Part shown: one piece after another, positions 1 through 64,000 of the stretch
Layout of the letters: every line of letters starts with the position of its first letter
How positions within the stretch are numbered: position 1 is the first letter of the stretch
Origin: Chitinophaga pinensis DSM 2588
GTDB taxonomy: Bacteria > Bacteroidota > Bacteroidia > Chitinophagales > Chitinophagaceae
DNA length: 64,000 nt
NCBI RefSeq assembly: GCF_000024005.1
Contig: NC_013132.1
Coordinates: forward strand, 2,722,001-2,786,000
Reading direction: 5' to 3'
The notes under the pieces: generated by a model
Databases searched by the model: none
What the model saw: only the letters and a program-made list of their open reading frames with translations
Told to the model about the DNA's origin: nothing
Translations under genes and position numbers: made by a program

Positions 1-1062
1 TATACACAAACACAACATCAGATAGAACTGAACTACCGGCGGGCCAGGAATAAATGGGATATGACCTTCGGTATGCGGTTGCTGCCTTCGAGTCTGAACA
101 GCAGTATGGCGGGGGGAATAAACAGGGCCGTAGTGAAAAGTAACAAGTTGGTGCCCGTGTTCCGCATACAGTACAGATTACCTAAGCAGGCCATGGTTAG
201 TTTATCATATGCAGGTAATGTGATATTTCCGAACTATCAGCAACTACAGCCGGTGCCTGATCTGACTAATGCACAGTTTCCTATTATAGGTAATCCGGAT
301 CTGCGACCCGCATTTGCACATTCCCTGTTTTTCAACTATCGGACGGCCGGTCTGAATACCTTGTTTGTACACATGTCCGCCAATTATACACAGGATAAGG
401 TGGTGACAAATGTCTCACTTGTCAAGGATAGCTTTAATACGGTTAAGCAGGAGACCCGTTTTCTGAATACTGATGGCGATTATAACTTCCGCTTTATTTA
501 TGGCTGGTCTTACCGGATTGATGATGGTAAATATAACTTGTTTGTAGACGGAAACAGTTCGTACAACAATAATATCCTCTATATGGATAACGTGCGCAAG
601 ACAGGACAAAACCTGATGATCAATCAGTCATTCCGGGCAAATATGCTGCGGGAATGGATGGAATTGACGGGAGGTGTTGCCTATACTTACAACCGTAACG
701 TCTATGTATTGCAGGAGAACAATATTACGAATATCAGTACCTGGAATTTTAACCTTAATGGTAAAGTCTATTTCCTGAAAACTTTCAGTATAGCAGGCGA
801 TCTTACCAAACAGTTGAATAGCGGGTACAGCGGGGCGCTTACGGCGAATCCGATGATGGTTAACGGAACAATTGAAAAGCTGTTTTTCAAACGGAAGTTA
901 ACCTGCCGTTTGCAGGGTTTTAATTTGCTGGACGAGACTTCCAGGTTGTCCCAGACGATCAGCGGAAATACGGTCGTTGAGAACCAGAACAGGTTACTGG
1001 GAAGATACTTTATGTTCTCTTTACAGTGTGATCTGCGATTGTTTAAGGGCGCAAAAAAATAA
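1..1062 (+). CDS. Outer-membrane beta-barrel protein, TonB-dependent receptor class (C-terminal part)
   Basis: The reading frame is open from the first base of the window, so this is the C-terminal part of a longer protein; the first in-window Met is at base 61 but is internal. About 353 residues are visible. They consist of alternating aromatic/polar strands separated by short turns (for example NPDLRPAFAHSLFFNY, TGGVAYTYNRNVYVLQ), as in the barrel of the Bacteroidota outer-membrane beta-barrel family (PF14905-like) that carries an N-terminal carboxypeptidase-like domain and plug. It ends in FSLQCDLRLFKGAKK, with a terminal strand rich in aromatic/hydrophobic residues. The substrate cannot be told. 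A hairpin follows the stop directly. Start and N-terminal domains are outside the window. Confidence 0.8.
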   Translation, partial: YTQTQHQIELNYRRARNKWDMTFGMRLLPSSLNSSMAGGINRAVVKSNKLVPVFRIQYRLPKQAMVSLSYAGNVIFPNYQQLQPVPDLTNAQFPIIGNPDLRPAFAHSLFFNYRTAGLNTLFVHMSANYTQDKVVTNVSLVKDSFNTVKQETRFLNTDGDYNFRFIYGWSYRIDDGKYNLFVDGNSSYNNNILYMDNVRKTGQNLMINQSFRANMLREWMELTGGVAYTYNRNVYVLQENNITNISTWNFNLNGKVYFLKTFSIAGDLTKQLNSGYSGALTANPMMVNGTIEKLFFKRKLTCRLQGFNLLDETSRLSQTISGNTVVENQNRLLGRYFMFSLQCDLRLFKGAKK

Positions 1063-1090
1063 TGGATCCTTGTTATGAAAAGGCAAATAA

Positions 1091-1124
1091 AAAAGGCATG
1101 TAGTGGTAACGCTATATGCCTTTT
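1091..1124. terminator. Bidirectional terminator between convergent genes
   Basis: Inverted repeat AAAAGGCATGTAG / CTATATGCCTTTT, 13-nt arms with one mismatch and an 8-nt loop. A-rich on the left and T-rich on the right, so it can act for the receptor (+) and for fbaB (-). Confidence 0.75.
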
Positions 1125-1143
1125 CTTTATGTAATTCGTACTA

Positions 1144-2217
1144 TTAAGCAATATCAATATCCTTTGATAAATAAACGTCCTGTATGGTGTGCAGCAGTGA
1201 TACGCCTTCTTCAAACGGACGCTGGAATGCTTTTCTTCCTGAAATAAGTCCCATACCACCTGCACGTTTATTGATAACGGCTGTTTTAACGGCTTCTTTC
1301 AGATCTCCTGCGCCGGATGATGCGCCGCCTGAATTGATCAGTCCTATACGACCACTATAACAGTTCAATACCTGGTAGCGGCAAAGATCAATCGGGTGAT
1401 CAGTAGCCAGATCGGTGTACATTCTTTCGTCCAGTTTACCATAGCTGCTGTTACCCATATTAAGTGCCTTGTATCCGCCATTATTTTCAGGCAGTTTCTG
1501 TTTGATGATATCTGCCTGTATGGTTACCCCCAGGTGATTGGCCTGGCCGGTAAGATCTGCTGATATGTGATAGTCTTTCCCTCCGGTTTTGAAGGCGTCA
1601 TTCCGCAGATAACACCAGAGGATAGTCGCCATACCCAATGAATGTGCTTCTTCAAATGCAGCGGCTACTTCTGTAATCTGCCTCCGGGCGTCTGAAGAAC
1701 CGAAATAAATAGTAGCACCGACGGCAACAGCGCCCAGATTCCAGGCGTCTCTTACGGTACCAAACATAATCTGCTCATAGCTGTTGGGATAGGTGAGCAG
1801 TTCATTGTGATTGATCTTAACGATAAAAGGTATTTTATGCGCATACTTACGAGACATAAGTGCGAGTCCGCCGTAAGTAGTCGCCACACCGTTACATCCT
1901 CCCTCGATGGCTAGTCTGACGATGTTTTCCGGATCAAAATACATAGGATTGGCAGCAAATGAGGCGCCTCCGCTGTGTTCGATTCCCTGATCTATAGGTA
2001 ATATTGATACATATCCCGTTCTGCCGAGACGGCCTGCACCATATAATTGTGCCAGGCTTCTCAATGTCTGAGGCGTTCGGTTAGAAAACACAAAATGTTT
2101 GTCAAGAAAATCAGCTGAGGGGAGGTGTAATCGTTCTTTCGGTACTTTGGTGCATTTATAAGTCAGCAAATCCTGGGCTTCATCCCCGAGTATGCCATTG
2201 ATTTTTTCTGGAGTCAT
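1144..2217 (-). CDS. fbaB: Class I fructose-bisphosphate aldolase (FbaB/DhnA type)
   Basis: Reversible cleavage of fructose 1,6-bisphosphate to dihydroxyacetone phosphate and glyceraldehyde 3-phosphate in the cytosol. The protein has 357 residues, close to E. coli FbaB (about 350), and is recognisably the same family along its length. Diagnostic segments are [11 protein letters not shown] (about 72-82), the QADIIKQK segment at about 234-241 near the expected Schiff-base lysine, INSGGAS (294-300, phosphate binding) and [14 protein letters not shown] (318-331). This is the metal-independent DhnA-type class I enzyme, not the zinc class II enzyme. It is the last gene of a leftward group with the DUF7710-like gene (24 nt upstream) and the TlpA-like gene. 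Exactly which lysine forms the Schiff base is inferred from memory of the family. Confidence 0.93.
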
Positions 2218-2241
2218 GGGTTTGTGTTTTTTATGATGAAA

Positions 2242-2529
2242 CTATTCAGCAGACCCGTCAGCAATACCATTTTCATAATGATAATGTTCCTGGCCTGCTG
2301 TTGTAAACTTACCGATAAATTCAGGACAACCCTGTGAATCGTTTTTAGCTGTAAATAGCCCTTCCGATATTGCCCAGTCATATACACCTATATTAATCGG
2401 ATAGGCTGTTAACGTACCTGTCAGCCGGTTGTTATGTATCCATTGTTCTGCCGTTTCCTTCTCTGTAAAGACTCCGCTGGCAAATCGTCCATTAATACCA
2501 TGAAACAGCCAGATACGATTAGTTGTCAT
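2242..2529 (-). CDS. Small DUF7710-like protein, function unknown
   Basis: A 95-residue soluble protein with no signal peptide or membrane segment. The pattern IWLFHGINGRFASGVF, then a helix with TAEQWI, then TAYPINIGVYDWAI, and EHYHYENG near the end matches my memory of the small DUF7710 family, whose members are found as single short genes. Function is unknown. It lies between a TlpA-like gene (37 nt upstream) and fbaB (24 nt downstream), so it is probably co-transcribed, but nothing ties it functionally to either. The family name rests on pattern recall only. Confidence 0.75.
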   Translation of the reverse strand: MTTNRIWLFHGINGRFASGVFTEKETAEQWIHNNRLTGTLTAYPINIGVYDWAISEGLFTAKNDSQGCPEFIGKFTTAGQEHYHYENGIADGSAE

Positions 2530-2566
2530 ATTTTGAATAAGCTATATGGATGGTTACGTTAATTAC

Positions 2567-3265
2567 TTATAACACCTGCTCGATTGCCTTTGTTAACTGC
2601 TGACGTATCGTAGCCTGACCGCCCTTCACAACAAATTTGACGATTCCTTCTTTATCAATTACAAAACTCACCGGCCAGGAAGCCACATTATACGCCTGAT
2701 CCGTGTCATGAGAGTCGACTAGCAGGTTATAATCAAATGTATGGTCTTCTAAAAAATCAGTCACTTCTTCTTTATCATTATAAGTCATCGCCAGAAATAC
2801 TACTTCTTTCGATTGGTAATCTTTGGTCAGTTCGTTGAGTTCCGGCATTTCCTGTATACAGGGAGGACAGGTAACAAACCAGAAGTTTAGTACGACTACT
2901 TTTCCTTTCAGGTTTTTTAATGACCATTTTTTACCGTTAAGATCTCTGAGTGCAAAGCCAGGGGCAGGCTTATCCACCATATCATTCAGTAATTGCTGCC
3001 TTTTGGTATTTGCTTCCTTCATCTTTTGGGCCATTTCATCCGTGATTTTAACCAGATGCATGACACCTTCCCTGTCATCTTTTGCGTTATGGCTGAATAC
3101 GAGTCTGCCGGGCCCCCAGGCAGAACGCAGGCTATCCAGTTTGTCGGCCGGGAGTACCTTGCCATTTGGCAGTATGTATGTAGTAGTAGGCGTCGTTTGT
3201 GCAGATAGCTCACTTATACCACAAACGAGAAGAAAGCAGGCAAGGAATAGAACAGATGTCTTCAT
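2567..3265 (-). CDS. TlpA-like periplasmic thioredoxin-fold protein
   Basis: A 232-residue protein with an N-terminal signal peptide (about residues 1-22, cleavage near SAQ) and a thioredoxin-like domain from about residue 98 to the end. The redox motif is CPPC at 133-136 (NFWFVTCPPCIQEMPEL), preceded by a typical TlpA/ResA segment (PAPGFALRDLNGKKWSL) and followed by the cis-proline segment ASWPVSFVID. Residues 24-95 form an extra charged region without recognisable domain. Likely role: thiol-disulfide reduction of envelope proteins, for example in cytochrome c maturation or general oxidative folding; the partner cannot be told from the neighbourhood. A TTACTTTG box on the minus strand (plus bases 3313-3320) is a near-consensus -7 element about 50 nt upstream of the start. 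Confidence 0.88.
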   Translation of the reverse strand: MKTSVLFLACFLLVCGISELSAQTTPTTTYILPNGKVLPADKLDSLRSAWGPGRLVFSHNAKDDREGVMHLVKITDEMAQKMKEANTKRQQLLNDMVDKPAPGFALRDLNGKKWSLKNLKGKVVVLNFWFVTCPPCIQEMPELNELTKDYQSKEVVFLAMTYNDKEEVTDFLEDHTFDYNLLVDSHDTDQAYNVASWPVSFVIDKEGIVKFVVKGGQATIRQQLTKAIEQVL

Positions 3266-3707
3266 TAAAAATGGGTCTTGGGTTGATTAAATGAGTTTAC
3301 TGAAAGTATGAGCAAAGTAAAATGTTACTGGTATACGATTGGCATCCACCTATGTTAATTTATGCTAAAGGTGCCTTACGACTTTTATGCTAGCGGACTA
3401 ACCAATTGATTATTAATAGGTTGTTTTTTAGGTTGAACTGTTAACACGATCATATTTCGCCGATCAGCGAAATAGAACAGATCCCCGGTACCGGGTTTTT
3501 ACTACAAGTTATTATAAATCAGTTTATTAAGGAAATGGCACCACACTTGTTGCACCTGTGTCGATTTCATGAGAATATCGGATAAGCAGGCTGTCTATTA
3601 TTCAGGTAAGCGGTTTGGTGTTTTTGTGGATCGGTCCATTATTATCAATTGATAGCATTTTCGCTTTGAACACACTACCCGTCGCCTTCACCATTACTCA
3701 CAGCTTT
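3266..3707. other. Intergenic region with an inverted repeat and a palindrome
   Basis: Divergent spacer between the TlpA-like gene and the histidine kinase. It holds an inverted repeat ATTTCGC-N6-GCGAAAT (3454-3473) and, ten bases on, a perfect 12-bp palindrome CCCGGTACCGGG (3484-3495) followed by five T. These could be an operator and a small attenuator or terminator. A reading frame with TTG start (3615) extends the kinase upstream, but the ATG at 3708 is preferred. No other gene is visible. Confidence 0.4.
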
Positions 3708-4526
3708 ATGTGCCTGCATTCCACGTTTGTTGACGCTGGTACCGGATATCCGTTATATGCCATTGCTGGTATTGTATTACTGCTGGTGACTGGTGTTGTG
3801 ATCTGGCGTCAGGGAAGGAAATATCATCAGGCCCTTCAGGAAATAACATCTTTACGGTGTAAGCTGAATGAGTTTGACCGGTATCTTGGAAATATTACCC
3901 GTGAAAAAGACTGGCTGATAGAAGAAACACATCATCGGGTAAAGAATAATCTGCAGATGGCGATTAGTTTGCTGAATACCCAGTATACCTTCCTGGCAGA
4001 TAACGAAGCTCGTCAGGCAGTCCGTAATACACAACACAGAATGTTTGCTATTTCGCTGGTATACCAGAAACTGTATCAGGAAGATGCATTATCAACAATT
4101 GATATTCCCCAGTATATCAGCGAACTATTGGATTATCTTAAAGATGAATATGAAGTAGCTGCCGATATAGACTTCAATCTTAAAACAGTACCTTTAAAGC
4201 TCGATGTTACACTCGCTATACCCTTCGGACTCATTATCACAGAAGCCATCAGTAATATTTTCAGACATGCTTTTACCGGCAGGGAAGATGGCAGCGTATA
4301 CATCTCCATGCAAAGCAATAACGGCAGGCATTATAAATTGCTGATAAAGGATAATGGGGTAGGACTGCCTGTTTCTTTTGATCCTTATGCGGACACCTCT
4401 ATGGGATTGATGCTGATGACAGGATTAAGCCGGCAGGTGAGGGGAACTTTACAGATCTGCAATGATAACGGCGTTACCATCGTACTGGAATTTCTGAACG
4501 ATGGCAGGCTGCCGGAGAATTTATAA
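3708..4526 (+). CDS. Membrane-anchored sensor histidine kinase (HisKA_2 type)
   Basis: From the ATG at 3708 the protein has 272 residues. One membrane segment (about 15-33, YPLYAIAGIVLLLVTGVVIW), then a coiled coil (36-70), a HisKA_2-type dimerisation and phosphoacceptor box EETHHRVKNNLQMAISLL (72-89; likely phospho-His 76) and a HATPase domain (about 165-270) with the N box around TEAISNIFRHA and a DNGVGLP G1 motif. There is almost no extracytoplasmic part, so the signal is probably internal or sensed through the membrane. The next gene, 13 nt downstream, is a response regulator with sigma-54 activator domain, the obvious partner. An upstream TTG (3615) would add 31 residues without typical features; I prefer the ATG. 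Confidence 0.88.
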   Translation: MCLHSTFVDAGTGYPLYAIAGIVLLLVTGVVIWRQGRKYHQALQEITSLRCKLNEFDRYLGNITREKDWLIEETHHRVKNNLQMAISLLNTQYTFLADNEARQAVRNTQHRMFAISLVYQKLYQEDALSTIDIPQYISELLDYLKDEYEVAADIDFNLKTVPLKLDVTLAIPFGLIITEAISNIFRHAFTGREDGSVYISMQSNNGRHYKLLIKDNGVGLPVSFDPYADTSMGLMLMTGLSRQVRGTLQICNDNGVTIVLEFLNDGRLPENL

Positions 4527-4539
4527 ATTACATTGAGAA

Positions 4540-6501
4540 ATGACCATGAAGGAAAATATACTGATCGTCGAAGATGAATTTATCGTAGGCAATGATCTCA
4601 GATTGATGCTGATCAGGGCAGGATACGCCGTTTGTGGCATCGCTGCTTCCGTGGATGAGGCCAAAGCCATGATAGAGCGGAATAAACCGAGTTGGGTATT
4701 GCTGGATATCTTTCTGCTGGATGGATCATTAGGAACTGATCTGGCTGGATATCTCCGCCAGAAAAATATCGGCTTTATATACATCTCTGCAAATACGAAT
4801 CAAAGTATACTGGAAATTGCGCGTGCTACCAGGCCATACGGCTTCCTGGTGAAACCTTTCCGGGAAAAGGACCTGCTCATCATGCTGGATATCGCCAGAT
4901 ACAAACACCAGAATAACTTGCAGATGGCACTGCAACGGGAGCAGTTAATGCAAAAACAATTGCAGCAGATCATTGAGGCGCCCTTTGAACTGGCTGATAA
5001 GATTGCCCGTATCCCTGATGTTTTACAGACATTTGTCCCGTTTGACTATCTCCATATTGCCATCACCGGTAAAAGACCGCATACGCTGGAAGATCTGAGT
5101 TTCCAGCGGACAGGCTTCGATGAGTATGAACACCTGGACAATACCGCACTGTGTAAGTCTTTGGGGCTGGAAAGAAATACTATCCTTACCGGAAGAATTG
5201 CACAACTGGAAAATGAAACAGGCGGGTATCTGAGTGATGCTGAATTCAGGCAATGGATAGCTGACAAAATATGGGAAAGTAAACTAAGTGATCATCTCCG
5301 TCTAAACGCCAGACTGGCTATTGCTGTTACGCTGCCGGCCGGTAATCTGGCCGTCATTTCTTTTTACAGCCGTAATGCCGACACGTATACGGAAGAGCTG
5401 TTTACATTGCTGGGAAGAATGGAAAACGGTATCCGTCAGTTGCTGGAACAGATCCAGCAAAAGAATGATGCCCTGAGTGCCCGTATTGTTGCCAGAAAAC
5501 GTGTGGAAAAGCCGCTTATAGACAATGAAGTCTTGTTTGAAGGGATCGTTGGTCGCAGTCCTGTTTTTCTGAGTGTATTACATAGTATCAACATGGTGTC
5601 CGCAGCGCCAAGTTCTGTACTGATACTGGGAGAAAGTGGTACAGGTAAGGAACTGATTGCGCGATGTATACACCGGCAGTCTCCCCGTAAGAATAAACCA
5701 TTGATCACGGTGAATTGTGCCGCCTTACCTGCTGAGCTGATAGAATCTGAGTTGTTTGGGCATGAGAAAGGCGCATTTACAGGTGCGACTGATAAACGTG
5801 CAGGTAAATTTGAAATGGCAGACGGTGGTACGATCTTCCTGGATGAAATAGGTGAACTGCCTATAGAATCCCAGGTAAAGCTGCTGCGTGTTTTGCAGGA
5901 GAAAGAGTTCGAAAGGGTCGGAGGGAGTAAGGTCATCAAGGTAGATGTACGTGTGATTGCTGCTACGAACAGAAACCTGGAGAAAGAAGTGGCGGAAGGT
6001 CGTTTCCGTCTGGATCTATATTACCGCCTGAATGTATTCCCTGTAGAATTACCATCACTCAGAGAGCGTAAAGAAGATATACCTTTGCTGGCACAACATT
6101 TTGTGGATAAACTATCTGAGAAGCTAAGCCGTAATATTACAGATATCAGTCCTGATGCCTTAAAAGCTTTACGGTCATACGACTGGCCCGGAAACATCCG
6201 TGAAATGGAACATGTGATGGAAAGGAGCCTGCTAATGACGACGGGCACTATCCTGAAACAGATTATGCTGCCTAAAATGGCTGCGCAACCGGTAGGAACC
6301 ACTATTTCATCGGCTGATGGAAACAGGATCAAAACCCTGGAGGAAATGGAAATAGAACATATCCTGCAGGTGTTGAAAAGCTGTAAGGGAAAAGTATGTG
6401 GTGTTGGTGGCGCTGCAGAGTTATTAGGGCTGCCGCCCAGTACCCTGAATTCCAAGATCAGGAAGCTGGGCATTAAGAGAGATTTTCACTTTAAGGATTA
6501 A
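4540..6501 (+). CDS. Sigma-54-dependent response regulator (NtrC/AtoC type)
   Basis: A 653-residue transcription activator. Receiver domain at 1-122 with acidic pair E11/D12, phospho-acceptor Asp56 (WVLLDIFLLDG) and the conserved Lys in FLVKPFREKD. A long middle region (about 125-325), possibly a degenerate GAF-type domain flanked by coiled coil. Then an AAA+ sigma-54 interaction domain: Walker A GESGTGKE near 364, the sigma-54 contact motif GAFTGA near 411, Walker B GGTIFLDEIGEL near 433. A Fis-type helix-turn-helix closes the protein (LGLPPSTLNSKIRKLGIKR). It follows the kinase gene by 13 nt and should be phosphorylated by it. The start could equally be the ATG two codons later. Targets are unknown; it should act at promoters with -24/-12 elements. 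Confidence 0.93.
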   Translation: MTMKENILIVEDEFIVGNDLRLMLIRAGYAVCGIAASVDEAKAMIERNKPSWVLLDIFLLDGSLGTDLAGYLRQKNIGFIYISANTNQSILEIARATRPYGFLVKPFREKDLLIMLDIARYKHQNNLQMALQREQLMQKQLQQIIEAPFELADKIARIPDVLQTFVPFDYLHIAITGKRPHTLEDLSFQRTGFDEYEHLDNTALCKSLGLERNTILTGRIAQLENETGGYLSDAEFRQWIADKIWESKLSDHLRLNARLAIAVTLPAGNLAVISFYSRNADTYTEELFTLLGRMENGIRQLLEQIQQKNDALSARIVARKRVEKPLIDNEVLFEGIVGRSPVFLSVLHSINMVSAAPSSVLILGESGTGKELIARCIHRQSPRKNKPLITVNCAALPAELIESELFGHEKGAFTGATDKRAGKFEMADGGTIFLDEIGELPIESQVKLLRVLQEKEFERVGGSKVIKVDVRVIAATNRNLEKEVAEGRFRLDLYYRLNVFPVELPSLRERKEDIPLLAQHFVDKLSEKLSRNITDISPDALKALRSYDWPGNIREMEHVMERSLLMTTGTILKQIMLPKMAAQPVGTTISSADGNRIKTLEEMEIEHILQVLKSCKGKVCGVGGAAELLGLPPSTLNSKIRKLGIKRDFHFKD

Positions 6502-6518
6502 TGTTTATCTGAAAATAT

Positions 6519-6544
6519 ACCCATCCGCCGGAAGACGGACGGGT
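6519..6544. terminator. Weak hairpin between convergent genes
   Basis: ACCCATCCG / CGGACGGGT, 9-nt arms with one mismatch, 8-nt loop. There is no real T-run, so it is a modest candidate terminator between the regulator (+) and the alcohol dehydrogenase (-). Confidence 0.45.
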
Positions 6545-6555
6545 GTCACTCACTC

Positions 6556-7572
6556 TTAGAAATCTACATCTAAAACAACGCGGTAATTCGCTTTGCCGGA
6601 TTCAAGATGTTCAATGGCATCATTGATCCTGCTCATAGGGAAATGTTCCACCATGGCCCTGATATTATGTCTGGCTGCAAAGCGGAGCATTTTATCAAAG
6701 GCGCTTCTGGAGCCGGCGGGAGAAGCAGATACTACTGCTTGCGGAATTAATAGTGATAACACTGTTACCGGTATCGCCTCATAGGGAATACCCACGAAAT
6801 GCAGTCTGCCTCTTGGCGATAACATAGCAATGATCTTGTCCCATTCCAGTGTGACGCCTACTGTCACGATAATCAGATCAAAATGTCCTTTTAGTGATGA
6901 CCATTCTTCGCTGTTCCTGCTGGAAACAACATGATCTGCGCCCAGCTTTTTTGCTTCTTCAAATTTTGCAGGTGTAGAAGAAAATGCTGTTACCTCAGCT
7001 CCCCAGGCATGTGCAAACTGTACAGCCAGATGTCCGAGTCCGCCTACGCCGATAACACCTACTTTGTCAGTAGCCTGGATGCCGTATTCCAGTAACGGAT
7101 AGAATACGGTGATACCTGCACAGAAAAGCGGTCCTGCATCTGCCGCATGAAGACCTTCAGGGACAGGTATTACCCATAACCAGTGTGCTTTGATACGGTT
7201 GGCAAATCCGCCATGATATCCCAGTACGGTGGCTTTCAGGTTTACACATAAATGTGCATCTCCAGCGAGACAAGCGTCGCAATGTCCGCAGCTTTCTTTA
7301 TTCCAGCCCAGACCCACAGTTTGTCCGACGGACAATCCCTTGGTTTTTGCCACTTCACCAAGAGCGACAATGCGGCCGGTGATCTCATGTCCTGCCACAA
7401 CCGGGAATGGTAATCCGAAGTCGCCATTCAGTACAGAAAGATCTGTATGACATAATCCACAATTGTCAATAACTATTTCCACTTCCTCCGCTGTAACGGA
7501 CGATAACTCATAACTATAGGGCTGTAGTTTACCCTTTGGCTCCAGCTGAGCCCATGCATTAACTGTTGACAT
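6556..7572 (-). CDS. ahr: Zinc-dependent alcohol dehydrogenase / NADPH-dependent aldehyde reductase (Ahr-like)
   Basis: A 338-residue medium-chain dehydrogenase, closely resembling E. coli Ahr (YjgB, 339 residues). Catalytic-zinc residues are Cys41 (CGLCHTDLS) and His62/Glu63 (VVAGHEITG); the structural zinc is held by Cys95, Cys98, Cys101 and Cys109 (SCGHCDACLAGDAHLC). The Rossmann glycine motif is GVGGLGHLAV at about 174-183. Expected reaction: NADPH-dependent reduction of aldehydes to alcohols; the real substrate is unknown. It is the last gene of a leftward group SDR / DinB / this gene with gaps of 20 and 12 nt, divergent from an AraC regulator, suggesting a stress- or aldehyde-detoxification operon. 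The symbol is by similarity and should be read as Ahr-like. Confidence 0.85.
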   Translation of the reverse strand: MSTVNAWAQLEPKGKLQPYSYELSSVTAEEVEIVIDNCGLCHTDLSVLNGDFGLPFPVVAGHEITGRIVALGEVAKTKGLSVGQTVGLGWNKESCGHCDACLAGDAHLCVNLKATVLGYHGGFANRIKAHWLWVIPVPEGLHAADAGPLFCAGITVFYPLLEYGIQATDKVGVIGVGGLGHLAVQFAHAWGAEVTAFSSTPAKFEEAKKLGADHVVSSRNSEEWSSLKGHFDLIIVTVGVTLEWDKIIAMLSPRGRLHFVGIPYEAIPVTVLSLLIPQAVVSASPAGSRSAFDKMLRFAARHNIRAMVEHFPMSRINDAIEHLESGKANYRVVLDVDF

Positions 7573-7584
7573 ATCCTGCTGTTT

Positions 7585-8085
7585 TTATTCTGCGATTGGA
7601 AGGCCCATTTTTATCCAGTCTTCTCTTACCGGGCCATATAGTTCCGGTACGGGAAGATCCAGTATGCGCATGATAACTGACATCTGGCTTCGATGATGGA
7701 TCTCGTGTTGTACAAGTAATGAGAGTACATCTCCTCTTTTCCAGGACTTGCCAAATAAGGTCACATCACCGTCAAGGATGTTATCCTGCCAGTGCGTCTG
7801 CACAACTGAACGCATTCGCTGGTGATAGTCTTTGTATATATCAATAAGCTGTGACAGGTCTGTTGTAGTACCTTGTACTGCCAGATCATCCTGCTCAAAC
7901 AAACCTACCTGCATACCAATGTCACTGATGACCTGTGAAATATGCAATGCCAGACGGTCCAGCGTGCGTATATTGCTATGTACTTTTACACTGCTGGTAT
8001 CTTTTGTCAGTAATGAAAACACGTTGAGCGTCTTATGTACTTCGAAGTCCCAGTCTTCGAGAAACGCAGTTATGCTGTGATACAT
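7585..8085 (-). CDS. DinB-family four-helix protein
   Basis: A 166-residue all-helical protein of the DinB/YfiT type. Three histidines in family-typical places could bind a metal: His48 (LALHISQ), His127 and His131 (QHEIHHRSQ). DinB-fold proteins include metal-dependent thiol-S-transferases (bacillithiol and similar) and many members with unknown function; nothing in this sequence selects a substrate. Cytosolic, with no signal peptide. It sits between the SDR gene (20 nt) and the alcohol dehydrogenase gene (12 nt), almost surely in one operon. Confidence 0.85.
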   Translation of the reverse strand: MYHSITAFLEDWDFEVHKTLNVFSLLTKDTSSVKVHSNIRTLDRLALHISQVISDIGMQVGLFEQDDLAVQGTTTDLSQLIDIYKDYHQRMRSVVQTHWQDNILDGDVTLFGKSWKRGDVLSLLVQHEIHHRSQMSVIMRILDLPVPELYGPVREDWIKMGLPIAE

Positions 8086-8105
8086 ATGTTAAATGATTGA
8101 TGGCG

Positions 8106-8954
8106 TTATTTTTTCACAACATGATCTGTGCTGACAGCTACAGTTATCCAACGAGCCGTTTCTTCCAGCATAGCTGCTGCATTGTTCCTCAGCATTTCAA
8201 CTGCATCGGTACCGACTGGCAGGTGTAAAGGCGGATGTTCCGTATGCGCTATTTTTATGACTACCTGTGCCAGCTTTAAAGGATCGCCGGGTTGTTGTCC
8301 ATGCAGCTGTTCCGGCACCTGTCTCACCTGTCCTATGGTGTCGGCATAGTCGTCTATCTTATTGACGCTTTCCTGGTAAGACCCTTTTCCAAGAAAGTCA
8401 GTGGTAAACAATCCGGGAGCTAGGGCGGTTACTTTAATGCCGAATGGGGCTACTTCTTTTGCCAGTGCTTTTGATATACCTTCCACCGCAAATTTGGTAG
8501 AACCATAGATGCCCCAGCCGATGACGGAGTCATAGCCAAAGAGAGAAGAGATGTTAATAACATGTCCACTTCTTTTTTGCCGCATAGAGGGCAATACAGA
8601 ACGCAGTACATTTAGCAGACCGAATACATTTGTATCATATTGTTTTTTGACTTCGTGGTCAGCCGCTTCTTCTATGCCGGCCAGTATGCCATAACCTGCA
8701 TTATTGATCAGCACATCAATCTTTCCGGCTTTTTCAAGAGCTGTTGTTACAGCCTCTTTTACCTGCTCTTCGTTGGTGACATCCATCGTCACCACCGTAA
8801 GTGCTGCCGGTTTGCCTAACGCTGTAAATAAATTATCTGCACCCGAACGAACAGTTGCCACAACCCGGTCTCCTGCAGCCAATGCTGCTTTTACTATTTC
8901 CAGTCCGAATCCTTTAAATGCGCCTGTTACCATTAATACCTTCTGTGATGCCAT
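8106..8954 (-). CDS. Short-chain dehydrogenase/reductase (SDR)
   Basis: A 282-residue classical SDR when started at MASQKVLMVTG. NAD(P)-binding motif TGAFKGFGLE near the N-terminus (one residue differs from TGxxxGxG, with F in place of the usual small residue), NNAGYG, and the catalytic triad Ser plus YGSTKFAVEG. A longer frame starting at 9017 adds 21 residues without family similarity and is rejected. The C-terminal part (QVRQVPEQLHGQQPGDP onward) is typical of SDR paralogs that sit next to AraC regulators in Bacteroidota. First gene of the leftward SDR / DinB / alcohol dehydrogenase group; divergent from the AraC gene at 9241. Substrate unknown. A related SDR with its own AraC neighbour is at 34892-35734. 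Confidence 0.88.
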   Translation of the reverse strand: MASQKVLMVTGAFKGFGLEIVKAALAAGDRVVATVRSGADNLFTALGKPAALTVVTMDVTNEEQVKEAVTTALEKAGKIDVLINNAGYGILAGIEEAADHEVKKQYDTNVFGLLNVLRSVLPSMRQKRSGHVINISSLFGYDSVIGWGIYGSTKFAVEGISKALAKEVAPFGIKVTALAPGLFTTDFLGKGSYQESVNKIDDYADTIGQVRQVPEQLHGQQPGDPLKLAQVVIKIAHTEHPPLHLPVGTDAVEMLRNNAAAMLEETARWITVAVSTDHVVKK

Positions 8955-9114
8955 GTTAATAATGATTTGAAATTGATGAACAGTAGAAACTGACATCAAA
9001 ATTACCCCTCTGTACAAGCAGTAGCAATGGATGGATGATCATAAAAAAGGTATGTTTCGAAGCGCCGCACAGAGAAAACAGATCGTGTATTGCAAGCGAC
9101 GAAAAACAGTGTTA

Positions 9115-9132
9115 TCAGCGAAATGTCGCTGA
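9115..9132. promoter_or_regulatory. Inverted repeat in SDR/AraC divergent spacer
   Basis: Perfect TCAGCGA-N4-TCGCTGA in the 286-bp spacer between the leftward SDR operon and the rightward AraC gene. Its position suits an operator or a small hairpin; no binding protein can be named. Confidence 0.35.
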
Positions 9133-9240
9133 CTGGATACTTTGGGTTGGGGTTAAATAATTGATAACCATTGTTTTGTTTAGGTGGCATGTTATTCGGG
9201 TTGATGGGGGAACAATAGGGAAAACCAAAACTCAGGACTT

Positions 9241-10122
9241 ATGATAATGAGACCAACATTTACCCCGGATAGCGTTATCGCCACAACCATCAGTGAACAT
9301 CTGCTTAACGCAGGAACTTTTTCCATCGAAGAAATCAATGCGAAGGAAGCGTACATCATAGAAACCTCCACACAGGATAATCATTATAAGATCATACTAC
9401 TGACGCAGGGGGATTGTTATTGTAGTCTTGGTCCGGTCAGTCTGCATATGAACACTTCCTGTATTGGGGTTATACGCCCTAGACAGGCCTGTACAATGCT
9501 GGTTGATGAGCAAACAACTGGTTTTATCCTCTCTTTCAGCTATGACTATCTTCAGTTGATTGCAGGTATGCCAGGTATCATACTGCCCCATCTGCACGCA
9601 GGCTTATCTGAGTATTATACAATACCCGTGGCAGCAGCCGAACGTGTACCTATTACAGAAATTGCGCTGCAGATAGTTGAGGAGTATCGTTGTTTTTCTT
9701 CGCTAAGGGAAGAAATGATCAGAAGTCTGTTCCGGATTTTTATCCTTTATGTATGTCGCCTGAATGAGGTGAAAGGGGATATTGATTATAACAGATGTCC
9801 GCCTCTGGTAAAGCGCTTTTTCGCTTTGCTGGAAAACTATTTTCTGACATTAAAGATGCCCGCCGACTATGCAGACCTGCTGGCCGTTACACCCGCTTAT
9901 CTGAATGAAATGGTGAAAAGAAGCTGTGGTTTTACAACGAGCTATTGTATACAACAAAGGATCGTAGCAGAAGCCAAACGTCTTATTATGAATTCGGAAT
10001 TGAGTCTGAAGGAAATTTCTTACCGCCTGGGTTTTGATGATGCCTCTCACTTCAGTAAGTTCTTTAAGAAATTCACAGGGAAACGTTACTCTGATTTCCG
10101 CAGACAAATTATTAACCGATAA
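9241..10122 (+). CDS. AraC-family transcriptional regulator
   Basis: A 293-residue protein. The N-terminal about 170 residues look like a cupin-type sensor domain; the last about 100 form the double helix-turn-helix of the AraC family, with YADLLAVTPAYLNEMVKR in the first unit and LSLKEISYRLGFDDASHFSKFF in the second. It is divergent from the SDR / DinB / alcohol dehydrogenase operon and is followed after 81 nt by two genes on the same strand, so it probably controls both sides. Effector unknown. Start is ATG 9241; ATG 9247 is an equally possible alternative. Confidence 0.9.
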   Translation: MIMRPTFTPDSVIATTISEHLLNAGTFSIEEINAKEAYIIETSTQDNHYKIILLTQGDCYCSLGPVSLHMNTSCIGVIRPRQACTMLVDEQTTGFILSFSYDYLQLIAGMPGIILPHLHAGLSEYYTIPVAAAERVPITEIALQIVEEYRCFSSLREEMIRSLFRIFILYVCRLNEVKGDIDYNRCPPLVKRFFALLENYFLTLKMPADYADLLAVTPAYLNEMVKRSCGFTTSYCIQQRIVAEAKRLIMNSELSLKEISYRLGFDDASHFSKFFKKFTGKRYSDFRRQIINR

Positions 10123-10203
10123 CAAGCATACCATAACTACCGCTAACGATACATTGATAGCGTTGCGATGTATAGCTAACTTCGATAACAGATACAATCT
10201 TTT

Positions 10204-10935
10204 ATGAAAAATATAAATGAGTTATTAAGCCGTGTGCTGGAAGCCCATGGTGGAATGGAAAGATGGAATGCTTTACAGCATATAAAAGCACATGTGCAGA
10301 TCGGTGGACTGACATGGACGATCAAAGGGCATGAGGGAATACTCAGCGATATCGTGTTCTCCGGTGCATTACACGAACAAAAAGCAAGCTGGGCGTCTAT
10401 CTATGCACCAGGATGGACATCTGCGTTTGATGCCAACCGTGTAGCTTTACTGGACGCTGAAGGTAAACTGGTAGAAGAGCTGCATAATCCGAGCGCCTCT
10501 TTTGCAGGTCATACCATTGAGACGCCCTGGAGTCGTATGCAACTCATCTACTTTTGCAGTTACGCGACCTGGAACTATCTCACTACGCCATTTAATTTTA
10601 CTTTACATGGTTATCAGGTAAACGAAATCGAACCATGGCAGGAGGAAAAAGAGACATGGCGTCGGTTGGAAGTGATATTCCCTGACACTATCGCTACCCA
10701 TAGTAAAAAGCAGCTCTTCTATTTTGATCAGGATTTTCATTTGAGAAGGCATGATTACTGGCCTGAAGTTTTGGGCGGTGCGGCTGCGACACAGATCATT
10801 AGTGGATATAAAGACTTCTCGGGTATTAAAACCGGTACAGAGAGAAGGATATACATATTGAATGATGCAGATAATAGTTATCAGACAGAGCCAGTACTGG
10901 TATCTATCGATGTCTTGGATATACAGTTTTCCTGA
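10204..10935 (+). CDS. Conserved-looking protein of unknown function
   Basis: A 243-residue protein that I do not recognise as a named family. It has no signal peptide or membrane segment. It starts with a helix (NINELLSRVLEAHGGMERWNAL), typical of proteins that open with a LolA-like lipid-binding fold, and continues as a beta-rich, Trp/Tyr-rich body (WTIKGHEG, SWASIYAPGWTSAF, TWNYLTTPFNFTLHGY, HDYWPEVLGGAAATQIISGY). This could be a LolA-like open barrel without a secretion signal; that is inference only. It lies between an AraC regulator and an alpha/beta hydrolase (17 nt downstream), most likely as part of the regulator's target operon. Confidence 0.75.
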   Translation: MKNINELLSRVLEAHGGMERWNALQHIKAHVQIGGLTWTIKGHEGILSDIVFSGALHEQKASWASIYAPGWTSAFDANRVALLDAEGKLVEELHNPSASFAGHTIETPWSRMQLIYFCSYATWNYLTTPFNFTLHGYQVNEIEPWQEEKETWRRLEVIFPDTIATHSKKQLFYFDQDFHLRRHDYWPEVLGGAAATQIISGYKDFSGIKTGTERRIYILNDADNSYQTEPVLVSIDVLDIQFS

Positions 10936-10952
10936 CCATTAAAACGATCACA

Positions 10953-11795
10953 ATGCATACACCGCTCAATGATCACGCAACAGCGCCAACACAATATATT
11001 GAGGTAAACGGTACCCGCTATGCTTACCGTTCACTGGGGGCGCCGTCTGACATTCCGTTAATATGTTTTCAACACTTTACAGGTACGCTGGACAACTGGG
11101 ATCCTTTGATCACGAATGGACTGTCAAAAGGCAGGCAGCTGATTATTTTTGATAATAAAGGAGTAGGTCTGAGTTCAGGCACAACTCCTGATAATGTTGC
11201 TGCCATGACAGCAGATGCGCTGGAATTTATAACAGCATTGGGAATCCGCTATTTTGACGTGTTAGGTTTTTCTCTTGGTGGATTTATTGTGCAGTATATG
11301 GCGCATATCCAGCCTGATATGATCAGAAAGATCATCATTGTAGGTGCTGCGCCACAGGGCGTGAAGGTACTGCATACCTTTCCCGATCTTATTGCCCGGG
11401 CAATGCAGCTGGAACCTAAAGAACGTTTTTTATTCATCTTCTTTGAGCAATCGGAGCATAGCCGTAGTAAAGGACTGGCGACACTTGGCAGACTGTATGA
11501 GAGAACTACAGACAGAGACCAGGATGCTTCGGCGCAGGCAATTGGTGCACAGTTGACAGCCATTACCAACTGGGGGAAAAAAACACCTTCTTTTGAAATT
11601 ACGTCTATACAACATCCTGTATTTGTTGTACAAGGTAGTAATGATGAAATGATGGATACTTATAATTCCTATGAGCTGTTTAAGCAGCTGCCCGATGCAA
11701 TATTGTCGTTGTACCCTGATGCAGCACACGGTTCATTTTATCAGTATCCGGAATTGTTCGTCAGCCAGACGGAATATTTTCTTGACAGTTATTGA
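10953..11795 (+). CDS. Alpha/beta hydrolase
   Basis: A 280-residue alpha/beta-hydrolase-fold protein. Oxyanion-side segment CFQHFTGTLDNWDP (about 32-45), nucleophile elbow GFSLGG (about 106-111), acid residue in the GSNDEMMD segment and catalytic His in the DAAHGSF segment near the C-terminus. The FQHFTG version of the HG motif and the size fit the haloperoxidase/epoxide-hydrolase-like branch, but substrate and reaction cannot be fixed. Cytosolic. It follows the unknown gene at 10204 by 17 nt and belongs to the AraC-led group. Confidence 0.9.
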   Translation: MHTPLNDHATAPTQYIEVNGTRYAYRSLGAPSDIPLICFQHFTGTLDNWDPLITNGLSKGRQLIIFDNKGVGLSSGTTPDNVAAMTADALEFITALGIRYFDVLGFSLGGFIVQYMAHIQPDMIRKIIIVGAAPQGVKVLHTFPDLIARAMQLEPKERFLFIFFEQSEHSRSKGLATLGRLYERTTDRDQDASAQAIGAQLTAITNWGKKTPSFEITSIQHPVFVVQGSNDEMMDTYNSYELFKQLPDAILSLYPDAAHGSFYQYPELFVSQTEYFLDSY

Positions 11796-11889
11796 TACCG
11801 GAGCAGCGTTCATAAAATCTGTCACCAGTGCAGTGTAGTTTTATGGATGCTGCTCTTTATCGTTATCTTTCTTACTTATCACTACCTTA

Positions 11890-12273
11890 ATGTATTTTGA
11901 CGGTTTTACGCAATCCACCGGACAAGTCTGTTTTATAAGAGCTACCGGATATGTGGGATCAGCCGTTAATTTTCGCGTATTTATTGATGATATTCTTACC
12001 TGTACAATGCGGCGTAAAACTTATTCTATGCATACCGTAAGCGTGGGGAGAACATGCTGTTCCGCCAGTAGTGGTGGTTCAGGTGCTCATAAATAGTCCA
12101 CACCATTTAAGATAACGACAGAAGAGAGGGAAACAGTTTATGTAGATGTGATATAGGCGAATAAAGGCTGCGACTCCATTATCAGCGGGTATAAGTATAC
12201 AAATAACAGGAGATGTATGTTGCACTGCAGGAATAGATCAGTATATCCGGAATTAGATTTTGATTACCTTTGA
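11890..12273 (+). pseudogene. Decayed small beta-rich protein gene
   Basis: An open stretch of 68 codons (FDGFTQSTGQVCFIRATGYV and GSAVNFRVFIDD) stops at TAG 12094-12096, but the same frame continues with sensible protein sequence (STPFKITTEERETVYVDVI), a second TAG at 12154-12156, and then ANKGCDSIISGYKYTNN up to TGA 12271-12273. The layout matches small Bacteroidota lipoprotein or secreted proteins of the DUF2846-like sort, in which a segment FIRATGxxGSAxNFxxxxDD is followed by a short beta sandwich with a YYVDV strand. The N-terminal signal is missing. I read this as a gene inactivated by two stop mutations and local drift. The family assignment is from pattern memory. Confidence 0.55.
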
Positions 12274-12287
12274 AAGGTGCTTTAATA

Positions 12288-12366
12288 ATAGTTTGATGAT
12301 ACTTATCCTTCGTTAGTGCTACGTTTAAATCGTAATATTAGCGGAGGATAAGTAGTATCAAACTAT
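12288..12366. repeat. Large imperfect inverted repeat
   Basis: Left arm 12288-12309 and right arm 12345-12366, 22 nt each, match at 20 positions as inverted repeats (left arm begins ATAGTTTGATGATACTTATC); 35-nt AT-rich loop. It starts 15 nt after the decayed gene ends and lies about 60 nt upstream of a possible promoter for the LytTR region. It could be a MITE-like remnant or an RNA hairpin. There is no T-run typical of a terminator. Confidence 0.6.
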
Positions 12367-12465
12367 AGAATGCCTTTTCATAAAAAAATAGTCTCAAATT
12401 GATCCTGTAAGAATTATTTTTCATAAACTTGCATGATAGTTATACCCACCCAAAAACATCTCAAA

Positions 12466-12711
12466 ATGACCTATTCAATTTTCACACCTAATGCTATTGC
12501 TATGAATGCTACTGTATCTGCTGCTAACCTGACCGCACTGACCGTATCTTATTTTACCAACCTACTACTATCCCTACTACTATATTCCCTAGCAGGCCTA
12601 AACCATTTCTCCCGTATGATCTCCTCTTCTCTCAACTTCCACAACTTATCCTATGTACGAACATCTTTTAGACAAGCCAGTATTCCTCCCTCACAAAGGC
12701 AATATTTATAA
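12466..12711 (+). CDS. Possible small membrane protein or leader overlapping LytTR gene
   Basis: An 81-residue frame from the ATG at 12466, with one strongly hydrophobic segment (YFTNLLLSLLLYSLAGL) and a polar tail. It overlaps the start of the LytTR gene by 59 nt in another frame. An A-rich stretch precedes the ATG, and TAAACTTG at 12424-12431 is a near-consensus -7 element at a fitting distance. It may be a real small membrane protein, a leader peptide, or the remains of a membrane domain once attached to the LytTR domain. Low confidence. Confidence 0.3.
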   Translation: MTYSIFTPNAIAMNATVSAANLTALTVSYFTNLLLSLLLYSLAGLNHFSRMISSSLNFHNLSYVRTSFRQASIPPSQRQYL

Positions 12712-12997
12712 ACCTGTCTACTTAAGAGACATTATCTATGCAAAAGTAGATGGCGCTTATATAGTTATAAAGTACGTCAACGGTAGTACAGTCCCGTTTG
12801 AATTAAGCATGTCGAGGCTCCAGGAACTGCTTCCCCCCGCCTTTTTCTGCCGCATCAGCAGAAATTATTTAGTCAGTATCAGGCATATTGACTTTCTTGA
12901 AAAAAACAATCACACAATTACAATAGGTAAAGAATCGCTGCCCCTGAGTGAGAACTTCAGGAAGGAGTTTTATGCACGTTACTTTCTTGCGGGTTGA
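12653..12997 (+). CDS. Orphan LytTR-type DNA-binding protein
   Basis: A 114-residue protein made almost only of a LytTR DNA-binding domain: KGNIYKPVYLRDIIYAKVDG, SRLQELLPPAFFCRISRNYLVSIRHI and LPLSENFRKEF are the typical beta-strand/helix blocks. It has no receiver domain and no membrane anchor of its own. LytTR proteins bind promoter direct repeats and normally sit behind a histidine kinase; here no kinase is adjacent, so it would act constitutively or be controlled by expression. It lies in a decaying accessory region and follows a small overlapping hydrophobic frame. Confidence 0.85.
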   Translation: MYEHLLDKPVFLPHKGNIYKPVYLRDIIYAKVDGAYIVIKYVNGSTVPFELSMSRLQELLPPAFFCRISRNYLVSIRHIDFLEKNNHTITIGKESLPLSENFRKEFYARYFLAG

Positions 12998-13262
12998 AAC
13001 CAGGATATTCACGAGGCGATTTCCGGCCTTTATGAGCCGTTTTAACCTGTTTGTACGGTTTGTTATTGGTGATAGTCTGAATCGTCTTTAATATTGCTTT
13101 ATCAATCTGATTTATAGATCGCATCTGACTGTGGCAGATCGCTGTGGGCAGGTGCTGGAAAATGATTTTCTGAAATGATAGCAAATGACAGCTATTGTTA
13201 ACGGATAATCTATTGCTTTCAAATTTCAATTTTGTTATTCACCCTTTTTAACATTCATTATT

Positions 13263-14210
13263 ATGAACACATTAATGTATTTCGAACAAATTATCAATGT
13301 AGCGTTAGAAGAAGAATTTGAGCATAGTAAGGAGTTGCCTGTTGAATTTATTGAGGCTGTTTTGTACGGCGGATCCCGGCACAGAAGAGCGATCAAAACG
13401 AACTTTATCTTTTTCACAGAAGAGTTAAGTACGGATAGCGAAACGCTCGTAGCGGTCCGGAAACATCAGGGAAAATTAATCACATTAATGGATAAGGTAT
13501 TTTCCTTTATTCCTGTCCAGCATCAGGATGATATGGCACTGCCGGAGGAAAAAGATACCGAGTATCTTCTCAAATACCTTTATTTAAGTCTCCTGTCAGG
13601 GTTACACTACATTGAGCGGAACTTCAGCCGTTATATAGATCACGACATCAGCATTCCTGTAGGAGAGCGGGTTGCCTTATCGAGACGGGCGCGTGAACAG
13701 CTCCCGTTGATTATAGATACGCCGCGTATGCGTAGCATTGGCGACATACTGAGGGATATTGTGACCAAACCTTTATTACAACTGGTATCGGATCACGAGG
13801 AACGAGAAGCTGTTACCTGGCGAAAGAAAACGTATTTAGATAAATTAATGAAACAGCTGAAATCTTTTTCCCAATCTATTGAGTTATCAGCAACAGCTGG
13901 CATGGAAGTACAATTACACGGTATATTACAGCGGATCAATTTTAATAGTGCGGCTTATATAAACTATATGATCAGTATGATGGATGATGAGATCAATGAA
14001 CAGCGTTCTCATCGCGATAAATGTACGAAGATCATTATGCAGCAAAGAACGATCAATAAATATGTGACGGAGAAAAAGATCGCATACGACGTTTATCAGA
14101 TGCCCTTAAAAGATGTATTACTGGAATGGCTGAGTTGCGAGTTGGATTGCTTTGAAAGTATGATACGGTTGGATGTTATGACACAATCCCATGGGCATTG
14201 TATGAACTAA
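13263..14210 (+). CDS. Unknown helical protein, 315 residues
   Basis: A predicted soluble, mostly helical protein that I do not recognise. It starts MNTLMYFEQIINVALEEEFE after an A/T-rich leader. Visible features: Arg/Lys-rich segments (RHRRAIK, SRRAREQL, WRKKTYLDKLMKQLKSF), and a C-terminal region rich in Met, Tyr and Asp. The N-terminal FFTEEL segment followed by helices recalls proteins carried by Bacteroidota mobile elements (RteC-like), but the similarity is too weak to assert. It is the first gene after the LytTR protein and is followed by a weak hairpin. There is no signal peptide. Confidence 0.65.
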   Translation: MNTLMYFEQIINVALEEEFEHSKELPVEFIEAVLYGGSRHRRAIKTNFIFFTEELSTDSETLVAVRKHQGKLITLMDKVFSFIPVQHQDDMALPEEKDTEYLLKYLYLSLLSGLHYIERNFSRYIDHDISIPVGERVALSRRAREQLPLIIDTPRMRSIGDILRDIVTKPLLQLVSDHEEREAVTWRKKTYLDKLMKQLKSFSQSIELSATAGMEVQLHGILQRINFNSAAYINYMISMMDDEINEQRSHRDKCTKIIMQQRTINKYVTEKKIAYDVYQMPLKDVLLEWLSCELDCFESMIRLDVMTQSHGHCMN

Positions 14211-14243
14211 TCACGCATGTTGGGGTTACATTGGTAAACTAAT

Positions 14244-14265
14244 GGGGCAATAGTCTTGTTGCCCC
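14244..14265. terminator. Weak hairpin between convergent unknown genes
   Basis: GGGGCAA / TTGCCCC, perfect 7-bp stem with 8-nt loop, between the rightward gene ending at 14210 and the leftward one ending at 14298. No T-run, so only a candidate. Confidence 0.4.
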
Positions 14266-14297
14266 GGCTTATGTTTCCGCCGTTTCCTGTTTGAGTT

Positions 14298-14633
14298 CTA
14301 ACACTCAACCAGTGTAGCGTCCTCAAATGTTTTTACGATGGTCACGCTGGCGTTAATAGCACCGAGGATATATCCTCTCTGCTTTTGCAGGAAGGTATTA
14401 TTTTCAGTGGAAGTATGTTGATAGATCTTAAAAATAGAGGAAATTTCTTTTTTCAGTACTCCTTTTACGTGAGTGTTCTGACACATAAATGCACAGTAAG
14501 CAAGTGTGATGCAGGTTTTAAGGAGGATATTCCTGAATTCTTTACGGTCTTCCTCCGTAAATAAATACTGTTGTTGCAAAGACTCGCGTAAATGTACGAG
14601 GGTCTTTAGCTGATTGGCTAGTGACAAATGCAT
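14298..14633 (-). CDS. Small unknown helical protein
   Basis: A 111-residue, predicted all-helical soluble protein (LANQLKTLVHLRESLQQQ at the start, TEEDRKEFRNILLKTCITLA in the middle). I recognise no family. It stands alone, converging on the unknown gene at 13263 and downstream of the decayed DUF4276-like gene. Size and composition resemble small four-helix proteins such as 23S rRNA intervening-sequence (S23-type) proteins, which is a guess rather than an assignment. Confidence 0.55.
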   Translation of the reverse strand: MHLSLANQLKTLVHLRESLQQQYLFTEEDRKEFRNILLKTCITLAYCAFMCQNTHVKGVLKKEISSIFKIYQHTSTENNTFLQKQRGYILGAINASVTIVKTFEDATLVEC

Positions 14634-14751
14634 TTGTAGGGTATTTACATTGGATTATGGATCTAACTTGTCTAGTCGGCTGTGTTGCGATTAATGGTAA
14701 AACCTGATATGTGAATATACGTAGTTGGGAAGATACTGCCAAGGGGAAATG

Positions 14752-15271
14752 CTATAAGACGATATTTTTTTCTTTTAGCATATCAATAAATACCCCCAGA
14801 CTAGGATTATGATAGGCATTTGTCATCAAAAACTTATTTTTCATATAAAGTTTACTAAGTTTCCAATAGTTAGGAGTCATATTGCTTTTGTTGTGTTTGT
14901 CAATATAGATTCCCGGTTTTTCTTTGATCTTTAAGTTCAGTTTGTGTGTACAGTTATTGGTGGCTGCTTTTATTTTATCATCAAAATAGATGGGTAGCAG
15001 CCAGCATTCGATTTCTTCAAGACAGATGGCATAAATGATTCTGTCTCTGAACAGCTCGTATTTCTGTGATCCGAAGGTAGTACTGTGATTGACAGTATTC
15101 AAGCACATTGAACCAGCCCCCTTTACTTACCATCTGATCTGTATGGTCCTTTAAAGGCTGAAGGTTGTTGATGTAAGTGGTCAGATCCGGTTCATTAAAG
15201 AACCCTACAAGAATATTCTGAATGACAATCTGGTCTGTTGGACCTTCTGCAATAATGCCGAATGTTTTCAC
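14752..15271 (-). pseudogene. Broken DUF4276-like (TOPRIM-type) gene
   Basis: Two overlapping frames together give the two ends of one protein. The N-terminal part starts with GTG at 15271 and reads MKTFGIIAEGPTDQIVIQNI, then SKGGWFNVLEYC. The C-terminal part in another frame reads RDRIIYAICLEEIECWLLP and ends SLGVFIDMLKEKNIVL. Members of the DUF4276-like family that I recall carry between these parts an acidic stretch of about 50 residues (IQIDTD-like), which is missing here, so a deletion plus frameshift near 15060-15100 is inferred. The EGPTD opening is TOPRIM-like. The GTG follows directly on the stop codon of the ATPase fragment next door, as in a coupled two-gene operon. Confidence 0.7.
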
Positions 15272-15484
15272 CTAAAAATTTTTTGGTAATCCGCCTATAT
15301 ATCCTCTCATAAATTGTTCGGATAGCTTTACAGATTGTTCCCCGTCAAGTGGTGTCTTTTTTTCGACTCTTTTTGCGCGTGTGTGACCATTTGCATTTCT
15401 TGCGATAACAAACAATTTTTCATTTTCATCATTTAGATTTAATCCGTCCAATACTGACGGATTATGTGTTGTGATGATTATCGT
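15272..15484 (-). pseudogene. C-terminal fragment of an AAA ATPase (OLD/AAA15-like)
   Basis: Reading the minus strand gives about 70 residues: IIITTHNPSVLDGLNLNDEN, then LFVIARNANGHTRAKRVE, and a tail ending MRGYIGGLPKNF before the TAG at 15274-15272. TTHNPSVLDGL is the typical switch-histidine (H-loop) region of ABC/SMC-like ATPases in OLD-type and related defence operons. The frame is cut by a stop at 15487-15485, just before the region where the Walker B strand should be, and prmC ends only 34 bp away. So everything upstream of the H-loop has been lost. With the DUF4276-like gene it is the remnant of a two-gene ATPase/TOPRIM-type system. Confidence 0.72.
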
Positions 15485-15520
15485 TCAATGATAAATTTAT
15501 TGAATAAAATCCGTTATTCC

Positions 15521-16381
15521 TTATTTCCACACTCCCTTCACCATCCTGTCCTTTCCAAACAGATCCTTCTTAATCTCTACTTCCAAATATCCCATACCTT
15601 CCAGCAACGCCGCTGTCTCTGTTCCAAATGCTTCATTAATCTCAAAATATAATGCACCACCGTTTTTTAATTTCTCTTTTCCCATCCATCCGATTTCCCT
15701 GTAAAACAACAAGGCGTCATCATCCGGTACAAACAGGGCCAGAGAAGGTTCATAAGATACCACCTGTTCCTGCATATCTGCGCTTTCACGCTGACAGATG
15801 TACGGAGGGTTACTTACAATGATATCGAACATCGGTAAATGTGTCCATGCTGTTTTATTCAGAATGTCTACAAGTTCAAAAGTAACGTCCAGTTGTTGCT
15901 TTACAGCGTTATCCTTTGCCGTTTGTAAAGCGCCTTTACTTACATCTACTGCCTGTACATGGGCTTGTGGGAGTTCTTTTTTGATGGCAAGCGGAATTGC
16001 GCCACTGCCGGTGCCGATATCGAGTATCTGAGGCTGGGAGAGTTGTGCAGTTCGGATATCCTGTACGATCCATTCTACCAGTTCTTCTGTTTCCGGACGG
16101 GGAATCAGCACATGCGGATTCACCAGAAGCTCCATACCATAGAACCAGCTGGAGCCGATCACATATTGTACAGGCTCATGCGCCAATAGTGCTTTCACCG
16201 CAGCTGTTAACTGTGAGGTCTGTTCGGTGGTCAGTTCCCGTTCTTTGTATACGATCCTGTCCATTTTGGACATGCCGGTTACATACTCCATGACGATATG
16301 TGCGATATTGGCTGCTTCACGCTGGCCCTGTATAGGTTCCAGTGATGTGACGATGTGTGTAAAGGCGGTCTGTATAGTCAT
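15521..16381 (-). CDS. prmC: Release factor glutamine N5-methyltransferase PrmC (HemK)
   Basis: Methylates the glutamine of the GGQ motif in peptide chain release factors, using S-adenosylmethionine, in the cytosol. The 286-residue length is usual for the family. An N-terminal helical domain with the family segment VQYVIGSSWFYGMELLVNP leads to RPETEELV at about 95-102; SAM-binding DIGTGSGAIPLAI follows at about 121-133, and the catalytic NPPY motif is at 191-194. It is divergent from ribD with a 76-bp spacer. Its 3' end borders the truncated ATPase remnant, but the C-terminus (FGKDRMVKGVWK) looks complete. Confidence 0.95.
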   Translation of the reverse strand: MTIQTAFTHIVTSLEPIQGQREAANIAHIVMEYVTGMSKMDRIVYKERELTTEQTSQLTAAVKALLAHEPVQYVIGSSWFYGMELLVNPHVLIPRPETEELVEWIVQDIRTAQLSQPQILDIGTGSGAIPLAIKKELPQAHVQAVDVSKGALQTAKDNAVKQQLDVTFELVDILNKTAWTHLPMFDIIVSNPPYICQRESADMQEQVVSYEPSLALFVPDDDALLFYREIGWMGKEKLKNGGALYFEINEAFGTETAALLEGMGYLEVEIKKDLFGKDRMVKGVWK

Positions 16382-16396
16382 ATAAAATGGGTCTTA

Positions 16397-16428
16397 CAGG
16401 GAAAATCCCTGCTGAAACGATATTTTTG
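16397..16428 (+). promoter_or_regulatory. Candidate ribD promoter and small inverted repeat
   Basis: TATTTTTG at 16421-16428 fits the Bacteroidota -7 consensus TAnnTTTG, 30 nt upstream of the ribD ATG. No good -33 TTTG is present. The inverted repeat CAGGG-N5-CCCTG (16397-16411) lies just upstream and could be an operator. Confidence 0.45.
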
Positions 16429-16457
16429 CACACAAATGTATAATATCAGACGCGATC

Positions 16458-17516
16458 ATGGACAGCTCTTTCGATGAATTTTACATGCAAAGATGTCTGC
16501 AGCTGGCAAAGCTGGGGGCAGGAAATGTAGCGCCTAATCCGATGGTGGGGGCTGTATTGGTGTATGAAGGCCGTATTATTGGTGAGGGTTATCACCGGCA
16601 GTATGGTTTTGCACATGCGGAAGTGAATTGTGTGCATTCCGTAAAACCGGAGGATCAACACCTGATTCCGGCAGCTACGATGTATGTGAGTCTGGAGCCC
16701 TGTGCACACTATGGAAAAACGCCTCCCTGTGCAGAACTGATCGTATCGCAGCAAATAAGCACCGTAGTGATCGGTTGTGTGGACACCTTCTCACAGGTGG
16801 CTGGTAAAGGTATCGGGATACTGAAGGCGGCAGGAATTACTGTGCGGACGGGTGTACTGGAAGCCGCCGCCCGCGAACTGAACAGTCGCTTTTTCACATT
16901 CCATGAGCAAAAACGGCCCTATATCATATTGAAATGGGCTCAAAATGCAGATGGTTTTATGGCAGGAGCGGACGGAAGACCGGTTCGTATCTCTAATCCG
17001 CTGACAGACAGACTGGTACACCGCTGGCGGAGTGAAGAAATGGGCATACTGGTGGGTACAAATACTGCTGTTGCTGACAATCCACGACTGAATAACCGTC
17101 TCTGGACAGGGAAAGATCCTGTCAGGATAGTGATAGACCGTACGCTGAAAACACCACGTGAATATCATCTCTGGCATGGTCCTGCTACATTGTTCATTAC
17201 CGCTGAACAGGCAGAAAAGCAGGATACAGCAGAAATGGTAACTGCAGATTTTTCCCAGCCCTTACTACCGCAACTGATGAAGATCCTGCACGACAGACGC
17301 ATTCTGAGCGTACTGGTAGAAGGAGGTGCACATGTATTGCGGGAAATGACTGAAGCCGGATTATGGGATGAAGCCCGTGTCATCATTGGGGATAATCCAT
17401 TTGCCCTGGGCGTGAAAGCACCTGTATTACCACATGCGCTGTTGAAAGAAACACAAATACTGGAAAGTGACCAGATACTGTTTTACCGGAACATAAAGGA
17501 GGAAAAGACCGCATGA
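16458..17516 (+). CDS. ribD: Bifunctional riboflavin biosynthesis deaminase/reductase RibD
   Basis: Second and third steps of riboflavin synthesis: deamination of the diaminopyrimidine intermediate, then NADPH-dependent reduction of the ribosyl side chain. 352 residues. The deaminase domain (1-145) has the zinc motif HAE at 53-55 and PCAHYGKTPPC at 81-91 (zinc ligands His53, Cys82, Cys91). The reductase domain (about 150-350) begins PYIILKWAQNADGFMAG and contains VEGGAHVL. Both domains look intact. No other rib gene is nearby. The stop overlaps by 4 nt the start of an unrelated-looking secreted protein gene, so the two are translationally coupled. Confidence 0.96.
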   Translation: MDSSFDEFYMQRCLQLAKLGAGNVAPNPMVGAVLVYEGRIIGEGYHRQYGFAHAEVNCVHSVKPEDQHLIPAATMYVSLEPCAHYGKTPPCAELIVSQQISTVVIGCVDTFSQVAGKGIGILKAAGITVRTGVLEAAARELNSRFFTFHEQKRPYIILKWAQNADGFMAGADGRPVRISNPLTDRLVHRWRSEEMGILVGTNTAVADNPRLNNRLWTGKDPVRIVIDRTLKTPREYHLWHGPATLFITAEQAEKQDTAEMVTADFSQPLLPQLMKILHDRRILSVLVEGGAHVLREMTEAGLWDEARVIIGDNPFALGVKAPVLPHALLKETQILESDQILFYRNIKEEKTA

Positions 17517-19153
17517 GATATTTACTGCGTCGCGTATACCTGTTGATCATATTTTGTTGCTGTATGCTGACGGCCAGCGCCCAGAAAGATAAATGGGTAG
17601 GTACCTGGTCAATGGATTATAAACCCTGGCCAACCACGGGTGGCATTAAAATGCAATTGCAGATTGGCAATCCTGTATATAATACTTTATATCCTGCACA
17701 GCTGAAATTAATTTATCCGCCATTTTCAGGGACCTATGAAGTCTTATTGGCAAAGAAGAATGACAAGCAACTGGGTATTGGCCGCAATAAGTATCCTGTT
17801 GCTGAAGAGCCCTTTCGGCTGGGCGCCTGGATGCTCTATCTCAATGGTACGTTAAGTTATGAGGCGAAGAGTACGCCGGAGCTGTCAATACAGCGGATGT
17901 GGATTAATTCGTACGACCTGTATATGCAGGGATTGTATGCAGATGACGAGATTTATGCATACATGAAAGACCTGTTGAGAGAACTGTTGTCCCGAAAAGA
18001 AATTGCGCTGAAGAAAATAAATAATACGCCCTGGCAACACAGGGACATTCGACGTATACTCCATCCGGAAGGCGATTCCATCTATTTCGGGATCTACGAT
18101 AAAGTAGATATTTACGATAGTATCGTACCGCTTTCTATCAGGGATGAAGATGCCATCGATAAAGATACCGTTACGCTCCTGCATAACGGGAAAGTATTAC
18201 TGGATAAAGCCTATATCACTGAAACTGGTAAGGTATTTCAATTGCCACTGGATACCGGTATTAATATCATTACTTTATTCGCAGATAATTATGGCCGTCT
18301 CCCGCCCAATACCGGCGCATTCCGGGTGAAAAGTTCTACCGGCGGATATATATACGATTTCACGGATCGCCCTAACCGTTACGCTACTTTCCTGGTTGCA
18401 CAACTGAACCGTGTGCCACGTAAGCCTGTTATAGATAGTACAGCACAGCAGATAAATCTGAATAAACTAAGCGCTGATGGCAGACAGGGAACAACGAATA
18501 CTGTCAATACGAAGGTAACAGGAAACCGGCCTTCCACCATAAACGGGAAGATGATATCCTCACAGGAGCATACTACAGCAGCTACCAGTGGACAGCAGAC
18601 GTCTTCCTCTGATACAGATGATAGCCAGTCTGACGGAAGCACAGCTGTATCCACTGCTACGCAGCAGGATAATATCTCTGCACTGAATGGTAAGCATTCC
18701 GCGCATCCGGAATGGGATACGATTAAACCAGTATTGCTGAAACCTATCAATGATAAACGTATCACAGAGCGTAGGAACAGTTTGCTGGAAAAGACATTTG
18801 AAGTCAATGAATCAGAGATAATGCTGGAATTGTGGGATGATGCAGCAGAAGATGGCGACAGCATTTCTATCCGTTTAAACGGACAGGAAGTGGTGACAGG
18901 ATTTCCGGTGAAAAAGAAACGACAGCAACTGAAGGTAACATTGCAGGAAGGAGAAAACCGCCTGATTATGGTGGCGGATAATCTGGGTAGCATTCCTCCC
19001 AATACGGCAGTATTACGTATAGTAGCCGGTGCTTTACGTAGATTTGTGAGCATTAAGACGAATATGAAGCAGAACAATATGCTGCTGATCGTATATGAGC
19101 CGCCGCCTGTTTCTACCGGCAAATCCGGGAAAGGGAAATCCCGAAAAAAATAA
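17513..19153 (+). CDS. Unknown secreted protein with two copies of a beta domain
   Basis: A 546-residue protein with signal peptide (about 1-23, cleavage after ASA). After an N-terminal domain starting DKWVGTWSMDYKPW, a first beta module (about 215-275) contains VTLLHNGKVLLDK and NIITLFADNYGRLPPNTGAF. A Ser/Thr/Gln-rich linker follows (about 330-415), then a second module (about 435-500) with ISIRLNGQEVV and NRLIMVADNLGSIPPNTAVL. The modules are clearly duplicates; FADNYGxxPPNT / VADNLGxxPPNT is the signature. The fold is probably Ig-like. The start overlaps the ribD stop by 4 nt (ATGA). The next gene, yigZ, follows after 3 nt. Function is unknown; it probably acts in the periplasm or at the cell surface. 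Confidence 0.85.
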   Translation: MRYLLRRVYLLIIFCCCMLTASAQKDKWVGTWSMDYKPWPTTGGIKMQLQIGNPVYNTLYPAQLKLIYPPFSGTYEVLLAKKNDKQLGIGRNKYPVAEEPFRLGAWMLYLNGTLSYEAKSTPELSIQRMWINSYDLYMQGLYADDEIYAYMKDLLRELLSRKEIALKKINNTPWQHRDIRRILHPEGDSIYFGIYDKVDIYDSIVPLSIRDEDAIDKDTVTLLHNGKVLLDKAYITETGKVFQLPLDTGINIITLFADNYGRLPPNTGAFRVKSSTGGYIYDFTDRPNRYATFLVAQLNRVPRKPVIDSTAQQINLNKLSADGRQGTTNTVNTKVTGNRPSTINGKMISSQEHTTAATSGQQTSSSDTDDSQSDGSTAVSTATQQDNISALNGKHSAHPEWDTIKPVLLKPINDKRITERRNSLLEKTFEVNESEIMLELWDDAAEDGDSISIRLNGQEVVTGFPVKKKRQQLKVTLQEGENRLIMVADNLGSIPPNTAVLRIVAGALRRFVSIKTNMKQNNMLLIVYEPPPVSTGKSGKGKSRKK

Positions 19154-19156
19154 CGC

Positions 19157-19759
19157 ATGGAAGTTTACTATACAATAGAAAAGTCTGCAATGGCAGAATT
19201 CAAGGACAGGGGGAGTAAGTTCCTGGCCTATGCCTGGCCTGTGAAAACAGTCGAACAGGTGAAAGAATGCCTGCAGGACATCAAGAAAGAGCACCCGAAG
19301 GCAACGCATCACTGCTTTGCTTACCGACTGGGAACTGACGGATTGCAGTTCCGTGCCAATGATGATGGCGAGCCTTCAGGTACAGCCGGTAAACCTATCC
19401 TGGGACAGATTGACAGCAAACAGCTGACCGATGTGCTGGTCGTGGTCGTACGTTATTTCGGAGGAACACTCCTTGGTGCGCCAGGGCTTATTAATGCCTA
19501 CAAAGTATCTACTTCGATGGTGCTGCAACTCATACCGGTAGTACAGAAGAATGTAGAAGCAAAATATCATCTCAGTTTTGATTATACGATCCTGAATGAA
19601 ATTATGACGGTTGTGAAACAGCAGAACTGTACCGTATATTCACAGGAACTGCAACTGTTTTGTGCGATGGATATCGGTGTGCCGAAGGCTGTGCAGGAGC
19701 TGACTTTGTTAAAGCTGAATGATATAAGAGGACTGGAGATTAAAGCAATTAGGAATTAA
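19157..19759 (+). CDS. yigZ: YigZ/IMPACT family protein
   Basis: A 200-residue protein of the YigZ (UPF0029/IMPACT) family. N-terminal domain with FKDRGSKFLAYAWPV, HHCFAYRLG, NDDGEPSGTAGKPIL and VVVRYFGGTLLGAPGLINAY; C-terminal about 65 residues form the DUF1949-type ferredoxin-like domain. The biochemical role is not firmly known; eukaryotic IMPACT relatives affect translation control through GCN1. The last four residues AIRN and the stop codon lie within a copy of the dispersed AT-rich repeat, so the natural C-terminus may have been changed by repeat insertion. It follows the secreted-protein gene by 3 nt. Confidence 0.93.
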   Translation: MEVYYTIEKSAMAEFKDRGSKFLAYAWPVKTVEQVKECLQDIKKEHPKATHHCFAYRLGTDGLQFRANDDGEPSGTAGKPILGQIDSKQLTDVLVVVVRYFGGTLLGAPGLINAYKVSTSMVLQLIPVVQKNVEAKYHLSFDYTILNEIMTVVKQQNCTVYSQELQLFCAMDIGVPKAVQELTLLKLNDIRGLEIKAIRN

Positions 19760-19907
19760 GAATTAGGAATTAGCAATTAATTGTTAATTGTCATCAGTAA
19801 AAGCATAAGGCGTCCGCTATCAGAGGACGCCTTATGCTTTTATAGTGTACAAGCAACGATCTCCGCTGCATTCCAATTCTTAATTCTTAATTCCTAATTC
19901 CTAATTG
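19746..19907. repeat. Palindromic AT-rich repeat element, locus 1
   Basis: Left part 19746-19790 (CAATTAGGAATTAAGAATTA...) and right part 19875-19907 are inverted copies of the same (AATTAGG/AATTAAG)n unit. Between them lie the terminator hairpin and, at 19861-19874, CTCCGCTGCATTCC, which recurs inverted at locus 2 (25176-25267). The left part ends the yigZ reading frame and the right part ends the 3-hydroxyacyl-CoA dehydrogenase frame; both end in ...IRN-stop. Confidence 0.7.
19799..19841. terminator. Strong bidirectional terminator
   Basis: Perfect 17-bp stem (AAAAGCATAAGGCGTCC and its complement) with a 9-nt loop, A-rich on one side and T-rich on the other, between the convergent yigZ and 3-hydroxyacyl-CoA dehydrogenase genes. 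Confidence 0.9.
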
Positions 19908-20790
19908 AAAAGCGGCTGCTTACCGTCAGCTCCTTACTCCCTTTCTCATATTTATAAAAGCCCTCGCCGCTTTTCACGCCCAGGTAGCCGGCGGTTACCA
20001 TATTTACCAACAAGGGACAAGGGGCATATTTCGGATTACCGAAGCCATCATGCAATACGCGCATGATAGACAGACATACGTCCAGTCCGATGAAATCAGC
20101 CAGTTGCAATGGGCCCATAGGATGCGCCATACCCAATTTCATCACCGTGTCTATTTCAGCAACACCAGCCACACCTTCATACAACGAATAGATGGATTCA
20201 TTGATCATCGGCATCAGGATGCGATTGGCAATGAAGCCGGGATAGTCGTTCACAACACAAGGCACTTTGCCTAATTTTTCAGACAATGTAACGATGGTAT
20301 CGGTCACTTCCCTGGTTGTTGCATAACCATTGATGATCTCCACCAGTTTCATAACCGGCACCGGATTCATGAAATGCATACCAATCACCTTTTCTGGTCT
20401 TTTGGTGACAGTTGCAATGCTGGTGATGGAAATGGAAGAAGTGTTGGTTGCCAGGATGGCCCCGGGAGCAGTGTGCTGGTCCAGTTCACGAAAGATTTTC
20501 AGCTTCAGATCAGTATTTTCTGTAGCTGCTTCTACTACCAGTTCAGCGGACTTTACACCGTTAGGAATATCAGTGAATGTAGCGATATTCTGCAGGGTTT
20601 GCTGTCTGAGCTCTTCTGTGATACTGCCTTTGCTCAGTTGCCGCTCCAGGTTTTTGTCAATAGTTTGCAGCGCTTTTTCCAGCGCGGGGGCAGAAACATC
20701 AATGAGGTTCACTTTAAAACCGTTCTGTGCAAATACGTGCGCGATACCATTTCCCATGGTACCTGCGCCGATGACAGCAATTTGTTGCAT
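19894..20790 (-). CDS. hbd: 3-hydroxybutyryl-CoA dehydrogenase (3-hydroxyacyl-CoA dehydrogenase)
   Basis: NAD(P)-dependent interconversion of 3-hydroxyacyl-CoA and 3-oxoacyl-CoA, in fatty-acid oxidation or butyrate-type metabolism. 298 residues; single-domain Hbd/PaaH type without hydratase fusion. Rossmann motif GAGTMGNGIAHVFAQNG (8-24), NTSSISITSI, the catalytic-His segment GMHFMNPVPVMKLVEII (about 137-153), and the C-terminal helical domain with PGFIANRILMPMINE. After the usual family ending GFYKY there are about 15 extra residues (EKGSKELTVSSRFSIRN), the last of which are encoded by the dispersed repeat. It is 39 nt downstream of a carboxypeptidase-like domain gene on the same strand. Confidence 0.92.
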   Translation of the reverse strand: MQQIAVIGAGTMGNGIAHVFAQNGFKVNLIDVSAPALEKALQTIDKNLERQLSKGSITEELRQQTLQNIATFTDIPNGVKSAELVVEAATENTDLKLKIFRELDQHTAPGAILATNTSSISITSIATVTKRPEKVIGMHFMNPVPVMKLVEIINGYATTREVTDTIVTLSEKLGKVPCVVNDYPGFIANRILMPMINESIYSLYEGVAGVAEIDTVMKLGMAHPMGPLQLADFIGLDVCLSIMRVLHDGFGNPKYAPCPLLVNMVTAGYLGVKSGEGFYKYEKGSKELTVSSRFSIRN

Positions 20791-20829
20791 GGTGTATTGA
20801 TTTAAAGAGATGGTACTCAGGCCATCCGG

Positions 20830-21510
20830 CTAATAACCATAATCGGTACCGCCGTAGCTGTAGTTGTTATTGTTCTGTTTTTTGAAGTCACCCCGTTTCC
20901 AGGCCTGGATAAACTGTGCCCATGCCATCGGGTTGAGGATATTCTGTGGAGGAACCTGACCGGCGTAGTACAGTGATTGCGCCTGTTTATTCAGGAACAT
21001 GTTGGTCGCTTCACGTGCGTCCGGTGGTGTATAACGGGAAAGTGCGCGCATACGGGCATTCTCGGTGTTCTTACGGGCCAGTTCATATTCGTCATCCGGA
21101 ATGTCGGTGCTCACAAATGCCTTATCAAACTCTTCTCTGGTAGGGTAGGGTCTGATAATGGTTACCGGCAGATACGTGGTATCATCCACCAGCAGTTGTA
21201 TCATGGAATAATTATTTCCCGGCAGATTCATCGGGATCTTATAGTCTTTCTTTTTAAAACCTACGGCACTGAATGTCAGGGTATCTCCTTTAAAAGCAAC
21301 AATTGAAAACACACCCTGGCTATTGGAAATGGTACCACGGCGTTGTCCTTTTACGAGTACACTTACTGCAGGTACTGCCCGGAGGCTGTCCGCGGTCATG
21401 GTAATACCGGAAATCTGGATAATGCTGTCTTTAAATTGAGATAGCTGGGCCTTCACCAGGAAAGGGAGAAACAGGAAGGACAACAGTATGTAGGTACATT
21501 TCTTATTCAT
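20830..21510 (-). CDS. Secreted protein with carboxypeptidase-like regulatory domain
   Basis: 226 residues from MNKKCTYILLSF; a longer frame to 21552 has no signal-like start and is rejected. Signal peptide at about 1-22 (cleavage near VKAQ). One carboxypeptidase-D regulatory-like beta sandwich (about 30-115): VPAVSVLVKGQRRGTISNSQGVF, DTLTFSAVGFKKKDY. The C-terminal half is charged and helical (DDEYELARKNTENARMRALS) and ends in an Asn/Tyr/Gly-rich tail. In Bacteroidota this domain usually heads TonB receptors, but stand-alone small versions are common and of unknown function. It lies 39 nt upstream of the 3-hydroxyacyl-CoA dehydrogenase. Confidence 0.82.
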   Translation of the reverse strand: MNKKCTYILLSFLFLPFLVKAQLSQFKDSIIQISGITMTADSLRAVPAVSVLVKGQRRGTISNSQGVFSIVAFKGDTLTFSAVGFKKKDYKIPMNLPGNNYSMIQLLVDDTTYLPVTIIRPYPTREEFDKAFVSTDIPDDEYELARKNTENARMRALSRYTPPDAREATNMFLNKQAQSLYYAGQVPPQNILNPMAWAQFIQAWKRGDFKKQNNNNYSYGGTDYGY

Positions 21511-21641
21511 GCCGCCTCTAAGATAAATTATTTGTTTTAAAACCTTGGCCATAGGATTGTGTTCCAGTCAATATAGAGGATGAATGGAAATGAGATCGAC
21601 AAAAACTATGACAGCGGGGACAAATTAACTCTCAATTGGGT

Positions 21642-21649
21642 TAACTTTG
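21642..21649 (+). promoter_or_regulatory. Candidate -7 element of the mrp promoter
   Basis: TAACTTTG matches TAnnTTTG and lies 29 nt upstream of the mrp ATG. No TTTG is seen at the expected -33 distance. Confidence 0.5.
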
Positions 21650-21678
21650 CATCCTGGAATTAAAATTAACAACTATTT

Positions 21679-22776
21679 ATGATCACTACGGAGCAGATAT
21701 TGAAGGCTTTGAGCAATGTGGAAGAGCCTGATCTGGGGAAGGACCTGGTAACACTGAATATGGTGAAAGACATTGAGATTGATGGTAATAAGGTGAAATT
21801 TACCGTTGTCCTCACTACCCCTGCCTGCCCGCTGAAAGATCTGATCAGGAATGCTTGTGTGAATGCAATTCACCACCTCGTAAGTAAGGATGCGGAAGTT
21901 CAAGTGAATATGACAGCCAATGTAAACTCCAACAGGAAAGATGCCAGGAGTGTATTACCTAACGTGAAAAATATCATCGTAGTCGCTTCCGGTAAAGGAG
22001 GCGTAGGTAAATCTACTGTGGCAGCTAACCTGGCCCTGGCACTGTCCGAAGGCGGCGCTAAGGTTGGACTGATGGATGCAGATATTTATGGTCCGTCCGT
22101 GCCCATCATGTTCGGTATTCGTGGAGAACGCCCGATGATGGAAACTGTAGAGGGAAAAGGCATGATCGTCCCGATAGAAAAACATGGCATCAAACTGATG
22201 TCAATCGGGTCTCTGATAGATGAGAAGCAGGCAGTTGTATGGCGTGGCCCTATGGTCAGCAGCGCATTGAGACAGTTCCTCACCGATGTAAACTGGGGAG
22301 AACTGGATTACCTGGTAATTGATACCCCTCCAGGTACAGGCGACGTACACCTGACACTGGTACAGACAGTACCGGTTACCGGCGTAGTAATGGTGACCAC
22401 TCCGCAGGATGTGGCCCTGGCTGACGCTAAAAAAGGTATCGCTATGTTTGGCGGCGGTCAGATCAACGTACCTATCCTCGGTCTGATTGAGAATATGGCC
22501 TATTTCACGCCAGCCGAGCTGCCTAATAATAAATATTACATATTTGGTCAGGAAGGCGGTAAACGTCTGGCAGAACAGCTGGAAATACCATTCCTGGGTC
22601 AGATACCACTGGTGCAGAGCATCCGTGAAGGCGGTGATGATGGCGTACCGGCAATGGTGGGTGGAGATAATCCAACCAAACTGTCTTTTATGGGTACTGC
22701 CAGCATCGTAGCGCGTAACATCGCTATGAGAAATGCGAATGTACCCCCTACCAAGATCGTCGAGGTCTTTGTATAA
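21679..22776 (+). CDS. mrp: Mrp/NBP35-family iron-sulfur carrier ATPase
   Basis: 365 residues. N-terminal MIP18/DUF59 domain (1-85: ALSNVEEPDLGKDLVTLNMV, TTPACPLKDLIRNACVNAI), then a deviant Walker A ATPase (GKGGVGKSTVAANLALALSE at about 103-122) with MDADIYGPSVP and DTPPGTGDVHLTL. Role in the family: carrying and delivering Fe-S clusters in the cytosol. The C-terminal CxxC pair that ligates the cluster in E. coli Mrp is absent; in its place is ENMAYFTPAELPNNKYY, a form I remember from other Bacteroidota. Cluster binding must therefore use other ligands, possibly the Cys in TTPACPL, or be lost. A terminator hairpin follows. Confidence 0.93.
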   Translation: MITTEQILKALSNVEEPDLGKDLVTLNMVKDIEIDGNKVKFTVVLTTPACPLKDLIRNACVNAIHHLVSKDAEVQVNMTANVNSNRKDARSVLPNVKNIIVVASGKGGVGKSTVAANLALALSEGGAKVGLMDADIYGPSVPIMFGIRGERPMMETVEGKGMIVPIEKHGIKLMSIGSLIDEKQAVVWRGPMVSSALRQFLTDVNWGELDYLVIDTPPGTGDVHLTLVQTVPVTGVVMVTTPQDVALADAKKGIAMFGGGQINVPILGLIENMAYFTPAELPNNKYYIFGQEGGKRLAEQLEIPFLGQIPLVQSIREGGDDGVPAMVGGDNPTKLSFMGTASIVARNIAMRNANVPPTKIVEVFV

Positions 22777-22796
22777 TAAATAATGTTCCTGCTAAT

Positions 22797-22833
22797 AAAA
22801 AAGCCATCCGCCGAGAGGCGTGATGGCTTTTTT
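22797..22833. terminator. Bidirectional terminator
   Basis: AAAAAAGCCATC and GATGGCTTTTTT arms around a GC-rich inner hairpin CGCC-N4-GGCG, between convergent mrp (+) and the oxidoreductase gene (-). Confidence 0.88.
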
Positions 22834-22858
22834 CGTTTTTATAGCGCATCTGATACCA

Positions 22859-24214
22859 CTACATGATAAATGGTTTGCCGCCTACCATCACTTCCTGCGT
22901 TTTTTCGTCGAAAGTTGCTTTCAGACCAGTACGGTAAGCCGCATTGGCCATGATCAGGGCGATAGAGTGAGAGTAAGCTGCCTCTATAGGAGCATTCGCC
23001 GGTTTGCGGTCGCGTACACACTGCATCCAGTTACGTACGTGTGCATTTGTCAGCGGATCGCCACCCATATTAGCGGAGGTAGCTATTTTGGTTTCGTTGG
23101 TCGTCAACGTCATTTCCGGCAGCAGATTGGCATGAAGGCCCATTTCCTGTGCTTCTCTTTCTGTTAAGCCACCCGCAGGAGTGATTTTGTTCTTATCGAT
23201 ATCAATCGTACCGCCGTTGGAATAGTACATTTCCTTTGTACCTCCGGAAGAGTTGGAGAAACGGGAACTGTAGGATACCTGGAAACCGCTGCTTGGGTCG
23301 TTCTGCGGACCATAGTCAAATACTGCTGTGATAGTATCCGCATTCACACGACCGTCTTTCCACATATAAATACCACCATTGGCTACGGCCGAACGTGGGT
23401 GTTGCAGACCGGTAAACCAGTGTACCGTATCGATCTGGTGGGTCATCCACTGCCCGAAAATACCAGATGAATAAGGCCAGAACAGACGGTATTCCAGGTA
23501 TTTACGCGGATCCCAGTTGTCTTTCGGGCGACCAGCGAGGAAGCGTGTCCAGTCAGTATCTTCCTGACGGATTTCTTTCACCAGCGCTGGTCTGCGCCAG
23601 CGACCGGGCTGATTCACGTTCCAGGTCATTTCCACCATAGTGATCGGACCAAATTTGCCCTCTTTGATGAAATTATTGGCGGCATGGTAACTGTCACCAC
23701 TACGGCGCTGTGTACCCACCTGGAAGATCTTCCCTGAATCTTTTACGGCTTTCAGGGCTTTGCGGGCATCGTCCATAGTTTCTGCGAATGGTTTTTCACA
23801 GTATACATCCATTTTATTGCCTACAGCCTCTATTGTATGATAGGCGTGCTGGAAGTCGGCAGTGGCTACCATCACCGCATCCAGGTCCTTCATTTTATAT
23901 AATTCGTCGTTATTGACACAAGCCTTGATTTCATGACCTGCTTTCTGTTGCAGGAAAGCCTTTCCTTCTTCACGTCTGCGGTTCCAGATATCAGATACCG
24001 CGATCATGTCAAAATTCAGTTCTTTATGGTTGGAAAAGAAACAGGGCAGTAACGTTTGTCTTGCACGGTCAGAAAAGCCTACCAATCCTACATTGACCCT
24101 GTCATTGGCGCCCATAATGCGGGCGTAGCTGCTGGCAGGAAGGCCCATGGCGCTGAGTGTTATACCTGCGGAGGTAAGCAGGGAATCTTTCAGGAATTCA
24201 CGACGTGATTTCAT
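22859..24214 (-). CDS. Gfo/Idh/MocA-family oxidoreductase with Tat-type signal
   Basis: 451 residues. N-terminus MKSRREFLKDSLLTSAGITL has a twin-arginine motif (SRREFLK) and hydrophobic stretch, so it is likely exported folded with its cofactor. NAD(P)-binding domain from about residue 38 (DRVNVGLVGFSDRA), with the family segment CEKPFAETMDDARKALKA (Glu-Lys-Pro) at about 139-156. The large C-terminal domain has the DTVHWFTGL and HPRSAV segments often seen in periplasmic Bacteroidota members. Substrate unknown; some exported relatives act on glycosides. It follows by 21 nt a secreted sugar isomerase-like protein, which suggests a shared sugar pathway in the periplasm. Confidence 0.9.
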   Translation of the reverse strand: MKSRREFLKDSLLTSAGITLSAMGLPASSYARIMGANDRVNVGLVGFSDRARQTLLPCFFSNHKELNFDMIAVSDIWNRRREEGKAFLQQKAGHEIKACVNNDELYKMKDLDAVMVATADFQHAYHTIEAVGNKMDVYCEKPFAETMDDARKALKAVKDSGKIFQVGTQRRSGDSYHAANNFIKEGKFGPITMVEMTWNVNQPGRWRRPALVKEIRQEDTDWTRFLAGRPKDNWDPRKYLEYRLFWPYSSGIFGQWMTHQIDTVHWFTGLQHPRSAVANGGIYMWKDGRVNADTITAVFDYGPQNDPSSGFQVSYSSRFSNSSGGTKEMYYSNGGTIDIDKNKITPAGGLTEREAQEMGLHANLLPEMTLTTNETKIATSANMGGDPLTNAHVRNWMQCVRDRKPANAPIEAAYSHSIALIMANAAYRTGLKATFDEKTQEVMVGGKPFIM

Positions 24215-24235
24215 TCTATATGAGATTTAAAGTGG

Positions 24236-25099
24236 TTATTGTTTTTTGTAAGCGTTGCGGATCTGCTGCTGCATGTATTCCAGCGTAGGACGAGTCTGCG
24301 CAGCCATATCATCCCAGCGGCATTCCAGGGAGATCCGGCCGGTATAGCCGATATTGCCCAGTGCTGCGATATAAGGCGCTACATCATCACCTGTAGAGCC
24401 GGGAGCAGTACGTTTTTCCCTTTCGGCAATGTGGCAATGCACCAGGTTTTTACGAGCCTTCTTCAGCATTTCAGGCGATTCATGCTCTTTAAGCATATGA
24501 TAGATGTCGGCAGTCAGTTTGAAATTAGGATGGCCTACTGCCATTACGACTGCATTGGCCTCTTCCAGTGTGGTAACGAAATTCGTCTCAGTGGTGTTCA
24601 GGTTCTCTATAGCGATCACCAAGCCATATTTCCCTGCCACGACTGCCATTTTGCGGCAAAGATCGACGAACTGCATTGTGGCGGAATCTTTATTATAGCC
24701 ATCCGGCAGTTTGCGCGCGTTGCCGCTTCCCAGTACGATCAGTTCAATACCAGCCCGTTTGGCCCTTGCCATCACGACTTCTACATAGTCCAGTACCTTT
24801 TTCTCATCCACGTCAGCGCCGGTCAGACGGATCTCCGCCGGAAAGAAGCTATTACAGGTCTTTACCTGGCACTGCATCTTCCTCAGTTGAGCCAGTTGTA
24901 CATTAAAGGTGTCATCCGAGATGGCGGGAGAAAGCAGCTTCTGTACGCCTTCCTCTATATAGGCGTAGCCGGAAGCATGTAACAAACTGTCATTTGCACG
25001 GGAAGTACAAATACCAACCTTGGGTAATCCGGTCTGTGCATTCGATTGCAAAGCGAGCAGAAATATCGCAAAAAATAGCAGCAAGGAATAGTTTTTCAT
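24236..25099 (-). CDS. Secreted xylose-isomerase-like TIM-barrel protein
   Basis: 287 residues with signal peptide (about 1-21, SNAQ). The rest matches sugar phosphate isomerase/epimerase (AP endonuclease 2) TIM barrels: EIRLTGADVDEKKVLDYVE, LIVLGSGNARKLPDGY, VIAIENLNTTETNFVTTLEE with a likely metal-ligand Glu, NFKLTADIYHMLKEHES and HCHIAEREKRTAPG near the second metal ligand group, then GRISLECRW. A periplasmic or lipid-anchored location is unusual for a bacterial isomerase in general but common in Bacteroidota. It is likely co-transcribed with the Gfo/Idh/MocA gene downstream. Confidence 0.88.
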   Translation of the reverse strand: MKNYSLLLFFAIFLLALQSNAQTGLPKVGICTSRANDSLLHASGYAYIEEGVQKLLSPAISDDTFNVQLAQLRKMQCQVKTCNSFFPAEIRLTGADVDEKKVLDYVEVVMARAKRAGIELIVLGSGNARKLPDGYNKDSATMQFVDLCRKMAVVAGKYGLVIAIENLNTTETNFVTTLEEANAVVMAVGHPNFKLTADIYHMLKEHESPEMLKKARKNLVHCHIAEREKRTAPGSTGDDVAPYIAALGNIGYTGRISLECRWDDMAAQTRPTLEYMQQQIRNAYKKQ

Positions 25100-25175
25100 A
25101 AATTCTTTTTCATGAACGGGAGGCTAAAAGTTAGGAACAATATTTTATAAATCCAAAAGGCATTGGTCAAGGGAA

Positions 25176-25267
25176 CAATTAGGAAATTAAAAATTAAGAA
25201 TTAAGAATTGAATGCAGCGAAGATTCTCCGTGGTAATTCTTAATTATTAATTTTTAATTCTTAATTG
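25176..25267. repeat. Palindromic AT-rich repeat element, locus 2
   Basis: Left arm 25176-25210 (CAATTAGGAAATTAAAAATT...), core GAATGCAGCGAAG (about 25210-25222), right arm 25234-25267 in inverted order. The left arm plus core is nearly the same as the inverted right arm plus core at locus 1 (19861-19907). It lies in the 344-bp spacer upstream of pyrF. Confidence 0.7.
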
Positions 25268-25416
25268 AAAACTAACCATTTATAAAAAGATACCGATTTC
25301 GTCTCCTGTACCACATTTCCAATACTTTTCCTATATTTATAACAGCCGGGAACTGTACCCTGTATTCCATATTTTACTAATATTTTCATTTCAAACGGCA
25401 TTGCTTAAGTTTTACT

Positions 25417-25424
25417 TAACTTTG
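25417..25424 (+). promoter_or_regulatory. Candidate -7 element of the pyrF promoter
   Basis: TAACTTTG, identical to the box upstream of mrp, 19 nt before the pyrF ATG. No clear -33 element. Confidence 0.5.
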
Positions 25425-25443
25425 CGCCCCAAATCAATCTTTT

Positions 25444-26268
25444 ATGAACAGACAGGAACTGGTGAATCTGATTAAAGAGAAGCAATCTTATCTCTGTGTG
25501 GGATTAGATACTGATCTTCAAAAGATCCCCCGCCATCTACATTCCCATCCAGACCCCGTATTTGCTTTCAACAAGGCTATTATTGATGCCACAAAGGATC
25601 TCTGCGTATCCTACAAGATCAATACAGCTTTCTATGAGTGTATGGGTATCCGTGGCTGGGAAAGCCTGCAACGTACGGTGGAATATATCCCTTCCGGGCT
25701 GTTTACCATTGCAGATGCAAAACGGGGAGACATTGGCAACACCTCCACGCAATACGCCAAAACATTCTTTGAGACATATAACTTTGATGCAGTGACCGTT
25801 GCACCTTATATGGGCCGTGACAGCGTACTGCCTTTCCTGGCTTTCAATGAAAAATGGACCATTATGCTGGGTCTTACTTCTAACGAAGGCAGCCAGGACT
25901 TCCAGTTACAACAATCCGGCGACGAATTCCTGTATGAAAAGGTGATGAAAGCCGGTATGAACTGGGGTACGCCTGACAACCTGATGTTTGTAGTAGGTGC
26001 AACCCAGTCCGCTCAGTTGGGCTACATCCGCAAACTGGTACCTGATCACTTCTTCCTGGTACCTGGTGTGGGTGCACAGGGCGGTAATCTGCAGGAGATC
26101 TCCGCACAGGCGATGAACAAAGATTGCGGATTACTGGTAAATGCCAGCCGATCCATCATTTATGCCGGTAACGGTGAAGATTTCGCTCAGGATGCCCGTA
26201 ACGCCGCACAGCAGTTACAGCAGGAAATGGCCGGATACCTTGGTGTAAAACAGACTTTAGTTCCTTAA
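25444..26268 (+). CDS. pyrF: Orotidine 5'-phosphate decarboxylase (type 2)
   Basis: Last step of de novo UMP synthesis: decarboxylation of OMP. 274 residues, the longer type-2 form (about 270 rather than 230). LCVGLDTDLQKIP (17-29) opens the barrel, and the active site motif DAKRGDIGNTS is at 91-101 with catalytic Lys93. VTVAPYMGRDSVLPFL, MFVVGATQ and VPGVGAQGG (phosphate-binding loop) follow. Cytosolic single gene with its own promoter and terminator. Confidence 0.96.
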   Translation: MNRQELVNLIKEKQSYLCVGLDTDLQKIPRHLHSHPDPVFAFNKAIIDATKDLCVSYKINTAFYECMGIRGWESLQRTVEYIPSGLFTIADAKRGDIGNTSTQYAKTFFETYNFDAVTVAPYMGRDSVLPFLAFNEKWTIMLGLTSNEGSQDFQLQQSGDEFLYEKVMKAGMNWGTPDNLMFVVGATQSAQLGYIRKLVPDHFFLVPGVGAQGGNLQEISAQAMNKDCGLLVNASRSIIYAGNGEDFAQDARNAAQQLQQEMAGYLGVKQTLVP

Positions 26269-26299
26269 TTCAATCCGCTACCAGCGGCTGAAATATTGC

Positions 26300-26359
26300 A
26301 GTCCATAGTCAGCATTCATCTCCTTTTCCGGAATGTTCGCAGACTATGGACTTTTTTTG
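26300..26359 (+). terminator. Terminator after pyrF
   Basis: Perfect 11-bp arms AGTCCATAGTC / GACTATGGACT with a 31-nt loop, followed by TTTTTTTG. Confidence 0.8.
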
Positions 26360-26402
26360 TCAGTGAATCATTAAATTGAGACAGACTTAAAACGTGTTCC
26401 AC

Positions 26403-27581
26403 ATGCTTAAAGACCTGTTTCAATCTCCCGATTATTTCCACGTAGATGGTTTGTTGACCGAAGAACATCTCATGGTGCGCGATGCAGTGCGCCAATGGGT
26501 GAAAAAAGAAATTTCCCCGATTATAGAAGATGCTTGTCAGCAGGCAAGTTTTCCTTCCCAGATTATCAAAGGTTTAGGTGAATTAGGCTGCTTTGGTCCG
26601 ACCATTCCCCAGGAGTATGGCGGGGGTGGTATGGACCATATTGCCTACGGACTGATGATGCAGGAGCTGGAAAGAGGAGATAGCGGGGTCAGGTCTACAG
26701 CCTCTGTACAGGGATCACTGGTGATGTACCCGATCTTTACCTATGGCAATGAAGCGCAGAAACGGAAGTACCTGCCTAAACTGGCCAGCGGGGAATGGAT
26801 GGGCTGCTTCGGGCTCACAGAGCCTGATTTTGGCTCAGACCCCGGCAGTATGATCACCCATTTCAAAGACGCAGGGGATCATGTGATCCTGAACGGCGCT
26901 AAAATGTGGATATCCAACGCGCCTTTTGCCCAGATCGCCGTGGTATGGGCAAAAGATGAAGAAGGAAAGATCCGTGGACTGATCGTAGAACGCGGCATGG
27001 AAGGATTTAGCACACCGGAAACAAAAGGTAAATGGAGTCTGCGGGCCAGTGCTACCGGAGAACTGGTATTCGACAATGTAAAAGTACCTAAGGAAAATAT
27101 ACTGCCTGACGCAAAGGGATTAAAAGGCCCGCTCAGCTGCCTTTCTTCGGCCCGTTATGGTATCGCCTGGGGCGTAACAGGCGCCGCTATGGATTGTTAC
27201 GATATTGCGCTGCGTTATGCGAAAGAACGCATACAGTTTGGCAAACCTATCGCCGGTTTTCAGCTCACACAGAAAAAGCTGGCCGAAATGGTGACCGAGA
27301 TCACCAAGGCACAGTTAATGAACTGGCGATTGGGCGTACTGAAAAATGAGGGTAAAGCAACCGCCGCACAGATATCTATGGCAAAAAGAAATGCCTGTGA
27401 AATAGCCACCCGTATTGCCAGAGACGCACGGCAGATATTAGGGGGCATGGGCATCACCGGGGAATATCCGATCATGCGTCATATGATGAACCTGGAAAGT
27501 GTGATCACCTACGAGGGGACACATGAGATTCATCTGCTGATCACCGGACAGGATATCACCGGACTGGATGCATTCCATTGA
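26403..27581 (+). CDS. Acyl-CoA dehydrogenase, glutaryl-CoA dehydrogenase-like
   Basis: 392 residues from MLKDLFQSPDYF; a GTG at 26394 would add three residues. FAD-dependent acyl-CoA dehydrogenase fold. Features pointing to the glutaryl-CoA dehydrogenase branch are SGVRSTASVQGSLVMYPI, GCFGLTEPDFGSDPGSM and the C-terminal catalytic base Glu in YEGTHEIHLLITG (about residue 371). GCDH enzymes oxidise and decarboxylate glutaryl-CoA to crotonyl-CoA in lysine and tryptophan breakdown; the product would feed the 3-hydroxybutyryl-CoA dehydrogenase step encoded at 19894. No electron-transfer flavoprotein genes are near. Exact substrate is inferred from similarity only. Confidence 0.88.
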   Translation: MLKDLFQSPDYFHVDGLLTEEHLMVRDAVRQWVKKEISPIIEDACQQASFPSQIIKGLGELGCFGPTIPQEYGGGGMDHIAYGLMMQELERGDSGVRSTASVQGSLVMYPIFTYGNEAQKRKYLPKLASGEWMGCFGLTEPDFGSDPGSMITHFKDAGDHVILNGAKMWISNAPFAQIAVVWAKDEEGKIRGLIVERGMEGFSTPETKGKWSLRASATGELVFDNVKVPKENILPDAKGLKGPLSCLSSARYGIAWGVTGAAMDCYDIALRYAKERIQFGKPIAGFQLTQKKLAEMVTEITKAQLMNWRLGVLKNEGKATAAQISMAKRNACEIATRIARDARQILGGMGITGEYPIMRHMMNLESVITYEGTHEIHLLITGQDITGLDAFH

Positions 27582-27627
27582 TGATCGTTTTCCGATATGA
27601 ATATTTATTAATCAACAGCCAACTATA

Positions 27628-28653
27628 ATGACCAGCAGAAAGGCTTTTGCAGGATGGAATATCCTTTTATGTATTATTTTCAGTGCGTGTATGCCGGCAT
27701 CTGCACAACAACTGCGCGAATTATCCGGACCCGCACAAGGGACCTATTTTATTGTAAAATATGTCTCAGATGATACCAGCGATCTGCGTCCGCAGATAGA
27801 TTCCATCTTCAATGTGATTGATAATTCCCTGTCACTCTACAAGCCAGGTTCTCTGATCAATCGCTTCAATGAACAGACATCCGTTGAGATGGATGAACAC
27901 ATGGCTAATGTGGTACGTCGCGCCATCGAAATCAGCAAGGCAACCAAAGGCGCATTTGACATTACGGTAAAGCCACTGGTGGATGCCTGGGGATTCGGTG
28001 TGCATAAACCCGCTGTCAGGACGGTACCTGCTGCCGATACCCTGCAACGTATACTGCGCTATGTCGGCCACAGATACCTGAAGGTGCAGGGAACGACGCT
28101 CATTAAGACAAAGAAAGAAGTACAGATCGATTGTAATGGTATTGCACAGGGATATACGACTGATGTTATTGCCCATTTTTTACAACAGAAAGGCATCGCC
28201 GATTACCTCGTGGATGTAGGCGGAGAATTAGCTGCCAGCGGAAAGAATCAGCGGGGTAAGATCTGGACAGTTGGTATAGAAACGCCCTCCGCACAAATAC
28301 AGGACGCTCCTGCACAGGCCTTACTGGAATTGGATAATCGTGCCATTACCACCAGCGGTAACTACCGCCGTTTTTTTGAACAGGGAGGAACACATTTTGC
28401 CCACAGCATAGACCCGGCTACCGGAGAAGCCTTGCATAGTAACATTATTGCGGTAACAGTAATGGCGAAAAATGCCATTACCGCAGATGGATATGACAAT
28501 GCGCTGATCCTGATGGGAGTGGATAAGGGCCTTGAATTTATCAGAAAACACCCTGCATACGGCTTAGAAGCGTATTTCATCTACAAAGATGAAACAGGTA
28601 AAATTACAGTTGCATTTTCCAAAGGATACAAGAACATGATCCTTTTAAAATAG
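27628..28653 (+). CDS. apbE: FAD:protein FMN transferase (ApbE)
   Basis: 341 residues. N-terminal export signal with a possible lipobox (IIFSAC, Cys about 21), then the ApbE domain: GPAQGTYFIVKY, SLYKPGSLINRFN, GAFDITVKPLVDAWGFG, QIDCNGIAQGYTTDVI, YLVDVGGELAASGKN, AITTSGNYRRFF, AHSIDPATGEAL and TADGYDNALILMG (metal and FAD-binding aspartates). It attaches FMN covalently to Thr residues of exported flavoproteins such as NqrB/NqrC or RnfG, on the periplasmic side. No target gene is in the window. It is 46 nt downstream of the acyl-CoA dehydrogenase, maybe in one transcript. Confidence 0.95.
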   Translation: MTSRKAFAGWNILLCIIFSACMPASAQQLRELSGPAQGTYFIVKYVSDDTSDLRPQIDSIFNVIDNSLSLYKPGSLINRFNEQTSVEMDEHMANVVRRAIEISKATKGAFDITVKPLVDAWGFGVHKPAVRTVPAADTLQRILRYVGHRYLKVQGTTLIKTKKEVQIDCNGIAQGYTTDVIAHFLQQKGIADYLVDVGGELAASGKNQRGKIWTVGIETPSAQIQDAPAQALLELDNRAITTSGNYRRFFEQGGTHFAHSIDPATGEALHSNIIAVTVMAKNAITADGYDNALILMGVDKGLEFIRKHPAYGLEAYFIYKDETGKITVAFSKGYKNMILLK

Positions 28654-28655
28654 AA

Positions 28656-28679
28656 AGGTTCCGTGTACACACGGAACCT
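28656..28679. terminator. Short palindrome between convergent genes
   Basis: AGGTTCCG and CGGAACCT arms around TGTACACA directly after the apbE stop. No T-run follows immediately, so only moderate support. Confidence 0.5.
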
Positions 28680-28714
28680 CCCTGAAAAGTGGTTTTTTAT
28701 AGTATATAGTATAC

Positions 28715-29335
28715 TTAGTTGATGTGAAATCTCAGCCCCACATTTGCCTGTAGCACGTTATAACTTGTGATCTCCTGCTGTTTATAAGGCGAATAACTGT
28801 ATTGCACACTGGCATTAAACAGCAGGGGAGAGCCTTTCCCAAATGGAATATTGATGCCTACTTCCGGAGAAACGGCAAACTGCCAGCTGTTATCTCTGTC
28901 AGTAAACTGACCATAATATTTATTGTAAAGCATATTCACGGTACCCACACCCAGACCTACATAAGGAATGATGGCTGCATCCGGCTTTGTCAGCTGATAT
29001 TGCACGGTAGCCAGTATCGGCGTTACCTGTAAAGTACGTGTCTGTACGGCAGAAATATCTGTTCCTTTATCAGAATAGACAGCACGCGGTACACGTTGAT
29101 AAAATTCCTGGAATCCGCTTCTGAGGCCAATAGCCAGCTGGTCATTCAGCTGATATTGTAAACCCGCCCTCCAGCCGCGGAAGCTGGTTTTATCGGTATA
29201 GTTTTTCAGGGAGCCAAAAGGCTGTGCGATCGAATAATCTACATTGATGGATAAAGGAGAACGTACCTGCGAAAAAGCGCTTTGTACGCCCAGAGAGGCA
29301 ATCATCAGCAATATCCAGAGCTTTATACTTTTCAT
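28715..29335 (-). CDS. Outer-membrane beta-barrel protein (OmpA/OmpW-size)
   Basis: 206 residues. Signal peptide at about 1-22 (SAFSQ). The rest is a series of amphipathic strands, for example GWRAGLQYQLNDQLAIGLR, LQVTPILATVQYQL, IIPYVGLGVGTVNMLY and FNASVQYSYSP, ending in VLQANVGLRFHIN, which fits an eight-stranded barrel of the outer membrane beta-barrel domain family. No specific function. 25 nt downstream of the DUF4136 lipoprotein gene on the same strand. Confidence 0.88.
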   Translation of the reverse strand: MKSIKLWILLMIASLGVQSAFSQVRSPLSINVDYSIAQPFGSLKNYTDKTSFRGWRAGLQYQLNDQLAIGLRSGFQEFYQRVPRAVYSDKGTDISAVQTRTLQVTPILATVQYQLTKPDAAIIPYVGLGVGTVNMLYNKYYGQFTDRDNSWQFAVSPEVGINIPFGKGSPLLFNASVQYSYSPYKQQEITSYNVLQANVGLRFHIN

Positions 29336-29360
29336 CTCAGTCTCTTTTAAAGTGAATTCA

Positions 29361-29996
29361 TTAATTGTTGTTTGCTTTCAGGTAGGTAGACTGTGCAAAA
29401 ACAGCAGATACCATACTGTCCACATTGGCAATGTTCCATACGCCGCTACCGCGCAACATCGCGTTCCATACCGCTACCAGCTGATTGTTGTGCGGGTTTT
29501 TCAGGTCCACCATATCGATCGATACGGCACGCTCTTTCTGATATACCTGGTAATAAGTCGGCCAGTAGTAACCGTAACCGGGATAGCCCCAATAGAACGG
29601 ATCATAATAGCCACCGATACCTGTCCAGTATCCAGGATCGTAATAGATTGCACTGTAGGTATTGTCTATACGTGTAAGGTTAATGGCCAGATCCGGTTTG
29701 GCGGCTCTGTCTATACGCGTATATCCTCTGGCTTCCAGCGCCTGAGCCACGTCTGCGATCAGTTTCTTATCGTAATCAGTTGCAGCACGACCTTCGCCGG
29801 AATTTGTTGCTACCGCCACCGAGTCGACAATACTGAACGTTTTATAGGATGAGAAATTTACGCTGTCGTCGTAGTTGGTTACATAGATCCTGGATTCTTC
29901 TTCTGTCATATCTTTCAGCGGATCTTTACTGCAGCTGCTGAATGACAGTACGCCTAATGCGGCACACATTAATAACATGACTCTTTTCATATTCAC
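29361..29996 (-). CDS. DUF4136-type lipoprotein
   Basis: 211 residues, lipoprotein signal with lipobox LSFSSC (Cys22). The mature part has the DUF4136 pattern: VNFSSYKTFSIVDSV near the start, then IADVAQALEARGYTRIDRA, KPDLAINL, a Tyr/Gly/Pro-rich stretch (YYDPFYWGYPGYGYYWPTYY region) and VDLKNPHNNQLVAVWNAMLRG. Members are envelope lipoproteins of unknown function. It is probably co-transcribed with the downstream beta-barrel gene. Confidence 0.9.
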   Translation of the reverse strand: MNMKRVMLLMCAALGVLSFSSCSKDPLKDMTEEESRIYVTNYDDSVNFSSYKTFSIVDSVAVATNSGEGRAATDYDKKLIADVAQALEARGYTRIDRAAKPDLAINLTRIDNTYSAIYYDPGYWTGIGGYYDPFYWGYPGYGYYWPTYYQVYQKERAVSIDMVDLKNPHNNQLVAVWNAMLRGSGVWNIANVDSMVSAVFAQSTYLKANNN

Positions 29997-30398
29997 GGGT
30001 TTTATTTTGTTGTTCTCTCAGGTAGGTAAAGGGAGGAAATGAGACCTTCTGTATAATTACAGATAACATGAAATGTGCCAATAGCTTCCTTGTTTTTGTA
30101 GTAGCACATCTGTTTAACGTATTTGAACTTCCGATGTTACATGAAGTTTATCTGAGAAATGTTAAGGTATTCCTAAAACGTGTATAACTCGTCATCAGGA
30201 GGAATCACGTAGAAATGAAGTGAAGGAGGGAAATGTAGTTGATAGTATTAAATTTCTCCAGTTATAATAGCTTATCGAAGCCTACAGCACATTGAATTTT
30301 TTAAGATATATGGGTTACTGATAACGCCTGTCTGAGAACGGCGCAAAATTTCACGTGTTACTCAATATGAGTCCGGTAAGACGGATGGTATCACAAAA
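29997..30398. other. Spacer without visible gene
   Basis: About 400 bp, AT-rich, upstream of the DUF4136 lipoprotein (leftward) and downstream of the HAD gene terminator. I see no open frame, tRNA or clear repeat. Confidence 0.5.
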
Positions 30399-30437
30399 AG
30401 AAAGCGGCGATTCAGTATACCTGAATCGCCGCTTTCT
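30399..30437 (-). terminator. Terminator after the HAD gene
   Basis: Perfect 17-bp stem (AGAAAGCGGCGATTCAG and complement) with 5-nt loop; on the minus strand it is followed by a T-run. Confidence 0.92.
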
Positions 30438-30451
30438 GATCTATAAAAAAT

Positions 30452-31096
30452 TTATGAATGTACCGCAGAAAGATAAACCGCCTTTTCAGCCAGCTCACTT
30501 TTAAGCTGCATGGCAGAGGTAAAATGAATACCGTCAATACCACAAGCGGCTGCTCCACGGATATTGCGCTCGTTATCGTCAATGAACAGGGTAGAAGAAG
30601 GATCCAGGTCATAACGGTCCAGCAGCAGGTTATAGAATGCTGCATCCGGCTTACGGATCTTTTCTCTTCCTGACACAACAATACCGTCAAACCACTGAAG
30701 GAACGGATAAGTGACCAAAGCCAGGGGAAAAGTTTCATTAGACCAGTTCGTCAGGGCGTACAGCTTAAACTGATTGCATTCTTTGAGCTCTCTGAGCACC
30801 TCTACGGTCTCTTCAATCTGACCACCAAGCATTTCCTTCCAACGACCATAAAACGCCCTTATTTCAGCCTCAAATTGCGGATGTTGGGTAATCAGCTGTT
30901 CTGTGGCATCCTGCAGACTTCTGCCGGCGTCCTGCTCTTCATTCCAGGCAGATGTACAGATATTAGCAAGGAAAAAGTCGGTTTCTGCTGCTGTCGCAAA
31001 TATCTTATTGTACAGATAACGCGGGTTCCAATCTATCAGCACGGCGCCAAGATCAAAGACCAGGTTGGAATAATTTTTAGTAGCAGCAGTATTCAT
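30452..31096 (-). CDS. HAD-superfamily phosphatase (YihX-like)
   Basis: 214 residues, HAD-IA type. Motif I is VFDLGAVLIDWNP with nucleophile Asp15; note Gly-Ala in place of the usual second aspartate region DxD, as in YihX-like proteins. Motif II is LTNWS, motif III Lys in REKIRKPDAAFY, motif IV LFIDDNERN. A helical cap of about 70 residues lies between motifs I and II. YihX-type enzymes act on alpha-glucose 1-phosphate and similar sugar phosphates; the substrate here is inferred only. Single gene, own terminator. Confidence 0.88.
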   Translation of the reverse strand: MNTAATKNYSNLVFDLGAVLIDWNPRYLYNKIFATAAETDFFLANICTSAWNEEQDAGRSLQDATEQLITQHPQFEAEIRAFYGRWKEMLGGQIEETVEVLRELKECNQFKLYALTNWSNETFPLALVTYPFLQWFDGIVVSGREKIRKPDAAFYNLLLDRYDLDPSSTLFIDDNERNIRGAAACGIDGIHFTSAMQLKSELAEKAVYLSAVHS

Positions 31097-31166
31097 GTGG
31101 ATAAAGGTAATATATTTTATAAATTAGGGAAAAATATAAATTGTTGCAGTGATGCAGAAATCAGTC

Positions 31167-32051
31167 TTATTTGTTTTCACGCATATCTCGGAGTAATCTG
31201 ATGGTAAGCAATGAGATGAGTATGATGATACCTATTATGCCGGCCCAGATCCATCCTTTGGTTTTAAATATTGTAGGTTCTTCTTTCGTAACAGTTGTTG
31301 GCTTTGGTGCTATAACGCCGGAAGCTGCTATGATATTGTCCGCCTTCAGTTCAGGAATACGGTTGGGCAGTTTTCCCGCAAAATAGGGCAGGTCGTATAC
31401 AGGAGCGCTAAGCGCCGGACTGCCGGTTTTTATAACATAACTCTTTCCTTTTTCCAGCCAGGTGGTCAGGCGATATGCGGCCTGCCAGGCATACACCGCT
31501 TTTATTTTGAGTGCCTGGTTGTCTTCATTTTCTATCACGATGTAACATTCCGTTGTTTTTAGCGGTGTGCGTAGTTTGACCGTATTGGCCTGTCCTGTAG
31601 CCAGGGCAAAGCGCTCACCGGATGCAATACCCGAACGCCAGTCGTCTGTGATATAGGCAATACGGTAATAGTAACCAGGCGTATTGACCTGGAACTGCAA
31701 TTGTCTGATCAGGAAAGCGGCTGCAAATTGCAGCTGCAACACCGTTTGCGTAGCCGGCGCTTCCTTTACCGGTGTAACAACGGGAGCTGGTAAGGCAACG
31801 AGCTGATTGCTGTCGCAGGCCAGGATATAGGAAACGACTTTCTGCTGGTCATAGATCCGGATATCTCTCAGATCGGCCCCATTGCTTTTAGCGACCAATG
31901 CAGGTGTCACTGGGATATTATAAAATCCTGAATCCGGGGTGACCGGCAGGTTGGCCTGCCACGCAAATCGTTGTGCCGTGGCTGATAAACCTGTTATCGT
32001 CAGTAAGAAGGTGAATAACTGTATGAACTTAGCTGGCTGTCTTGTCTTCAT
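31167..32051 (-). CDS. DUF3999-like exported protein
   Basis: 294 residues with N-terminal signal (about 1-26) and one C-terminal membrane segment (WIWAGIIGIIILISLLTIRLL). The extracytoplasmic part opens RFAWQANLPVTPDSGFYNIP, then LVAKSNGADLRDIRIYD, the pattern of DUF3999 proteins, though it is shorter than the roughly 450-residue proteobacterial versions. The start overlaps the end of the DUF2339 gene by 23 nt, a pairing that I recall from other bacteria. Function is unknown; a membrane complex with the DUF2339 protein is likely. Confidence 0.85.
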   Translation of the reverse strand: MKTRQPAKFIQLFTFLLTITGLSATAQRFAWQANLPVTPDSGFYNIPVTPALVAKSNGADLRDIRIYDQQKVVSYILACDSNQLVALPAPVVTPVKEAPATQTVLQLQFAAAFLIRQLQFQVNTPGYYYRIAYITDDWRSGIASGERFALATGQANTVKLRTPLKTTECYIVIENEDNQALKIKAVYAWQAAYRLTTWLEKGKSYVIKTGSPALSAPVYDLPYFAGKLPNRIPELKADNIIAASGVIAPKPTTVTKEEPTIFKTKGWIWAGIIGIIILISLLTIRLLRDMRENK

Positions 32052-34503
32052 CGGTCAGTAGTATTTTTTTCAGGCGCTGATACATGAATGAAATGACCAG
32101 CAGCAGTATACCCAGGGAAATAAATGCGGCGATCTTGCCTCCTTCTGAAAGATTACGCAGATCGAATACAAAAAGCTTCAGTAGTGTAAGCGCAAACAGG
32201 GTGATGGAAATAATACGCACCTGTTTTGATTGCCACCTGAATCCCAGGTAGATCAGGATAAATGCAAAGGCGCCCCATAAGATCGTATATCCTATGCGCT
32301 GACTGGTATTCTCCAGCTCTGCATGTTGTATACCTGTCAGTGCAACAATATGATCCAGCGAAGCGCTCAGCACATACAGCAGTACAAAGGTGGCTACCCA
32401 CTGGAAGATATGTATAGCGTCTTTTTTGTCAGCTGCTTTTACCGTCAGATATGCCTGATACAGCATTGTCAGCAACCCTGCAATCAGCAGATAAGACAGC
32501 AGAAAATGCACCAATGGTTTATGTGATTCCAGGTAAGCAGTACGCACATCAATAATCACCCAGTTGTAATAGACAATAAATACGATGAGTGCAATAGCTG
32601 ACAGTATGATACTTGACAGTTGCAGAAAAGCATGTTCTTTTCTGCTCCGGTACAACACAAACGCCAGGAATATATAGTTATAGATACCTGAGCAAATAGG
32701 ATTGATCGCCGGCCAGTGTACATCCGTCTGATAGTAAAGCTCAAGGATACCGGTGGTATAAATCAGCACCACTGCCAGCAGACCGAAAGCATATCTTACC
32801 GCAGATACAGGTGTTTCCGGCAGGAAATTTTCCGCTGTTTCTTTCTTCAGCAGCTGTCTGATCATAAACACAGCCGCTATACATACAGCGCCTGTAATAA
32901 AGCCCTGGTTCAGTATTGGCCACATATTGCGGGACTGTGCATAGCGCAGGTCGCCATACACCTGTTCCCAGTCCATCAGCAGACTGACTGTCATCAACAC
33001 AAAAACAATGCAGGCAGCATACTTCATCAACGGCAAACGGGAGCGCTGGAACAACCACAACAGCAATACAGCCTCCGCTGCCCAGAATAAAGTGATATGA
33101 TTACCATTCAGCTGCACAGGCGCAGCAAGGCTCAGAAAGCTTAAAGTAAGACCAATCAGCAGATAGATCAGGTTCTTGTCAGCATGTTGATTACGATACA
33201 GCGAATAAGCAAAAATGAAGTTGAAGATGGCGATACAGGCGGTGAATAGCCCCTGTAATATTTCATGGTGCATGTGGTGCAGTATCAGCATACCTGCGGC
33301 ATAATACAGGAACGTATTACTCAGCAATATAATGATCTCCGTGGCTTTGAACTGTATACGCTGCTTCAGATTGTTCACCACATTCATCAGGAAGAATATG
33401 ATATAGAATAATGTTGCAAATACAAGCGCTGTTATAAATGGTGGTGTTGCCTGTTTTACGGCGCCAACCAATAACCAGCTACCAAACAGGATAATGGTGG
33501 CCGCATAGCTGATAATGTTAACAATGTTCCATTTCTTATAGTATGCCAGTATCAGCATACCAACATTCAGGATCAGTATATAGGTAAATAAAACAGCGGC
33601 ATTACCCGCGCCGGTACTGATCAGCAGGGGAGAAGAGAAACCGCCTAATATGGCAAACACGGCCAGTTCCTTTCTGTCATAACTCAGTGAAAGTACCACC
33701 GTAAATGCCGTGATCAGTATCATCATGATAAAGGCCAGTGTCTGACTGATCAGATGATATTGCTGGAAAGCAATGGTAATACTGAAGTAAAGCACTGCTA
33801 CACCACCGCCTACCAGCACAGAGCTGAAAGCATTGAATGTTTTGCGTAAACGGTGTGCCACGCCGATCAGGATACCACCGCAGAGAATACCGATAAAGGT
33901 ACGTCCGGTTTCATTGATCCAATTGTTGTCAATAGCGTATTTCAGGAAGAAGCCGATACCGATAACAAGAATGGCAATACCAATTTTGTTGAACAGGTTT
34001 TCCCCGATAAATTTCTCCAGGTCCGGGTTTTTCTCCCAGAAGGATGGCTTAGGTTCCGCCGGCGCCGCAGGTGTAAAGGCTGCTGCCTGCTCAGATACAC
34101 CGGAAATATCCGCGGTACCTGTTTGCTCATTACCGGAGAGGGCACCTTCATAAGCTGTAAATGCTGCCTCCAGTGCAGGTGTAGCTGCTGGTTCCGGTTC
34201 CGGTGTAGCCGGTATATCGATAACAGGTGTTGTTGTTACTGGTGGCGGTGGTGGAAGTGGTACATCCTCAACGATAGGTGGTGGTATGTATGGTTTAGGT
34301 TCCGGTCTGACAGCTGCCTGTCTGTCCCAATCCCTGCGTGGTGCATATTCTTCGTGAGGGGAAGAAGGACCTGTTTCCTGCTGTTGACGCAGTAGTCGCT
34401 CCAGCTTATATTCCAGTTCCACGAGTTTACTTTTGAGTGAGTTCCCCGTGTTAATTACAATGATCAGGATTACAATTAGAAGGATGAACGTAATTACAGC
34501 CAT
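32029..34503 (-). CDS. DUF2339 polytopic membrane protein
   Basis: 824 residues. One N-terminal membrane segment (1-22), a coiled-coil stretch (SKLVELEYKLERLLRQQQ), a long Pro/Glu/Ala-rich linker (about 45-155), then the DUF2339 body beginning FWEKNPDLEKFIGENLFNKI followed by about 24 hydrophobic segments through to the C-terminus. Such proteins have been suspected of transport or envelope roles, but none is established to my knowledge. Translationally coupled with the DUF3999-like gene. A TATATTTG box on the minus strand (plus 34771-34778) could start the transcript, giving a leader of about 260 nt. Confidence 0.9.
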   Translation of the reverse strand: MAVITFILLIVILIIVINTGNSLKSKLVELEYKLERLLRQQQETGPSSPHEEYAPRRDWDRQAAVRPEPKPYIPPPIVEDVPLPPPPPVTTTPVIDIPATPEPEPAATPALEAAFTAYEGALSGNEQTGTADISGVSEQAAAFTPAAPAEPKPSFWEKNPDLEKFIGENLFNKIGIAILVIGIGFFLKYAIDNNWINETGRTFIGILCGGILIGVAHRLRKTFNAFSSVLVGGGVAVLYFSITIAFQQYHLISQTLAFIMMILITAFTVVLSLSYDRKELAVFAILGGFSSPLLISTGAGNAAVLFTYILILNVGMLILAYYKKWNIVNIISYAATIILFGSWLLVGAVKQATPPFITALVFATLFYIIFFLMNVVNNLKQRIQFKATEIIILLSNTFLYYAAGMLILHHMHHEILQGLFTACIAIFNFIFAYSLYRNQHADKNLIYLLIGLTLSFLSLAAPVQLNGNHITLFWAAEAVLLLWLFQRSRLPLMKYAACIVFVLMTVSLLMDWEQVYGDLRYAQSRNMWPILNQGFITGAVCIAAVFMIRQLLKKETAENFLPETPVSAVRYAFGLLAVVLIYTTGILELYYQTDVHWPAINPICSGIYNYIFLAFVLYRSRKEHAFLQLSSIILSAIALIVFIVYYNWVIIDVRTAYLESHKPLVHFLLSYLLIAGLLTMLYQAYLTVKAADKKDAIHIFQWVATFVLLYVLSASLDHIVALTGIQHAELENTSQRIGYTILWGAFAFILIYLGFRWQSKQVRIISITLFALTLLKLFVFDLRNLSEGGKIAAFISLGILLLVISFMYQRLKKILLTDEDKTAS

Positions 34504-34834
34504 AAGCTATAGGTATTTAATGGGAGTATTGCATGAATATAGTCGATTATTGATAAAAAGCCCCGCATTCACAGGAACACGAGGCTATATCAACATTGCA
34601 ACTGAGTAAACGAATTTGTTGATGGATTTCTGGCGCGATGTTTACGAGATATTTATTCTGTAGGTTGTTTGCCTTGTGTTGACCGGTTTCTATGGCAAAA
34701 AGGGGAAAACGACCTCTCATACTTGAATAAATATCGGTAGAGATGCGACCTTACTCTCTAGTACTCAACAAATATATTCTATTTTTTAATATAAAGTAGT
34801 CTTTTATTTTTTGTATGGAAATCTCCATTATAAA
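34504..34834. other. AT-rich spacer with a possible promoter
   Basis: About 330 bp without gene. CAAATATA at 34771-34778 reads TATATTTG (TAnnTTTG) on the minus strand; AAGCCCCG...CGAGGCTA near 34558-34588 is a weak hairpin. Nothing else stands out. Confidence 0.35.
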
Positions 34835-34864
34835 ACCACCCGCTGTAGTCATACAGCGGGTGGT
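34835..34864 (-). terminator. Terminator after the second SDR gene
   Basis: Perfect 13-bp stem ACCACCCGCTGTA / TACAGCGGGTGGT with 4-nt loop; TTTTAT follows on the minus strand. Confidence 0.88.
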
Positions 34865-34891
34865 CCAGGGCTTGTGGGCGGATAGAAAAAC

Positions 34892-35734
34892 TTATTTAAA
34901 GTCGGTGGACAAGGTCACTTCGCGGTTAGCCGCAATACCTTGTTGCAACATATCTATCTTATAATTTGCAAACAGCAGGGCATCCGAACCCAACAGCAAA
35001 CGTAATGGTGCTTCTGCAGCTGTTGAGGTAGCAATTATTACTGCCGCCAGTTTAGCCGGATCGCCTAACTGTGTGCCAGGCACCTCTTCTTTGTGTTTGC
35101 GTTTTTCTTCCTGAATAGTGCTATATGCTGCGATCGGATGTTCCGGAACAATAATGGAACCGCTGCTCAGGAAGTTTGTACGTACATATCCTGGTTCGAT
35201 GATCGTTACCTGGATGCCGAATGGCTGTACTTCCTGTGCCAATGCTTCAGATATACCTTCCACAGCGAATTTACTGCCACAGTAGAGTCCCCAGCCACCA
35301 CCTGCAATCAGGCCAAATACACTGGAGATATTGAAGATACGACCGCTGCCAGCTGCACGCATATGTGGTAATACGGCACGGGTTACGTTCAGCAAACCAA
35401 ATACATTGATATCAAAAATAGCCTGGGCTTCCTTCGCAGATGTTTCTTCGATACCGCCAATCAGACCATAACCGGCATTGTTTACCAGTACATCAATGGA
35501 TGTAAACTGTTTAATCGTGGCGTCTACCGCTTTGGCGATGCTTGTTTCATCATTCAGATCAACCTGTAAAGGGAGGAACTGTGCGGAGGTATTGCCTACC
35601 GCTTTTTTCAATGTATTGAGGTTACGGCCGGTTGCCGCTACATTATATCCTGCTGCAAGTAACTGATTCACCAGTTCAAGACCAATACCCTGCGAACAGC
35701 CTGTTACAAACCATGTTTTTCTTTGTGTGTCCAT
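34892..35734 (-). CDS. Short-chain dehydrogenase/reductase (SDR)
   Basis: 280 residues, classical SDR: TGCSQGIGLELVNQLLAAGY (11-30, NAD(P) binding), NNAGYGLIGG (about 85-94), ISSVFG, and the catalytic YCGSKFAVEG (about 154-163). Start ATG 35734. It is similar in layout to the SDR at 8106-8954 (same FNISSVFG and YxGSKFAVEGIS blocks) and like it lies next to an AraC regulator, here on the same strand just upstream (87 nt). Substrate unknown; probably an oxidoreductase of stress or secondary metabolism. Confidence 0.9.
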   Translation of the reverse strand: MDTQRKTWFVTGCSQGIGLELVNQLLAAGYNVAATGRNLNTLKKAVGNTSAQFLPLQVDLNDETSIAKAVDATIKQFTSIDVLVNNAGYGLIGGIEETSAKEAQAIFDINVFGLLNVTRAVLPHMRAAGSGRIFNISSVFGLIAGGGWGLYCGSKFAVEGISEALAQEVQPFGIQVTIIEPGYVRTNFLSSGSIIVPEHPIAAYSTIQEEKRKHKEEVPGTQLGDPAKLAAVIIATSTAAEAPLRLLLGSDALLFANYKIDMLQQGIAANREVTLSTDFK

Positions 35735-35820
35735 AATTCTGATGTTTTAATTTTATGACACAAAGGAACAAACATTGCACTGTCGGGGACTTGATCAAAC
35801 CGTAACAATACTTGTGAGTT

Positions 35821-36759
35821 TCAAATATTGACCTGCAGCAAGGCATTTTTCCGGAACCTGGAAGGGGTGATATGTTCTTTTTTATTGAAGAAGGACGTAA
35901 AGGCCGCATGTTCGGAGAAACCCAGGGTGTAACTGATGGCATTAATGTCCCAGTCAGTTTGCAGCAATAACACCTTGGCCTCATATAGTAACCTGTCCTG
36001 TATATGTTCCCGCAGGGTCTTGCCGGTCTGGTTTCTCACCAGCGTATTCAGGTAGTTGGGATGTACATTCAACTGATCGGCAAACTCGCCCGCTGTTTTC
36101 ATCTTCACCACATCGTCCATCGTTTTTACCTGGAAATTGGTTTCCAATAGTGACAGGAATCCATGTATATAACGGTAATTATCAGGAACAGCCGTATTGA
36201 CCAGGTTTCTGCCTGCCCGCTGACTTTCCAGCAAGATCATTTGCAGATGCAGGAGGATGGCTTGCTTTTTATCTTCGTTCTGTCCGCGGTCTTCTTCCCA
36301 TATCTGTTCAAATGACCTGTTGATATTAGCAGATTGTGCTTCGGTAAGTTGAACAACGGCATTAGCTGGCTGGAAGAAAGGATAGTTCCGGAACAGCTGC
36401 ACCAAATGCGTTTCCTGTGTAAAATAGGCAGGATGGATCAGGCAGAAGTGTCCGCCTGTCTCGGCGGAGGTCGTCTGCCAGGACATGATTTCATCAGGAT
36501 GTAAAAAGGCGATCTCGCCTGCATTCATTAGGTACTGATGGAGTCCGACGGTAAGGACGCCCGTTCCTGCCGTCATATGGAAGATCTTGTAAAACTGCCG
36601 GCGGTTAGGAGAGATGTAGTCCTTTACAGGATAACGTTCTCTGTTTTCGACACTGAAATATTTTGCATCAAGCGGGTATAATTCCACATTTAAAAAGGGA
36701 ACTTTGAAATTTTCGTTGGCAAAACTTTCCAGCCCGAGGCGTGGCACATCTTTTTCCAT
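35821..36759 (-). CDS. AraC-family transcriptional regulator
   Basis: 312 residues. N-terminal cupin-type sensor region (FYKIFHMTAGTGVLTVGLHQ, GEIAFLHPDEIMSW), C-terminal AraC double helix-turn-helix: AGEFADQLNVHPNYLNTLVR and INAISYTLGFSEHAAFTSFF. It differs from the regulator at 9241 in the sensor half. Divergent from modA with a 119-bp spacer and upstream of an SDR gene, which is its likely target. Effector unknown. Confidence 0.92.
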   Translation of the reverse strand: MEKDVPRLGLESFANENFKVPFLNVELYPLDAKYFSVENRERYPVKDYISPNRRQFYKIFHMTAGTGVLTVGLHQYLMNAGEIAFLHPDEIMSWQTTSAETGGHFCLIHPAYFTQETHLVQLFRNYPFFQPANAVVQLTEAQSANINRSFEQIWEEDRGQNEDKKQAILLHLQMILLESQRAGRNLVNTAVPDNYRYIHGFLSLLETNFQVKTMDDVVKMKTAGEFADQLNVHPNYLNTLVRNQTGKTLREHIQDRLLYEAKVLLLQTDWDINAISYTLGFSEHAAFTSFFNKKEHITPSRFRKNALLQVNI

Positions 36760-36830
36760 ACTGAAAATTACGATTTTTATTGTTAATGCTGAATTGAGCT
36801 ACGATATGCGTTTCCCGTTATTAATAATGT

Positions 36831-36855
36831 TATTTTTGTTATACGACGATATCGT
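36831..36855 (+). promoter_or_regulatory. Candidate modABC promoter with palindromic operator
   Basis: TATTTTTG at 36831-36838 fits the Bacteroidota -7 box. A perfect 10-bp palindrome ACGATATCGT (36846-36855) lies where transcription should start, a plausible repressor site; the modA ATG is at 36879. Confidence 0.45.
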
Positions 36856-36878
36856 GTTCATTCATCTAACATGGGATT

Positions 36879-37634
36879 ATGAAGAAACTATTCTTTGTCT
36901 TTATACTGTGCCTTGCCGTATTACAGTTATCCGCACAAACGAAGCTAACCGTTGCTGTTGCTGCGAATATGCAATACACGATCAAGGCCCTGATCGCAGC
37001 ATATAACATGACGGACAAAACAAAGATAGATGTGGTGATAGGCGCCTCCGGTGGTCTTACACAGCAGATCATGCATGGTGCGCCTTTTGATATTTTTGTT
37101 TCTGCGGATAAAGAGTTTCCGCAGAAACTGGCTGAAAACAACTTCACCCTGCTGACGCCCAAAGTATATGCACAGGGGCTGCTGGTATTATGGAGCGCGA
37201 AGCCGGGTATTCGTCCGGATGCCAATATGAAGGTATTACTGGGTACAAACATCAAAAGCATCGCAATCGCCAACCCTAAGACGGCTCCTTATGGCAGTGC
37301 CGCAGAAGCGATCCTGAAAAAATATGCGCTGTATGATAAGGTAGCCACCCGACTGATAAGAGGAGAAAGCATCACCCAGACAAGCCAGTTTATTGCTACG
37401 CAGAATGCGGATATTGGTTTTACTGCAAAGTCGATCGTTATTTCTGATGAAATGAAAGGCAAGGGTACCTGGGTGGAACTAAACACCAAAGACTACCCGG
37501 CCATCGAACAATCAGCCGCCTTGCTGAAACATGCACAGGAGAATAATAAAGCTGCAGCAGAGAAGTTCTACAACTTCCTGTATTCGGCAAAAGCAAAAGC
37601 CATTTATCATCAGTTTGGATATATCGTGAAATGA
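36879..37634 (+). CDS. modA: Molybdate ABC transporter, substrate-binding protein ModA
   Basis: 251 residues with signal peptide (about 1-20, LSAQ). Typical ModA opening KLTVAVAANMQYTIKALIAA, then IDVVIGASGGLTQQIMHGAPFDIFVSADKEFP, PKTAPYGSAAEAIL and a final DIGFTAKSIV segment. It binds molybdate or tungstate in the periplasm and hands it to ModB. First gene of modABC, overlapping modB by 4 nt. Without the structure it is not possible to separate molybdate from tungstate preference. Confidence 0.93.
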   Translation: MKKLFFVFILCLAVLQLSAQTKLTVAVAANMQYTIKALIAAYNMTDKTKIDVVIGASGGLTQQIMHGAPFDIFVSADKEFPQKLAENNFTLLTPKVYAQGLLVLWSAKPGIRPDANMKVLLGTNIKSIAIANPKTAPYGSAAEAILKKYALYDKVATRLIRGESITQTSQFIATQNADIGFTAKSIVISDEMKGKGTWVELNTKDYPAIEQSAALLKHAQENNKAAAEKFYNFLYSAKAKAIYHQFGYIVK

Positions 37635-38305
37635 TAGCGCTGGATCCTATATGGCTTACTTTGAAACTGGCACTAAACACGACATTGATATTGTTCATCG
37701 TGGCGGTGCCTTTAGCATATTTGTTATCTGTTAAGAAAACAGTCTTCAGTCTTCTCATTGAAGCGATTGTCAGTATGCCGCTGGTATTGCCGCCAACAGT
37801 GATCGGGTTTTATCTTTTGCTGGCGTTTAGTCCGGCGAACTTTTTTGGTCACTGGCTGGAAGAGACATTTGATATACGCGTTGTGTTTTCTTACGGCGGC
37901 TTATTGATTGCCTCGGTTATCTATAGTCTGCCGTTTATGGTACACCCTGTTCAGTCAGGTTTTTCCTCCTTACCGCCAAGTCTGCGGGAGGCCAGTTATT
38001 CCCTGGGTAAATCGAAATGGGAGACTTTTCTAAGAGTGCTGTTGCCCAATATCAAACCATCGCTGCTCACAGGTATTGTACTCACATTTGCACATACGGT
38101 AGGTGAGTTTGGTGTTGTGTTGATGATCGGAGGGAATATACCCGGTAAAACCCGTACAGGTTCTATTGCTATCTATGACGAGGTGGAGGCATTTAATTAT
38201 CATAATGCGAATGTCTATGCCGGCATCCTGCTGGCCCTGTCTTTTTCTATCCTGTTAGTGCTCTATGCATTTAACCGGAAGGCAGGACAGTCGAAATTTT
38301 ACTAA
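37631..38305 (+). CDS. modB: Molybdate ABC transporter, permease ModB
   Basis: 224 residues with about five membrane segments (WLTLKLALNTTLILFIVAVP at the start). The ABC-permease EAA loop is SLPPSLREASYSLGKSKWE (about 113-131) followed by LLPNIKPSLLTGIVLTFAHT and VGEFGVVLMIGGNIPGKT, the ModB signature. ATG overlaps the modA stop (ATGA). Confidence 0.95.
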   Translation: MIALDPIWLTLKLALNTTLILFIVAVPLAYLLSVKKTVFSLLIEAIVSMPLVLPPTVIGFYLLLAFSPANFFGHWLEETFDIRVVFSYGGLLIASVIYSLPFMVHPVQSGFSSLPPSLREASYSLGKSKWETFLRVLLPNIKPSLLTGIVLTFAHTVGEFGVVLMIGGNIPGKTRTGSIAIYDEVEAFNYHNANVYAGILLALSFSILLVLYAFNRKAGQSKFY

Positions 38306-38326
38306 TCTGCAAATAGCTATCAGCTT

Positions 38327-39172
38327 ATGATTGATTTCGCTTTACAGAAGACTTTACATACCGTAGAAGGGGAGATGCCGTTCAATGTCAGTGCGCGCAT
38401 TGAAAGAGGGCAATTTGTAGGCTTGTATGGGGTATCAGGTGCAGGAAAGACTTCCGTATTGCGTATGCTGGCGGGGTTTATGAAACCGGATGATGGCCAC
38501 ATAAAGGTGGGGAGTGAATTTTGGTTTTATGGTGAAGAAGCGTTTCATATGCCCACACAACACCGGAGTATCGGGTTTGTATTCCAGGATTATGCGCTGT
38601 TTCCCAATATGAATGTGGAAGAGAATATCACTTTTGCTTTACGCAAAAACGAGTCTCGCACGATCGTGGATGAATTGCTGGAATTGACAGGTTTGAAGAA
38701 CCTTGCCAAGAGAAAGATACAGACACTTTCCGGCGGACAACAACAGCGGGTAGCATTAGCCAGAGCGATTGCCAAAAGACCAGCTTTATTGCTGTTGGAT
38801 GAACCTCTATCTGCATTGGACAGTGGTATGCGTGCACAGTTGCAGGAGACTTTACTGGATGTGCATAAACGCTATGGACTAACGACTATCCTGGTGAGTC
38901 ATAATGCGGAGGAAATGGTGAAGTTAGCTGATACGGTGATTCACCTGGAGAATGGTAAGTTTCAGCGCCAGGTATCTCCTTCGGCATTCTTCCTGAACGG
39001 GGAAGATAGCTCCGGGCTGAAGGGAAAGGTAGTAGCCATAGCACCCGATGGAGAGGTTACCGTACAGGTGGAAAGCGGTGTATTGCGACTAAAATCCCCC
39101 AGACAGGACTTACATGTAAACGATCAGGTGGATATCTCCTGTAATGTAGATATGTATCATTTGAAGAAATGA
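38327..39172 (+). CDS. modC: Molybdate ABC transporter, ATP-binding protein ModC
   Basis: 281 residues. Walker A GVSGAGKTS (about 36-44), Q loop VFQDYALFPNM, ABC signature LSGGQQQRVALARAIAKRP, Walker B LLLLDEPLSALD, switch His in VSHNAEEM. C-terminal about 60 residues (GLKGKVVAIAPDGEVTVQVE) form a single MOP/TOBE-like domain, shorter than the E. coli one (protein about 352 residues). Energises molybdate import. 21 nt after modB. No molybdenum cofactor genes are in the window. Confidence 0.94.
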   Translation: MIDFALQKTLHTVEGEMPFNVSARIERGQFVGLYGVSGAGKTSVLRMLAGFMKPDDGHIKVGSEFWFYGEEAFHMPTQHRSIGFVFQDYALFPNMNVEENITFALRKNESRTIVDELLELTGLKNLAKRKIQTLSGGQQQRVALARAIAKRPALLLLDEPLSALDSGMRAQLQETLLDVHKRYGLTTILVSHNAEEMVKLADTVIHLENGKFQRQVSPSAFFLNGEDSSGLKGKVVAIAPDGEVTVQVESGVLRLKSPRQDLHVNDQVDISCNVDMYHLKK

Positions 39173-39289
39173 TAATAAGGAACATGATAGCCTGTCAACG
39201 TTAATTAAATGTTGCGGTATTGCATAGGAAGAGGAATGCGTTTACTTTTATTGTGTATAGTATGTTGGTGAACGTTCAAAAACTACGAC

Positions 39290-40087
39290 GTGAAACAAAT
39301 TGTTCAATCTCTCCTGTTAATAGTGCTTTTATTGGCCGGTCTGCAAATATCCGCGCAGTCTCCGGTTGCCACAAAACCTTACCGTCTGATTGCTCATAGA
39401 GGTCGTGTAGTAGATAGTACAACTGACCAGAATAGCCTGGAGGCACTTAATAAGGCGATCGCCCAAGGTTACTGGATGGTTGAGGTGGATCTGCGGATGA
39501 CCAAGGACAGTGTCCTCATCACACACCATGATAAAAACTTCCGTTATTCTTTTGGTCTGGACTCCGCAGTCTCTTCTATGACCTGGGCGGCTATCAGTAA
39601 ATTGCGTAATGCCAACGGTTACCGGGTACAGCGATTTGAAGAAGTACTGGCGCATTGCGAAGGGAAACTCGGCGTCATGATCGATAATAAGCTGGAGGGA
39701 AATGATACGGCTGTCTGGATCCGTTTGACCACTTTATTGAAAAAGTATGACTTATATAAAAGCGCACTGATGATTGGTACAGACGAATCCACTCCATACT
39801 TCACCGGAAAGGTCAGACTCAGTTGTACCCGTCAGCAGCTGGAAACTAATATTAACAGACCTGACTACAAGGCGTCTAATTATTACCTTTTTTCTGATAA
39901 GATCAGTAAGGAGGATTATGTCTGGGCATACGGTCATAACATCCTGGTGGTGGGTGTGATCAATGCCTGGGCATTCCAGCCGGGGGAATCGGTAACTAAG
40001 GCAGCTGCGCAGGCAGCAGCGTTGAAGGCAGCGGGTGTGCAGTGTTTTCAGATTGATGCGGAGTATCAACCGTTATTTCAAAAGTAA
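39290..40087 (+). CDS. Exported glycerophosphodiester phosphodiesterase-family protein
   Basis: 265 residues, GTG start, signal peptide about 1-22 (ISAQ). GDPD TIM barrel: LIAHRGRVVD with His36-Arg37, NSLEALNKA (Glu51), VEVDLRMTKDSVLITHHDK with Glu65, Asp67 and His79/His80. These match the metal and acid/base residues of GDPDs that split glycerophosphodiesters to glycerol 3-phosphate and an alcohol. Since it is exported, it probably works on lipid head groups or teichoic-like polymers outside the inner membrane. Single gene. Confidence 0.9.
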   Translation: MKQIVQSLLLIVLLLAGLQISAQSPVATKPYRLIAHRGRVVDSTTDQNSLEALNKAIAQGYWMVEVDLRMTKDSVLITHHDKNFRYSFGLDSAVSSMTWAAISKLRNANGYRVQRFEEVLAHCEGKLGVMIDNKLEGNDTAVWIRLTTLLKKYDLYKSALMIGTDESTPYFTGKVRLSCTRQQLETNINRPDYKASNYYLFSDKISKEDYVWAYGHNILVVGVINAWAFQPGESVTKAAAQAAALKAAGVQCFQIDAEYQPLFQK

Positions 40088-40204
40088 AGAAGAGCCGTGC
40101 GTTTGCAAGATAGCTGCTCCTGAGTCCGGATATTGAGGGGGAAGAGCGTATCAGATAGGAAACTATACATTAAGAAGAACGACAATCGTCTGCAGTAAAA
40201 TAAA

Positions 40205-40234
40205 AAAGCGAAACGATCTAAACCGTTTCGCTTT
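40205..40234 (-). terminator. Terminator of tRNA-Leu
   Basis: Perfect 11-bp stem AAAGCGAAACG / CGTTTCGCTTT, 8-nt loop, T-run on the minus strand, starting 2 nt after the tRNA 3' end. Confidence 0.9.
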
Positions 40235-40236
40235 CG

Positions 40237-40320
40237 TGCGGAAGAGGAGATTCGAACTCCCAAGCCCTTTCAGGCACTACCACCTCAAAGTAGCGCGTCT
40301 ACCAATTTCGCCACCTCCGC
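40237..40320 (-). tRNA. tRNA-Leu (GAG)
   Basis: Class II tRNA of 84 nt on the minus strand. Acceptor GCGGAGG pairs with CTTCCGC (one G-U), discriminator A; the D arm contains TTGGTAGACGC; the anticodon arm is CTACT-TTGAGGT-GGTAG with anticodon GAG; a long variable arm follows (TGCCTGAAAGGGCT); T arm with GTTCGAATC. CCA is not encoded. Confidence 0.95.
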
Positions 40321-40335
40321 AGCTCTGAAGTGGTG

Positions 40336-40366
40336 CAAAATTAATCGGTTTTTGATAACGAACAAA
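40336..40366 (-). promoter_or_regulatory. Promoter of tRNA-Leu
   Basis: On the minus strand TTTG (plus 40366-40363), 19 nt, then TAATTTTG (plus 40343-40336): both Bacteroidota sigma-factor boxes at the usual spacing, 15 nt before the tRNA 5' end. Confidence 0.75.
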
Positions 40367-40384
40367 TTTAATTAGTAATTAACA

Positions 40385-41533
40385 TCATTTTCTTAGCAGA
40401 ATTCTGAAGGTCGTTCCCTTGTTAAGCTCCGACCAGCGTACAGTTAGCCGCCCTTTATGGTATTCTTCAATAATTCTTTTTGCAAGGGATAATCCCAGCC
40501 CCCAACCCCGTTTTTTGGTGCTAAAGCCGGGTTTGAAGACTTTTTCGAAATTAGCTTTTGGGATGCCTTTACCATTATCGGTGATGTCAATGACGATGTT
40601 TGTGGGATGATTTTCTATATAAAGATCGATAGTGCCTTTTCCTTCCATGGCATCCAGCGCGTTTTTCAGCAGATTTTCAATGACCCAGTCAAATAATGAA
40701 GGCGATATCATCGCAGGAATTTCATGTTCCTGGCAATGCATGGTCAGAATGACTTTCTGCGGCGCTCTTTTCCGGATGTAGGTAACCATCGATTCCACCT
40801 GACTGACTACATCACGTTCTTCCAGTTGCGGCACACTACCTATTTTGGAGAAACGTTCTGTAATGAGTTTCAGTCTGTCGACGTCTTTACGCAATTCCGT
40901 CGCTACCAGTTCGTTGCCTTCATTGTCTTTCAGGATCTCTATCCATGCCTCTATGGAAGACAGGGGAGTACCCAGCTGGTGGGCCGTTTCCTTGGCCATA
41001 CCCACCCATAAAAGGTTCTGGGTAGCACGGTTGGAAGTGGACAATGCGACGAGTACGATACTGATAAACAGGGCGACTACAATCAGCTGAATATATGGGT
41101 AATAACGTACCTGTTTCAGGATCAGGGAGTCGCCGTAATAGATGTAATTATAGAGATTGTTTTTGGCGTCGATCTCCATAATAAATGGCGGGTGCTGATT
41201 TTTGAAAGTGGTCAGCTGATTTTCCATGTATTTGGGATTGCCTGCCAGTTTGGTCGTATCAAGATTACGGGAGTCGATGATGTGACCATTCTCGTTGGTG
41301 ATAATAACGGGAATGCTGGTATTATTTGTGATAATCTCTACGGCCAGGTTCAGGTTCGCTTCATCGGAAGCCTGGAGCAATTCCCGGTTGGCAGCCACCC
41401 AGGTGGCTACTTTCTTGGTTTCTTCTTCTTCCAGTTTGCTGGCGATGCTGCTTACGTACCAGATTGTACCCACAATGATGATCACCGCTGTGGATACCAG
41501 TACAAACTTCCAGCCTATAACCTGTTTAAACAT
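40385..41533 (-). CDS. Membrane sensor histidine kinase
   Basis: 382 residues starting at MFKQVIGWKF; a longer frame to 41563 is less likely. Two membrane segments (7-28 and 146-166) frame a periplasmic sensor of about 115 residues. The dimerisation box is unusual, GMAKETAHQLGTPLSSIEAW with His185, a HisKA form common in Bacteroidota, then HATPase motifs ENLLKNALDAM (N), DNGKGIP (G1), FSTKKRGWGLGLSLAKRI (G2). There is no adjacent response regulator, so it is an orphan kinase. It is divergent from a glycosyltransferase gene, 108 bp apart. Confidence 0.92.
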   Translation of the reverse strand: MFKQVIGWKFVLVSTAVIIIVGTIWYVSSIASKLEEEETKKVATWVAANRELLQASDEANLNLAVEIITNNTSIPVIITNENGHIIDSRNLDTTKLAGNPKYMENQLTTFKNQHPPFIMEIDAKNNLYNYIYYGDSLILKQVRYYPYIQLIVVALFISIVLVALSTSNRATQNLLWVGMAKETAHQLGTPLSSIEAWIEILKDNEGNELVATELRKDVDRLKLITERFSKIGSVPQLEERDVVSQVESMVTYIRKRAPQKVILTMHCQEHEIPAMISPSLFDWVIENLLKNALDAMEGKGTIDLYIENHPTNIVIDITDNGKGIPKANFEKVFKPGFSTKKRGWGLGLSLAKRIIEEYHKGRLTVRWSELNKGTTFRILLRK

Positions 41534-41641
41534 ACTGGGGACTAAATTAAGTATAATGTGCAATAAGTGTAGTGTAGTCAGAAGCTATTATAATTTGTTG
41601 CATATTTGTAAGGGGAAAAATTATTATTCACGCGTAAAAGA

Positions 41642-42673
41642 GTGCTTTTGTCTGTATTACCATCGGTAGCTGTTGTTATATTGAATTGGAATGGACGTAG
41701 TTTTCTGGAAAAGTTTCTGCCATCGGTATGCAGTTCTACATACGGGAACCTGCAACTGTATGTGGCGGATAATGCTTCTACAGATGACAGTGTGGCATTT
41801 GTGCGTGAAAAGTTTCCGCAGGTCAGCATTATTCAGAATCCCACCAACGACGGGTTTGCGGGCGGTTATAACATGGCCCTGCAGCATGTAAAGGCGGATA
41901 TATATGTATTACTGAATCAGGATGTGGAAGTGGAACCGGGCTGGATTGAGCCGGTTGTGGCGCAGATGGTACGCGATCATCATGTAGCTGCCTGTCAGCC
42001 TAAATTACGTTTCTATCACAACAAGCAGGAATTTGAATATGCCGGAGCGGCAGGAGGATGGATGGATATCCTGGGATATACCTTCTGCAGAGGCAGAATA
42101 TTATATACCACAGAGATGGACGAGGGACAGTATGATGATGCACAGGATATTTTCTGGGCAACAGGTGCCGCGCTGTTTATCCGTTCGGCCTGTTTTCATG
42201 AAGTAGGCGGTTTTGACGCCAGTTTCTTCGCCCATATGGAAGAGGTAGATCTGTGCTGGCGACTCAAAAGAGCCGGTTACCGTATCTGTTACTGTCCGGA
42301 TTCTATTGTATATCATGTGGGAGGGGGGAGTCTGCCGCAGGGCAATCCCCGTAAACTGTACCTGAACTTCCGGAATAACCTGATGATGTTGTGGAAAAAC
42401 CTGCATCCGGCTGACCGCTGGATCGTATTATCCCAACGTTTTTTCCTGGACCTGCTGGCGGCCGTGAAGAGCCTGGTGGCAGGGAAGCCTGCTGATATGA
42501 AGGCGATATTCAGGGCTTATGTGGATTATCGTCGTTGGCGGAAGAGTTATAAATTATCGTCCGACAGGCTACCACAGAAGCGTTTGCTGGAACTATCAGG
42601 GGTCTTTCATGGTATCATGATATGGCGTTATTACTTCCTGAACCGTAAGACTTTCGGGACTTTGGAAAAATAA
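41642..42673 (+). CDS. Family 2 glycosyltransferase (rhamnosyltransferase-like)
   Basis: 343 residues from a GTG start; no ATG lies near the domain start. GT-A fold: AVVILNWNGRSFLEKFLPSV (about 10-29), ADNASTDDSV, NPTNDGFAGGYNMAL, the metal-binding LLNQDVEVEPGW, and WATGAALFIRSACFHEVGGF plus EEVDLCWRLKRAGYRI. This is the WbbL/RfbF-like group that adds sugars such as rhamnose to cell-surface glycans. It has no membrane segments except weak hydrophobic stretches near the C-terminus. Donor and acceptor unknown. A 66-residue membrane protein gene follows after 51 nt. Confidence 0.92.
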   Translation: MLLSVLPSVAVVILNWNGRSFLEKFLPSVCSSTYGNLQLYVADNASTDDSVAFVREKFPQVSIIQNPTNDGFAGGYNMALQHVKADIYVLLNQDVEVEPGWIEPVVAQMVRDHHVAACQPKLRFYHNKQEFEYAGAAGGWMDILGYTFCRGRILYTTEMDEGQYDDAQDIFWATGAALFIRSACFHEVGGFDASFFAHMEEVDLCWRLKRAGYRICYCPDSIVYHVGGGSLPQGNPRKLYLNFRNNLMMLWKNLHPADRWIVLSQRFFLDLLAAVKSLVAGKPADMKAIFRAYVDYRRWRKSYKLSSDRLPQKRLLELSGVFHGIMIWRYYFLNRKTFGTLEK

Positions 42674-42724
42674 CTTGCAATATTATTTGACATGATGTAA
42701 GTTTGCAATGCGAAATAAATAGCT

Positions 42725-42925
42725 ATGGAACACAATACTGTTGAAAATAAGAGCGACTTTACCGGTAGCTGGGTATCATCTTCCCGTTTCCTGTTTTACG
42801 TGACAATCTTCTGCCTGCTGTCATTTGTTTTAGGTGGATGTTATAATCTGTTCAAGCATCGTTACAAGGGTAAACCTGAAGTTGCTGTACCAGAAAATAC
42901 ACTGTACAATCCGAAATATAAATAA
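42725..42925 (+). CDS. Small single-pass membrane protein
   Basis: 66 residues: a polar start, one membrane segment (about 22-39, FLFYVTIFCLLSFVLGGC) and a basic/polar tail (NLFKHRYKGKPEVAV). I recognise no family. It has a clear start, ends at a strong terminator and follows the glycosyltransferase gene, so it is probably real and co-transcribed. The Cys at the end of the hydrophobic stretch (LGGC) resembles a lipobox, but the N-terminus is long for a lipoprotein signal. Confidence 0.65.
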   Translation: MEHNTVENKSDFTGSWVSSSRFLFYVTIFCLLSFVLGGCYNLFKHRYKGKPEVAVPENTLYNPKYK

Positions 42926-42945
42926 GAGACTTAATTATATTGGTG

Positions 42946-42979
42946 AAAGCCTCCCGGTACTACCGGGAGGCTTTTTTTT
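42946..42979 (+). terminator. Strong terminator
   Basis: AAAGCCTCCCGGTA / TACCGGGAGGCTTT hairpin followed by a run of eight or more T, after the small membrane protein gene. Confidence 0.92.
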
Positions 42980-43259
42980 GCCTATCCCGCCCGTCAGGGC
43001 TCCTCACACTGCAATATCTTCCGGTGACATCCGGATCAAGTCCACGTCTCGTCCATGTGCAAAGCACATATTAAGCTGATAATCTTCTCTGTATAACCCC
43101 TGGAAAGTCAGGGGAACGACCCTGTAACTACCTATCTGTCCGTCTTTCGATGACCGGTTGTGTCGCGTATATCCCGGATATGACCCTGGCAGGCTGTATT
43201 TCATGTGTTCTTTTAAGAAAAATCCCATCCTGTAAGCGATTATCACCTTATGCCCCAAA

Positions 43260-43840
43260 ATCTGTCATATTCGGTTGAATATTAGCTGTATAAGCAAGAT
43301 ATCCCGTATCTACGGCTTATCTATGATTAACCTCCCTGATGCAATCGGGATTAATACGGTATAGGGAAACCTTTCTGTTGACCTGGGTATAGTCCTGATG
43401 CAGATTTACACTATTGTCAGATAATCCTGTTTGAAGTTCACAAGTACAGCTTTTAATCCTAATGATGGTTTACAGCCATTGACTCAGGAAAATCTTCCCG
43501 TTGACCTATCTGATATAGAGATAGCTTCAGAAGTCGGGTACTGTTTCAGCGCGTATTTGACAAGGAGGAAAGACGCCTCAATAAGAAAATCTTACAGCTG
43601 ACGTATTAAATACAGGAATTGTCGGATTGTATCAACAGACCTTTTAAAAGCCCAATGAGATCTGAATAGGGAAACACCTTCAGGTAGACATATCTAATGC
43701 AGGATTCACTTTACAGGCTGGGGATTATTACAGTGAACACTTTACAGGGCTAAGTTATCTGACGGGGGAGATTCGCACTAATAAATATCTTTTTGTTGTT
43801 AATGGCGTGCAGCATGATATGAAATGTATTTATAAATAAA
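43260..43840 (+). pseudogene. Gene graveyard with a repeated degenerate motif
   Basis: About 600 bp without intact frame but with coding-like traces. A motif of the kind GAAAAtCTTccxGTtGACxT occurs near 43365, 43487, 43584 and 43670; in changing frames it reads ENLSVDL, ENLPVDLSD, ENLTADV, VDISNAG. The last part reads in one frame AGFTLQAGDYYSEHFTGLSY and KYLFVVNGVQHDMKCIYK up to TAA 43838-43840. This looks like the end of a repeat-containing exported protein gene broken by several frameshifts. Spacing of the copies (about 122, 97, 86 nt) shows deletions. The ending recalls C-terminal sorting domains, without certainty. Confidence 0.4.
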
Positions 43841-43979
43841 TGATTTTCAATCATGTAGATGATATCCAAAGGATAAGGCGTATGAATGAAACAGCAATGT
43901 TGAACAAGAAGATCCGTATACAGCAAAGAAGGAGAAACACTGCCTGAAAAGGGATTAAACGCTGCTGTAAGGACATAAA

Positions 43980-44010
43980 AAAAGTCCTGATGTAGAACAC
44001 CAGGACTTTT
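43980..44010 (-). terminator. Terminator of the tRNA-Gly pair
   Basis: AAAAGTCCTG / CAGGACTTTT, 10-bp stem with 11-nt loop, T-run on the minus strand, 7 nt after the 3' end of the second tRNA-Gly. Confidence 0.88.
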
Positions 44011-44017
44011 AACTGTG

Positions 44018-44090
<73 letters not shown>

Positions 44091-44165
44091 AGGTAAAAGA
44101 ATCAATTTAATGTAGTGAATCACTACCTGAACTGATATCTATTGATAAGAACTTTTATAACTGTG

Positions 44166-44238
<73 letters not shown>

Positions 44239-44340
44239 AGGTGAAAAAATCAATTTTATTTGGCAACTGCTTACTTAAAACTGACCGTCTTGTTAAGAAC
44301 TTTTTTCGTTTTCCGTTCGCGTTGTTCGCGATTGGGATTG

Positions 44341-44370
44341 CAAATGTACAACATTGTTTGAAACCACAAA
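44341..44370 (-). promoter_or_regulatory. Promoter of the tRNA-Gly pair
   Basis: On the minus strand TTTG (plus 44370-44367), 18 nt, then TACATTTG (plus 44348-44341): full match to the Bacteroidota consensus, about 100 nt upstream of the first tRNA-Gly. Confidence 0.75.
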
Positions 44371-44771
44371 ATATTTGTACGGTTTTTTCAGAAAAATGTG
44401 CAATATATATCGGGCTGATTATCGCAATGTTTGTTCTTTTGTGAGCTGAAATGCTTTGCGGTAAAGTATTTTGAAGCGTATGTATGACGGAGTCAGGGAT
44501 ATCGTCTTTCCTTATATTTTTATAACATGACAACGTTTTCGTATACGGGATCGGAAAAATATCAATGTTTTATCTGACTATCTCACATAGTCTGAACGGT
44601 ACAACGATGCGCTCTTTATGCCCTTCCCATTTTTTCCTTTTATGCTCTTAAAAAATGATATTTAAACCAATAAAATAGTTGTATGATTGACATTTATTTT
44701 CTCTATCTTAGCAACCATTCCACGTCTTCACAAAAGATCTGCCTAAGTCAATTGTACATAAATTCTAAATT
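44371..44771. other. Spacer upstream of GH51 gene
   Basis: About 400 bp, AT-rich, no gene seen. TTG at 44687-44689 and TATCTTAG at 44704-44711 are weak promoter-like boxes with too short a spacing. The arabinofuranosidase promoter should lie here. Confidence 0.3.
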
Positions 44772-46310
44772 ATGAAGAGCAAGTTGTCCTTCCTGTTATT
44801 ACTGCTGTGTGCATTCGCAGCACAGGCACAAAACACTGCCAGTCTGGTCATACAGCCTAAATCAGATCATACCATCAGCCGTCATATCTACGGACATTTT
44901 TCTGAACATCTCGGCCGCTGTATCTATGATGGTTTCTGGGTTGATCCTGCATTGAACGTACAAAAGAAAGACCGCATCCGTCTCGACGTCGTAGATGCAC
45001 TGAAGAAGATCCATATTCCCAACCTGCGCTGGCCGGGTGGTTGCTTCGCAGATGAATATCACTGGCGCGATGGTATCGGTCCCAGAGAGCAACGTCCGAA
45101 AATGGTGAATACCAACTGGGGCGGAGTAATAGAAGACAACAGCTTTGGTACGCATGAATTCCTGGAACTGTGTGAGCTCCTGGGATGCGAACCCTATGTT
45201 TCTGCGAATGTAGGTAGCGGTACCGTAGAAGAAATGGCCAAATGGGTAGAATACCTCAACTTCGATGGTATCAGTCCGATGAGCGCCATTCGTAAACAGA
45301 ATGGTCATGAAGCTCCCTGGAAGGTAAGCTTCTGGGGCGTAGGGAATGAAAGCTGGGGCTGTGGGGGTAATATGACGCCTGCTTTTTATGCGGATCAATA
45401 CAGAAGATACGCTACGTATGCGCGTAACTATCCGGGTGCGCCGTTGAAAAAGATTGTCAGTGGTGCAAACGACTTCGACTTTAACTGGACAGAAACCATC
45501 ATGAAACAGGTGCCTTTGCACCAGATGTGGGGTGTGAGTCTGCACTATTATACGGTACCACTGACCTGGGGCAACAAAGGCTCTGCGACCAGTTTTTCCG
45601 AACAGGAATACTTTACCACAATGAAGAAATGCCTGGCAATGGATTCTCTCGTGATCAAACATGCTGCGATCATGGATAAATATGATCCTAAAAAACGTGT
45701 AGCCCTGGTTGTGGATGAATGGGGAATCTGGACGAATGTAGAACCAGGCACAAATCCTGGTTTCCTGTATCAGCAGAATAGTCTGCGTGATGCGTTGATC
45801 GCCGGTACTACGCTTAATATCTTTAATAATCATAGCGACCGTGTGAGAATGGCAGAACTGGCACAGACTGTCAACGTATTACAGGCACTGATCCTGACGG
45901 ATAAGGAGAAAATGCTGCTGACGCCTACCTATCACATATTTGACCTCTATAAAGTGCATCATGATGCGCAATACCTCCCTGTCCAGCTGAACAGTCCTGC
46001 ATATACTTCCGGCAAAGAGCAGATACCTGCCGTGAATGTATCTGCTTCACTGGATTCAACAGGTGTTGTACATATCTCACTGGTCAACCTGAACCCTACT
46101 CAGAAAATCACCGTATCCACCAGCTTACAGGAAGTGAAGTGGAAAACAGTGAGTGGTCAGATACTGACTTCCGGCAAAGTGACCGATGTGAATACATTCG
46201 ATCAGCCAAACAAGATCCATATAGAGAAATTCAACGGCGCAAAGAAACAGGGCGATCAGCTGGTTGCTGAATTGCCACCTGCTTCTGTCGTAGTACTGGA
46301 ACTGAAATAA
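44772..46310 (+). CDS. GH51 alpha-L-arabinofuranosidase
   Basis: 512 residues with signal peptide (about 1-19, AQAQ). (beta/alpha)8 barrel with family blocks [20 protein letters not shown] (35-54), [20 protein letters not shown] (84-103), acid/base Glu193 in [14 protein letters not shown], and nucleophile Glu316 in VVDEWGIW, then a C-terminal beta domain starting near [13 protein letters not shown]. It removes terminal alpha-L-arabinofuranosyl groups from arabinan or arabinoxylan, in the periplasm or at the surface. There is no SusC/SusD pair next to it, so it is outside a standard polysaccharide utilisation locus in this window. Confidence 0.94.
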
Positions 46311-46350
46311 AGCGGTATAGATATTACCCTGGAGGGTAGCACAGAGAACA

Positions 46351-46385
46351 AGAGAGGCTGTTCGCGGAATGCGGACAGCCTCTCT
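46351..46385. terminator. Bidirectional terminator
   Basis: AGAGAGGCTGTTCGC / GCGGACAGCCTCTCT, 15-nt arms with one mismatch, followed by TTTTAT; between convergent GH51 (+) and TonB receptor (-) genes. Confidence 0.88.
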
Positions 46386-46413
46386 TTTATAATGCGTAAT
46401 TGACCAGACGACA

Positions 46414-48969
46414 TTACTGGTGATAAGAATAACGGATCGTTACACCATAAGTGCGTGGATCGCCTAATACGGCCGCATAGTGACCCGCATTACCTGCCGC
46501 TGGCAGTAACTGCTCGAAATAATCTTTATTCAGCAGATTACGTCCCCATACAAAAATAGTCAGTCCGTTCAGTGCACGGAAACCTGCACGGGCATTAAAC
46601 AAGGTATAACCGTCAATATTCAGGTATTTGGAGGGTGACGGACTGGAAGAGAAAGAAGAGCGGAAATATGCATCCGCACCCACAAAGAAACGGGCATTCT
46701 GTCCCAGGATGATACCGGGATTAGAAACGATCTCTCCACCTATCGAACCTGCCCATTTTGAAATACCTGGTAATTCTCCACCGGAAATATCTTTAAAGGC
46801 AGCAGAGCCACCTGTTTCTTCCAATGGTACCGGCGCGTTCTTAAAAGACACATATTTGCCATCTGTGTAGGCAAGGGAACCATAGAGGGATACTGCACTA
46901 TGTATCTTCAGACTTGCATCCAGTTCCACTCCCTGCACCCTTACTTTTTCAGCATTGGCGAGGTAACCACGGTTTACACCCACTTCTGCGGTCTGTACCT
47001 GCGTCTGATAGTCTTTGATATCTGTTCTGTGGTAAACGATATTCGCAGTGGCATTCTTGCCCGGAGATGTTTTAACGCCTACTTCAAAATGTTTTACCGA
47101 TTCAGGATTGATCCTGGCCAGTTCCGTCATTACTTTACCGCCTGATGTAGGTAAGCCGCCGAGATTCACACCGATTGGTTTATAACTGGTGGAATAGGTC
47201 GCAAATGCGTTGATGGCTTTTGTCGGTTTATAAGCAAGTGTCAGCTGACCGGAAACATTGCTTTCATCTACATCCGCGTTGAAGGTCTGATTGGTATATA
47301 CAATATTTTTCAGTGCGATCAGATCCGGATCGTCTGTCTGTAAACCGCCATATGTCTTACGGTCATAGTCTACTTTTTTCTTGTCATAGTTGTAACGCAG
47401 ACCTGGTAATACATGTATCTGATCGGTGATCGCCCAGTCCAGTTGACCAAATACAGCACCGCCGAAAGTCTTCAGACGGGATACCGTTTTTATACCATAA
47501 CCATCAAACAAGCCCGGTGTCGCCCATAACTCGCTGGTTGAACTCTGGGAGAAACGCCACTGGGCATCTCCTGATTCTTCAATATGCGCAGGATCTGTTT
47601 TCAGGTCCTGCCAGATGCCGAATACACCTATAACACCGCTCAGGCGGGACGTCAGGTCACCTGCATAACGTACTTCCTGCGTCCATTGTTTATGTTTGGA
47701 AGTGGCTTGTGATAACTGTAATACTGCCAGACCGGTAAAGTCCCTGTCATTTGAAGGATCCCAGTTCCAGTAACGCCACGCGGTAGTGGAAGTCAGTGTA
47801 CCGCCGCCAATTTTAGCGTCTACATTCAGTGCAACGCCGCCCAGTTCATTACCGGAGCGCCATGGCGTATTATGGTCTACCAGACGGTCAAATGGATTCT
47901 CGCTGGGCAGTTTATAATTCAGGTCAGCAATGATCTGTTTAAACTGTCTGTAAGCAGGTCGTAAGGTGGGAGCTACACCTGCTACCACCTGTGCATAGCC
48001 TTCCGGATGTTGCTCGGAATTGTCCGCAGTCAGGGTGATCTTCACTTTGTCTGAAGGCGTATATAACAGCTGCCCGCGTAAGCCCAGGTTATTGAGGTCA
48101 TTGATATGTTTTTGCGTCACCACATTATAAAGTGTGCCATCACGCTGTGTACCGGAGAAGGACACGCGGGCGGCAAATTTCTTACTGAGCGGACCTGAAA
48201 CGGCTGCTTTTGCCTGGATATATCCATAGTTGCCATAGCTTACCTCGAAATTAGCTTCCGGGGTAAAACTAGGCTGTCTTGTCGTGATATTGAAGGCGCC
48301 TGCGGTTGTGTTTTTACCGAAGAGCGTACCTTGTGGTCCGCGTAATACCTCTACCTGTTCTATATCAATAAAGTCAAGCGTAGTCGCTGCCGGACGGGCA
48401 TAATACACGCCATCCACATAGAAACCCACACCCGGGTCAATACCATCATTTGTCAGACCAAAAGTCGATCCGACACCACGGATATTCAGGGTCGTATTCC
48501 GGGGATTGGAAGAATATAATTGTACGGTAGGTACAATCTCTTTCAGACGGTTAACGTTGAAGGCGCCGGCATCTGCAACCAGTGAACCGCTGATTACGGA
48601 GATCGGAATAGGTACCTGCTGCGCGGTTTCCAGGCGTCGGCGGGAAGAGATCACGACTTCCGACAGACTGTTATCGCTGGATAAGGTGATAGTCAGCGGA
48701 CCTGTAGGGAGGCTGGTCAGTTTTACTTCCTCCAGTTTATATCCCAGTGAACTGATTAACAGGGTGAAGGGAAACGCCCTCCGCAATGGAATACTGAATC
48801 GTCCGCTTGTATCTGCAATAGCGTGAACATTGGTGCCCTTGATTACTACAGTTGCCCCCACAACTGAGGTTCCCTCACCATTTTTTATCACGCCTACAAC
48901 GGCATCCTGAGAAAATGCCGTGCCGGCCAAAAGTAAAATTGGCATAAGGAAGAGTAATGATTTTCGCAT
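46414..48969 (-). CDS. TonB-dependent receptor with carboxypeptidase-like N-terminal domain
   Basis: 851 residues. Signal peptide about 1-20 (AFSQ), carboxypeptidase-like regulatory domain (about 22-100: VVGATVVIKGTNVHAIADTS), plug (about 112-225: ISVISGSLVADAG, LNIRGVGSTFGLTNDGIDPG, VEVLRGPQGTLFGKNTTAGA) and a 22-strand-type barrel to the end (DPRTYGVTIRYSYHQ). The plug phrase GVGFYVDGVYYARPAATTLD and the sequence style resemble FecA/FyuA-like receptors frequent in Proteobacteria (sphingomonads) rather than SusC. No SusD gene is adjacent. Ligand unknown; siderophore, cobalamin or small glycans are all possible. Confidence 0.92.
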   Translation of the reverse strand: MRKSLLFLMPILLLAGTAFSQDAVVGVIKNGEGTSVVGATVVIKGTNVHAIADTSGRFSIPLRRAFPFTLLISSLGYKLEEVKLTSLPTGPLTITLSSDNSLSEVVISSRRRLETAQQVPIPISVISGSLVADAGAFNVNRLKEIVPTVQLYSSNPRNTTLNIRGVGSTFGLTNDGIDPGVGFYVDGVYYARPAATTLDFIDIEQVEVLRGPQGTLFGKNTTAGAFNITTRQPSFTPEANFEVSYGNYGYIQAKAAVSGPLSKKFAARVSFSGTQRDGTLYNVVTQKHINDLNNLGLRGQLLYTPSDKVKITLTADNSEQHPEGYAQVVAGVAPTLRPAYRQFKQIIADLNYKLPSENPFDRLVDHNTPWRSGNELGGVALNVDAKIGGGTLTSTTAWRYWNWDPSNDRDFTGLAVLQLSQATSKHKQWTQEVRYAGDLTSRLSGVIGVFGIWQDLKTDPAHIEESGDAQWRFSQSSTSELWATPGLFDGYGIKTVSRLKTFGGAVFGQLDWAITDQIHVLPGLRYNYDKKKVDYDRKTYGGLQTDDPDLIALKNIVYTNQTFNADVDESNVSGQLTLAYKPTKAINAFATYSTSYKPIGVNLGGLPTSGGKVMTELARINPESVKHFEVGVKTSPGKNATANIVYHRTDIKDYQTQVQTAEVGVNRGYLANAEKVRVQGVELDASLKIHSAVSLYGSLAYTDGKYVSFKNAPVPLEETGGSAAFKDISGGELPGISKWAGSIGGEIVSNPGIILGQNARFFVGADAYFRSSFSSSPSPSKYLNIDGYTLFNARAGFRALNGLTIFVWGRNLLNKDYFEQLLPAAGNAGHYAAVLGDPRTYGVTIRYSYHQ

Positions 48970-49044
48970 AATTAAAACATATTAGGTGATAGTAATTCAA
49001 ACGTGTTTTGGGTACAGACGTGCAGATATAGCAGCATACAGGCA

Positions 49045-49219
49045 ACTGCCATGCTACAGGCTTACAGTATGTATTAATTGTATCCGCGAAATTGACAAGC
49101 TGGTGGCTCATGTCAATAATCAGTGATGCAGCAGACTGCATACTACAGGTTGATACGCATCCTTATTGCTCGCGGAATCGACATGCTGGTGGCTCACGTC
49201 AATGATAGGCAACAGAATG
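49045..49219. repeat. Tandem pair of about 86-bp repeats with an internal hairpin
   Basis: Two diverged copies, 49045-49130 and 49135-49219. The best conserved part is GACAxGCTGGTGGCTCA with flanking GTCAAT; in the first copy ATTGACA and TGTCAAT form a 7-bp inverted repeat around AGCTGGTGGCTCA. It lies in the 360-bp spacer between the DUF4838 gene (end) and the start of the TonB receptor gene. Function unknown; operator or small RNA-like hairpins are options. Confidence 0.6.
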
Positions 49220-49329
49220 CTTATTAGTCTAGTGAATTTGTGGACAAATATATAAATAGGAATGCAACAATGGAAATTTTCAGGAGAAATCTTTTAAAAA
49301 CGGATTATCCGGCGACTGATATTCGGTCA

Positions 49330-51588
49330 CTATAATACATAGATTTCATCGCAGCATATTGCGGCTTTCTTGGCGGCGGGAGCGTCTCTCCATGCAGGAA
49401 TCGTTTGCAGACACTTGCCTGTTACCCTGATATAGCGGGCTTTTACAGCAGGTAATGAGAACCGGTAAGTGTTGATCTTTGCATCATATTCTTCTGTGGC
49501 AAGAGGGGATGTTTGCTGTTTACCGGCAGGTGTGAAGTTCGCCCCATCCACAGAGGTTTCTACAATAATATCAGTAGGGTTAAAAATGTAATGGCGGGCA
49601 TCCTGTAAGAAATTCAGCTGTATTTCTTTCACAGTCTGTTCGGTACCCAGATCAACAGTGGCTATCAGGTCTTTACCATAGATAAACAGCCAGTTGATAC
49701 TGAAATCCTTATCTCCCTGCAAACCATCTGTCAGCGTCTGTTCTTTTTTGGCAGGATAATCTTCTGCCCAGGAATTTACAAGACTCACTTTGCCACGGAA
49801 CGCCAGACTGTTAATCCATTTGCGGGAGAAGATCTGGTCCCATTCCTGTTGATAAGTAGCTGGACTACCACCCCCTTCAGATAGTTCTTTTACACCTGCA
49901 AGTTTGCATTGGGCAACGAATTTCTTTACGCGTTCCGGCCAGCGTGGATTGACAGTAAAACCATTCCCTTCGGGGATCAGGTAACCGAATTTCTCTGTGC
50001 CGAAAAAGCGGGATTGTTGCAGCACGGTATATTCCAGCGGTAAACGCGTATTGTATACTCTTGCCAGCAGTGAATCATTTCCTTCCACTGCCTTTTCAGC
50101 TTTGTCCAGTAAGGAGGAATACTGATCGATCGCCTCCGGGGACAGATAGTTTTTGTAGTTATTAACGGGATTGCCGTAAATATCCAGTTGTGTTTTGGTA
50201 ATGTGCAGGGTGTTGGTTAATGCCTGAAGATATTGTGCGACAAATGGTCCTGCCTTGCCATAATAGCCGTTCAGGAAATCACTGGTGATTTCTTCCGTTG
50301 TCAGTCCGGGATTCCACAGCAATTTAGCCTGCAGATAACTATTGTAGGCCGCCATATCGCTATAGGTATCTCCGCTGCCCTGAGAAAAAACACCCTGGAC
50401 CTTGTGCGCGGCCAGGTATTGCAGATTCGCCTGCTGATTGTTATAGTCAGGGAAAGGGGCCAGGTAATTAGTGAATTGTGTGGTATAATCCCATAGGAAA
50501 ATATGCTCCGTTACAGCGCTCCATCCTTCCAGATCTCTTCTGAAAGCCGCGGCAGAAGAAATACTGCTCAGCGGCTCCTGGCGATACGCATCGATACTGC
50601 TGAGCATAATGTATACATTGCCGGCAGGTTTTGTTTTCAGGGGAGGATGTGCCGTATACTGGTACGCAAGTGTGGTAAACTGTTGTGCCGGGAAGGCGGC
50701 TGCAATGCGGTTGATGAACCGGATCAGTGTACCCTGTGGACCACCCTCTGCTGCATTGGCCTTACTACATTGATCACAGGTACAGAAGCCACCGCCATCT
50801 TCGGGAGCAATCGACCAGTACATCGCATCCGGATTATCCGCAATTGCTTTCCGGAAATAATCTACCATGAAGGTATAAACGCCTTCATTACTCAGACATA
50901 GCTGGCTGGCCTGTCGTTTCCCGTTGACAAGTGCATAGTAGTCCGGATGTGCCGCGAAATAAGTTTTAGGTGGCAATATTTTAAAGAAGGAATGTCCCCA
51001 CAATCCCCACAGGTCTTCGAAGCGGTGCAGCTTGTGCCATTCCAGGTATTCATCATTGAATGCAGCAGGGTAGTAGGTTTCCCGGTATAAAAAGGCAGGC
51101 ATCTGCCGATCTCTTAGTTGCTGCGGCAACTGCAGTTGTTTAGATACCGGTATGAAGACCGGTATGTCTGCATATTTCCGGCAACCGAAATAATTTTCCA
51201 GCAGGGTATACACGCCATACAAAATACCTTTGCCGGTTCCCCCTTTGATATATATATCCTGTTTGCCGGTAGCGATCAGAAAACCTTCTCCTTTTAACTT
51301 TTCCGGGTAAAGGGAACTGGTATATTCCGTATTGCCTATAAAGACCCCTGGCTGATCTTTGAACGCTTTTTCTGTAATAATGGGCAAGGAAGCACCTGAG
51401 AGGCGTTTGATATAATCCTGTAACAGGGCAGCTGCTTTCGTTTCATGTTTGGTCGCTTCATCCGGCAGGATAATGACATATTTTGAACTGCCACCTGACA
51501 CCAGATCGATATTCCCTTTAGAGGATTGACAACTATTATAGGTCAGCAGTGTCATAATAAGCAGTAAGCTGTGCATCATCCTGAACAT
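49330..51588 (-). CDS. DUF4838 lipoprotein with GH67-like N-terminal and F5/8C-like C-terminal domains
   Basis: 752 residues. Lipoprotein signal with lipobox LTYNSC (Cys20). About 35-130 is an alpha-glucuronidase-like N-terminal domain (KAAALLQDYIKRLSGASLPI, GVFIGNTEY, GILYGVYTLLENYFGCRKY). The DUF4838 barrel spans about 170-450, with WSIAPEDGGGFCTCDQCSKA as its conserved acidic/Cys block. The last about 140 residues look like a discoidin (F5/8 type C) carbohydrate-binding domain (ATVDLGTEQTVKEIQLNFL, ETSVDGANFTPAG, ARYIRVTG). The catalytic activity of DUF4838 proteins is not established to me. It starts 11 nt after the TPR/barrel gene and ends the exopolysaccharide-type operon, so it may trim or bind the exported polymer. 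Confidence 0.88.
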   Translation of the reverse strand: MFRMMHSLLLIMTLLTYNSCQSSKGNIDLVSGGSSKYVIILPDEATKHETKAAALLQDYIKRLSGASLPIITEKAFKDQPGVFIGNTEYTSSLYPEKLKGEGFLIATGKQDIYIKGGTGKGILYGVYTLLENYFGCRKYADIPVFIPVSKQLQLPQQLRDRQMPAFLYRETYYPAAFNDEYLEWHKLHRFEDLWGLWGHSFFKILPPKTYFAAHPDYYALVNGKRQASQLCLSNEGVYTFMVDYFRKAIADNPDAMYWSIAPEDGGGFCTCDQCSKANAAEGGPQGTLIRFINRIAAAFPAQQFTTLAYQYTAHPPLKTKPAGNVYIMLSSIDAYRQEPLSSISSAAAFRRDLEGWSAVTEHIFLWDYTTQFTNYLAPFPDYNNQQANLQYLAAHKVQGVFSQGSGDTYSDMAAYNSYLQAKLLWNPGLTTEEITSDFLNGYYGKAGPFVAQYLQALTNTLHITKTQLDIYGNPVNNYKNYLSPEAIDQYSSLLDKAEKAVEGNDSLLARVYNTRLPLEYTVLQQSRFFGTEKFGYLIPEGNGFTVNPRWPERVKKFVAQCKLAGVKELSEGGGSPATYQQEWDQIFSRKWINSLAFRGKVSLVNSWAEDYPAKKEQTLTDGLQGDKDFSINWLFIYGKDLIATVDLGTEQTVKEIQLNFLQDARHYIFNPTDIIVETSVDGANFTPAGKQQTSPLATEEYDAKINTYRFSLPAVKARYIRVTGKCLQTIPAWRDAPAAKKAAICCDEIYVL

Positions 51589-51599
51589 GAATAAAGTGA

Positions 51600-54467
51600 T
51601 TAGAATTTACGTTGCAGGGTTATATAGATGTCGTACTGGTTCTGGAAATCGGTATTGGTCACTTTCTGGTTGATCCATGTACCGAATATGCCTGCGGTAG
51701 TACGGTATTTAAATGTTTTCTGGTAACCTGCTCCCACACTACGGGTCAACAATCCTGCCAGTTTAGGGAACTGTATCAGACGGCTGCGGTCATCCGGAGA
51801 AGTACCAAGACCCGCTGTAAATGAGATATAATCCTGCTGACGGTTCATATAATAACGCGTGGTCAGGTTGTAGGAAGTATAGAACTCAGGCGAGTCACTG
51901 ATGAAATAAGCCCTGAAATTCACCCAGAAATCTTTCCAGGTCTTCGCTATGGAAGCTACACCGGAAATGCTGTTGGAACTGTCTGCATTCAGATAACGTA
52001 TACCCAGTTCGCCTTCAATATCATGTTTAAATGTCTTGAAGATGGAGTAAGCCAGCCTTGTTCTGGGAAATACCACTTCATTTGAATAGGTCGCCAGTGC
52101 ATAGGAATACAGTTCCGGATTATGCGTATAATACAATTCTGCTTCTCCCTGTAATCCCGTTCCCTGTTGACGGCCCGCATAGTTAAGCCGGGCTGCATAA
52201 GAACCGCGTTTGAAGAAATGACGGTATTCAAGGGTAGCGATATTATACTTTGTATCCTGGTAGTCATAGCTGGAATGCAGGAAGAACATCCCAAACTGAT
52301 TTTTCATTGTTTTGCTGTGCAGATAATCGGCATAATCCACATTGACAGGATTGCCATTCAGTTTTACAACGGAATCTGCCGCCAATGCTCCTTCCGCATA
52401 CATCTTTTTATTCTCCAGTGTAACTGCTCTCTTTTGTATGAACGATTCATTGTTCGGATAATAACGGATACCCTGATTCGCATACGCCAGTGCGCTGTCA
52501 TATGATTGTTTGCCATTCAGCAGATTGATGCTGTATTGTAATGCGAGAGAATCTTTTCTGTTGATATTTAATACCTGTCTGTATAAAGCCAGTGCACTAT
52601 CCGGTGCATTATTCCGCTGATAGGTATTGCCTTCGGCAATAAGTCCGTCGGTATAGGCAGTACGATATTTAATCGTGAACGGATAACGTTGCATCAGCTG
52701 GTAGGAGATCGCATTTGCTTCAGTATACCGTTGCATATCGGTCAGTATACCTGCTTTTTTCAGTAACAGCTCTTTATTATCCGGATAATATTGTAATCCC
52801 TGATCGGCATAGACCAGCGCGCTATCTGACTGTCCTATGGCTGTTTCCAGGTTGATCAGGTAATTCAGGGCTTCAATATTATCAGGCGATTGTACCAGTA
52901 CAGCCCTGAATTCACCGGCTGCCATATCGTATTCTTCAGCTTGCATCAGTTTACGGCCCGCAGTCAGACGAAGGTCCACCAGGTTAGCGCTGTACTTAGC
53001 ATCCTGGGGATGCTGATTCAGGAGTTGGGCTGCTATGTCGGCGGCTTCGTCATATTGACCCGTCTCCGCCAGTACACTTGACTTTTTCAGCAGGAACCTG
53101 CTGTTATTGGGATATACCGCCAGTGCTTTATCCAGTACTTCCAGGGCGTGTATGTGATCTTTCTGATTGATATAGGTATTGGCCATCAGGTCCATAGCAG
53201 TCGTATCACGGGGATCGGTCTGCAGGGCTTTGTCAAATTCAGCCAGTGCCAGGTCGTATTGCTGCTGTGCCAGATAGTCACGTCCGCTGGCTATTTTAAG
53301 GGCGGAGTAACGGCTTCTCTGATCGGCTGTACCGGCATTGTTATAACGTAATCTTTCGGCCAGAAGGGCTGCTTCTGCGAATTTACGATCGCTTTCCAGT
53401 ACATCCAGTTTAAGTGATAACAGTCGCTGGTCATTCGGATTGTTTTTTAATCCGCGGTTAATCCAGGCCAGTGCTTCCCGGTAAGCGCCACGGGACATAC
53501 TCATACCAATCACTTTATCCAGTGCTTCCCTGTTGCCAGGGTTCTTTTCTGCAATACCTGCATATAACAGGAAAGGATCCGTATTAGCATACCAGGCGGC
53601 GGCTTCCATGCGCAGTGTCGTTTCCGTACTACGTGCTTTTGCATCGGCCGGCCAGCGTTTTAATATCTGTTGCAGCTGATCGATCGCGCCGGCATAATCG
53701 TGCATATCCTGTAAAAGGCCCAGTTTACGCATCATCAGTTCATAGGAACCCGGATTAATTGCAAGGGCTGCATTTACCTGCTCAATGGCTTTTGTGAAGC
53801 TGCCACTTCTCACATACATACTATTGATAGCTGCCTTGGCTTCTTCGTTATCCGGATCCAGCATCAGGGCTTTTTCATAGTTCTCCTGTGATAAGAGCTG
53901 GTTGTTCCGCTGCTGATAATAATGCCCTGCCAGCAGGTAATGTCCTGTATAGGCACGTTGTACGCTTGTATCACCGGCATACTTATCCAGCAGGTTATCG
54001 GCATAAACGCCTCCCTGGAAGAAGCGTTCCGCAGCATCCAGTATCCCCAGCTTTTTCAGCATGAGTTCCTTATCAGACGGATAATGATAGAGTCCTTCAT
54101 CTACATAACATTCCGCCTCTTCATATTTCCTGGCGCCCAGTTCTATATTGATGGCATACAGGTAGGCATCTTTATACATCGGATCTTTTGCGAGTACCAG
54201 TTTCACATATTTTCTGGCAAGTTCCGCATTACCTGTCAGCATGTATAATCTGCCAAGCAGTAACTGCTGATCCACAAAATCAGGTCTCTTCTCCAGTGCT
54301 TCTCTGGATAGCTGGATAGCTTTCTGGTAATGATTCAGTTTCGTTTCCTTTACCGCTTCATTGTAGAGTTCATCGGCATCTTTCCCCTTGCTGAAGATCT
54401 GAGCCTGTACCTGTAAAGAAAGACAAAGTACCGTTCCGGATAGTATGTATTTGAAAAGAGACATCAT
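51600..54467 (-). CDS. TPR-repeat outer-membrane protein with YaiO-type barrel
   Basis: 955 residues, signal peptide about 1-22 (VQAQ). About 30-720 consists of some 18 TPR-like helical pairs; recurring phrases are YYPDNKELLLKKAGILTD, YPNNSRFLLKKSSVLAETG and YPSDKELMLKKLGIL. About 735-955 is a beta-barrel of the YaiO type (ATLEYRHFFKRGSYAARLNY, GEAELYYTHNPELYSYALAT, SISGVASIAKTWKDFWVNFR, ending IYITLQRKF). A TPR superhelix plus outer-membrane barrel is the architecture of polysaccharide export porins such as PgaA and AlgK/AlgE. It starts 2 nt after the second synthase gene, so it is the likely export channel for that polymer. Confidence 0.88.
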   Translation of the reverse strand: MMSLFKYILSGTVLCLSLQVQAQIFSKGKDADELYNEAVKETKLNHYQKAIQLSREALEKRPDFVDQQLLLGRLYMLTGNAELARKYVKLVLAKDPMYKDAYLYAINIELGARKYEEAECYVDEGLYHYPSDKELMLKKLGILDAAERFFQGGVYADNLLDKYAGDTSVQRAYTGHYLLAGHYYQQRNNQLLSQENYEKALMLDPDNEEAKAAINSMYVRSGSFTKAIEQVNAALAINPGSYELMMRKLGLLQDMHDYAGAIDQLQQILKRWPADAKARSTETTLRMEAAAWYANTDPFLLYAGIAEKNPGNREALDKVIGMSMSRGAYREALAWINRGLKNNPNDQRLLSLKLDVLESDRKFAEAALLAERLRYNNAGTADQRSRYSALKIASGRDYLAQQQYDLALAEFDKALQTDPRDTTAMDLMANTYINQKDHIHALEVLDKALAVYPNNSRFLLKKSSVLAETGQYDEAADIAAQLLNQHPQDAKYSANLVDLRLTAGRKLMQAEEYDMAAGEFRAVLVQSPDNIEALNYLINLETAIGQSDSALVYADQGLQYYPDNKELLLKKAGILTDMQRYTEANAISYQLMQRYPFTIKYRTAYTDGLIAEGNTYQRNNAPDSALALYRQVLNINRKDSLALQYSINLLNGKQSYDSALAYANQGIRYYPNNESFIQKRAVTLENKKMYAEGALAADSVVKLNGNPVNVDYADYLHSKTMKNQFGMFFLHSSYDYQDTKYNIATLEYRHFFKRGSYAARLNYAGRQQGTGLQGEAELYYTHNPELYSYALATYSNEVVFPRTRLAYSIFKTFKHDIEGELGIRYLNADSSNSISGVASIAKTWKDFWVNFRAYFISDSPEFYTSYNLTTRYYMNRQQDYISFTAGLGTSPDDRSRLIQFPKLAGLLTRSVGAGYQKTFKYRTTAGIFGTWINQKVTNTDFQNQYDIYITLQRKF

Positions 54468-54469
54468 GT

Positions 54470-55966
54470 TTAAGTATTTGCTGGTTTCTTCTGTCCGAAT
54501 CCCTGACGTTGCATATTTCCCCAGGTGTGTTTTTTACCGGTGATGAAGTTGAAATAGCCACGCAGTGCGAAGAATACGATCAGTGGATGGTAAACGAAAG
54601 GTTCGATGAATGCCATTAAGGCAAGTCCCACCACTTCTCTCCAGGTTTTATAATGTTTGTAGGTGATCTGGTCCCATAATACCGCCAGCGTCGTGATCAT
54701 TACAGAATACAGATACACGAAGAGCAGTAAGATCAGTGCATTATGCCAGTTGATATTACCGGTGATGATCTGGTAGATATAATAGAGGATACCGGTGAAT
54801 TCAATGATCGGTGCAAGGAATTCAAAGAAGAGGTTATAAGGCAGTACCACCAGTCCAAGTTTGCGATAACGCGGATTGAAGATCACCTTACGGTGAATGG
54901 TGATGATCTCTGCCAGACCACGTCCCCAACGCGTACGCTGGCGACTGAATACTTTCATATTAGGCGGACCTTCCGTCCAGCATTGTGTAGTAGGAATATA
55001 GCGGATCGCGTATTTCAGTTTATTATCGATCATATAGGTACACATACGCGTCACGATGTCCATATCTTCAGCGAAGGACTTACTGTCGTAACCACCTGCC
55101 TTGATCGCGATTTCCTTGTCAAACAGCCCCAGACCGCCTGATACGTTAGGTACGCAGTTGATCACGCTCCAGCCCATTTTACCCAGTACATAGGCGCGTA
55201 GGTATTCCATTTCCTGGAAGCGTGGTAACCATTTTTCCGGAGGACGTACACGGGTGATCACACCTTCATCTATCTCACAGGAGTTGGCAATACGCAGGGT
55301 TGCACCGGTGGCAATCACACGTACGCTGTCTTCCTTGACATGTATGTATCCACATTCAGGACAAGGTTCACCTATTTCTTTGATCTTGTTATGTTCTTCA
55401 TCCATGAACGGTTTGATCATGCGCAGCAGGGTATCTTTTTCAATGATACAGTCTACGTCCGTGCACAGGAAGTAGTCATAAGCAGCAGCATTAATACCGG
55501 CATTGGAAGCATCGGCTTTACTTTTACCGTTTACTTTATCGATGACAACCAGCTTATCGTAGGCTGTATTGGTAGATTTAAACAGGCGCTTTACTGGTTG
55601 GGATTTAATACGTTCATTATAAGCAAAATCCACTTCCTGTAGCTGAAACTCATTGATCAGTTTTGTAAGCGTGTCATCTGTACTACCGTCATTCACGATG
55701 ATTACTTCAAAACGGGGATAGTTCAGCGTCAGCAGGGAGCGTACGTTGGAGATGATCGTTACACCTTCATTAAAGGCAGGGGCGATGATGGATATGCCGG
55801 GCGCCAGCGGAGACTGGAGCATTTTATTATAGTCCACGTAACTGTTCTTCCGCTGAAACCGGATGATGCCCCGGAGCGACAGAATGGCCAGGAGTGCATA
55901 CATGAACAGCATTGTACAGCCATACACAAATACGAAGCCTTCATAAAAATTTCTAAACAGTTCCAC
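54470..55966 (-). CDS. Processive-type membrane glycosyltransferase (GT2), paralog 2
   Basis: 498 residues. One N-terminal membrane segment (about 13-33), cytosolic GT2 domain and several membrane segments after residue 365. Catalytic marks: VNDGSTDD (Asp93), TDVDC (Asp170, Asp172), AEDMD (Glu300-Asp301) and QRTRW at 343-347, the QxxRW motif of processive synthases such as cellulose, PNAG and hyaluronan synthases. About 22 residues near 190-212 are an insertion absent from the paralog upstream and contain CPECGYIH, a possible zinc knuckle half (Cys202, Cys205). The polymer is unknown. 27 nt after paralog 1. Confidence 0.92.
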   Translation of the reverse strand: MELFRNFYEGFVFVYGCTMLFMYALLAILSLRGIIRFQRKNSYVDYNKMLQSPLAPGISIIAPAFNEGVTIISNVRSLLTLNYPRFEVIIVNDGSTDDTLTKLINEFQLQEVDFAYNERIKSQPVKRLFKSTNTAYDKLVVIDKVNGKSKADASNAGINAAAYDYFLCTDVDCIIEKDTLLRMIKPFMDEEHNKIKEIGEPCPECGYIHVKEDSVRVIATGATLRIANSCEIDEGVITRVRPPEKWLPRFQEMEYLRAYVLGKMGWSVINCVPNVSGGLGLFDKEIAIKAGGYDSKSFAEDMDIVTRMCTYMIDNKLKYAIRYIPTTQCWTEGPPNMKVFSRQRTRWGRGLAEIITIHRKVIFNPRYRKLGLVVLPYNLFFEFLAPIIEFTGILYYIYQIITGNINWHNALILLLFVYLYSVMITTLAVLWDQITYKHYKTWREVVGLALMAFIEPFVYHPLIVFFALRGYFNFITGKKHTWGNMQRQGFGQKKPANT

Positions 55967-55993
55967 AGTATCTTCCTTGGTTTTTTATTATGA

Positions 55994-57454
55994 TTATTTG
56001 GCGGTGACCGTAGCCGCAGCCTTTTGTGTCGTCTGGAAGCCGCGTCGCTGCATATTGCCCCAGGTACTCTTTTTACCCGTGAGGAAGTAATAGTAACCGC
56101 GCAGGGCGAATATTACAATCAGTGGGTGATAGAGGAAGAATTCCAGGAATGGTGTCGTACACAGCAAAGCCACCTCTTTCCAGGTTTTATAATACCTGAA
56201 GGTGAGCTGATCCCAGAGGATTGCTATTGTAGTGATCATTACCGAATAGGTATATACAAATACGAGCAGCAGCAATGCTGTAGGCCAGTTGATCAGACCC
56301 AGGCAAGCCATGACGATATAATAAATGATACCGGTAAATTCGATGATCGGCGCCAGCAGTTCAAAGAAGAAGTTATAAGGGAAGATGATCAGTCCCATTT
56401 TCCCGTAGCGGGGATTAAAGAACATACCGAAGTGGGCATACATCAGCTGTGCAAGACCTCTTGCCCAGCGGGTACGCTGACGGTTGAAGATCTTTACGGA
56501 AGCGGGCGCTTCTGTCCAGCAAAGCGTTTTCGGTATATAACGGATGGCGTAGTCGATCTTATTATCCTTTGCATAGCGGCACATACGGGTCATCAGCTCC
56601 ATGTCTTCTCCAAAGGAACTATGGTCATATCCACCGGAGCGGATCGCAATTTCTTTATCAAAGAGACCTAATCCGCCGGATACATTCGGTACACAGTTCA
56701 GCAGGCTCCAGCCCATTTTACCCAGTACAAATGCACGGATGTATTCTACTTCCTGGAAGCGCGGCAATAACTGACTCGGGGGACGCATACGGGTCATTAC
56801 CCCCTGATCAAATTCACAGGAATTGGCAATGCGGAGTGTAGCGCCGGTAGCAATCACACGTTTCTTTTCTTCCTGCATCACCGGTTTGATCAGTTCCAGC
56901 AGGGTATTTTTATCGAGGATACAATCCACATCCGTACATACAAAGTGATCGTAGAGGGCTGCATTGATACCGGCATTTACTGCATCGGCCTTACTCTTAC
57001 CATTCACTTTGTCTATGACCATCAGTTTGGCATAGGCAGGGTTGGTGGATTTATAGATCTTCCTGACAGGCTTGGTCTGTATTTTGGCGTTGTAGGCAAA
57101 TTCGACAGGCACCAGTTCAAATTCATCGATCATCTGCTCCAGACTGTTATCTGTACTACCGTCATTGACGATAATGATCTCATACAACGGATAGTTGAGC
57201 GTGAGCAGGGAGCGCACGTTGAAGATGATGGTCAGGCCTTCATTAAAGGCAGGGGCCAGTACAGTAATGCCGGGCGCAAGGGGAGAGCTGAGGAGGATAT
57301 TCTCCTGGTGGAACTTATCTTTCCTTGCGTAGGCGCGTACGGATATCATCGAGAACACTGCCAGCAATGCGTAGGTAATCAGCAATACGGTACCGTAAAT
57401 AAAAACAGTGCTTTCATAAAATCTGCCTATCGTTTCCCAGATATTCTGCTCCAT
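55994..57454 (-). CDS. Processive-type membrane glycosyltransferase (GT2), paralog 1
   Basis: 486 residues, same layout as the following gene and clearly its duplicate (shared IAPAFNEG/LAPAFNEG, VIDKVNGKSKADA, RVIATGATLRIANSCE, CVPNVSGGLGLFDKEIAI, and the C-terminal GKKSTWGNMQRRGF). Catalytic marks: VNDGSTDN (Asp98), TDVDC (Asp175, Asp177), GEDME (Glu283-Asp284), QRTRW (326-330). One N-terminal membrane segment (about 17-38) and a C-terminal membrane bundle. Begins 8 nt after the HEAT-repeat gene. Whether the paralogs form a heteromer or make different linkages cannot be seen. Confidence 0.92.
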   Translation of the reverse strand: MEQNIWETIGRFYESTVFIYGTVLLITYALLAVFSMISVRAYARKDKFHQENILLSSPLAPGITVLAPAFNEGLTIIFNVRSLLTLNYPLYEIIIVNDGSTDNSLEQMIDEFELVPVEFAYNAKIQTKPVRKIYKSTNPAYAKLMVIDKVNGKSKADAVNAGINAALYDHFVCTDVDCILDKNTLLELIKPVMQEEKKRVIATGATLRIANSCEFDQGVMTRMRPPSQLLPRFQEVEYIRAFVLGKMGWSLLNCVPNVSGGLGLFDKEIAIRSGGYDHSSFGEDMELMTRMCRYAKDNKIDYAIRYIPKTLCWTEAPASVKIFNRQRTRWARGLAQLMYAHFGMFFNPRYGKMGLIIFPYNFFFELLAPIIEFTGIIYYIVMACLGLINWPTALLLLVFVYTYSVMITTIAILWDQLTFRYYKTWKEVALLCTTPFLEFFLYHPLIVIFALRGYYYFLTGKKSTWGNMQRRGFQTTQKAAATVTAK

Positions 57455-57462
57455 CTTGACGA

Positions 57463-58590
57463 TTAGAATTTAATTAACGGGTTCATGCTATGTTTCAGGA
57501 TCAGCTTGTTCTCTGCTGTAGCGGTATCTATCAGTTCCTGGATAAGTCCTTTTGCCGCCCACTGATTTTTGATCAATGATTTGGCGGCGTGCTTACGTAC
57601 ATCAAAATCAGTGGCGTGCAGGAATTCCTGGCGGAGGAAATCTACATTTTTTCCGCTGTTGATACGGCCAATGGCTTTGAGTATTTCCAGCCGGCAGTTC
57701 AGCGGCTGGCTATTGTACATATGCAGAAGTTTTTCTTCTACATCTTCGATCTTTAGTTTACCAAGACAGTTAATCGCATCAGCACGCAGGTAGTGATCTT
57801 TGGTATCGAGCAGTCTTACGACTGCCGGCACGGCGCTGATCTGGTTATAATGTACGACCAGTTTCAGACAGAAGGCTACGATGCTTTTATTGGAAGAGTA
57901 GGTGATCCATTGCGCGAAGTTGGGAATGGCAATATGTTCGGTAGTGGAAATGATCTTAAAAAGCTCTACCTGGTCCCACATGAGCAGTGGTTCTGTTACC
58001 ACGTCGAAGAACTTGAAAGGTTCGTTTTTACTGAGCTTGATATAAGCATGGCGGGCAGCGGCACGTAACTCACGGTTACGGCTATTGGTCAGGGGCAGAA
58101 TGGTTACGTCCGCAATAGACATATTCATGTTACTGAGTTCTGCCAGCGCCTGTACTTTCTTATCCCATTTACGGGATTTCATCTTTCTGAGGGAGTCTTT
58201 GTCCAGTTCCAGCTGGATATACAGGTTCCTGAGCTGTTCACCCATTGAACCCCGCACATTGTTACGGTATTCTATAAGTCTGGCGATGAGTGCCTCGCGT
58301 GCCCATCTTTTCTCAAACACCGGCAACCGGAATACTTCAACCGGCAGGATTACCTGATCGGCAGGTACATTACTGGCCAGTTCGTCATTGAGCAGGATAT
58401 GCTCCATGAGCAGGTCATCAATAACAGGATGGAGGCTGGCGAGCTTCTTTTCCCTTCTGTAGGCCCGGTATCTGCCTGTAAGAATGGACAAGTAGGCTAA
58501 TACGGTACATGCTACCGCAATAAAAATAAATATAATGGCAATCTGAATGTTCAGGGATGCACCCCTGAAGTCATAAAGGCTGTATTCCAT
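57463..58590 (-). CDS. Membrane-anchored HEAT-repeat protein
   Basis: 375 residues: one N-terminal membrane segment (about 14-36, IQIAIIFIFIAVACTVLAYL), a basic stretch (RAYRREKKL), then cytosolic helical repeats of HEAT type, clearest at SAVPAVVRLLDTKDHYLRAD, AINCLGKLKIEDVEEKLL, RLEILKAIGRINSGKNVDFL and DVRKHAAKSLI. Such proteins are scaffolds. Its place between a response regulator and the synthase genes suggests that it links signalling to the glycosyltransferases at the membrane. 63 nt downstream of the regulator gene and 8 nt upstream of synthase paralog 1. Confidence 0.85.
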   Translation of the reverse strand: MEYSLYDFRGASLNIQIAIIFIFIAVACTVLAYLSILTGRYRAYRREKKLASLHPVIDDLLMEHILLNDELASNVPADQVILPVEVFRLPVFEKRWAREALIARLIEYRNNVRGSMGEQLRNLYIQLELDKDSLRKMKSRKWDKKVQALAELSNMNMSIADVTILPLTNSRNRELRAAARHAYIKLSKNEPFKFFDVVTEPLLMWDQVELFKIISTTEHIAIPNFAQWITYSSNKSIVAFCLKLVVHYNQISAVPAVVRLLDTKDHYLRADAINCLGKLKIEDVEEKLLHMYNSQPLNCRLEILKAIGRINSGKNVDFLRQEFLHATDFDVRKHAAKSLIKNQWAAKGLIQELIDTATAENKLILKHSMNPLIKF

Positions 58591-58653
58591 ATAGGACTGG
58601 TCAATTAGTCAAAGGTTTCACAAAGGAGAGTAAACAATGAATGAGCGTACGCT

Positions 58654-59040
58654 TTATTTAGCGGCGTATTGTATCAGTAATCTTTTTACACGTATCAGTA
58701 GTTCACCCGGAATAACCGGTTTTTTGAGAAAGTCGTCTGCCCCTAGTTTGAAACCCTCCAGGATCATCTCTTCATTCCCTGCATTTGAAACAATTATTAC
58801 AGGAATTGGTTTGCCGTCCTTTCTTGTTTTTACTTTGCTGAGGATTTCGAAGCCATTGGCATATGGCATCATGATATCTGTAATGATCAGATCATAATTG
58901 TAGTTATTATCTTCCAGCCGTTGGAATGCTTCTTTTCCGTTTGTCACATGTTCAATCTTATATTCTTCTTTATGAAGTATCCTTTCCATGATTTTAGGCA
59001 TTACTTCATCGTCTTCTACGAGCAGAATTCTGGTACTCAT
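58654..59040 (-). CDS. Single-domain response regulator (receiver only)
   Basis: 128 residues from MSTRILLVEDDEV; a longer frame to 59100 has no family similarity in its first 20 residues. A CheY-like receiver: acidic cluster Glu9-Asp10-Asp11, phospho-acceptor Asp55 (LIITDIMMPYANG), Thr/Ser switch in VIIVSNAG and Lys in DFLKKPVIPG. There is no output domain, so it must act by protein contact, most likely with the HEAT-repeat protein or the synthases encoded just downstream. It is divergent from a hybrid histidine kinase gene 425 bp away, its probable phosphate source. Confidence 0.92.
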   Translation of the reverse strand: MSTRILLVEDDEVMPKIMERILHKEEYKIEHVTNGKEAFQRLEDNNYNYDLIITDIMMPYANGFEILSKVKTRKDGKPIPVIIVSNAGNEEMILEGFKLGADDFLKKPVIPGELLIRVKRLLIQYAAK

Positions 59041-59097
59041 AAATTGGCTTTTTGTATAAATGGCAGCTGGTGGAAATATTGATCCTTCAGCATTGTT

Positions 59098-59105
59098 CAA
59101 AGGTA
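59098..59105 (-). promoter_or_regulatory. Candidate -7 element for the exopolysaccharide operon
   Basis: CAAAGGTA on the plus strand reads TACCTTTG (TAnnTTTG) on the minus strand, 58 nt upstream of the response regulator start. No matching -33 box seen. Confidence 0.45.
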
Positions 59106-59414
59106 TTAAAGTGTCAATGTTAGTGGCTGAAAGTATCTGCTGTAATCTGTCATTTACAGGGGAGTATTCCTTTCAAAAAGTCTTAATGGTGTAATCCCTA
59201 TATATACTGAAAAACACCGTCCAGGGATTTACCAAAACGAAATAATTAATAATACAATTACATTGTAAAAAAATATAACTTATTGGAGGTGTTGAATGTA
59301 TCAGTTGCGTTAATCAGTCATCAAAGTTACGTGGCTATATCTAAAGATAACCATATTATCCTGAGAAATATATATGGCACATAAGGTGTAGTATCATGAC
59401 CAGCGACTATTCCC

Positions 59415-59422
59415 TATATTTG
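59415..59422 (+). promoter_or_regulatory. Candidate -7 element for the hybrid kinase gene
   Basis: TATATTTG fits TAnnTTTG and lies 43 nt upstream of ATG 59465. It falls inside the longer reading frame that begins at 59396, supporting the later start. Confidence 0.5.
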
Positions 59423-59464
59423 TCCGGTCGTATTGTCATAATCCTATTTGCACGCTTACCAGAT

Positions 59465-62400
59465 ATGAAAAATACCTTAAAACTTCGTCTGTTTATTGGT
59501 TTCGCTTTAGCGCTTATTTGTGTGACCGCCGGGGGTATCTTTTCATATGTTACTTTCAACCATCAGCGTACTGAGGGAAAGTGGGTAGAGCATTCCTACG
59601 AGGTCATTACCACTGCACAGCGCCTGAACAGGTATATATATGAGATAGAGTCAGCCGGGGCTGCTTACAGAAGTACCCGTGTCAACAAATTCCTGCAACC
59701 TTATTTTCAGACTAGTCCTAAGGTACTGCCGCTGGCGGGCGACCTGCGGAAGCTGGTAGCCGATAATGCGCCCCAGTACAGGAAAGCGGGTAGACTTGAA
59801 AATAGTGTGATATCGTTGCTGAACTATTGGGAAGGTCTACGCAGGGATACAGTCAATATGTTCGGTAATCCGATGAAGGTGACACAGGAAGAGCGGCAGC
59901 ACCTGGATACAGTACATAACCAGATTACAGAGATTATATCGGATGAGCGCTTTCTGCTGATCAGCAGGACAGCTTCCAACGAAGCCTCTGTTGGCAGAGC
60001 GATGACAATGCTGATCGTCAATACGATCTTTATTCTGCTGATAGCAGCTGCCCTGATGATCGTTTCTTTCCGGGAGTTGTCCAGCAGGATGAAAATCCAG
60101 CAGGAGTTACGCCGCCGCCTGAAAGATGTGGAAAATCTGAACCAGCAGACGGGCGAAAAGAACTGGTTACTGACAGGGGTAGCTCATATTAATGACAGCC
60201 TGAGCGGAGAAATGGAGACACGCGTGATGGTTACCCGCTGTCTAGAGGTCATGGTAAAGTACCTGAAGGTACCGGCTGGTGCTTTTTATAGATTTGACAA
60301 GGATGAAACGATGTTGAGGCTTTGTGCCGGTATTGCCTTACCTGCAAAAGTTAAAAAAGAATATGTTTTAGGGGAAGGAGTGACCGGCCATGCCGCTACC
60401 AAACGCGAGATCAGTACCATAGAACGTGTGCCGGCTACTTACTGGAATATCGAAACAAGTGGCGGCAGTGCACAACCAGGCGCGATTATCTGCCTGCCCC
60501 TGTGGCATAATGAAGAACTGATGGGCGTGATGGAGCTGGTGACTTTTGGAGATATTTACCCAGGTACACTGGACCTGCTGAAGACGACCTCTCATGCCAT
60601 CGCCGTAGCGATCAATGGAGCAGAAGCGAGAGCCAGCGTATTACAACTACTGGAGCGGGTACAGGAGCAGAAAGAGATTCTCGAAACCCAGCAGGAGGAA
60701 CTGAGACAATCCAATGAAGAACTGACCCGTCAGTCAGAAATATTACAGGCATCTGAAGAAGAGCTCCGTGTACAGGAGGAAGAACTGCGTCAGATCAACG
60801 ACGAGATGACGGTACAGAATAAAGCACTGGAGATTGCGCGGCAGCAGCTGTCGCTGAAAGCGGAAGAACTGGAACAGAGCAGCCGGTATAAATCGGAATT
60901 CCTGGCCAATATGTCGCATGAATTGCGAACACCGCTGAATAGCGTCTTGATACTGGCACGGTTACTGGAAGAGAATAAAGACCGTAATCTGAGTAGCAAG
61001 CAGGTGGATTATGCCGGTATTATCCACAAATCCGGTTCAGACCTGCTGAAACTGATCAATGATATTCTTGACCTTTCTAAGATAGAGGCCGGTAAAGTAG
61101 AAATGCAGATAGAACCGGTGTCTGTCAGTGCTATGGTGAGTGACCTGGAACAATTGTTCAGGGTCGTGGCTGATGAAAAAAGTATACATTTCTCTACAGA
61201 AATAGCGGCGGGTGTGCCTGCCACTGTTCAGACTGACCGGCAGCGCCTGGAACAGGTGATCAAAAACCTGTTATCCAATGCGTTTAAGTTTACGCCTAAA
61301 AACGGGAACATACAGTTGCGTCTTACGGCTGCAGCTGATGGGGTATATATCGCGGTAAGTGATAATGGTACAGGTATTCCGGTGGAGAAACAGCAGCTGA
61401 TCTTCGAAGCTTTCCGCCAGGCAGACGGGTCTACCAGCCGTAAATACGGCGGTACCGGTCTGGGACTGTCCATCAGTAAGGAACTGATGAAACGACTCGG
61501 TGGAGAGATCCGGCTGGAAAGTAAGGAAGGACAGGGTAGTACTTTTACCGTTGTACTGAGAATGGATGGACTTGCGCAGGTACAGCAAGCCGCAGAGAAA
61601 CCGGTTATTCCGGCTCCGCCGCCTGTAAAAGAAGTACCTGTACCGATACCGGTAACAGTGATGCCGCCACCTGTTACGGAAGCGCCACAGGTGGAAGACG
61701 ACAGGGACAAACTGAGTAAACAGGATAAGCTGGTACTGATCATTGAAGACGATATCAGTTTTGCAACGATTCTGCGGGATTTTGCGAGAGAGAAAGGGTA
61801 TAAGACAATTGTGGCTTTAAATGGAAATGATGGACTGTTCTTTGCCCGTAAATATCTGCCGGCGGCTATATTACTGGATATGACCCTGCCGTTGATAGAT
61901 GGTAACAGCATTCTGAAGATTCTGAAGAGCAACGAAGATCTGCAACATATACTGATTCATGTGATATCAGCCGGTGAGATCTCCTTACAGGTAAGAGACA
62001 AAGTAGAAGGCTATACGCAGAAGCCGTTGCAGGTGACAGATATGGAGTCTGTATTCACCGGTATCAGTGATCGCTTACAGGCCCGGTTTAAAAAAGTGCT
62101 GGTGGTATCAGATGGCGTATTGCTGCATCATCCGTCTTTGCAATCTATGAGTGACGAGCGGCATTTGCAGACGCAGTATTATCGTGTAAGCGATCTGGAG
62201 GCAGCAGGCAGGGAGTTGGCGCAGAAGAGTTATGATGCAGTGATACTGGACGCAGGGACGAATATAACAGAAGGTCTGAGTAAATTACACAAGCTCAGGC
62301 AGGCCACATATAAAGGAATGCCTATCATTGTTTATCTTGATCATGATATTTCAGAAGCAGATGAACTGCAACTGAAGAAGGAAGCAGCAGCTATTGTCAG

Positions 62401-62884
62401 AAATTCTACGTTTTCGACAGACAGACTAATGGATGAACTGGAGCTGTTCCTGTACAAATTACAGGAGACGACCCCTCAGCTGAAAGCAGAACTGTTAGCA
62501 TCAGAAAACACACTGTCAGGGCAAAAAATTCTGCTTGCAGATGACGACATGCGTAATGTTTTTTCTCTAAGTGCCCTTCTGGGTGAACAGGGAATTGACG
62601 TCATCACAGCGGCAGACGGTAAGGAGGCATTGGAACGGCTGGAAGAGCACAATGACATACGACTGGTGCTTATGGACATTATGATGCCTGAAATGGATGG
62701 TTATGAAGCGATGCGCAGGATCAGGGCAATTGGCCGTTATAAGTCATTGCCGGTGATCGCACTCACCGCTAAAGCCATGGCAGGCGACCGGGAAAAGTGT
62801 ATCGCAGCAGGCGCTTCCGACTATATCGCCAAACCGATCGATAGCAGTAAACTATTATCACTCATGCGTGTGTGGATGGTGTAA
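59465..62884 (+). CDS. Hybrid sensor histidine kinase with CHASE3, GAF and three receiver domains
   Basis: 1139 residues from MKNTLKLRLFIGF. Membrane segments about 8-28 and 183-203 frame a CHASE3-like helical sensor; then a GAF domain (about 255-395), a Glu/Gln-rich coiled coil (395-475), HisKA with SHELRTPLNSV (phospho-His about 485), HATPase (about 590-700: NLLSNAFKFTPKNG, DNGTGIPVEKQ, GGTGLGLSISKELM), a Pro/Val-rich linker (700-750), receiver 1 (LIIEDD, ILLDMTLPLIDG), receiver 2, which looks degenerate (VLVVSDG, VILDAGTN, no clear Lys), and receiver 3 (LLADDD, LVLMDIMMPEMDG, AKPIDSS). Divergent from the polysaccharide operon and followed by CheR- and CheB-type genes, hence the probable sensor of that module. 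Confidence 0.93.
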   Translation: MKNTLKLRLFIGFALALICVTAGGIFSYVTFNHQRTEGKWVEHSYEVITTAQRLNRYIYEIESAGAAYRSTRVNKFLQPYFQTSPKVLPLAGDLRKLVADNAPQYRKAGRLENSVISLLNYWEGLRRDTVNMFGNPMKVTQEERQHLDTVHNQITEIISDERFLLISRTASNEASVGRAMTMLIVNTIFILLIAAALMIVSFRELSSRMKIQQELRRRLKDVENLNQQTGEKNWLLTGVAHINDSLSGEMETRVMVTRCLEVMVKYLKVPAGAFYRFDKDETMLRLCAGIALPAKVKKEYVLGEGVTGHAATKREISTIERVPATYWNIETSGGSAQPGAIICLPLWHNEELMGVMELVTFGDIYPGTLDLLKTTSHAIAVAINGAEARASVLQLLERVQEQKEILETQQEELRQSNEELTRQSEILQASEEELRVQEEELRQINDEMTVQNKALEIARQQLSLKAEELEQSSRYKSEFLANMSHELRTPLNSVLILARLLEENKDRNLSSKQVDYAGIIHKSGSDLLKLINDILDLSKIEAGKVEMQIEPVSVSAMVSDLEQLFRVVADEKSIHFSTEIAAGVPATVQTDRQRLEQVIKNLLSNAFKFTPKNGNIQLRLTAAADGVYIAVSDNGTGIPVEKQQLIFEAFRQADGSTSRKYGGTGLGLSISKELMKRLGGEIRLESKEGQGSTFTVVLRMDGLAQVQQAAEKPVIPAPPPVKEVPVPIPVTVMPPPVTEAPQVEDDRDKLSKQDKLVLIIEDDISFATILRDFAREKGYKTIVALNGNDGLFFARKYLPAAILLDMTLPLIDGNSILKILKSNEDLQHILIHVISAGEISLQVRDKVEGYTQKPLQVTDMESVFTGISDRLQARFKKVLVVSDGVLLHHPSLQSMSDERHLQTQYYRVSDLEAAGRELAQKSYDAVILDAGTNITEGLSKLHKLRQATYKGMPIIVYLDHDISEADELQLKKEAAAIVRNSTFSTDRLMDELELFLYKLQETTPQLKAELLASENTLSGQKILLADDDMRNVFSLSALLGEQGIDVITAADGKEALERLEEHNDIRLVLMDIMMPEMDGYEAMRRIRAIGRYKSLPVIALTAKAMAGDREKCIAAGASDYIAKPIDSSKLLSLMRVWMV

Positions 62885-62899
62885 ATCTTATTGTTTGTT

Positions 62900-63721
62900 A
62901 TGAAAGAGGAAATCTCAAATGCAGATTTCCTGGATATCATTAACATTGTCAGGTTACAATACGGATATGATTTCACCGGCTATGCACAGGCTTCTATAAA
63001 GCGGCGTTTACTCCGTTTTATGGGACATATGCGGCTAAGTTCCGTTTTTGAACTGAAGCACAGATTGGTTAATGACCAGGAATTCTTTTCCAGGCTGGTA
63101 CAGTACATCACAGTGAATGTGACGGAAATGTTCAGGGACCCCCAGTTCTACCGTACATTACGTGAACAGGTATTGCCTAAACTGGCCGCTTACCCCAATA
63201 TCAAAATATGGCATGCTGGTTGTTCTACCGGGGAGGAAGTATTTTCCATGGCCATCCTCTTGGAGGAGGCCGGATTGTTAAGCCGTACGAAGATCTATGC
63301 AACTGATCTGAATCCGGCTAACCTGGAAAAAGCTGTCACGGGCATTCTGCCATTGGACAACATGAAAGACTTTACACAGAACTATATTCAGTCCGGCGGA
63401 CTGGCAGACTTTTCTAATTATTACACCGCCAGATATGATAATGTGCTGATCAAAAAAGAACTAAGAGAGCATATCGTATTCTTCCAGCACAACCTGGTGA
63501 CAGATAAAGTATTTAATGAGTTTCAGCTGATCTGCTGCCGGAATGTATTCATTTATTTCAACCGGGAACTGCAAAACGGCGTCTTACAGTTGTTTTATGA
63601 CAGTTTATCACCCCGTGGTTATCTGGCGATGGGCATCAAAGAGACGATGCGCTTCGCGGATATTCACCGGAAATTTGAGGTGTTACATGCCCAGCATAAG
63701 ATATACCGGCGTAAAGAATAG
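62900..63721 (+). CDS. CheR-type protein-glutamate methyltransferase
   Basis: 273 residues from ATG 62900; a TTG at 62891 is less likely. N-terminal helical CheR domain (FLDIINIVRLQYGYDFTGYA) and SAM-binding C-terminal domain with NVTEMFRDPQFY, IKIWHAGCSTGEEVFSMAIL, ATDLNPANLEKA and ICCRNVFIYFNRE, all standard CheR blocks. The beta-subdomain needed for chemoreceptor recognition seems present, but no pentapeptide-bearing receptor is visible. Since no methyl-accepting protein gene is near, the substrate may be the CHASE3/coiled-coil region of the upstream hybrid kinase; this is inference. 15 nt after the kinase gene. Confidence 0.93.
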   Translation: MKEEISNADFLDIINIVRLQYGYDFTGYAQASIKRRLLRFMGHMRLSSVFELKHRLVNDQEFFSRLVQYITVNVTEMFRDPQFYRTLREQVLPKLAAYPNIKIWHAGCSTGEEVFSMAILLEEAGLLSRTKIYATDLNPANLEKAVTGILPLDNMKDFTQNYIQSGGLADFSNYYTARYDNVLIKKELREHIVFFQHNLVTDKVFNEFQLICCRNVFIYFNRELQNGVLQLFYDSLSPRGYLAMGIKETMRFADIHRKFEVLHAQHKIYRRKE

Positions 63722-63745
63722 CAGACTATAAGATTATTACCGTGT

Positions 63746-64000
63746 ATGAACAACAGATTTGATGTTATAGTCATTGGAGGGTCGGCAGGCAGCCTTTTGG
63801 TGCTGACGGAGATCCTTGATGCCTTGCCTCACCAGCTGGCGCCTCCGGTTGTGATTGTATTACACCGCCTCCGGAATGTGCAAAGTGAAATGGGGCGCTT
63901 ACTATCCAGCAGGAGAAAGATCGTTGAGCCGGAGGATAAAGAGCCTGTGCGGGAGCATTGTATTTACCTGGCGCCGCAGAACTATCATCTGATGGTAGAG
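63746..64000 (+). CDS. CheB-type protein-glutamate methylesterase (partial)
   Basis: The first 85 residues are in the window; the frame is open at the edge. VIVIGGSAGSLLVLTEILDA carries the catalytic Ser of the GGSAGS loop, and PPVVIVLHRLRNVQSEMGRL has the catalytic His. This is the methylesterase domain without an N-terminal receiver, as in stand-alone CheB forms that sit in kinase/CheR/CheB groups. EHCIYLAPQNYHLMVE is the usual continuation (IYxAPxxYHL). It would reverse the CheR reaction. 24 nt after the CheR gene. Confidence 0.93.
   Translation, partial: MNNRFDVIVIGGSAGSLLVLTEILDALPHQLAPPVVIVLHRLRNVQSEMGRLLSSRRKIVEPEDKEPVREHCIYLAPQNYHLMVE

Follow-up and report, generated by a model that had tools for sequence, protein, structure and literature searches.

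In Escherichia coli, poly-N-acetylglucosamine is made by PgaABCD, which unites the roles of a family 2 glycosyltransferase (GT2), a TPR-barrel exporter and a periplasmic processing enzyme. The cellulose system BcsABCZ comprises a synthase, a periplasmic TPR part and an outer-membrane barrel, and an accessory hydrolase accompanies some synthase-dependent systems. How polymer synthesis is controlled in Bacteroidota without diguanylate cyclases is, to our knowledge, undescribed. The window considered here, a stretch of 64,000 nucleotides from Chitinophaga pinensis DSM 2588 (NC_013132.1, positions 2,722,001 to 2,786,000), contains a six-gene cluster that resembles both systems.

Organization and conservation of the locus

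The cluster occupies 49330..59040 of the window, with all open reading frames called on the minus strand of a single-contig genome of 9.13 Mb. It encodes a receiver-only response regulator (58654..59040, 128 aa; PF00072, 97.3 bits), a membrane HEAT-repeat protein (57463..58590, 375 aa; PF13646, HEAT_2, 43.8 bits), the processive-type family 2 glycosyltransferase GT2a (55994..57454, 486 aa; PF00535, 62.4 bits), its paralogue GT2b (54470..55966, 498 aa, GTG start; PF00535, 68.8 bits), a TPR-YaiO outer-membrane protein (51600..54467, 955 aa; PF19413, 134.0 bits) and a putative lipoprotein of the DUF4838 (GH163) type (49330..51588, 752 aa; PF16126, 311.6 bits). From the receiver gene to the DUF4838 gene, the ORF coordinates leave gaps of 63, 8, 27, 2 and 11 nt; together with the Pfam domains, they bear out the six leftward genes proposed in the first-pass annotation. 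The receiver frame starts with an ATG at 59040, and an alternative in-frame TTG would extend it to 59100. Inspection of the sequence by eye established no promoter for the operon. A hybrid histidine kinase (59396..62884, plus strand, 1162 aa; CHASE3-GAF-HisKA-HATPase-three receivers) diverges from the cluster, and a TonB-dependent receptor identified by Pfam scan (46414..48969) neighbours it on the other side. The scan covered nine window proteins, and all family scores given above exceed their cut-offs; no SusD-type match was found among the nine.

The HEAT protein was detected in 32 of 59 genomes searched, including that of C. pinensis, and 31 of these are among the 36 genomes of the genus. 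Thirty-four loci were taken at length, 26 of which have a HEAT protein of at least 61% identity; they represent 26 of the 27 genus relatives at this level, the 27th (G006) being left out at a contig end. All 26 keep receiver, HEAT, GT2a, GT2b, YaiO and DUF4838 genes in this order on one strand, and the layout therefore exceeds chance. Hence, when the gene neighbourhood was checked for scattered relatives, the genes were seen to stay together. More distant loci are simpler or rearranged: two (L054, L055) read receiver-HEAT-GT2-YaiO-DUF4838 with a single GT2 gene, two (L056, L057) have a single GT2 gene and no DUF4838 gene, two (L060, L061) combine receiver-HEAT-GT2 with a short YaiO gene of opposite orientation, the core of L059 is reordered, and L058 retains only the HEAT protein of the set. 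The HEAT protein of L059 carries a long N-terminal extension in which LysM-like repeats were seen by eye.

The paired synthases

Both glycosyltransferases have the features of the inner-membrane GT2 of synthase-dependent systems, i.e. a QxxRW motif in the form QRTRW, an upstream DVDC (at 326 and 175, respectively, in GT2a) and four hydrophobic helices, of which one precedes and three follow the catalytic part. QxxRW is present in 73 of 74 aligned Bacteroidota GT2 sequences, and the enzymes are presumably processive. Their best NCBIfam model is PgaC/IcaA, at 116.4 bits for GT2a and 120.1 bits for GT2b, far below the equivalog cut-off of 422.3; both enzymes share 23-24% identity with E. coli PgaC. 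PDB sequence searches with the GT2 and TPR parts gave generic matches only. In some relatives, a sulfatase-family domain is fused to the GT2 (L127 by Pfam; L108, L109 and L125 by a local model).

GT2b is 65% identical to GT2a and carries a Cys-rich insert, CPECGYIH, after DVDC. The insert pattern occurs in the GT2b of 26/26 relatives vs 0/26 for GT2a, which indicates that the copies have diverged. In a GT2 tree built by a quick method with 7 of the 26 close-relative loci, GT2a forms one clade and the GT2b sequences stand beside it, unresolved as one clade, while the single-copy Chitinophaga GT2s are sister with a support of 93; the E. coli PgaC and YaiP sequences sit on branches longer than 9 and are unplaced. 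This placement indicates that the second GT2 arose by duplication within the Chitinophagaceae. Paired synthases, as originally annotated, are thus present as two paralogous QxxRW enzymes, but the pairing is a feature of this family and the core has one GT2. Given their divergence, GT2a and GT2b may work together as a heteromer or produce different linkages.

A HEAT protein as near-constant neighbour of the GT2 gene product

A single hydrophobic helix (residues 19-37) lies at the N-terminus of the HEAT protein, followed by basic residues and then by the HEAT domain. Among the proteins encoded upstream of GT2 genes, 72 of 74 have a hydrophobic helix, usually one near the N-terminus and then Lys/Arg. 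Since the helix precedes these residues, the positive-inside rule suggests that the HEAT domain is cytoplasmic.

The near-constant HEAT-GT2 pairing across phyla is the least expected result of this analysis. A HEAT gene lies directly upstream of the GT2 gene in 45/47 loci from Bacteroidota and 29/33 loci from outside this phylum, rates that may fail for remoter GT2s because these loci are the best 80 of at least 268 confirmed GT2 relatives and were collected by a search that used aligned HEAT-linked GT2s. One locus counted as Bacteroidota (L097) has a record titled Beijerinckiaceae. The HEAT model applied to the upstream proteins includes, in its final version, the sequences that it scored; an initial version, made from 58 of the 74, recovered the remaining 16. 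Only four other matches to this model occurred at the 80 loci, three short or fused pieces at the pair and one second HEAT gene. Pfam HEAT_2 was above the cut-off in 7 of 8 upstream proteins scanned from outside Bacteroidota, with L157 just under. Three of the exceptions (L112, L133, L142) have the GT2 gene at a contig end, and L133 and L142 show a short HEAT piece. The other three (L162, L169, L172) encode GT2 proteins of roughly 950 aa whose N-terminal part is long; in this part, HEAT_2 is above the cut-off in L169, weak and below it in L172 and absent from L162. In L169, from Sphaerochaeta (Spirochaetota), HEAT_2 and GT2 are thus combined in one chain, the HEAT_2 score of 30.0 bits (cut-off 27.7) being reached over the whole protein and by no single stretch alone. 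Starting from the HEAT side, a GT2 gene adjoins in 28 of the 30 best HEAT-selected loci, C. pinensis included, and the remaining two stretches break off within a long HEAT frame.

The TPR-YaiO barrel

The 955-residue protein has a hydrophobic N-terminus, a TPR superhelix and a C-terminal beta-barrel. PF19413 (YaiO) matches residues 722-893 with 134.0 bits (cut-off 23.9) and TIGR04390 scores 86.3 bits (cut-off 32), which places the protein in the YaiO family. TPR matches and barrel are combined in one chain, as in synthase-dependent systems. The score against the PgaA model is 31.6 bits and thus below the cut-off of 366.65. The structure prediction (pLDDT 89.0) gives the barrel 14 strands, vs the 16-18 strands given for known synthase-dependent exporters in an excerpt of PMC9601211. 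Hence, the proposed PgaA-type exporter stands with respect to the TPR-plus-barrel architecture, but not to the strand number. The model resembles FadL-type channels, CymA and OmpG; with its likeness to 14-stranded channels, the predicted fold does not speak against an export-sized pore. The literature passages found give no function for YaiO, which appears there only in a knockout list (PMC8594841) and as a poor homology model (PMC7383365); in the passage from PMC10448405, YAIO is a strain name, and this source was discarded. The present findings suggest an export role for YaiO.

Beyond the genus, the HEAT profile gave matches in 77 of 395 genomes of the phylum. After viewing the list, the matches were split by eye into 57 strong places (at least 46.5 bits) and 30 weak ones, and the genomes that had only weak matches (27) were scored as negative. 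YaiO genes lie within 10 kb of 49 of the 57 strong places and near 2 of the 30 weak ones. Both genes occur in 49 of the 395 genomes, strong HEAT only in 1, YaiO only in 44 and neither in 301, corresponding to a Fisher value of 2.5e-35 that ignores kinship. Within the class of C. pinensis, HEAT and YaiO are found in an identical set of 44 genomes. In Stutzerimonas (L163), a TPR-YaiO protein is encoded between receiver and HEAT; since this locus has receiver, TPR-YaiO, HEAT and GT2, the four-part core crosses phyla. Bacillota have the HEAT-GT2 pair without a YaiO match, in some cases with receiver-bearing neighbours (L153 and L160 by Pfam, L157 by a local profile). The core beyond the genus is a receiver, a membrane HEAT protein, one GT2 and a TPR-YaiO barrel. 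In an open-access literature search, the titles and abstract openings revealed no description of a HEAT-GT2 or GT2-YaiO system. The impression that exactly this gene set is unfamiliar accordingly holds as far as descriptions go, but the six genes are a local version of a core that is widespread, not a one-off.

The DUF4838 protein

With 311.6 bits for PF16126 (cut-off 26.6), the last protein belongs to the GH163/DUF4838 family, and it ends in an F5/8-type carbohydrate-binding module. It is labelled a putative lipoprotein because visual inspection shows Cys20 behind a hydrophobic N-terminal stretch. A PDB sequence search with the catalytic domain gave no match, the firm match being to the C-terminal module. 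The predicted fold is of the glycoside-hydrolase type, similar to hexosaminidases and others, with no GH163 entry among the fold matches listed. This fold supports the suggested role as a processing enzyme, which is likely. In the phylum sample, YaiO adjoins only 13 of the 31 places with DUF4838, and DUF4838 is an optional accessory of the core.

A DUF4838 protein labelled GH163 is also described in PMC9870897. There, co-culture of Polaribacter dokdonensis with Micromonas raised MED152_03905 (GT2) 8.8-fold and MED152_03915 (DUF4838/GH163), two tags away, 18.5-fold, and the authors put the GH163 gene among catabolic CAZymes. Two Polaribacter contigs (L100, L102) show the order HEAT-GT2-YaiO-DUF4838, followed by a small protein, with DUF1573 in L102. 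Because the spacing of the two tags matches the GT2-YaiO-DUF4838 order in these contigs, they would appear to belong to this operon type. This is a hint that matrix synthesis is the true context of some DUF4838/GH163 genes so far interpreted as catabolic.

Receiver, kinase and the question of control

PF00072 is the sole family above the cut-off in the first protein, which therefore consists of a receiver domain alone. The acceptor Asp55 is kept in 44 and Lys107 in all 46 of 46 aligned sequences. In all 26 close-relative loci, the receiver gene stands directly before the HEAT gene at a spacing of 4-72 nt, and in 22 of them the same hybrid kinase (48-81% identical) adjoins the operon on the opposite strand, which makes it a candidate phosphate donor. 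Among the best 80 of at least 268 GT2 relatives, 35 of the 47 Bacteroidota loci have a receiver within 6 kb of the GT2 gene and 12 do not, some of the latter being ended by the contig. Similarly, 19 of the 30 best HEAT-selected loci (about 4 kb each) contain a strong receiver and 11 contain none. As it is not always adjacent, the receiver may be optional or encoded elsewhere.

No GGDEF and no PilZ match was found in the whole C. pinensis genome, in searches with positive controls in 8 and 5 of 14 genomes, respectively, which extends the reported lack of a PilZ domain or cyclase from the cluster to the genome. GGDEF is also absent from 41 of 44 other strong-HEAT genomes examined, a count that took 44 of 49 such genomes and left out G075, G083, G227, G263 and G279. 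Its absence was considered as a sign specific to the system and then dropped, as 19 of 20 HEAT-negative relatives, among those listed, also lack it. The missing GGDEF is weak evidence, since most relatives tested are without it whether the system is present or not. Control by c-di-GMP from a recognisable GGDEF enzyme is unlikely here on sequence grounds, and the receiver, presumably under phospho-control, probably acts through the HEAT protein.

Proposed function and alternatives

The operon probably encodes a synthase-dependent exopolysaccharide system in which the HEAT protein is a fixed partner of the synthase and the receiver would dock on it. GT2a and GT2b would polymerise a sugar chain, probably containing HexNAc, and at the same time move it across the inner membrane. 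The HEAT protein would be embedded next to the synthase, its repeats facing the cytoplasm, and could take the place that PgaD or PilZ parts have in c-di-GMP-controlled systems. Once a kinase, e.g. the divergent hybrid kinase, has phosphorylated it, the receiver might dock on the HEAT protein, or on HEAT and GT2 together, and thereby switch synthesis on or off. The TPR superhelix would guide the chain across the periplasm to the YaiO barrel for export, and the DUF4838 enzyme may trim or cut it in the periplasm. The tight co-conservation of QxxRW GT2 and TPR-YaiO barrel argues for such a synthase and export machine. Of the overall interpretation given in the first-pass annotation, this machine, the lack of GGDEF and PilZ and DUF4838 processing are retained; the gene set is no one-off, and the barrel is predicted to have 14 rather than 16-18 strands.

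The HEAT protein might, instead, be an assembly or stability subunit only, with the receiver acting on other partners, e.g. the kinase, and the operon being controlled transcriptionally. Such a role, which we regard as unlikely, would explain why HEAT is kept without a strong nearby receiver in the 11 of 30 HEAT-selected loci mentioned above and why the fused HEAT-GT2 protein of L169 has no receiver domain; the strong shifts of the Polaribacter GT2 and DUF4838 transcripts, as given in the excerpt of PMC9870897, also fit transcriptional control. Yet, the receiver gene directly precedes HEAT in 26/26 close-relative loci, and receiver genes accompany HEAT-GT2 also in Stutzerimonas, Bdellovibrio and Clostridium, which speaks against this alternative. 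The synthases themselves raise another point: their low identity to a proven polymer synthase, the GT2-sulfatase-family fusions, which suggest modification chemistry, and the 14-strand predicted barrel would be compatible with synthesis or elongation of a short glycan, or with modification of a lipid or surface glycoconjugate, YaiO then being a surface sensor or an enzyme-like barrel. This is rather improbable in view of the QxxRW motif in 73/74 Bacteroidota sequences, the four hydrophobic helices per window GT2, the long TPR joined to a barrel in one protein, and a barrel model that resembles sugar-passing and other open channels. It is more improbable still that the locus is catabolic and PUL-like, with DUF4838 degrading an external glycan whose products the neighbouring TonB-dependent receptor (46414-48969) imports. 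The GH163 label and its catabolic reading in the Polaribacter excerpt (PMC9870897) point in this direction, as does the receptor itself; however, DUF4838 follows synthase and YaiO genes in 26/26 relatives, a TonB receptor was matched in no more than one of them (L032, from the nearest relative), and the nine window proteins scanned include no SusD-type match.

If the synthase-dependent reading is correct, the HEAT partner fixed to the synthase is a concrete, testable candidate for control, and tens of genomes are marked as carrying the system for equivalent testing. More tentatively, HEAT-GT2 could constitute a separate, bacteria-wide synthase class in which a HEAT adaptor and a phosphorylated receiver replace the c-di-GMP of Pga, Bcs and Alg, with TPR-YaiO added in Gram-negatives and only the inner-membrane unit in Bacillota and possibly archaea. 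This broader view, which we consider possible but do not favour, would, if true, mean that processive synthases have a third logic of control, and it would explain matrix control in Bacteroidota without c-di-GMP.

Comparison with known systems

Among the closest described counterparts is PgaABCD, with which the operon shares an inner-membrane QxxRW GT2, a TPR-plus-barrel exporter, a periplasmic processing enzyme and compactness; moreover, the window GT2s score best against the PgaC/IcaA model. In contrast to the pga operon, HEAT and receiver genes stand in place of PgaB and PgaD, neither of which was matched among the six operon proteins, and the hydrolase is from another family. The diguanylate cyclase gene dgcT adjoins pga in E. 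coli, whereas GGDEF is absent here, and PgaA has 16 strands according to the excerpt of PMC9384988, compared with 14 predicted for the window protein. A second likeness is found in the E. coli yaiO-yaiX-yaiP-yaiS block, in which a YaiO gene is accompanied by a GT2 (yaiP) and a putative deacetylase (yaiS). However, this E. coli stretch has no annotated HEAT or receiver gene, YaiP aligns with the window GT2s over short stretches only (23-30%), E. coli YaiO is short, and yaiX is a broken pseudogene in K-12. Other candidates contributed little: the passages found on the Pseudomonas stutzeri EPS273 locus mention neither HEAT nor YaiO (PMC5532660), that from PMC9258536 has pgaC within a gene list, and that from PMC7112194 contains none of the sought terms. 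EmbRS was rejected as a counterpart, as the excerpt of PMC3684757 describes LuxR-type regulators in another kind of cluster.

With BcsABCZ and other synthase-dependent systems, the locus has synthase, periplasmic TPR and outer-membrane barrel in common, but c-di-GMP and PilZ parts are absent, and the known barrels have 16-18 strands in the excerpt of PMC9601211. It is thus a system without two usual marks of the synthase-dependent kind, the strand number (by prediction) and the c-di-GMP parts. The DUF4838 protein, finally, shares its family by label with an endo-acting GH163 enzyme of Bacteroides thetaiotaomicron that, according to a passage in PMC10154615, cuts GlcNAc-Man links of host N-glycans; the window enzyme is instead encoded together with a synthase.

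Variation around the conserved operon

Within the operon, the two paralogous family 2 glycosyltransferases differ by a Cys/His-rich insert, CPECGYIH, which lies immediately C-terminal to the DxD region of GT2b (within window positions 55320-55400). Such a pattern was present in GT2b at all 26 close-relative loci and in GT2a at none of them, and the insert is possibly metal-binding. On the opposite strand, a hybrid histidine kinase gene (59396-62884, plus strand) is followed by a CheR methyltransferase gene according to Pfam (both spanning 59396-63721), and the kinase adjoins the operon in 22 of these 26 loci. A complete Chitinophagaceae-type operon (GT2 identity 74%) was also encountered on a contig titled Beijerinckiaceae (L097), which is probably mis-binned.

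At Polaribacter and Bacteroidales loci, the gene after DUF4838 encodes a small protein that has a DUF1573 domain and whose N-terminus looks like that of a lipoprotein. Pfam assigned this domain to L102:15656-16186 and L120:15582-16157, while the ORFs L100:15707-16237 and L103:15467-16042 resemble these two by eye.

The pairing of HEAT repeats with GT2 extends beyond Bacteroidota. A single ORF on a Sphaerochaeta contig (L169:7546-10398) carries HEAT_2 repeats together with GT2, an apparent natural fusion, and the haloarchaeon Natronorubrum (L175) encodes a 608 aa protein matching the HEAT profile immediately upstream of a related GT2. Two close orthologues of the window HEAT protein, P0010 (92% identical) and P0012 (90%), bear the source names transposase YbfD/YdcC and pilus assembly FimT, respectively, which are probably wrong.

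Finally, a local profile placed a sulfatase-family domain (PF00884), either fused to GT2 or encoded after it, at 12 of the 47 Bacteroidota loci among the best 80 of 268 GT2 relatives; Pfam matched it at L106, L127 and L130, and at L127, L108, L109 and L125 it is fused to GT2 in ORFs of 1139-1178 aa. This association suggests that the polymer is modified. The domain resembles that of phosphoglycerol transferases.
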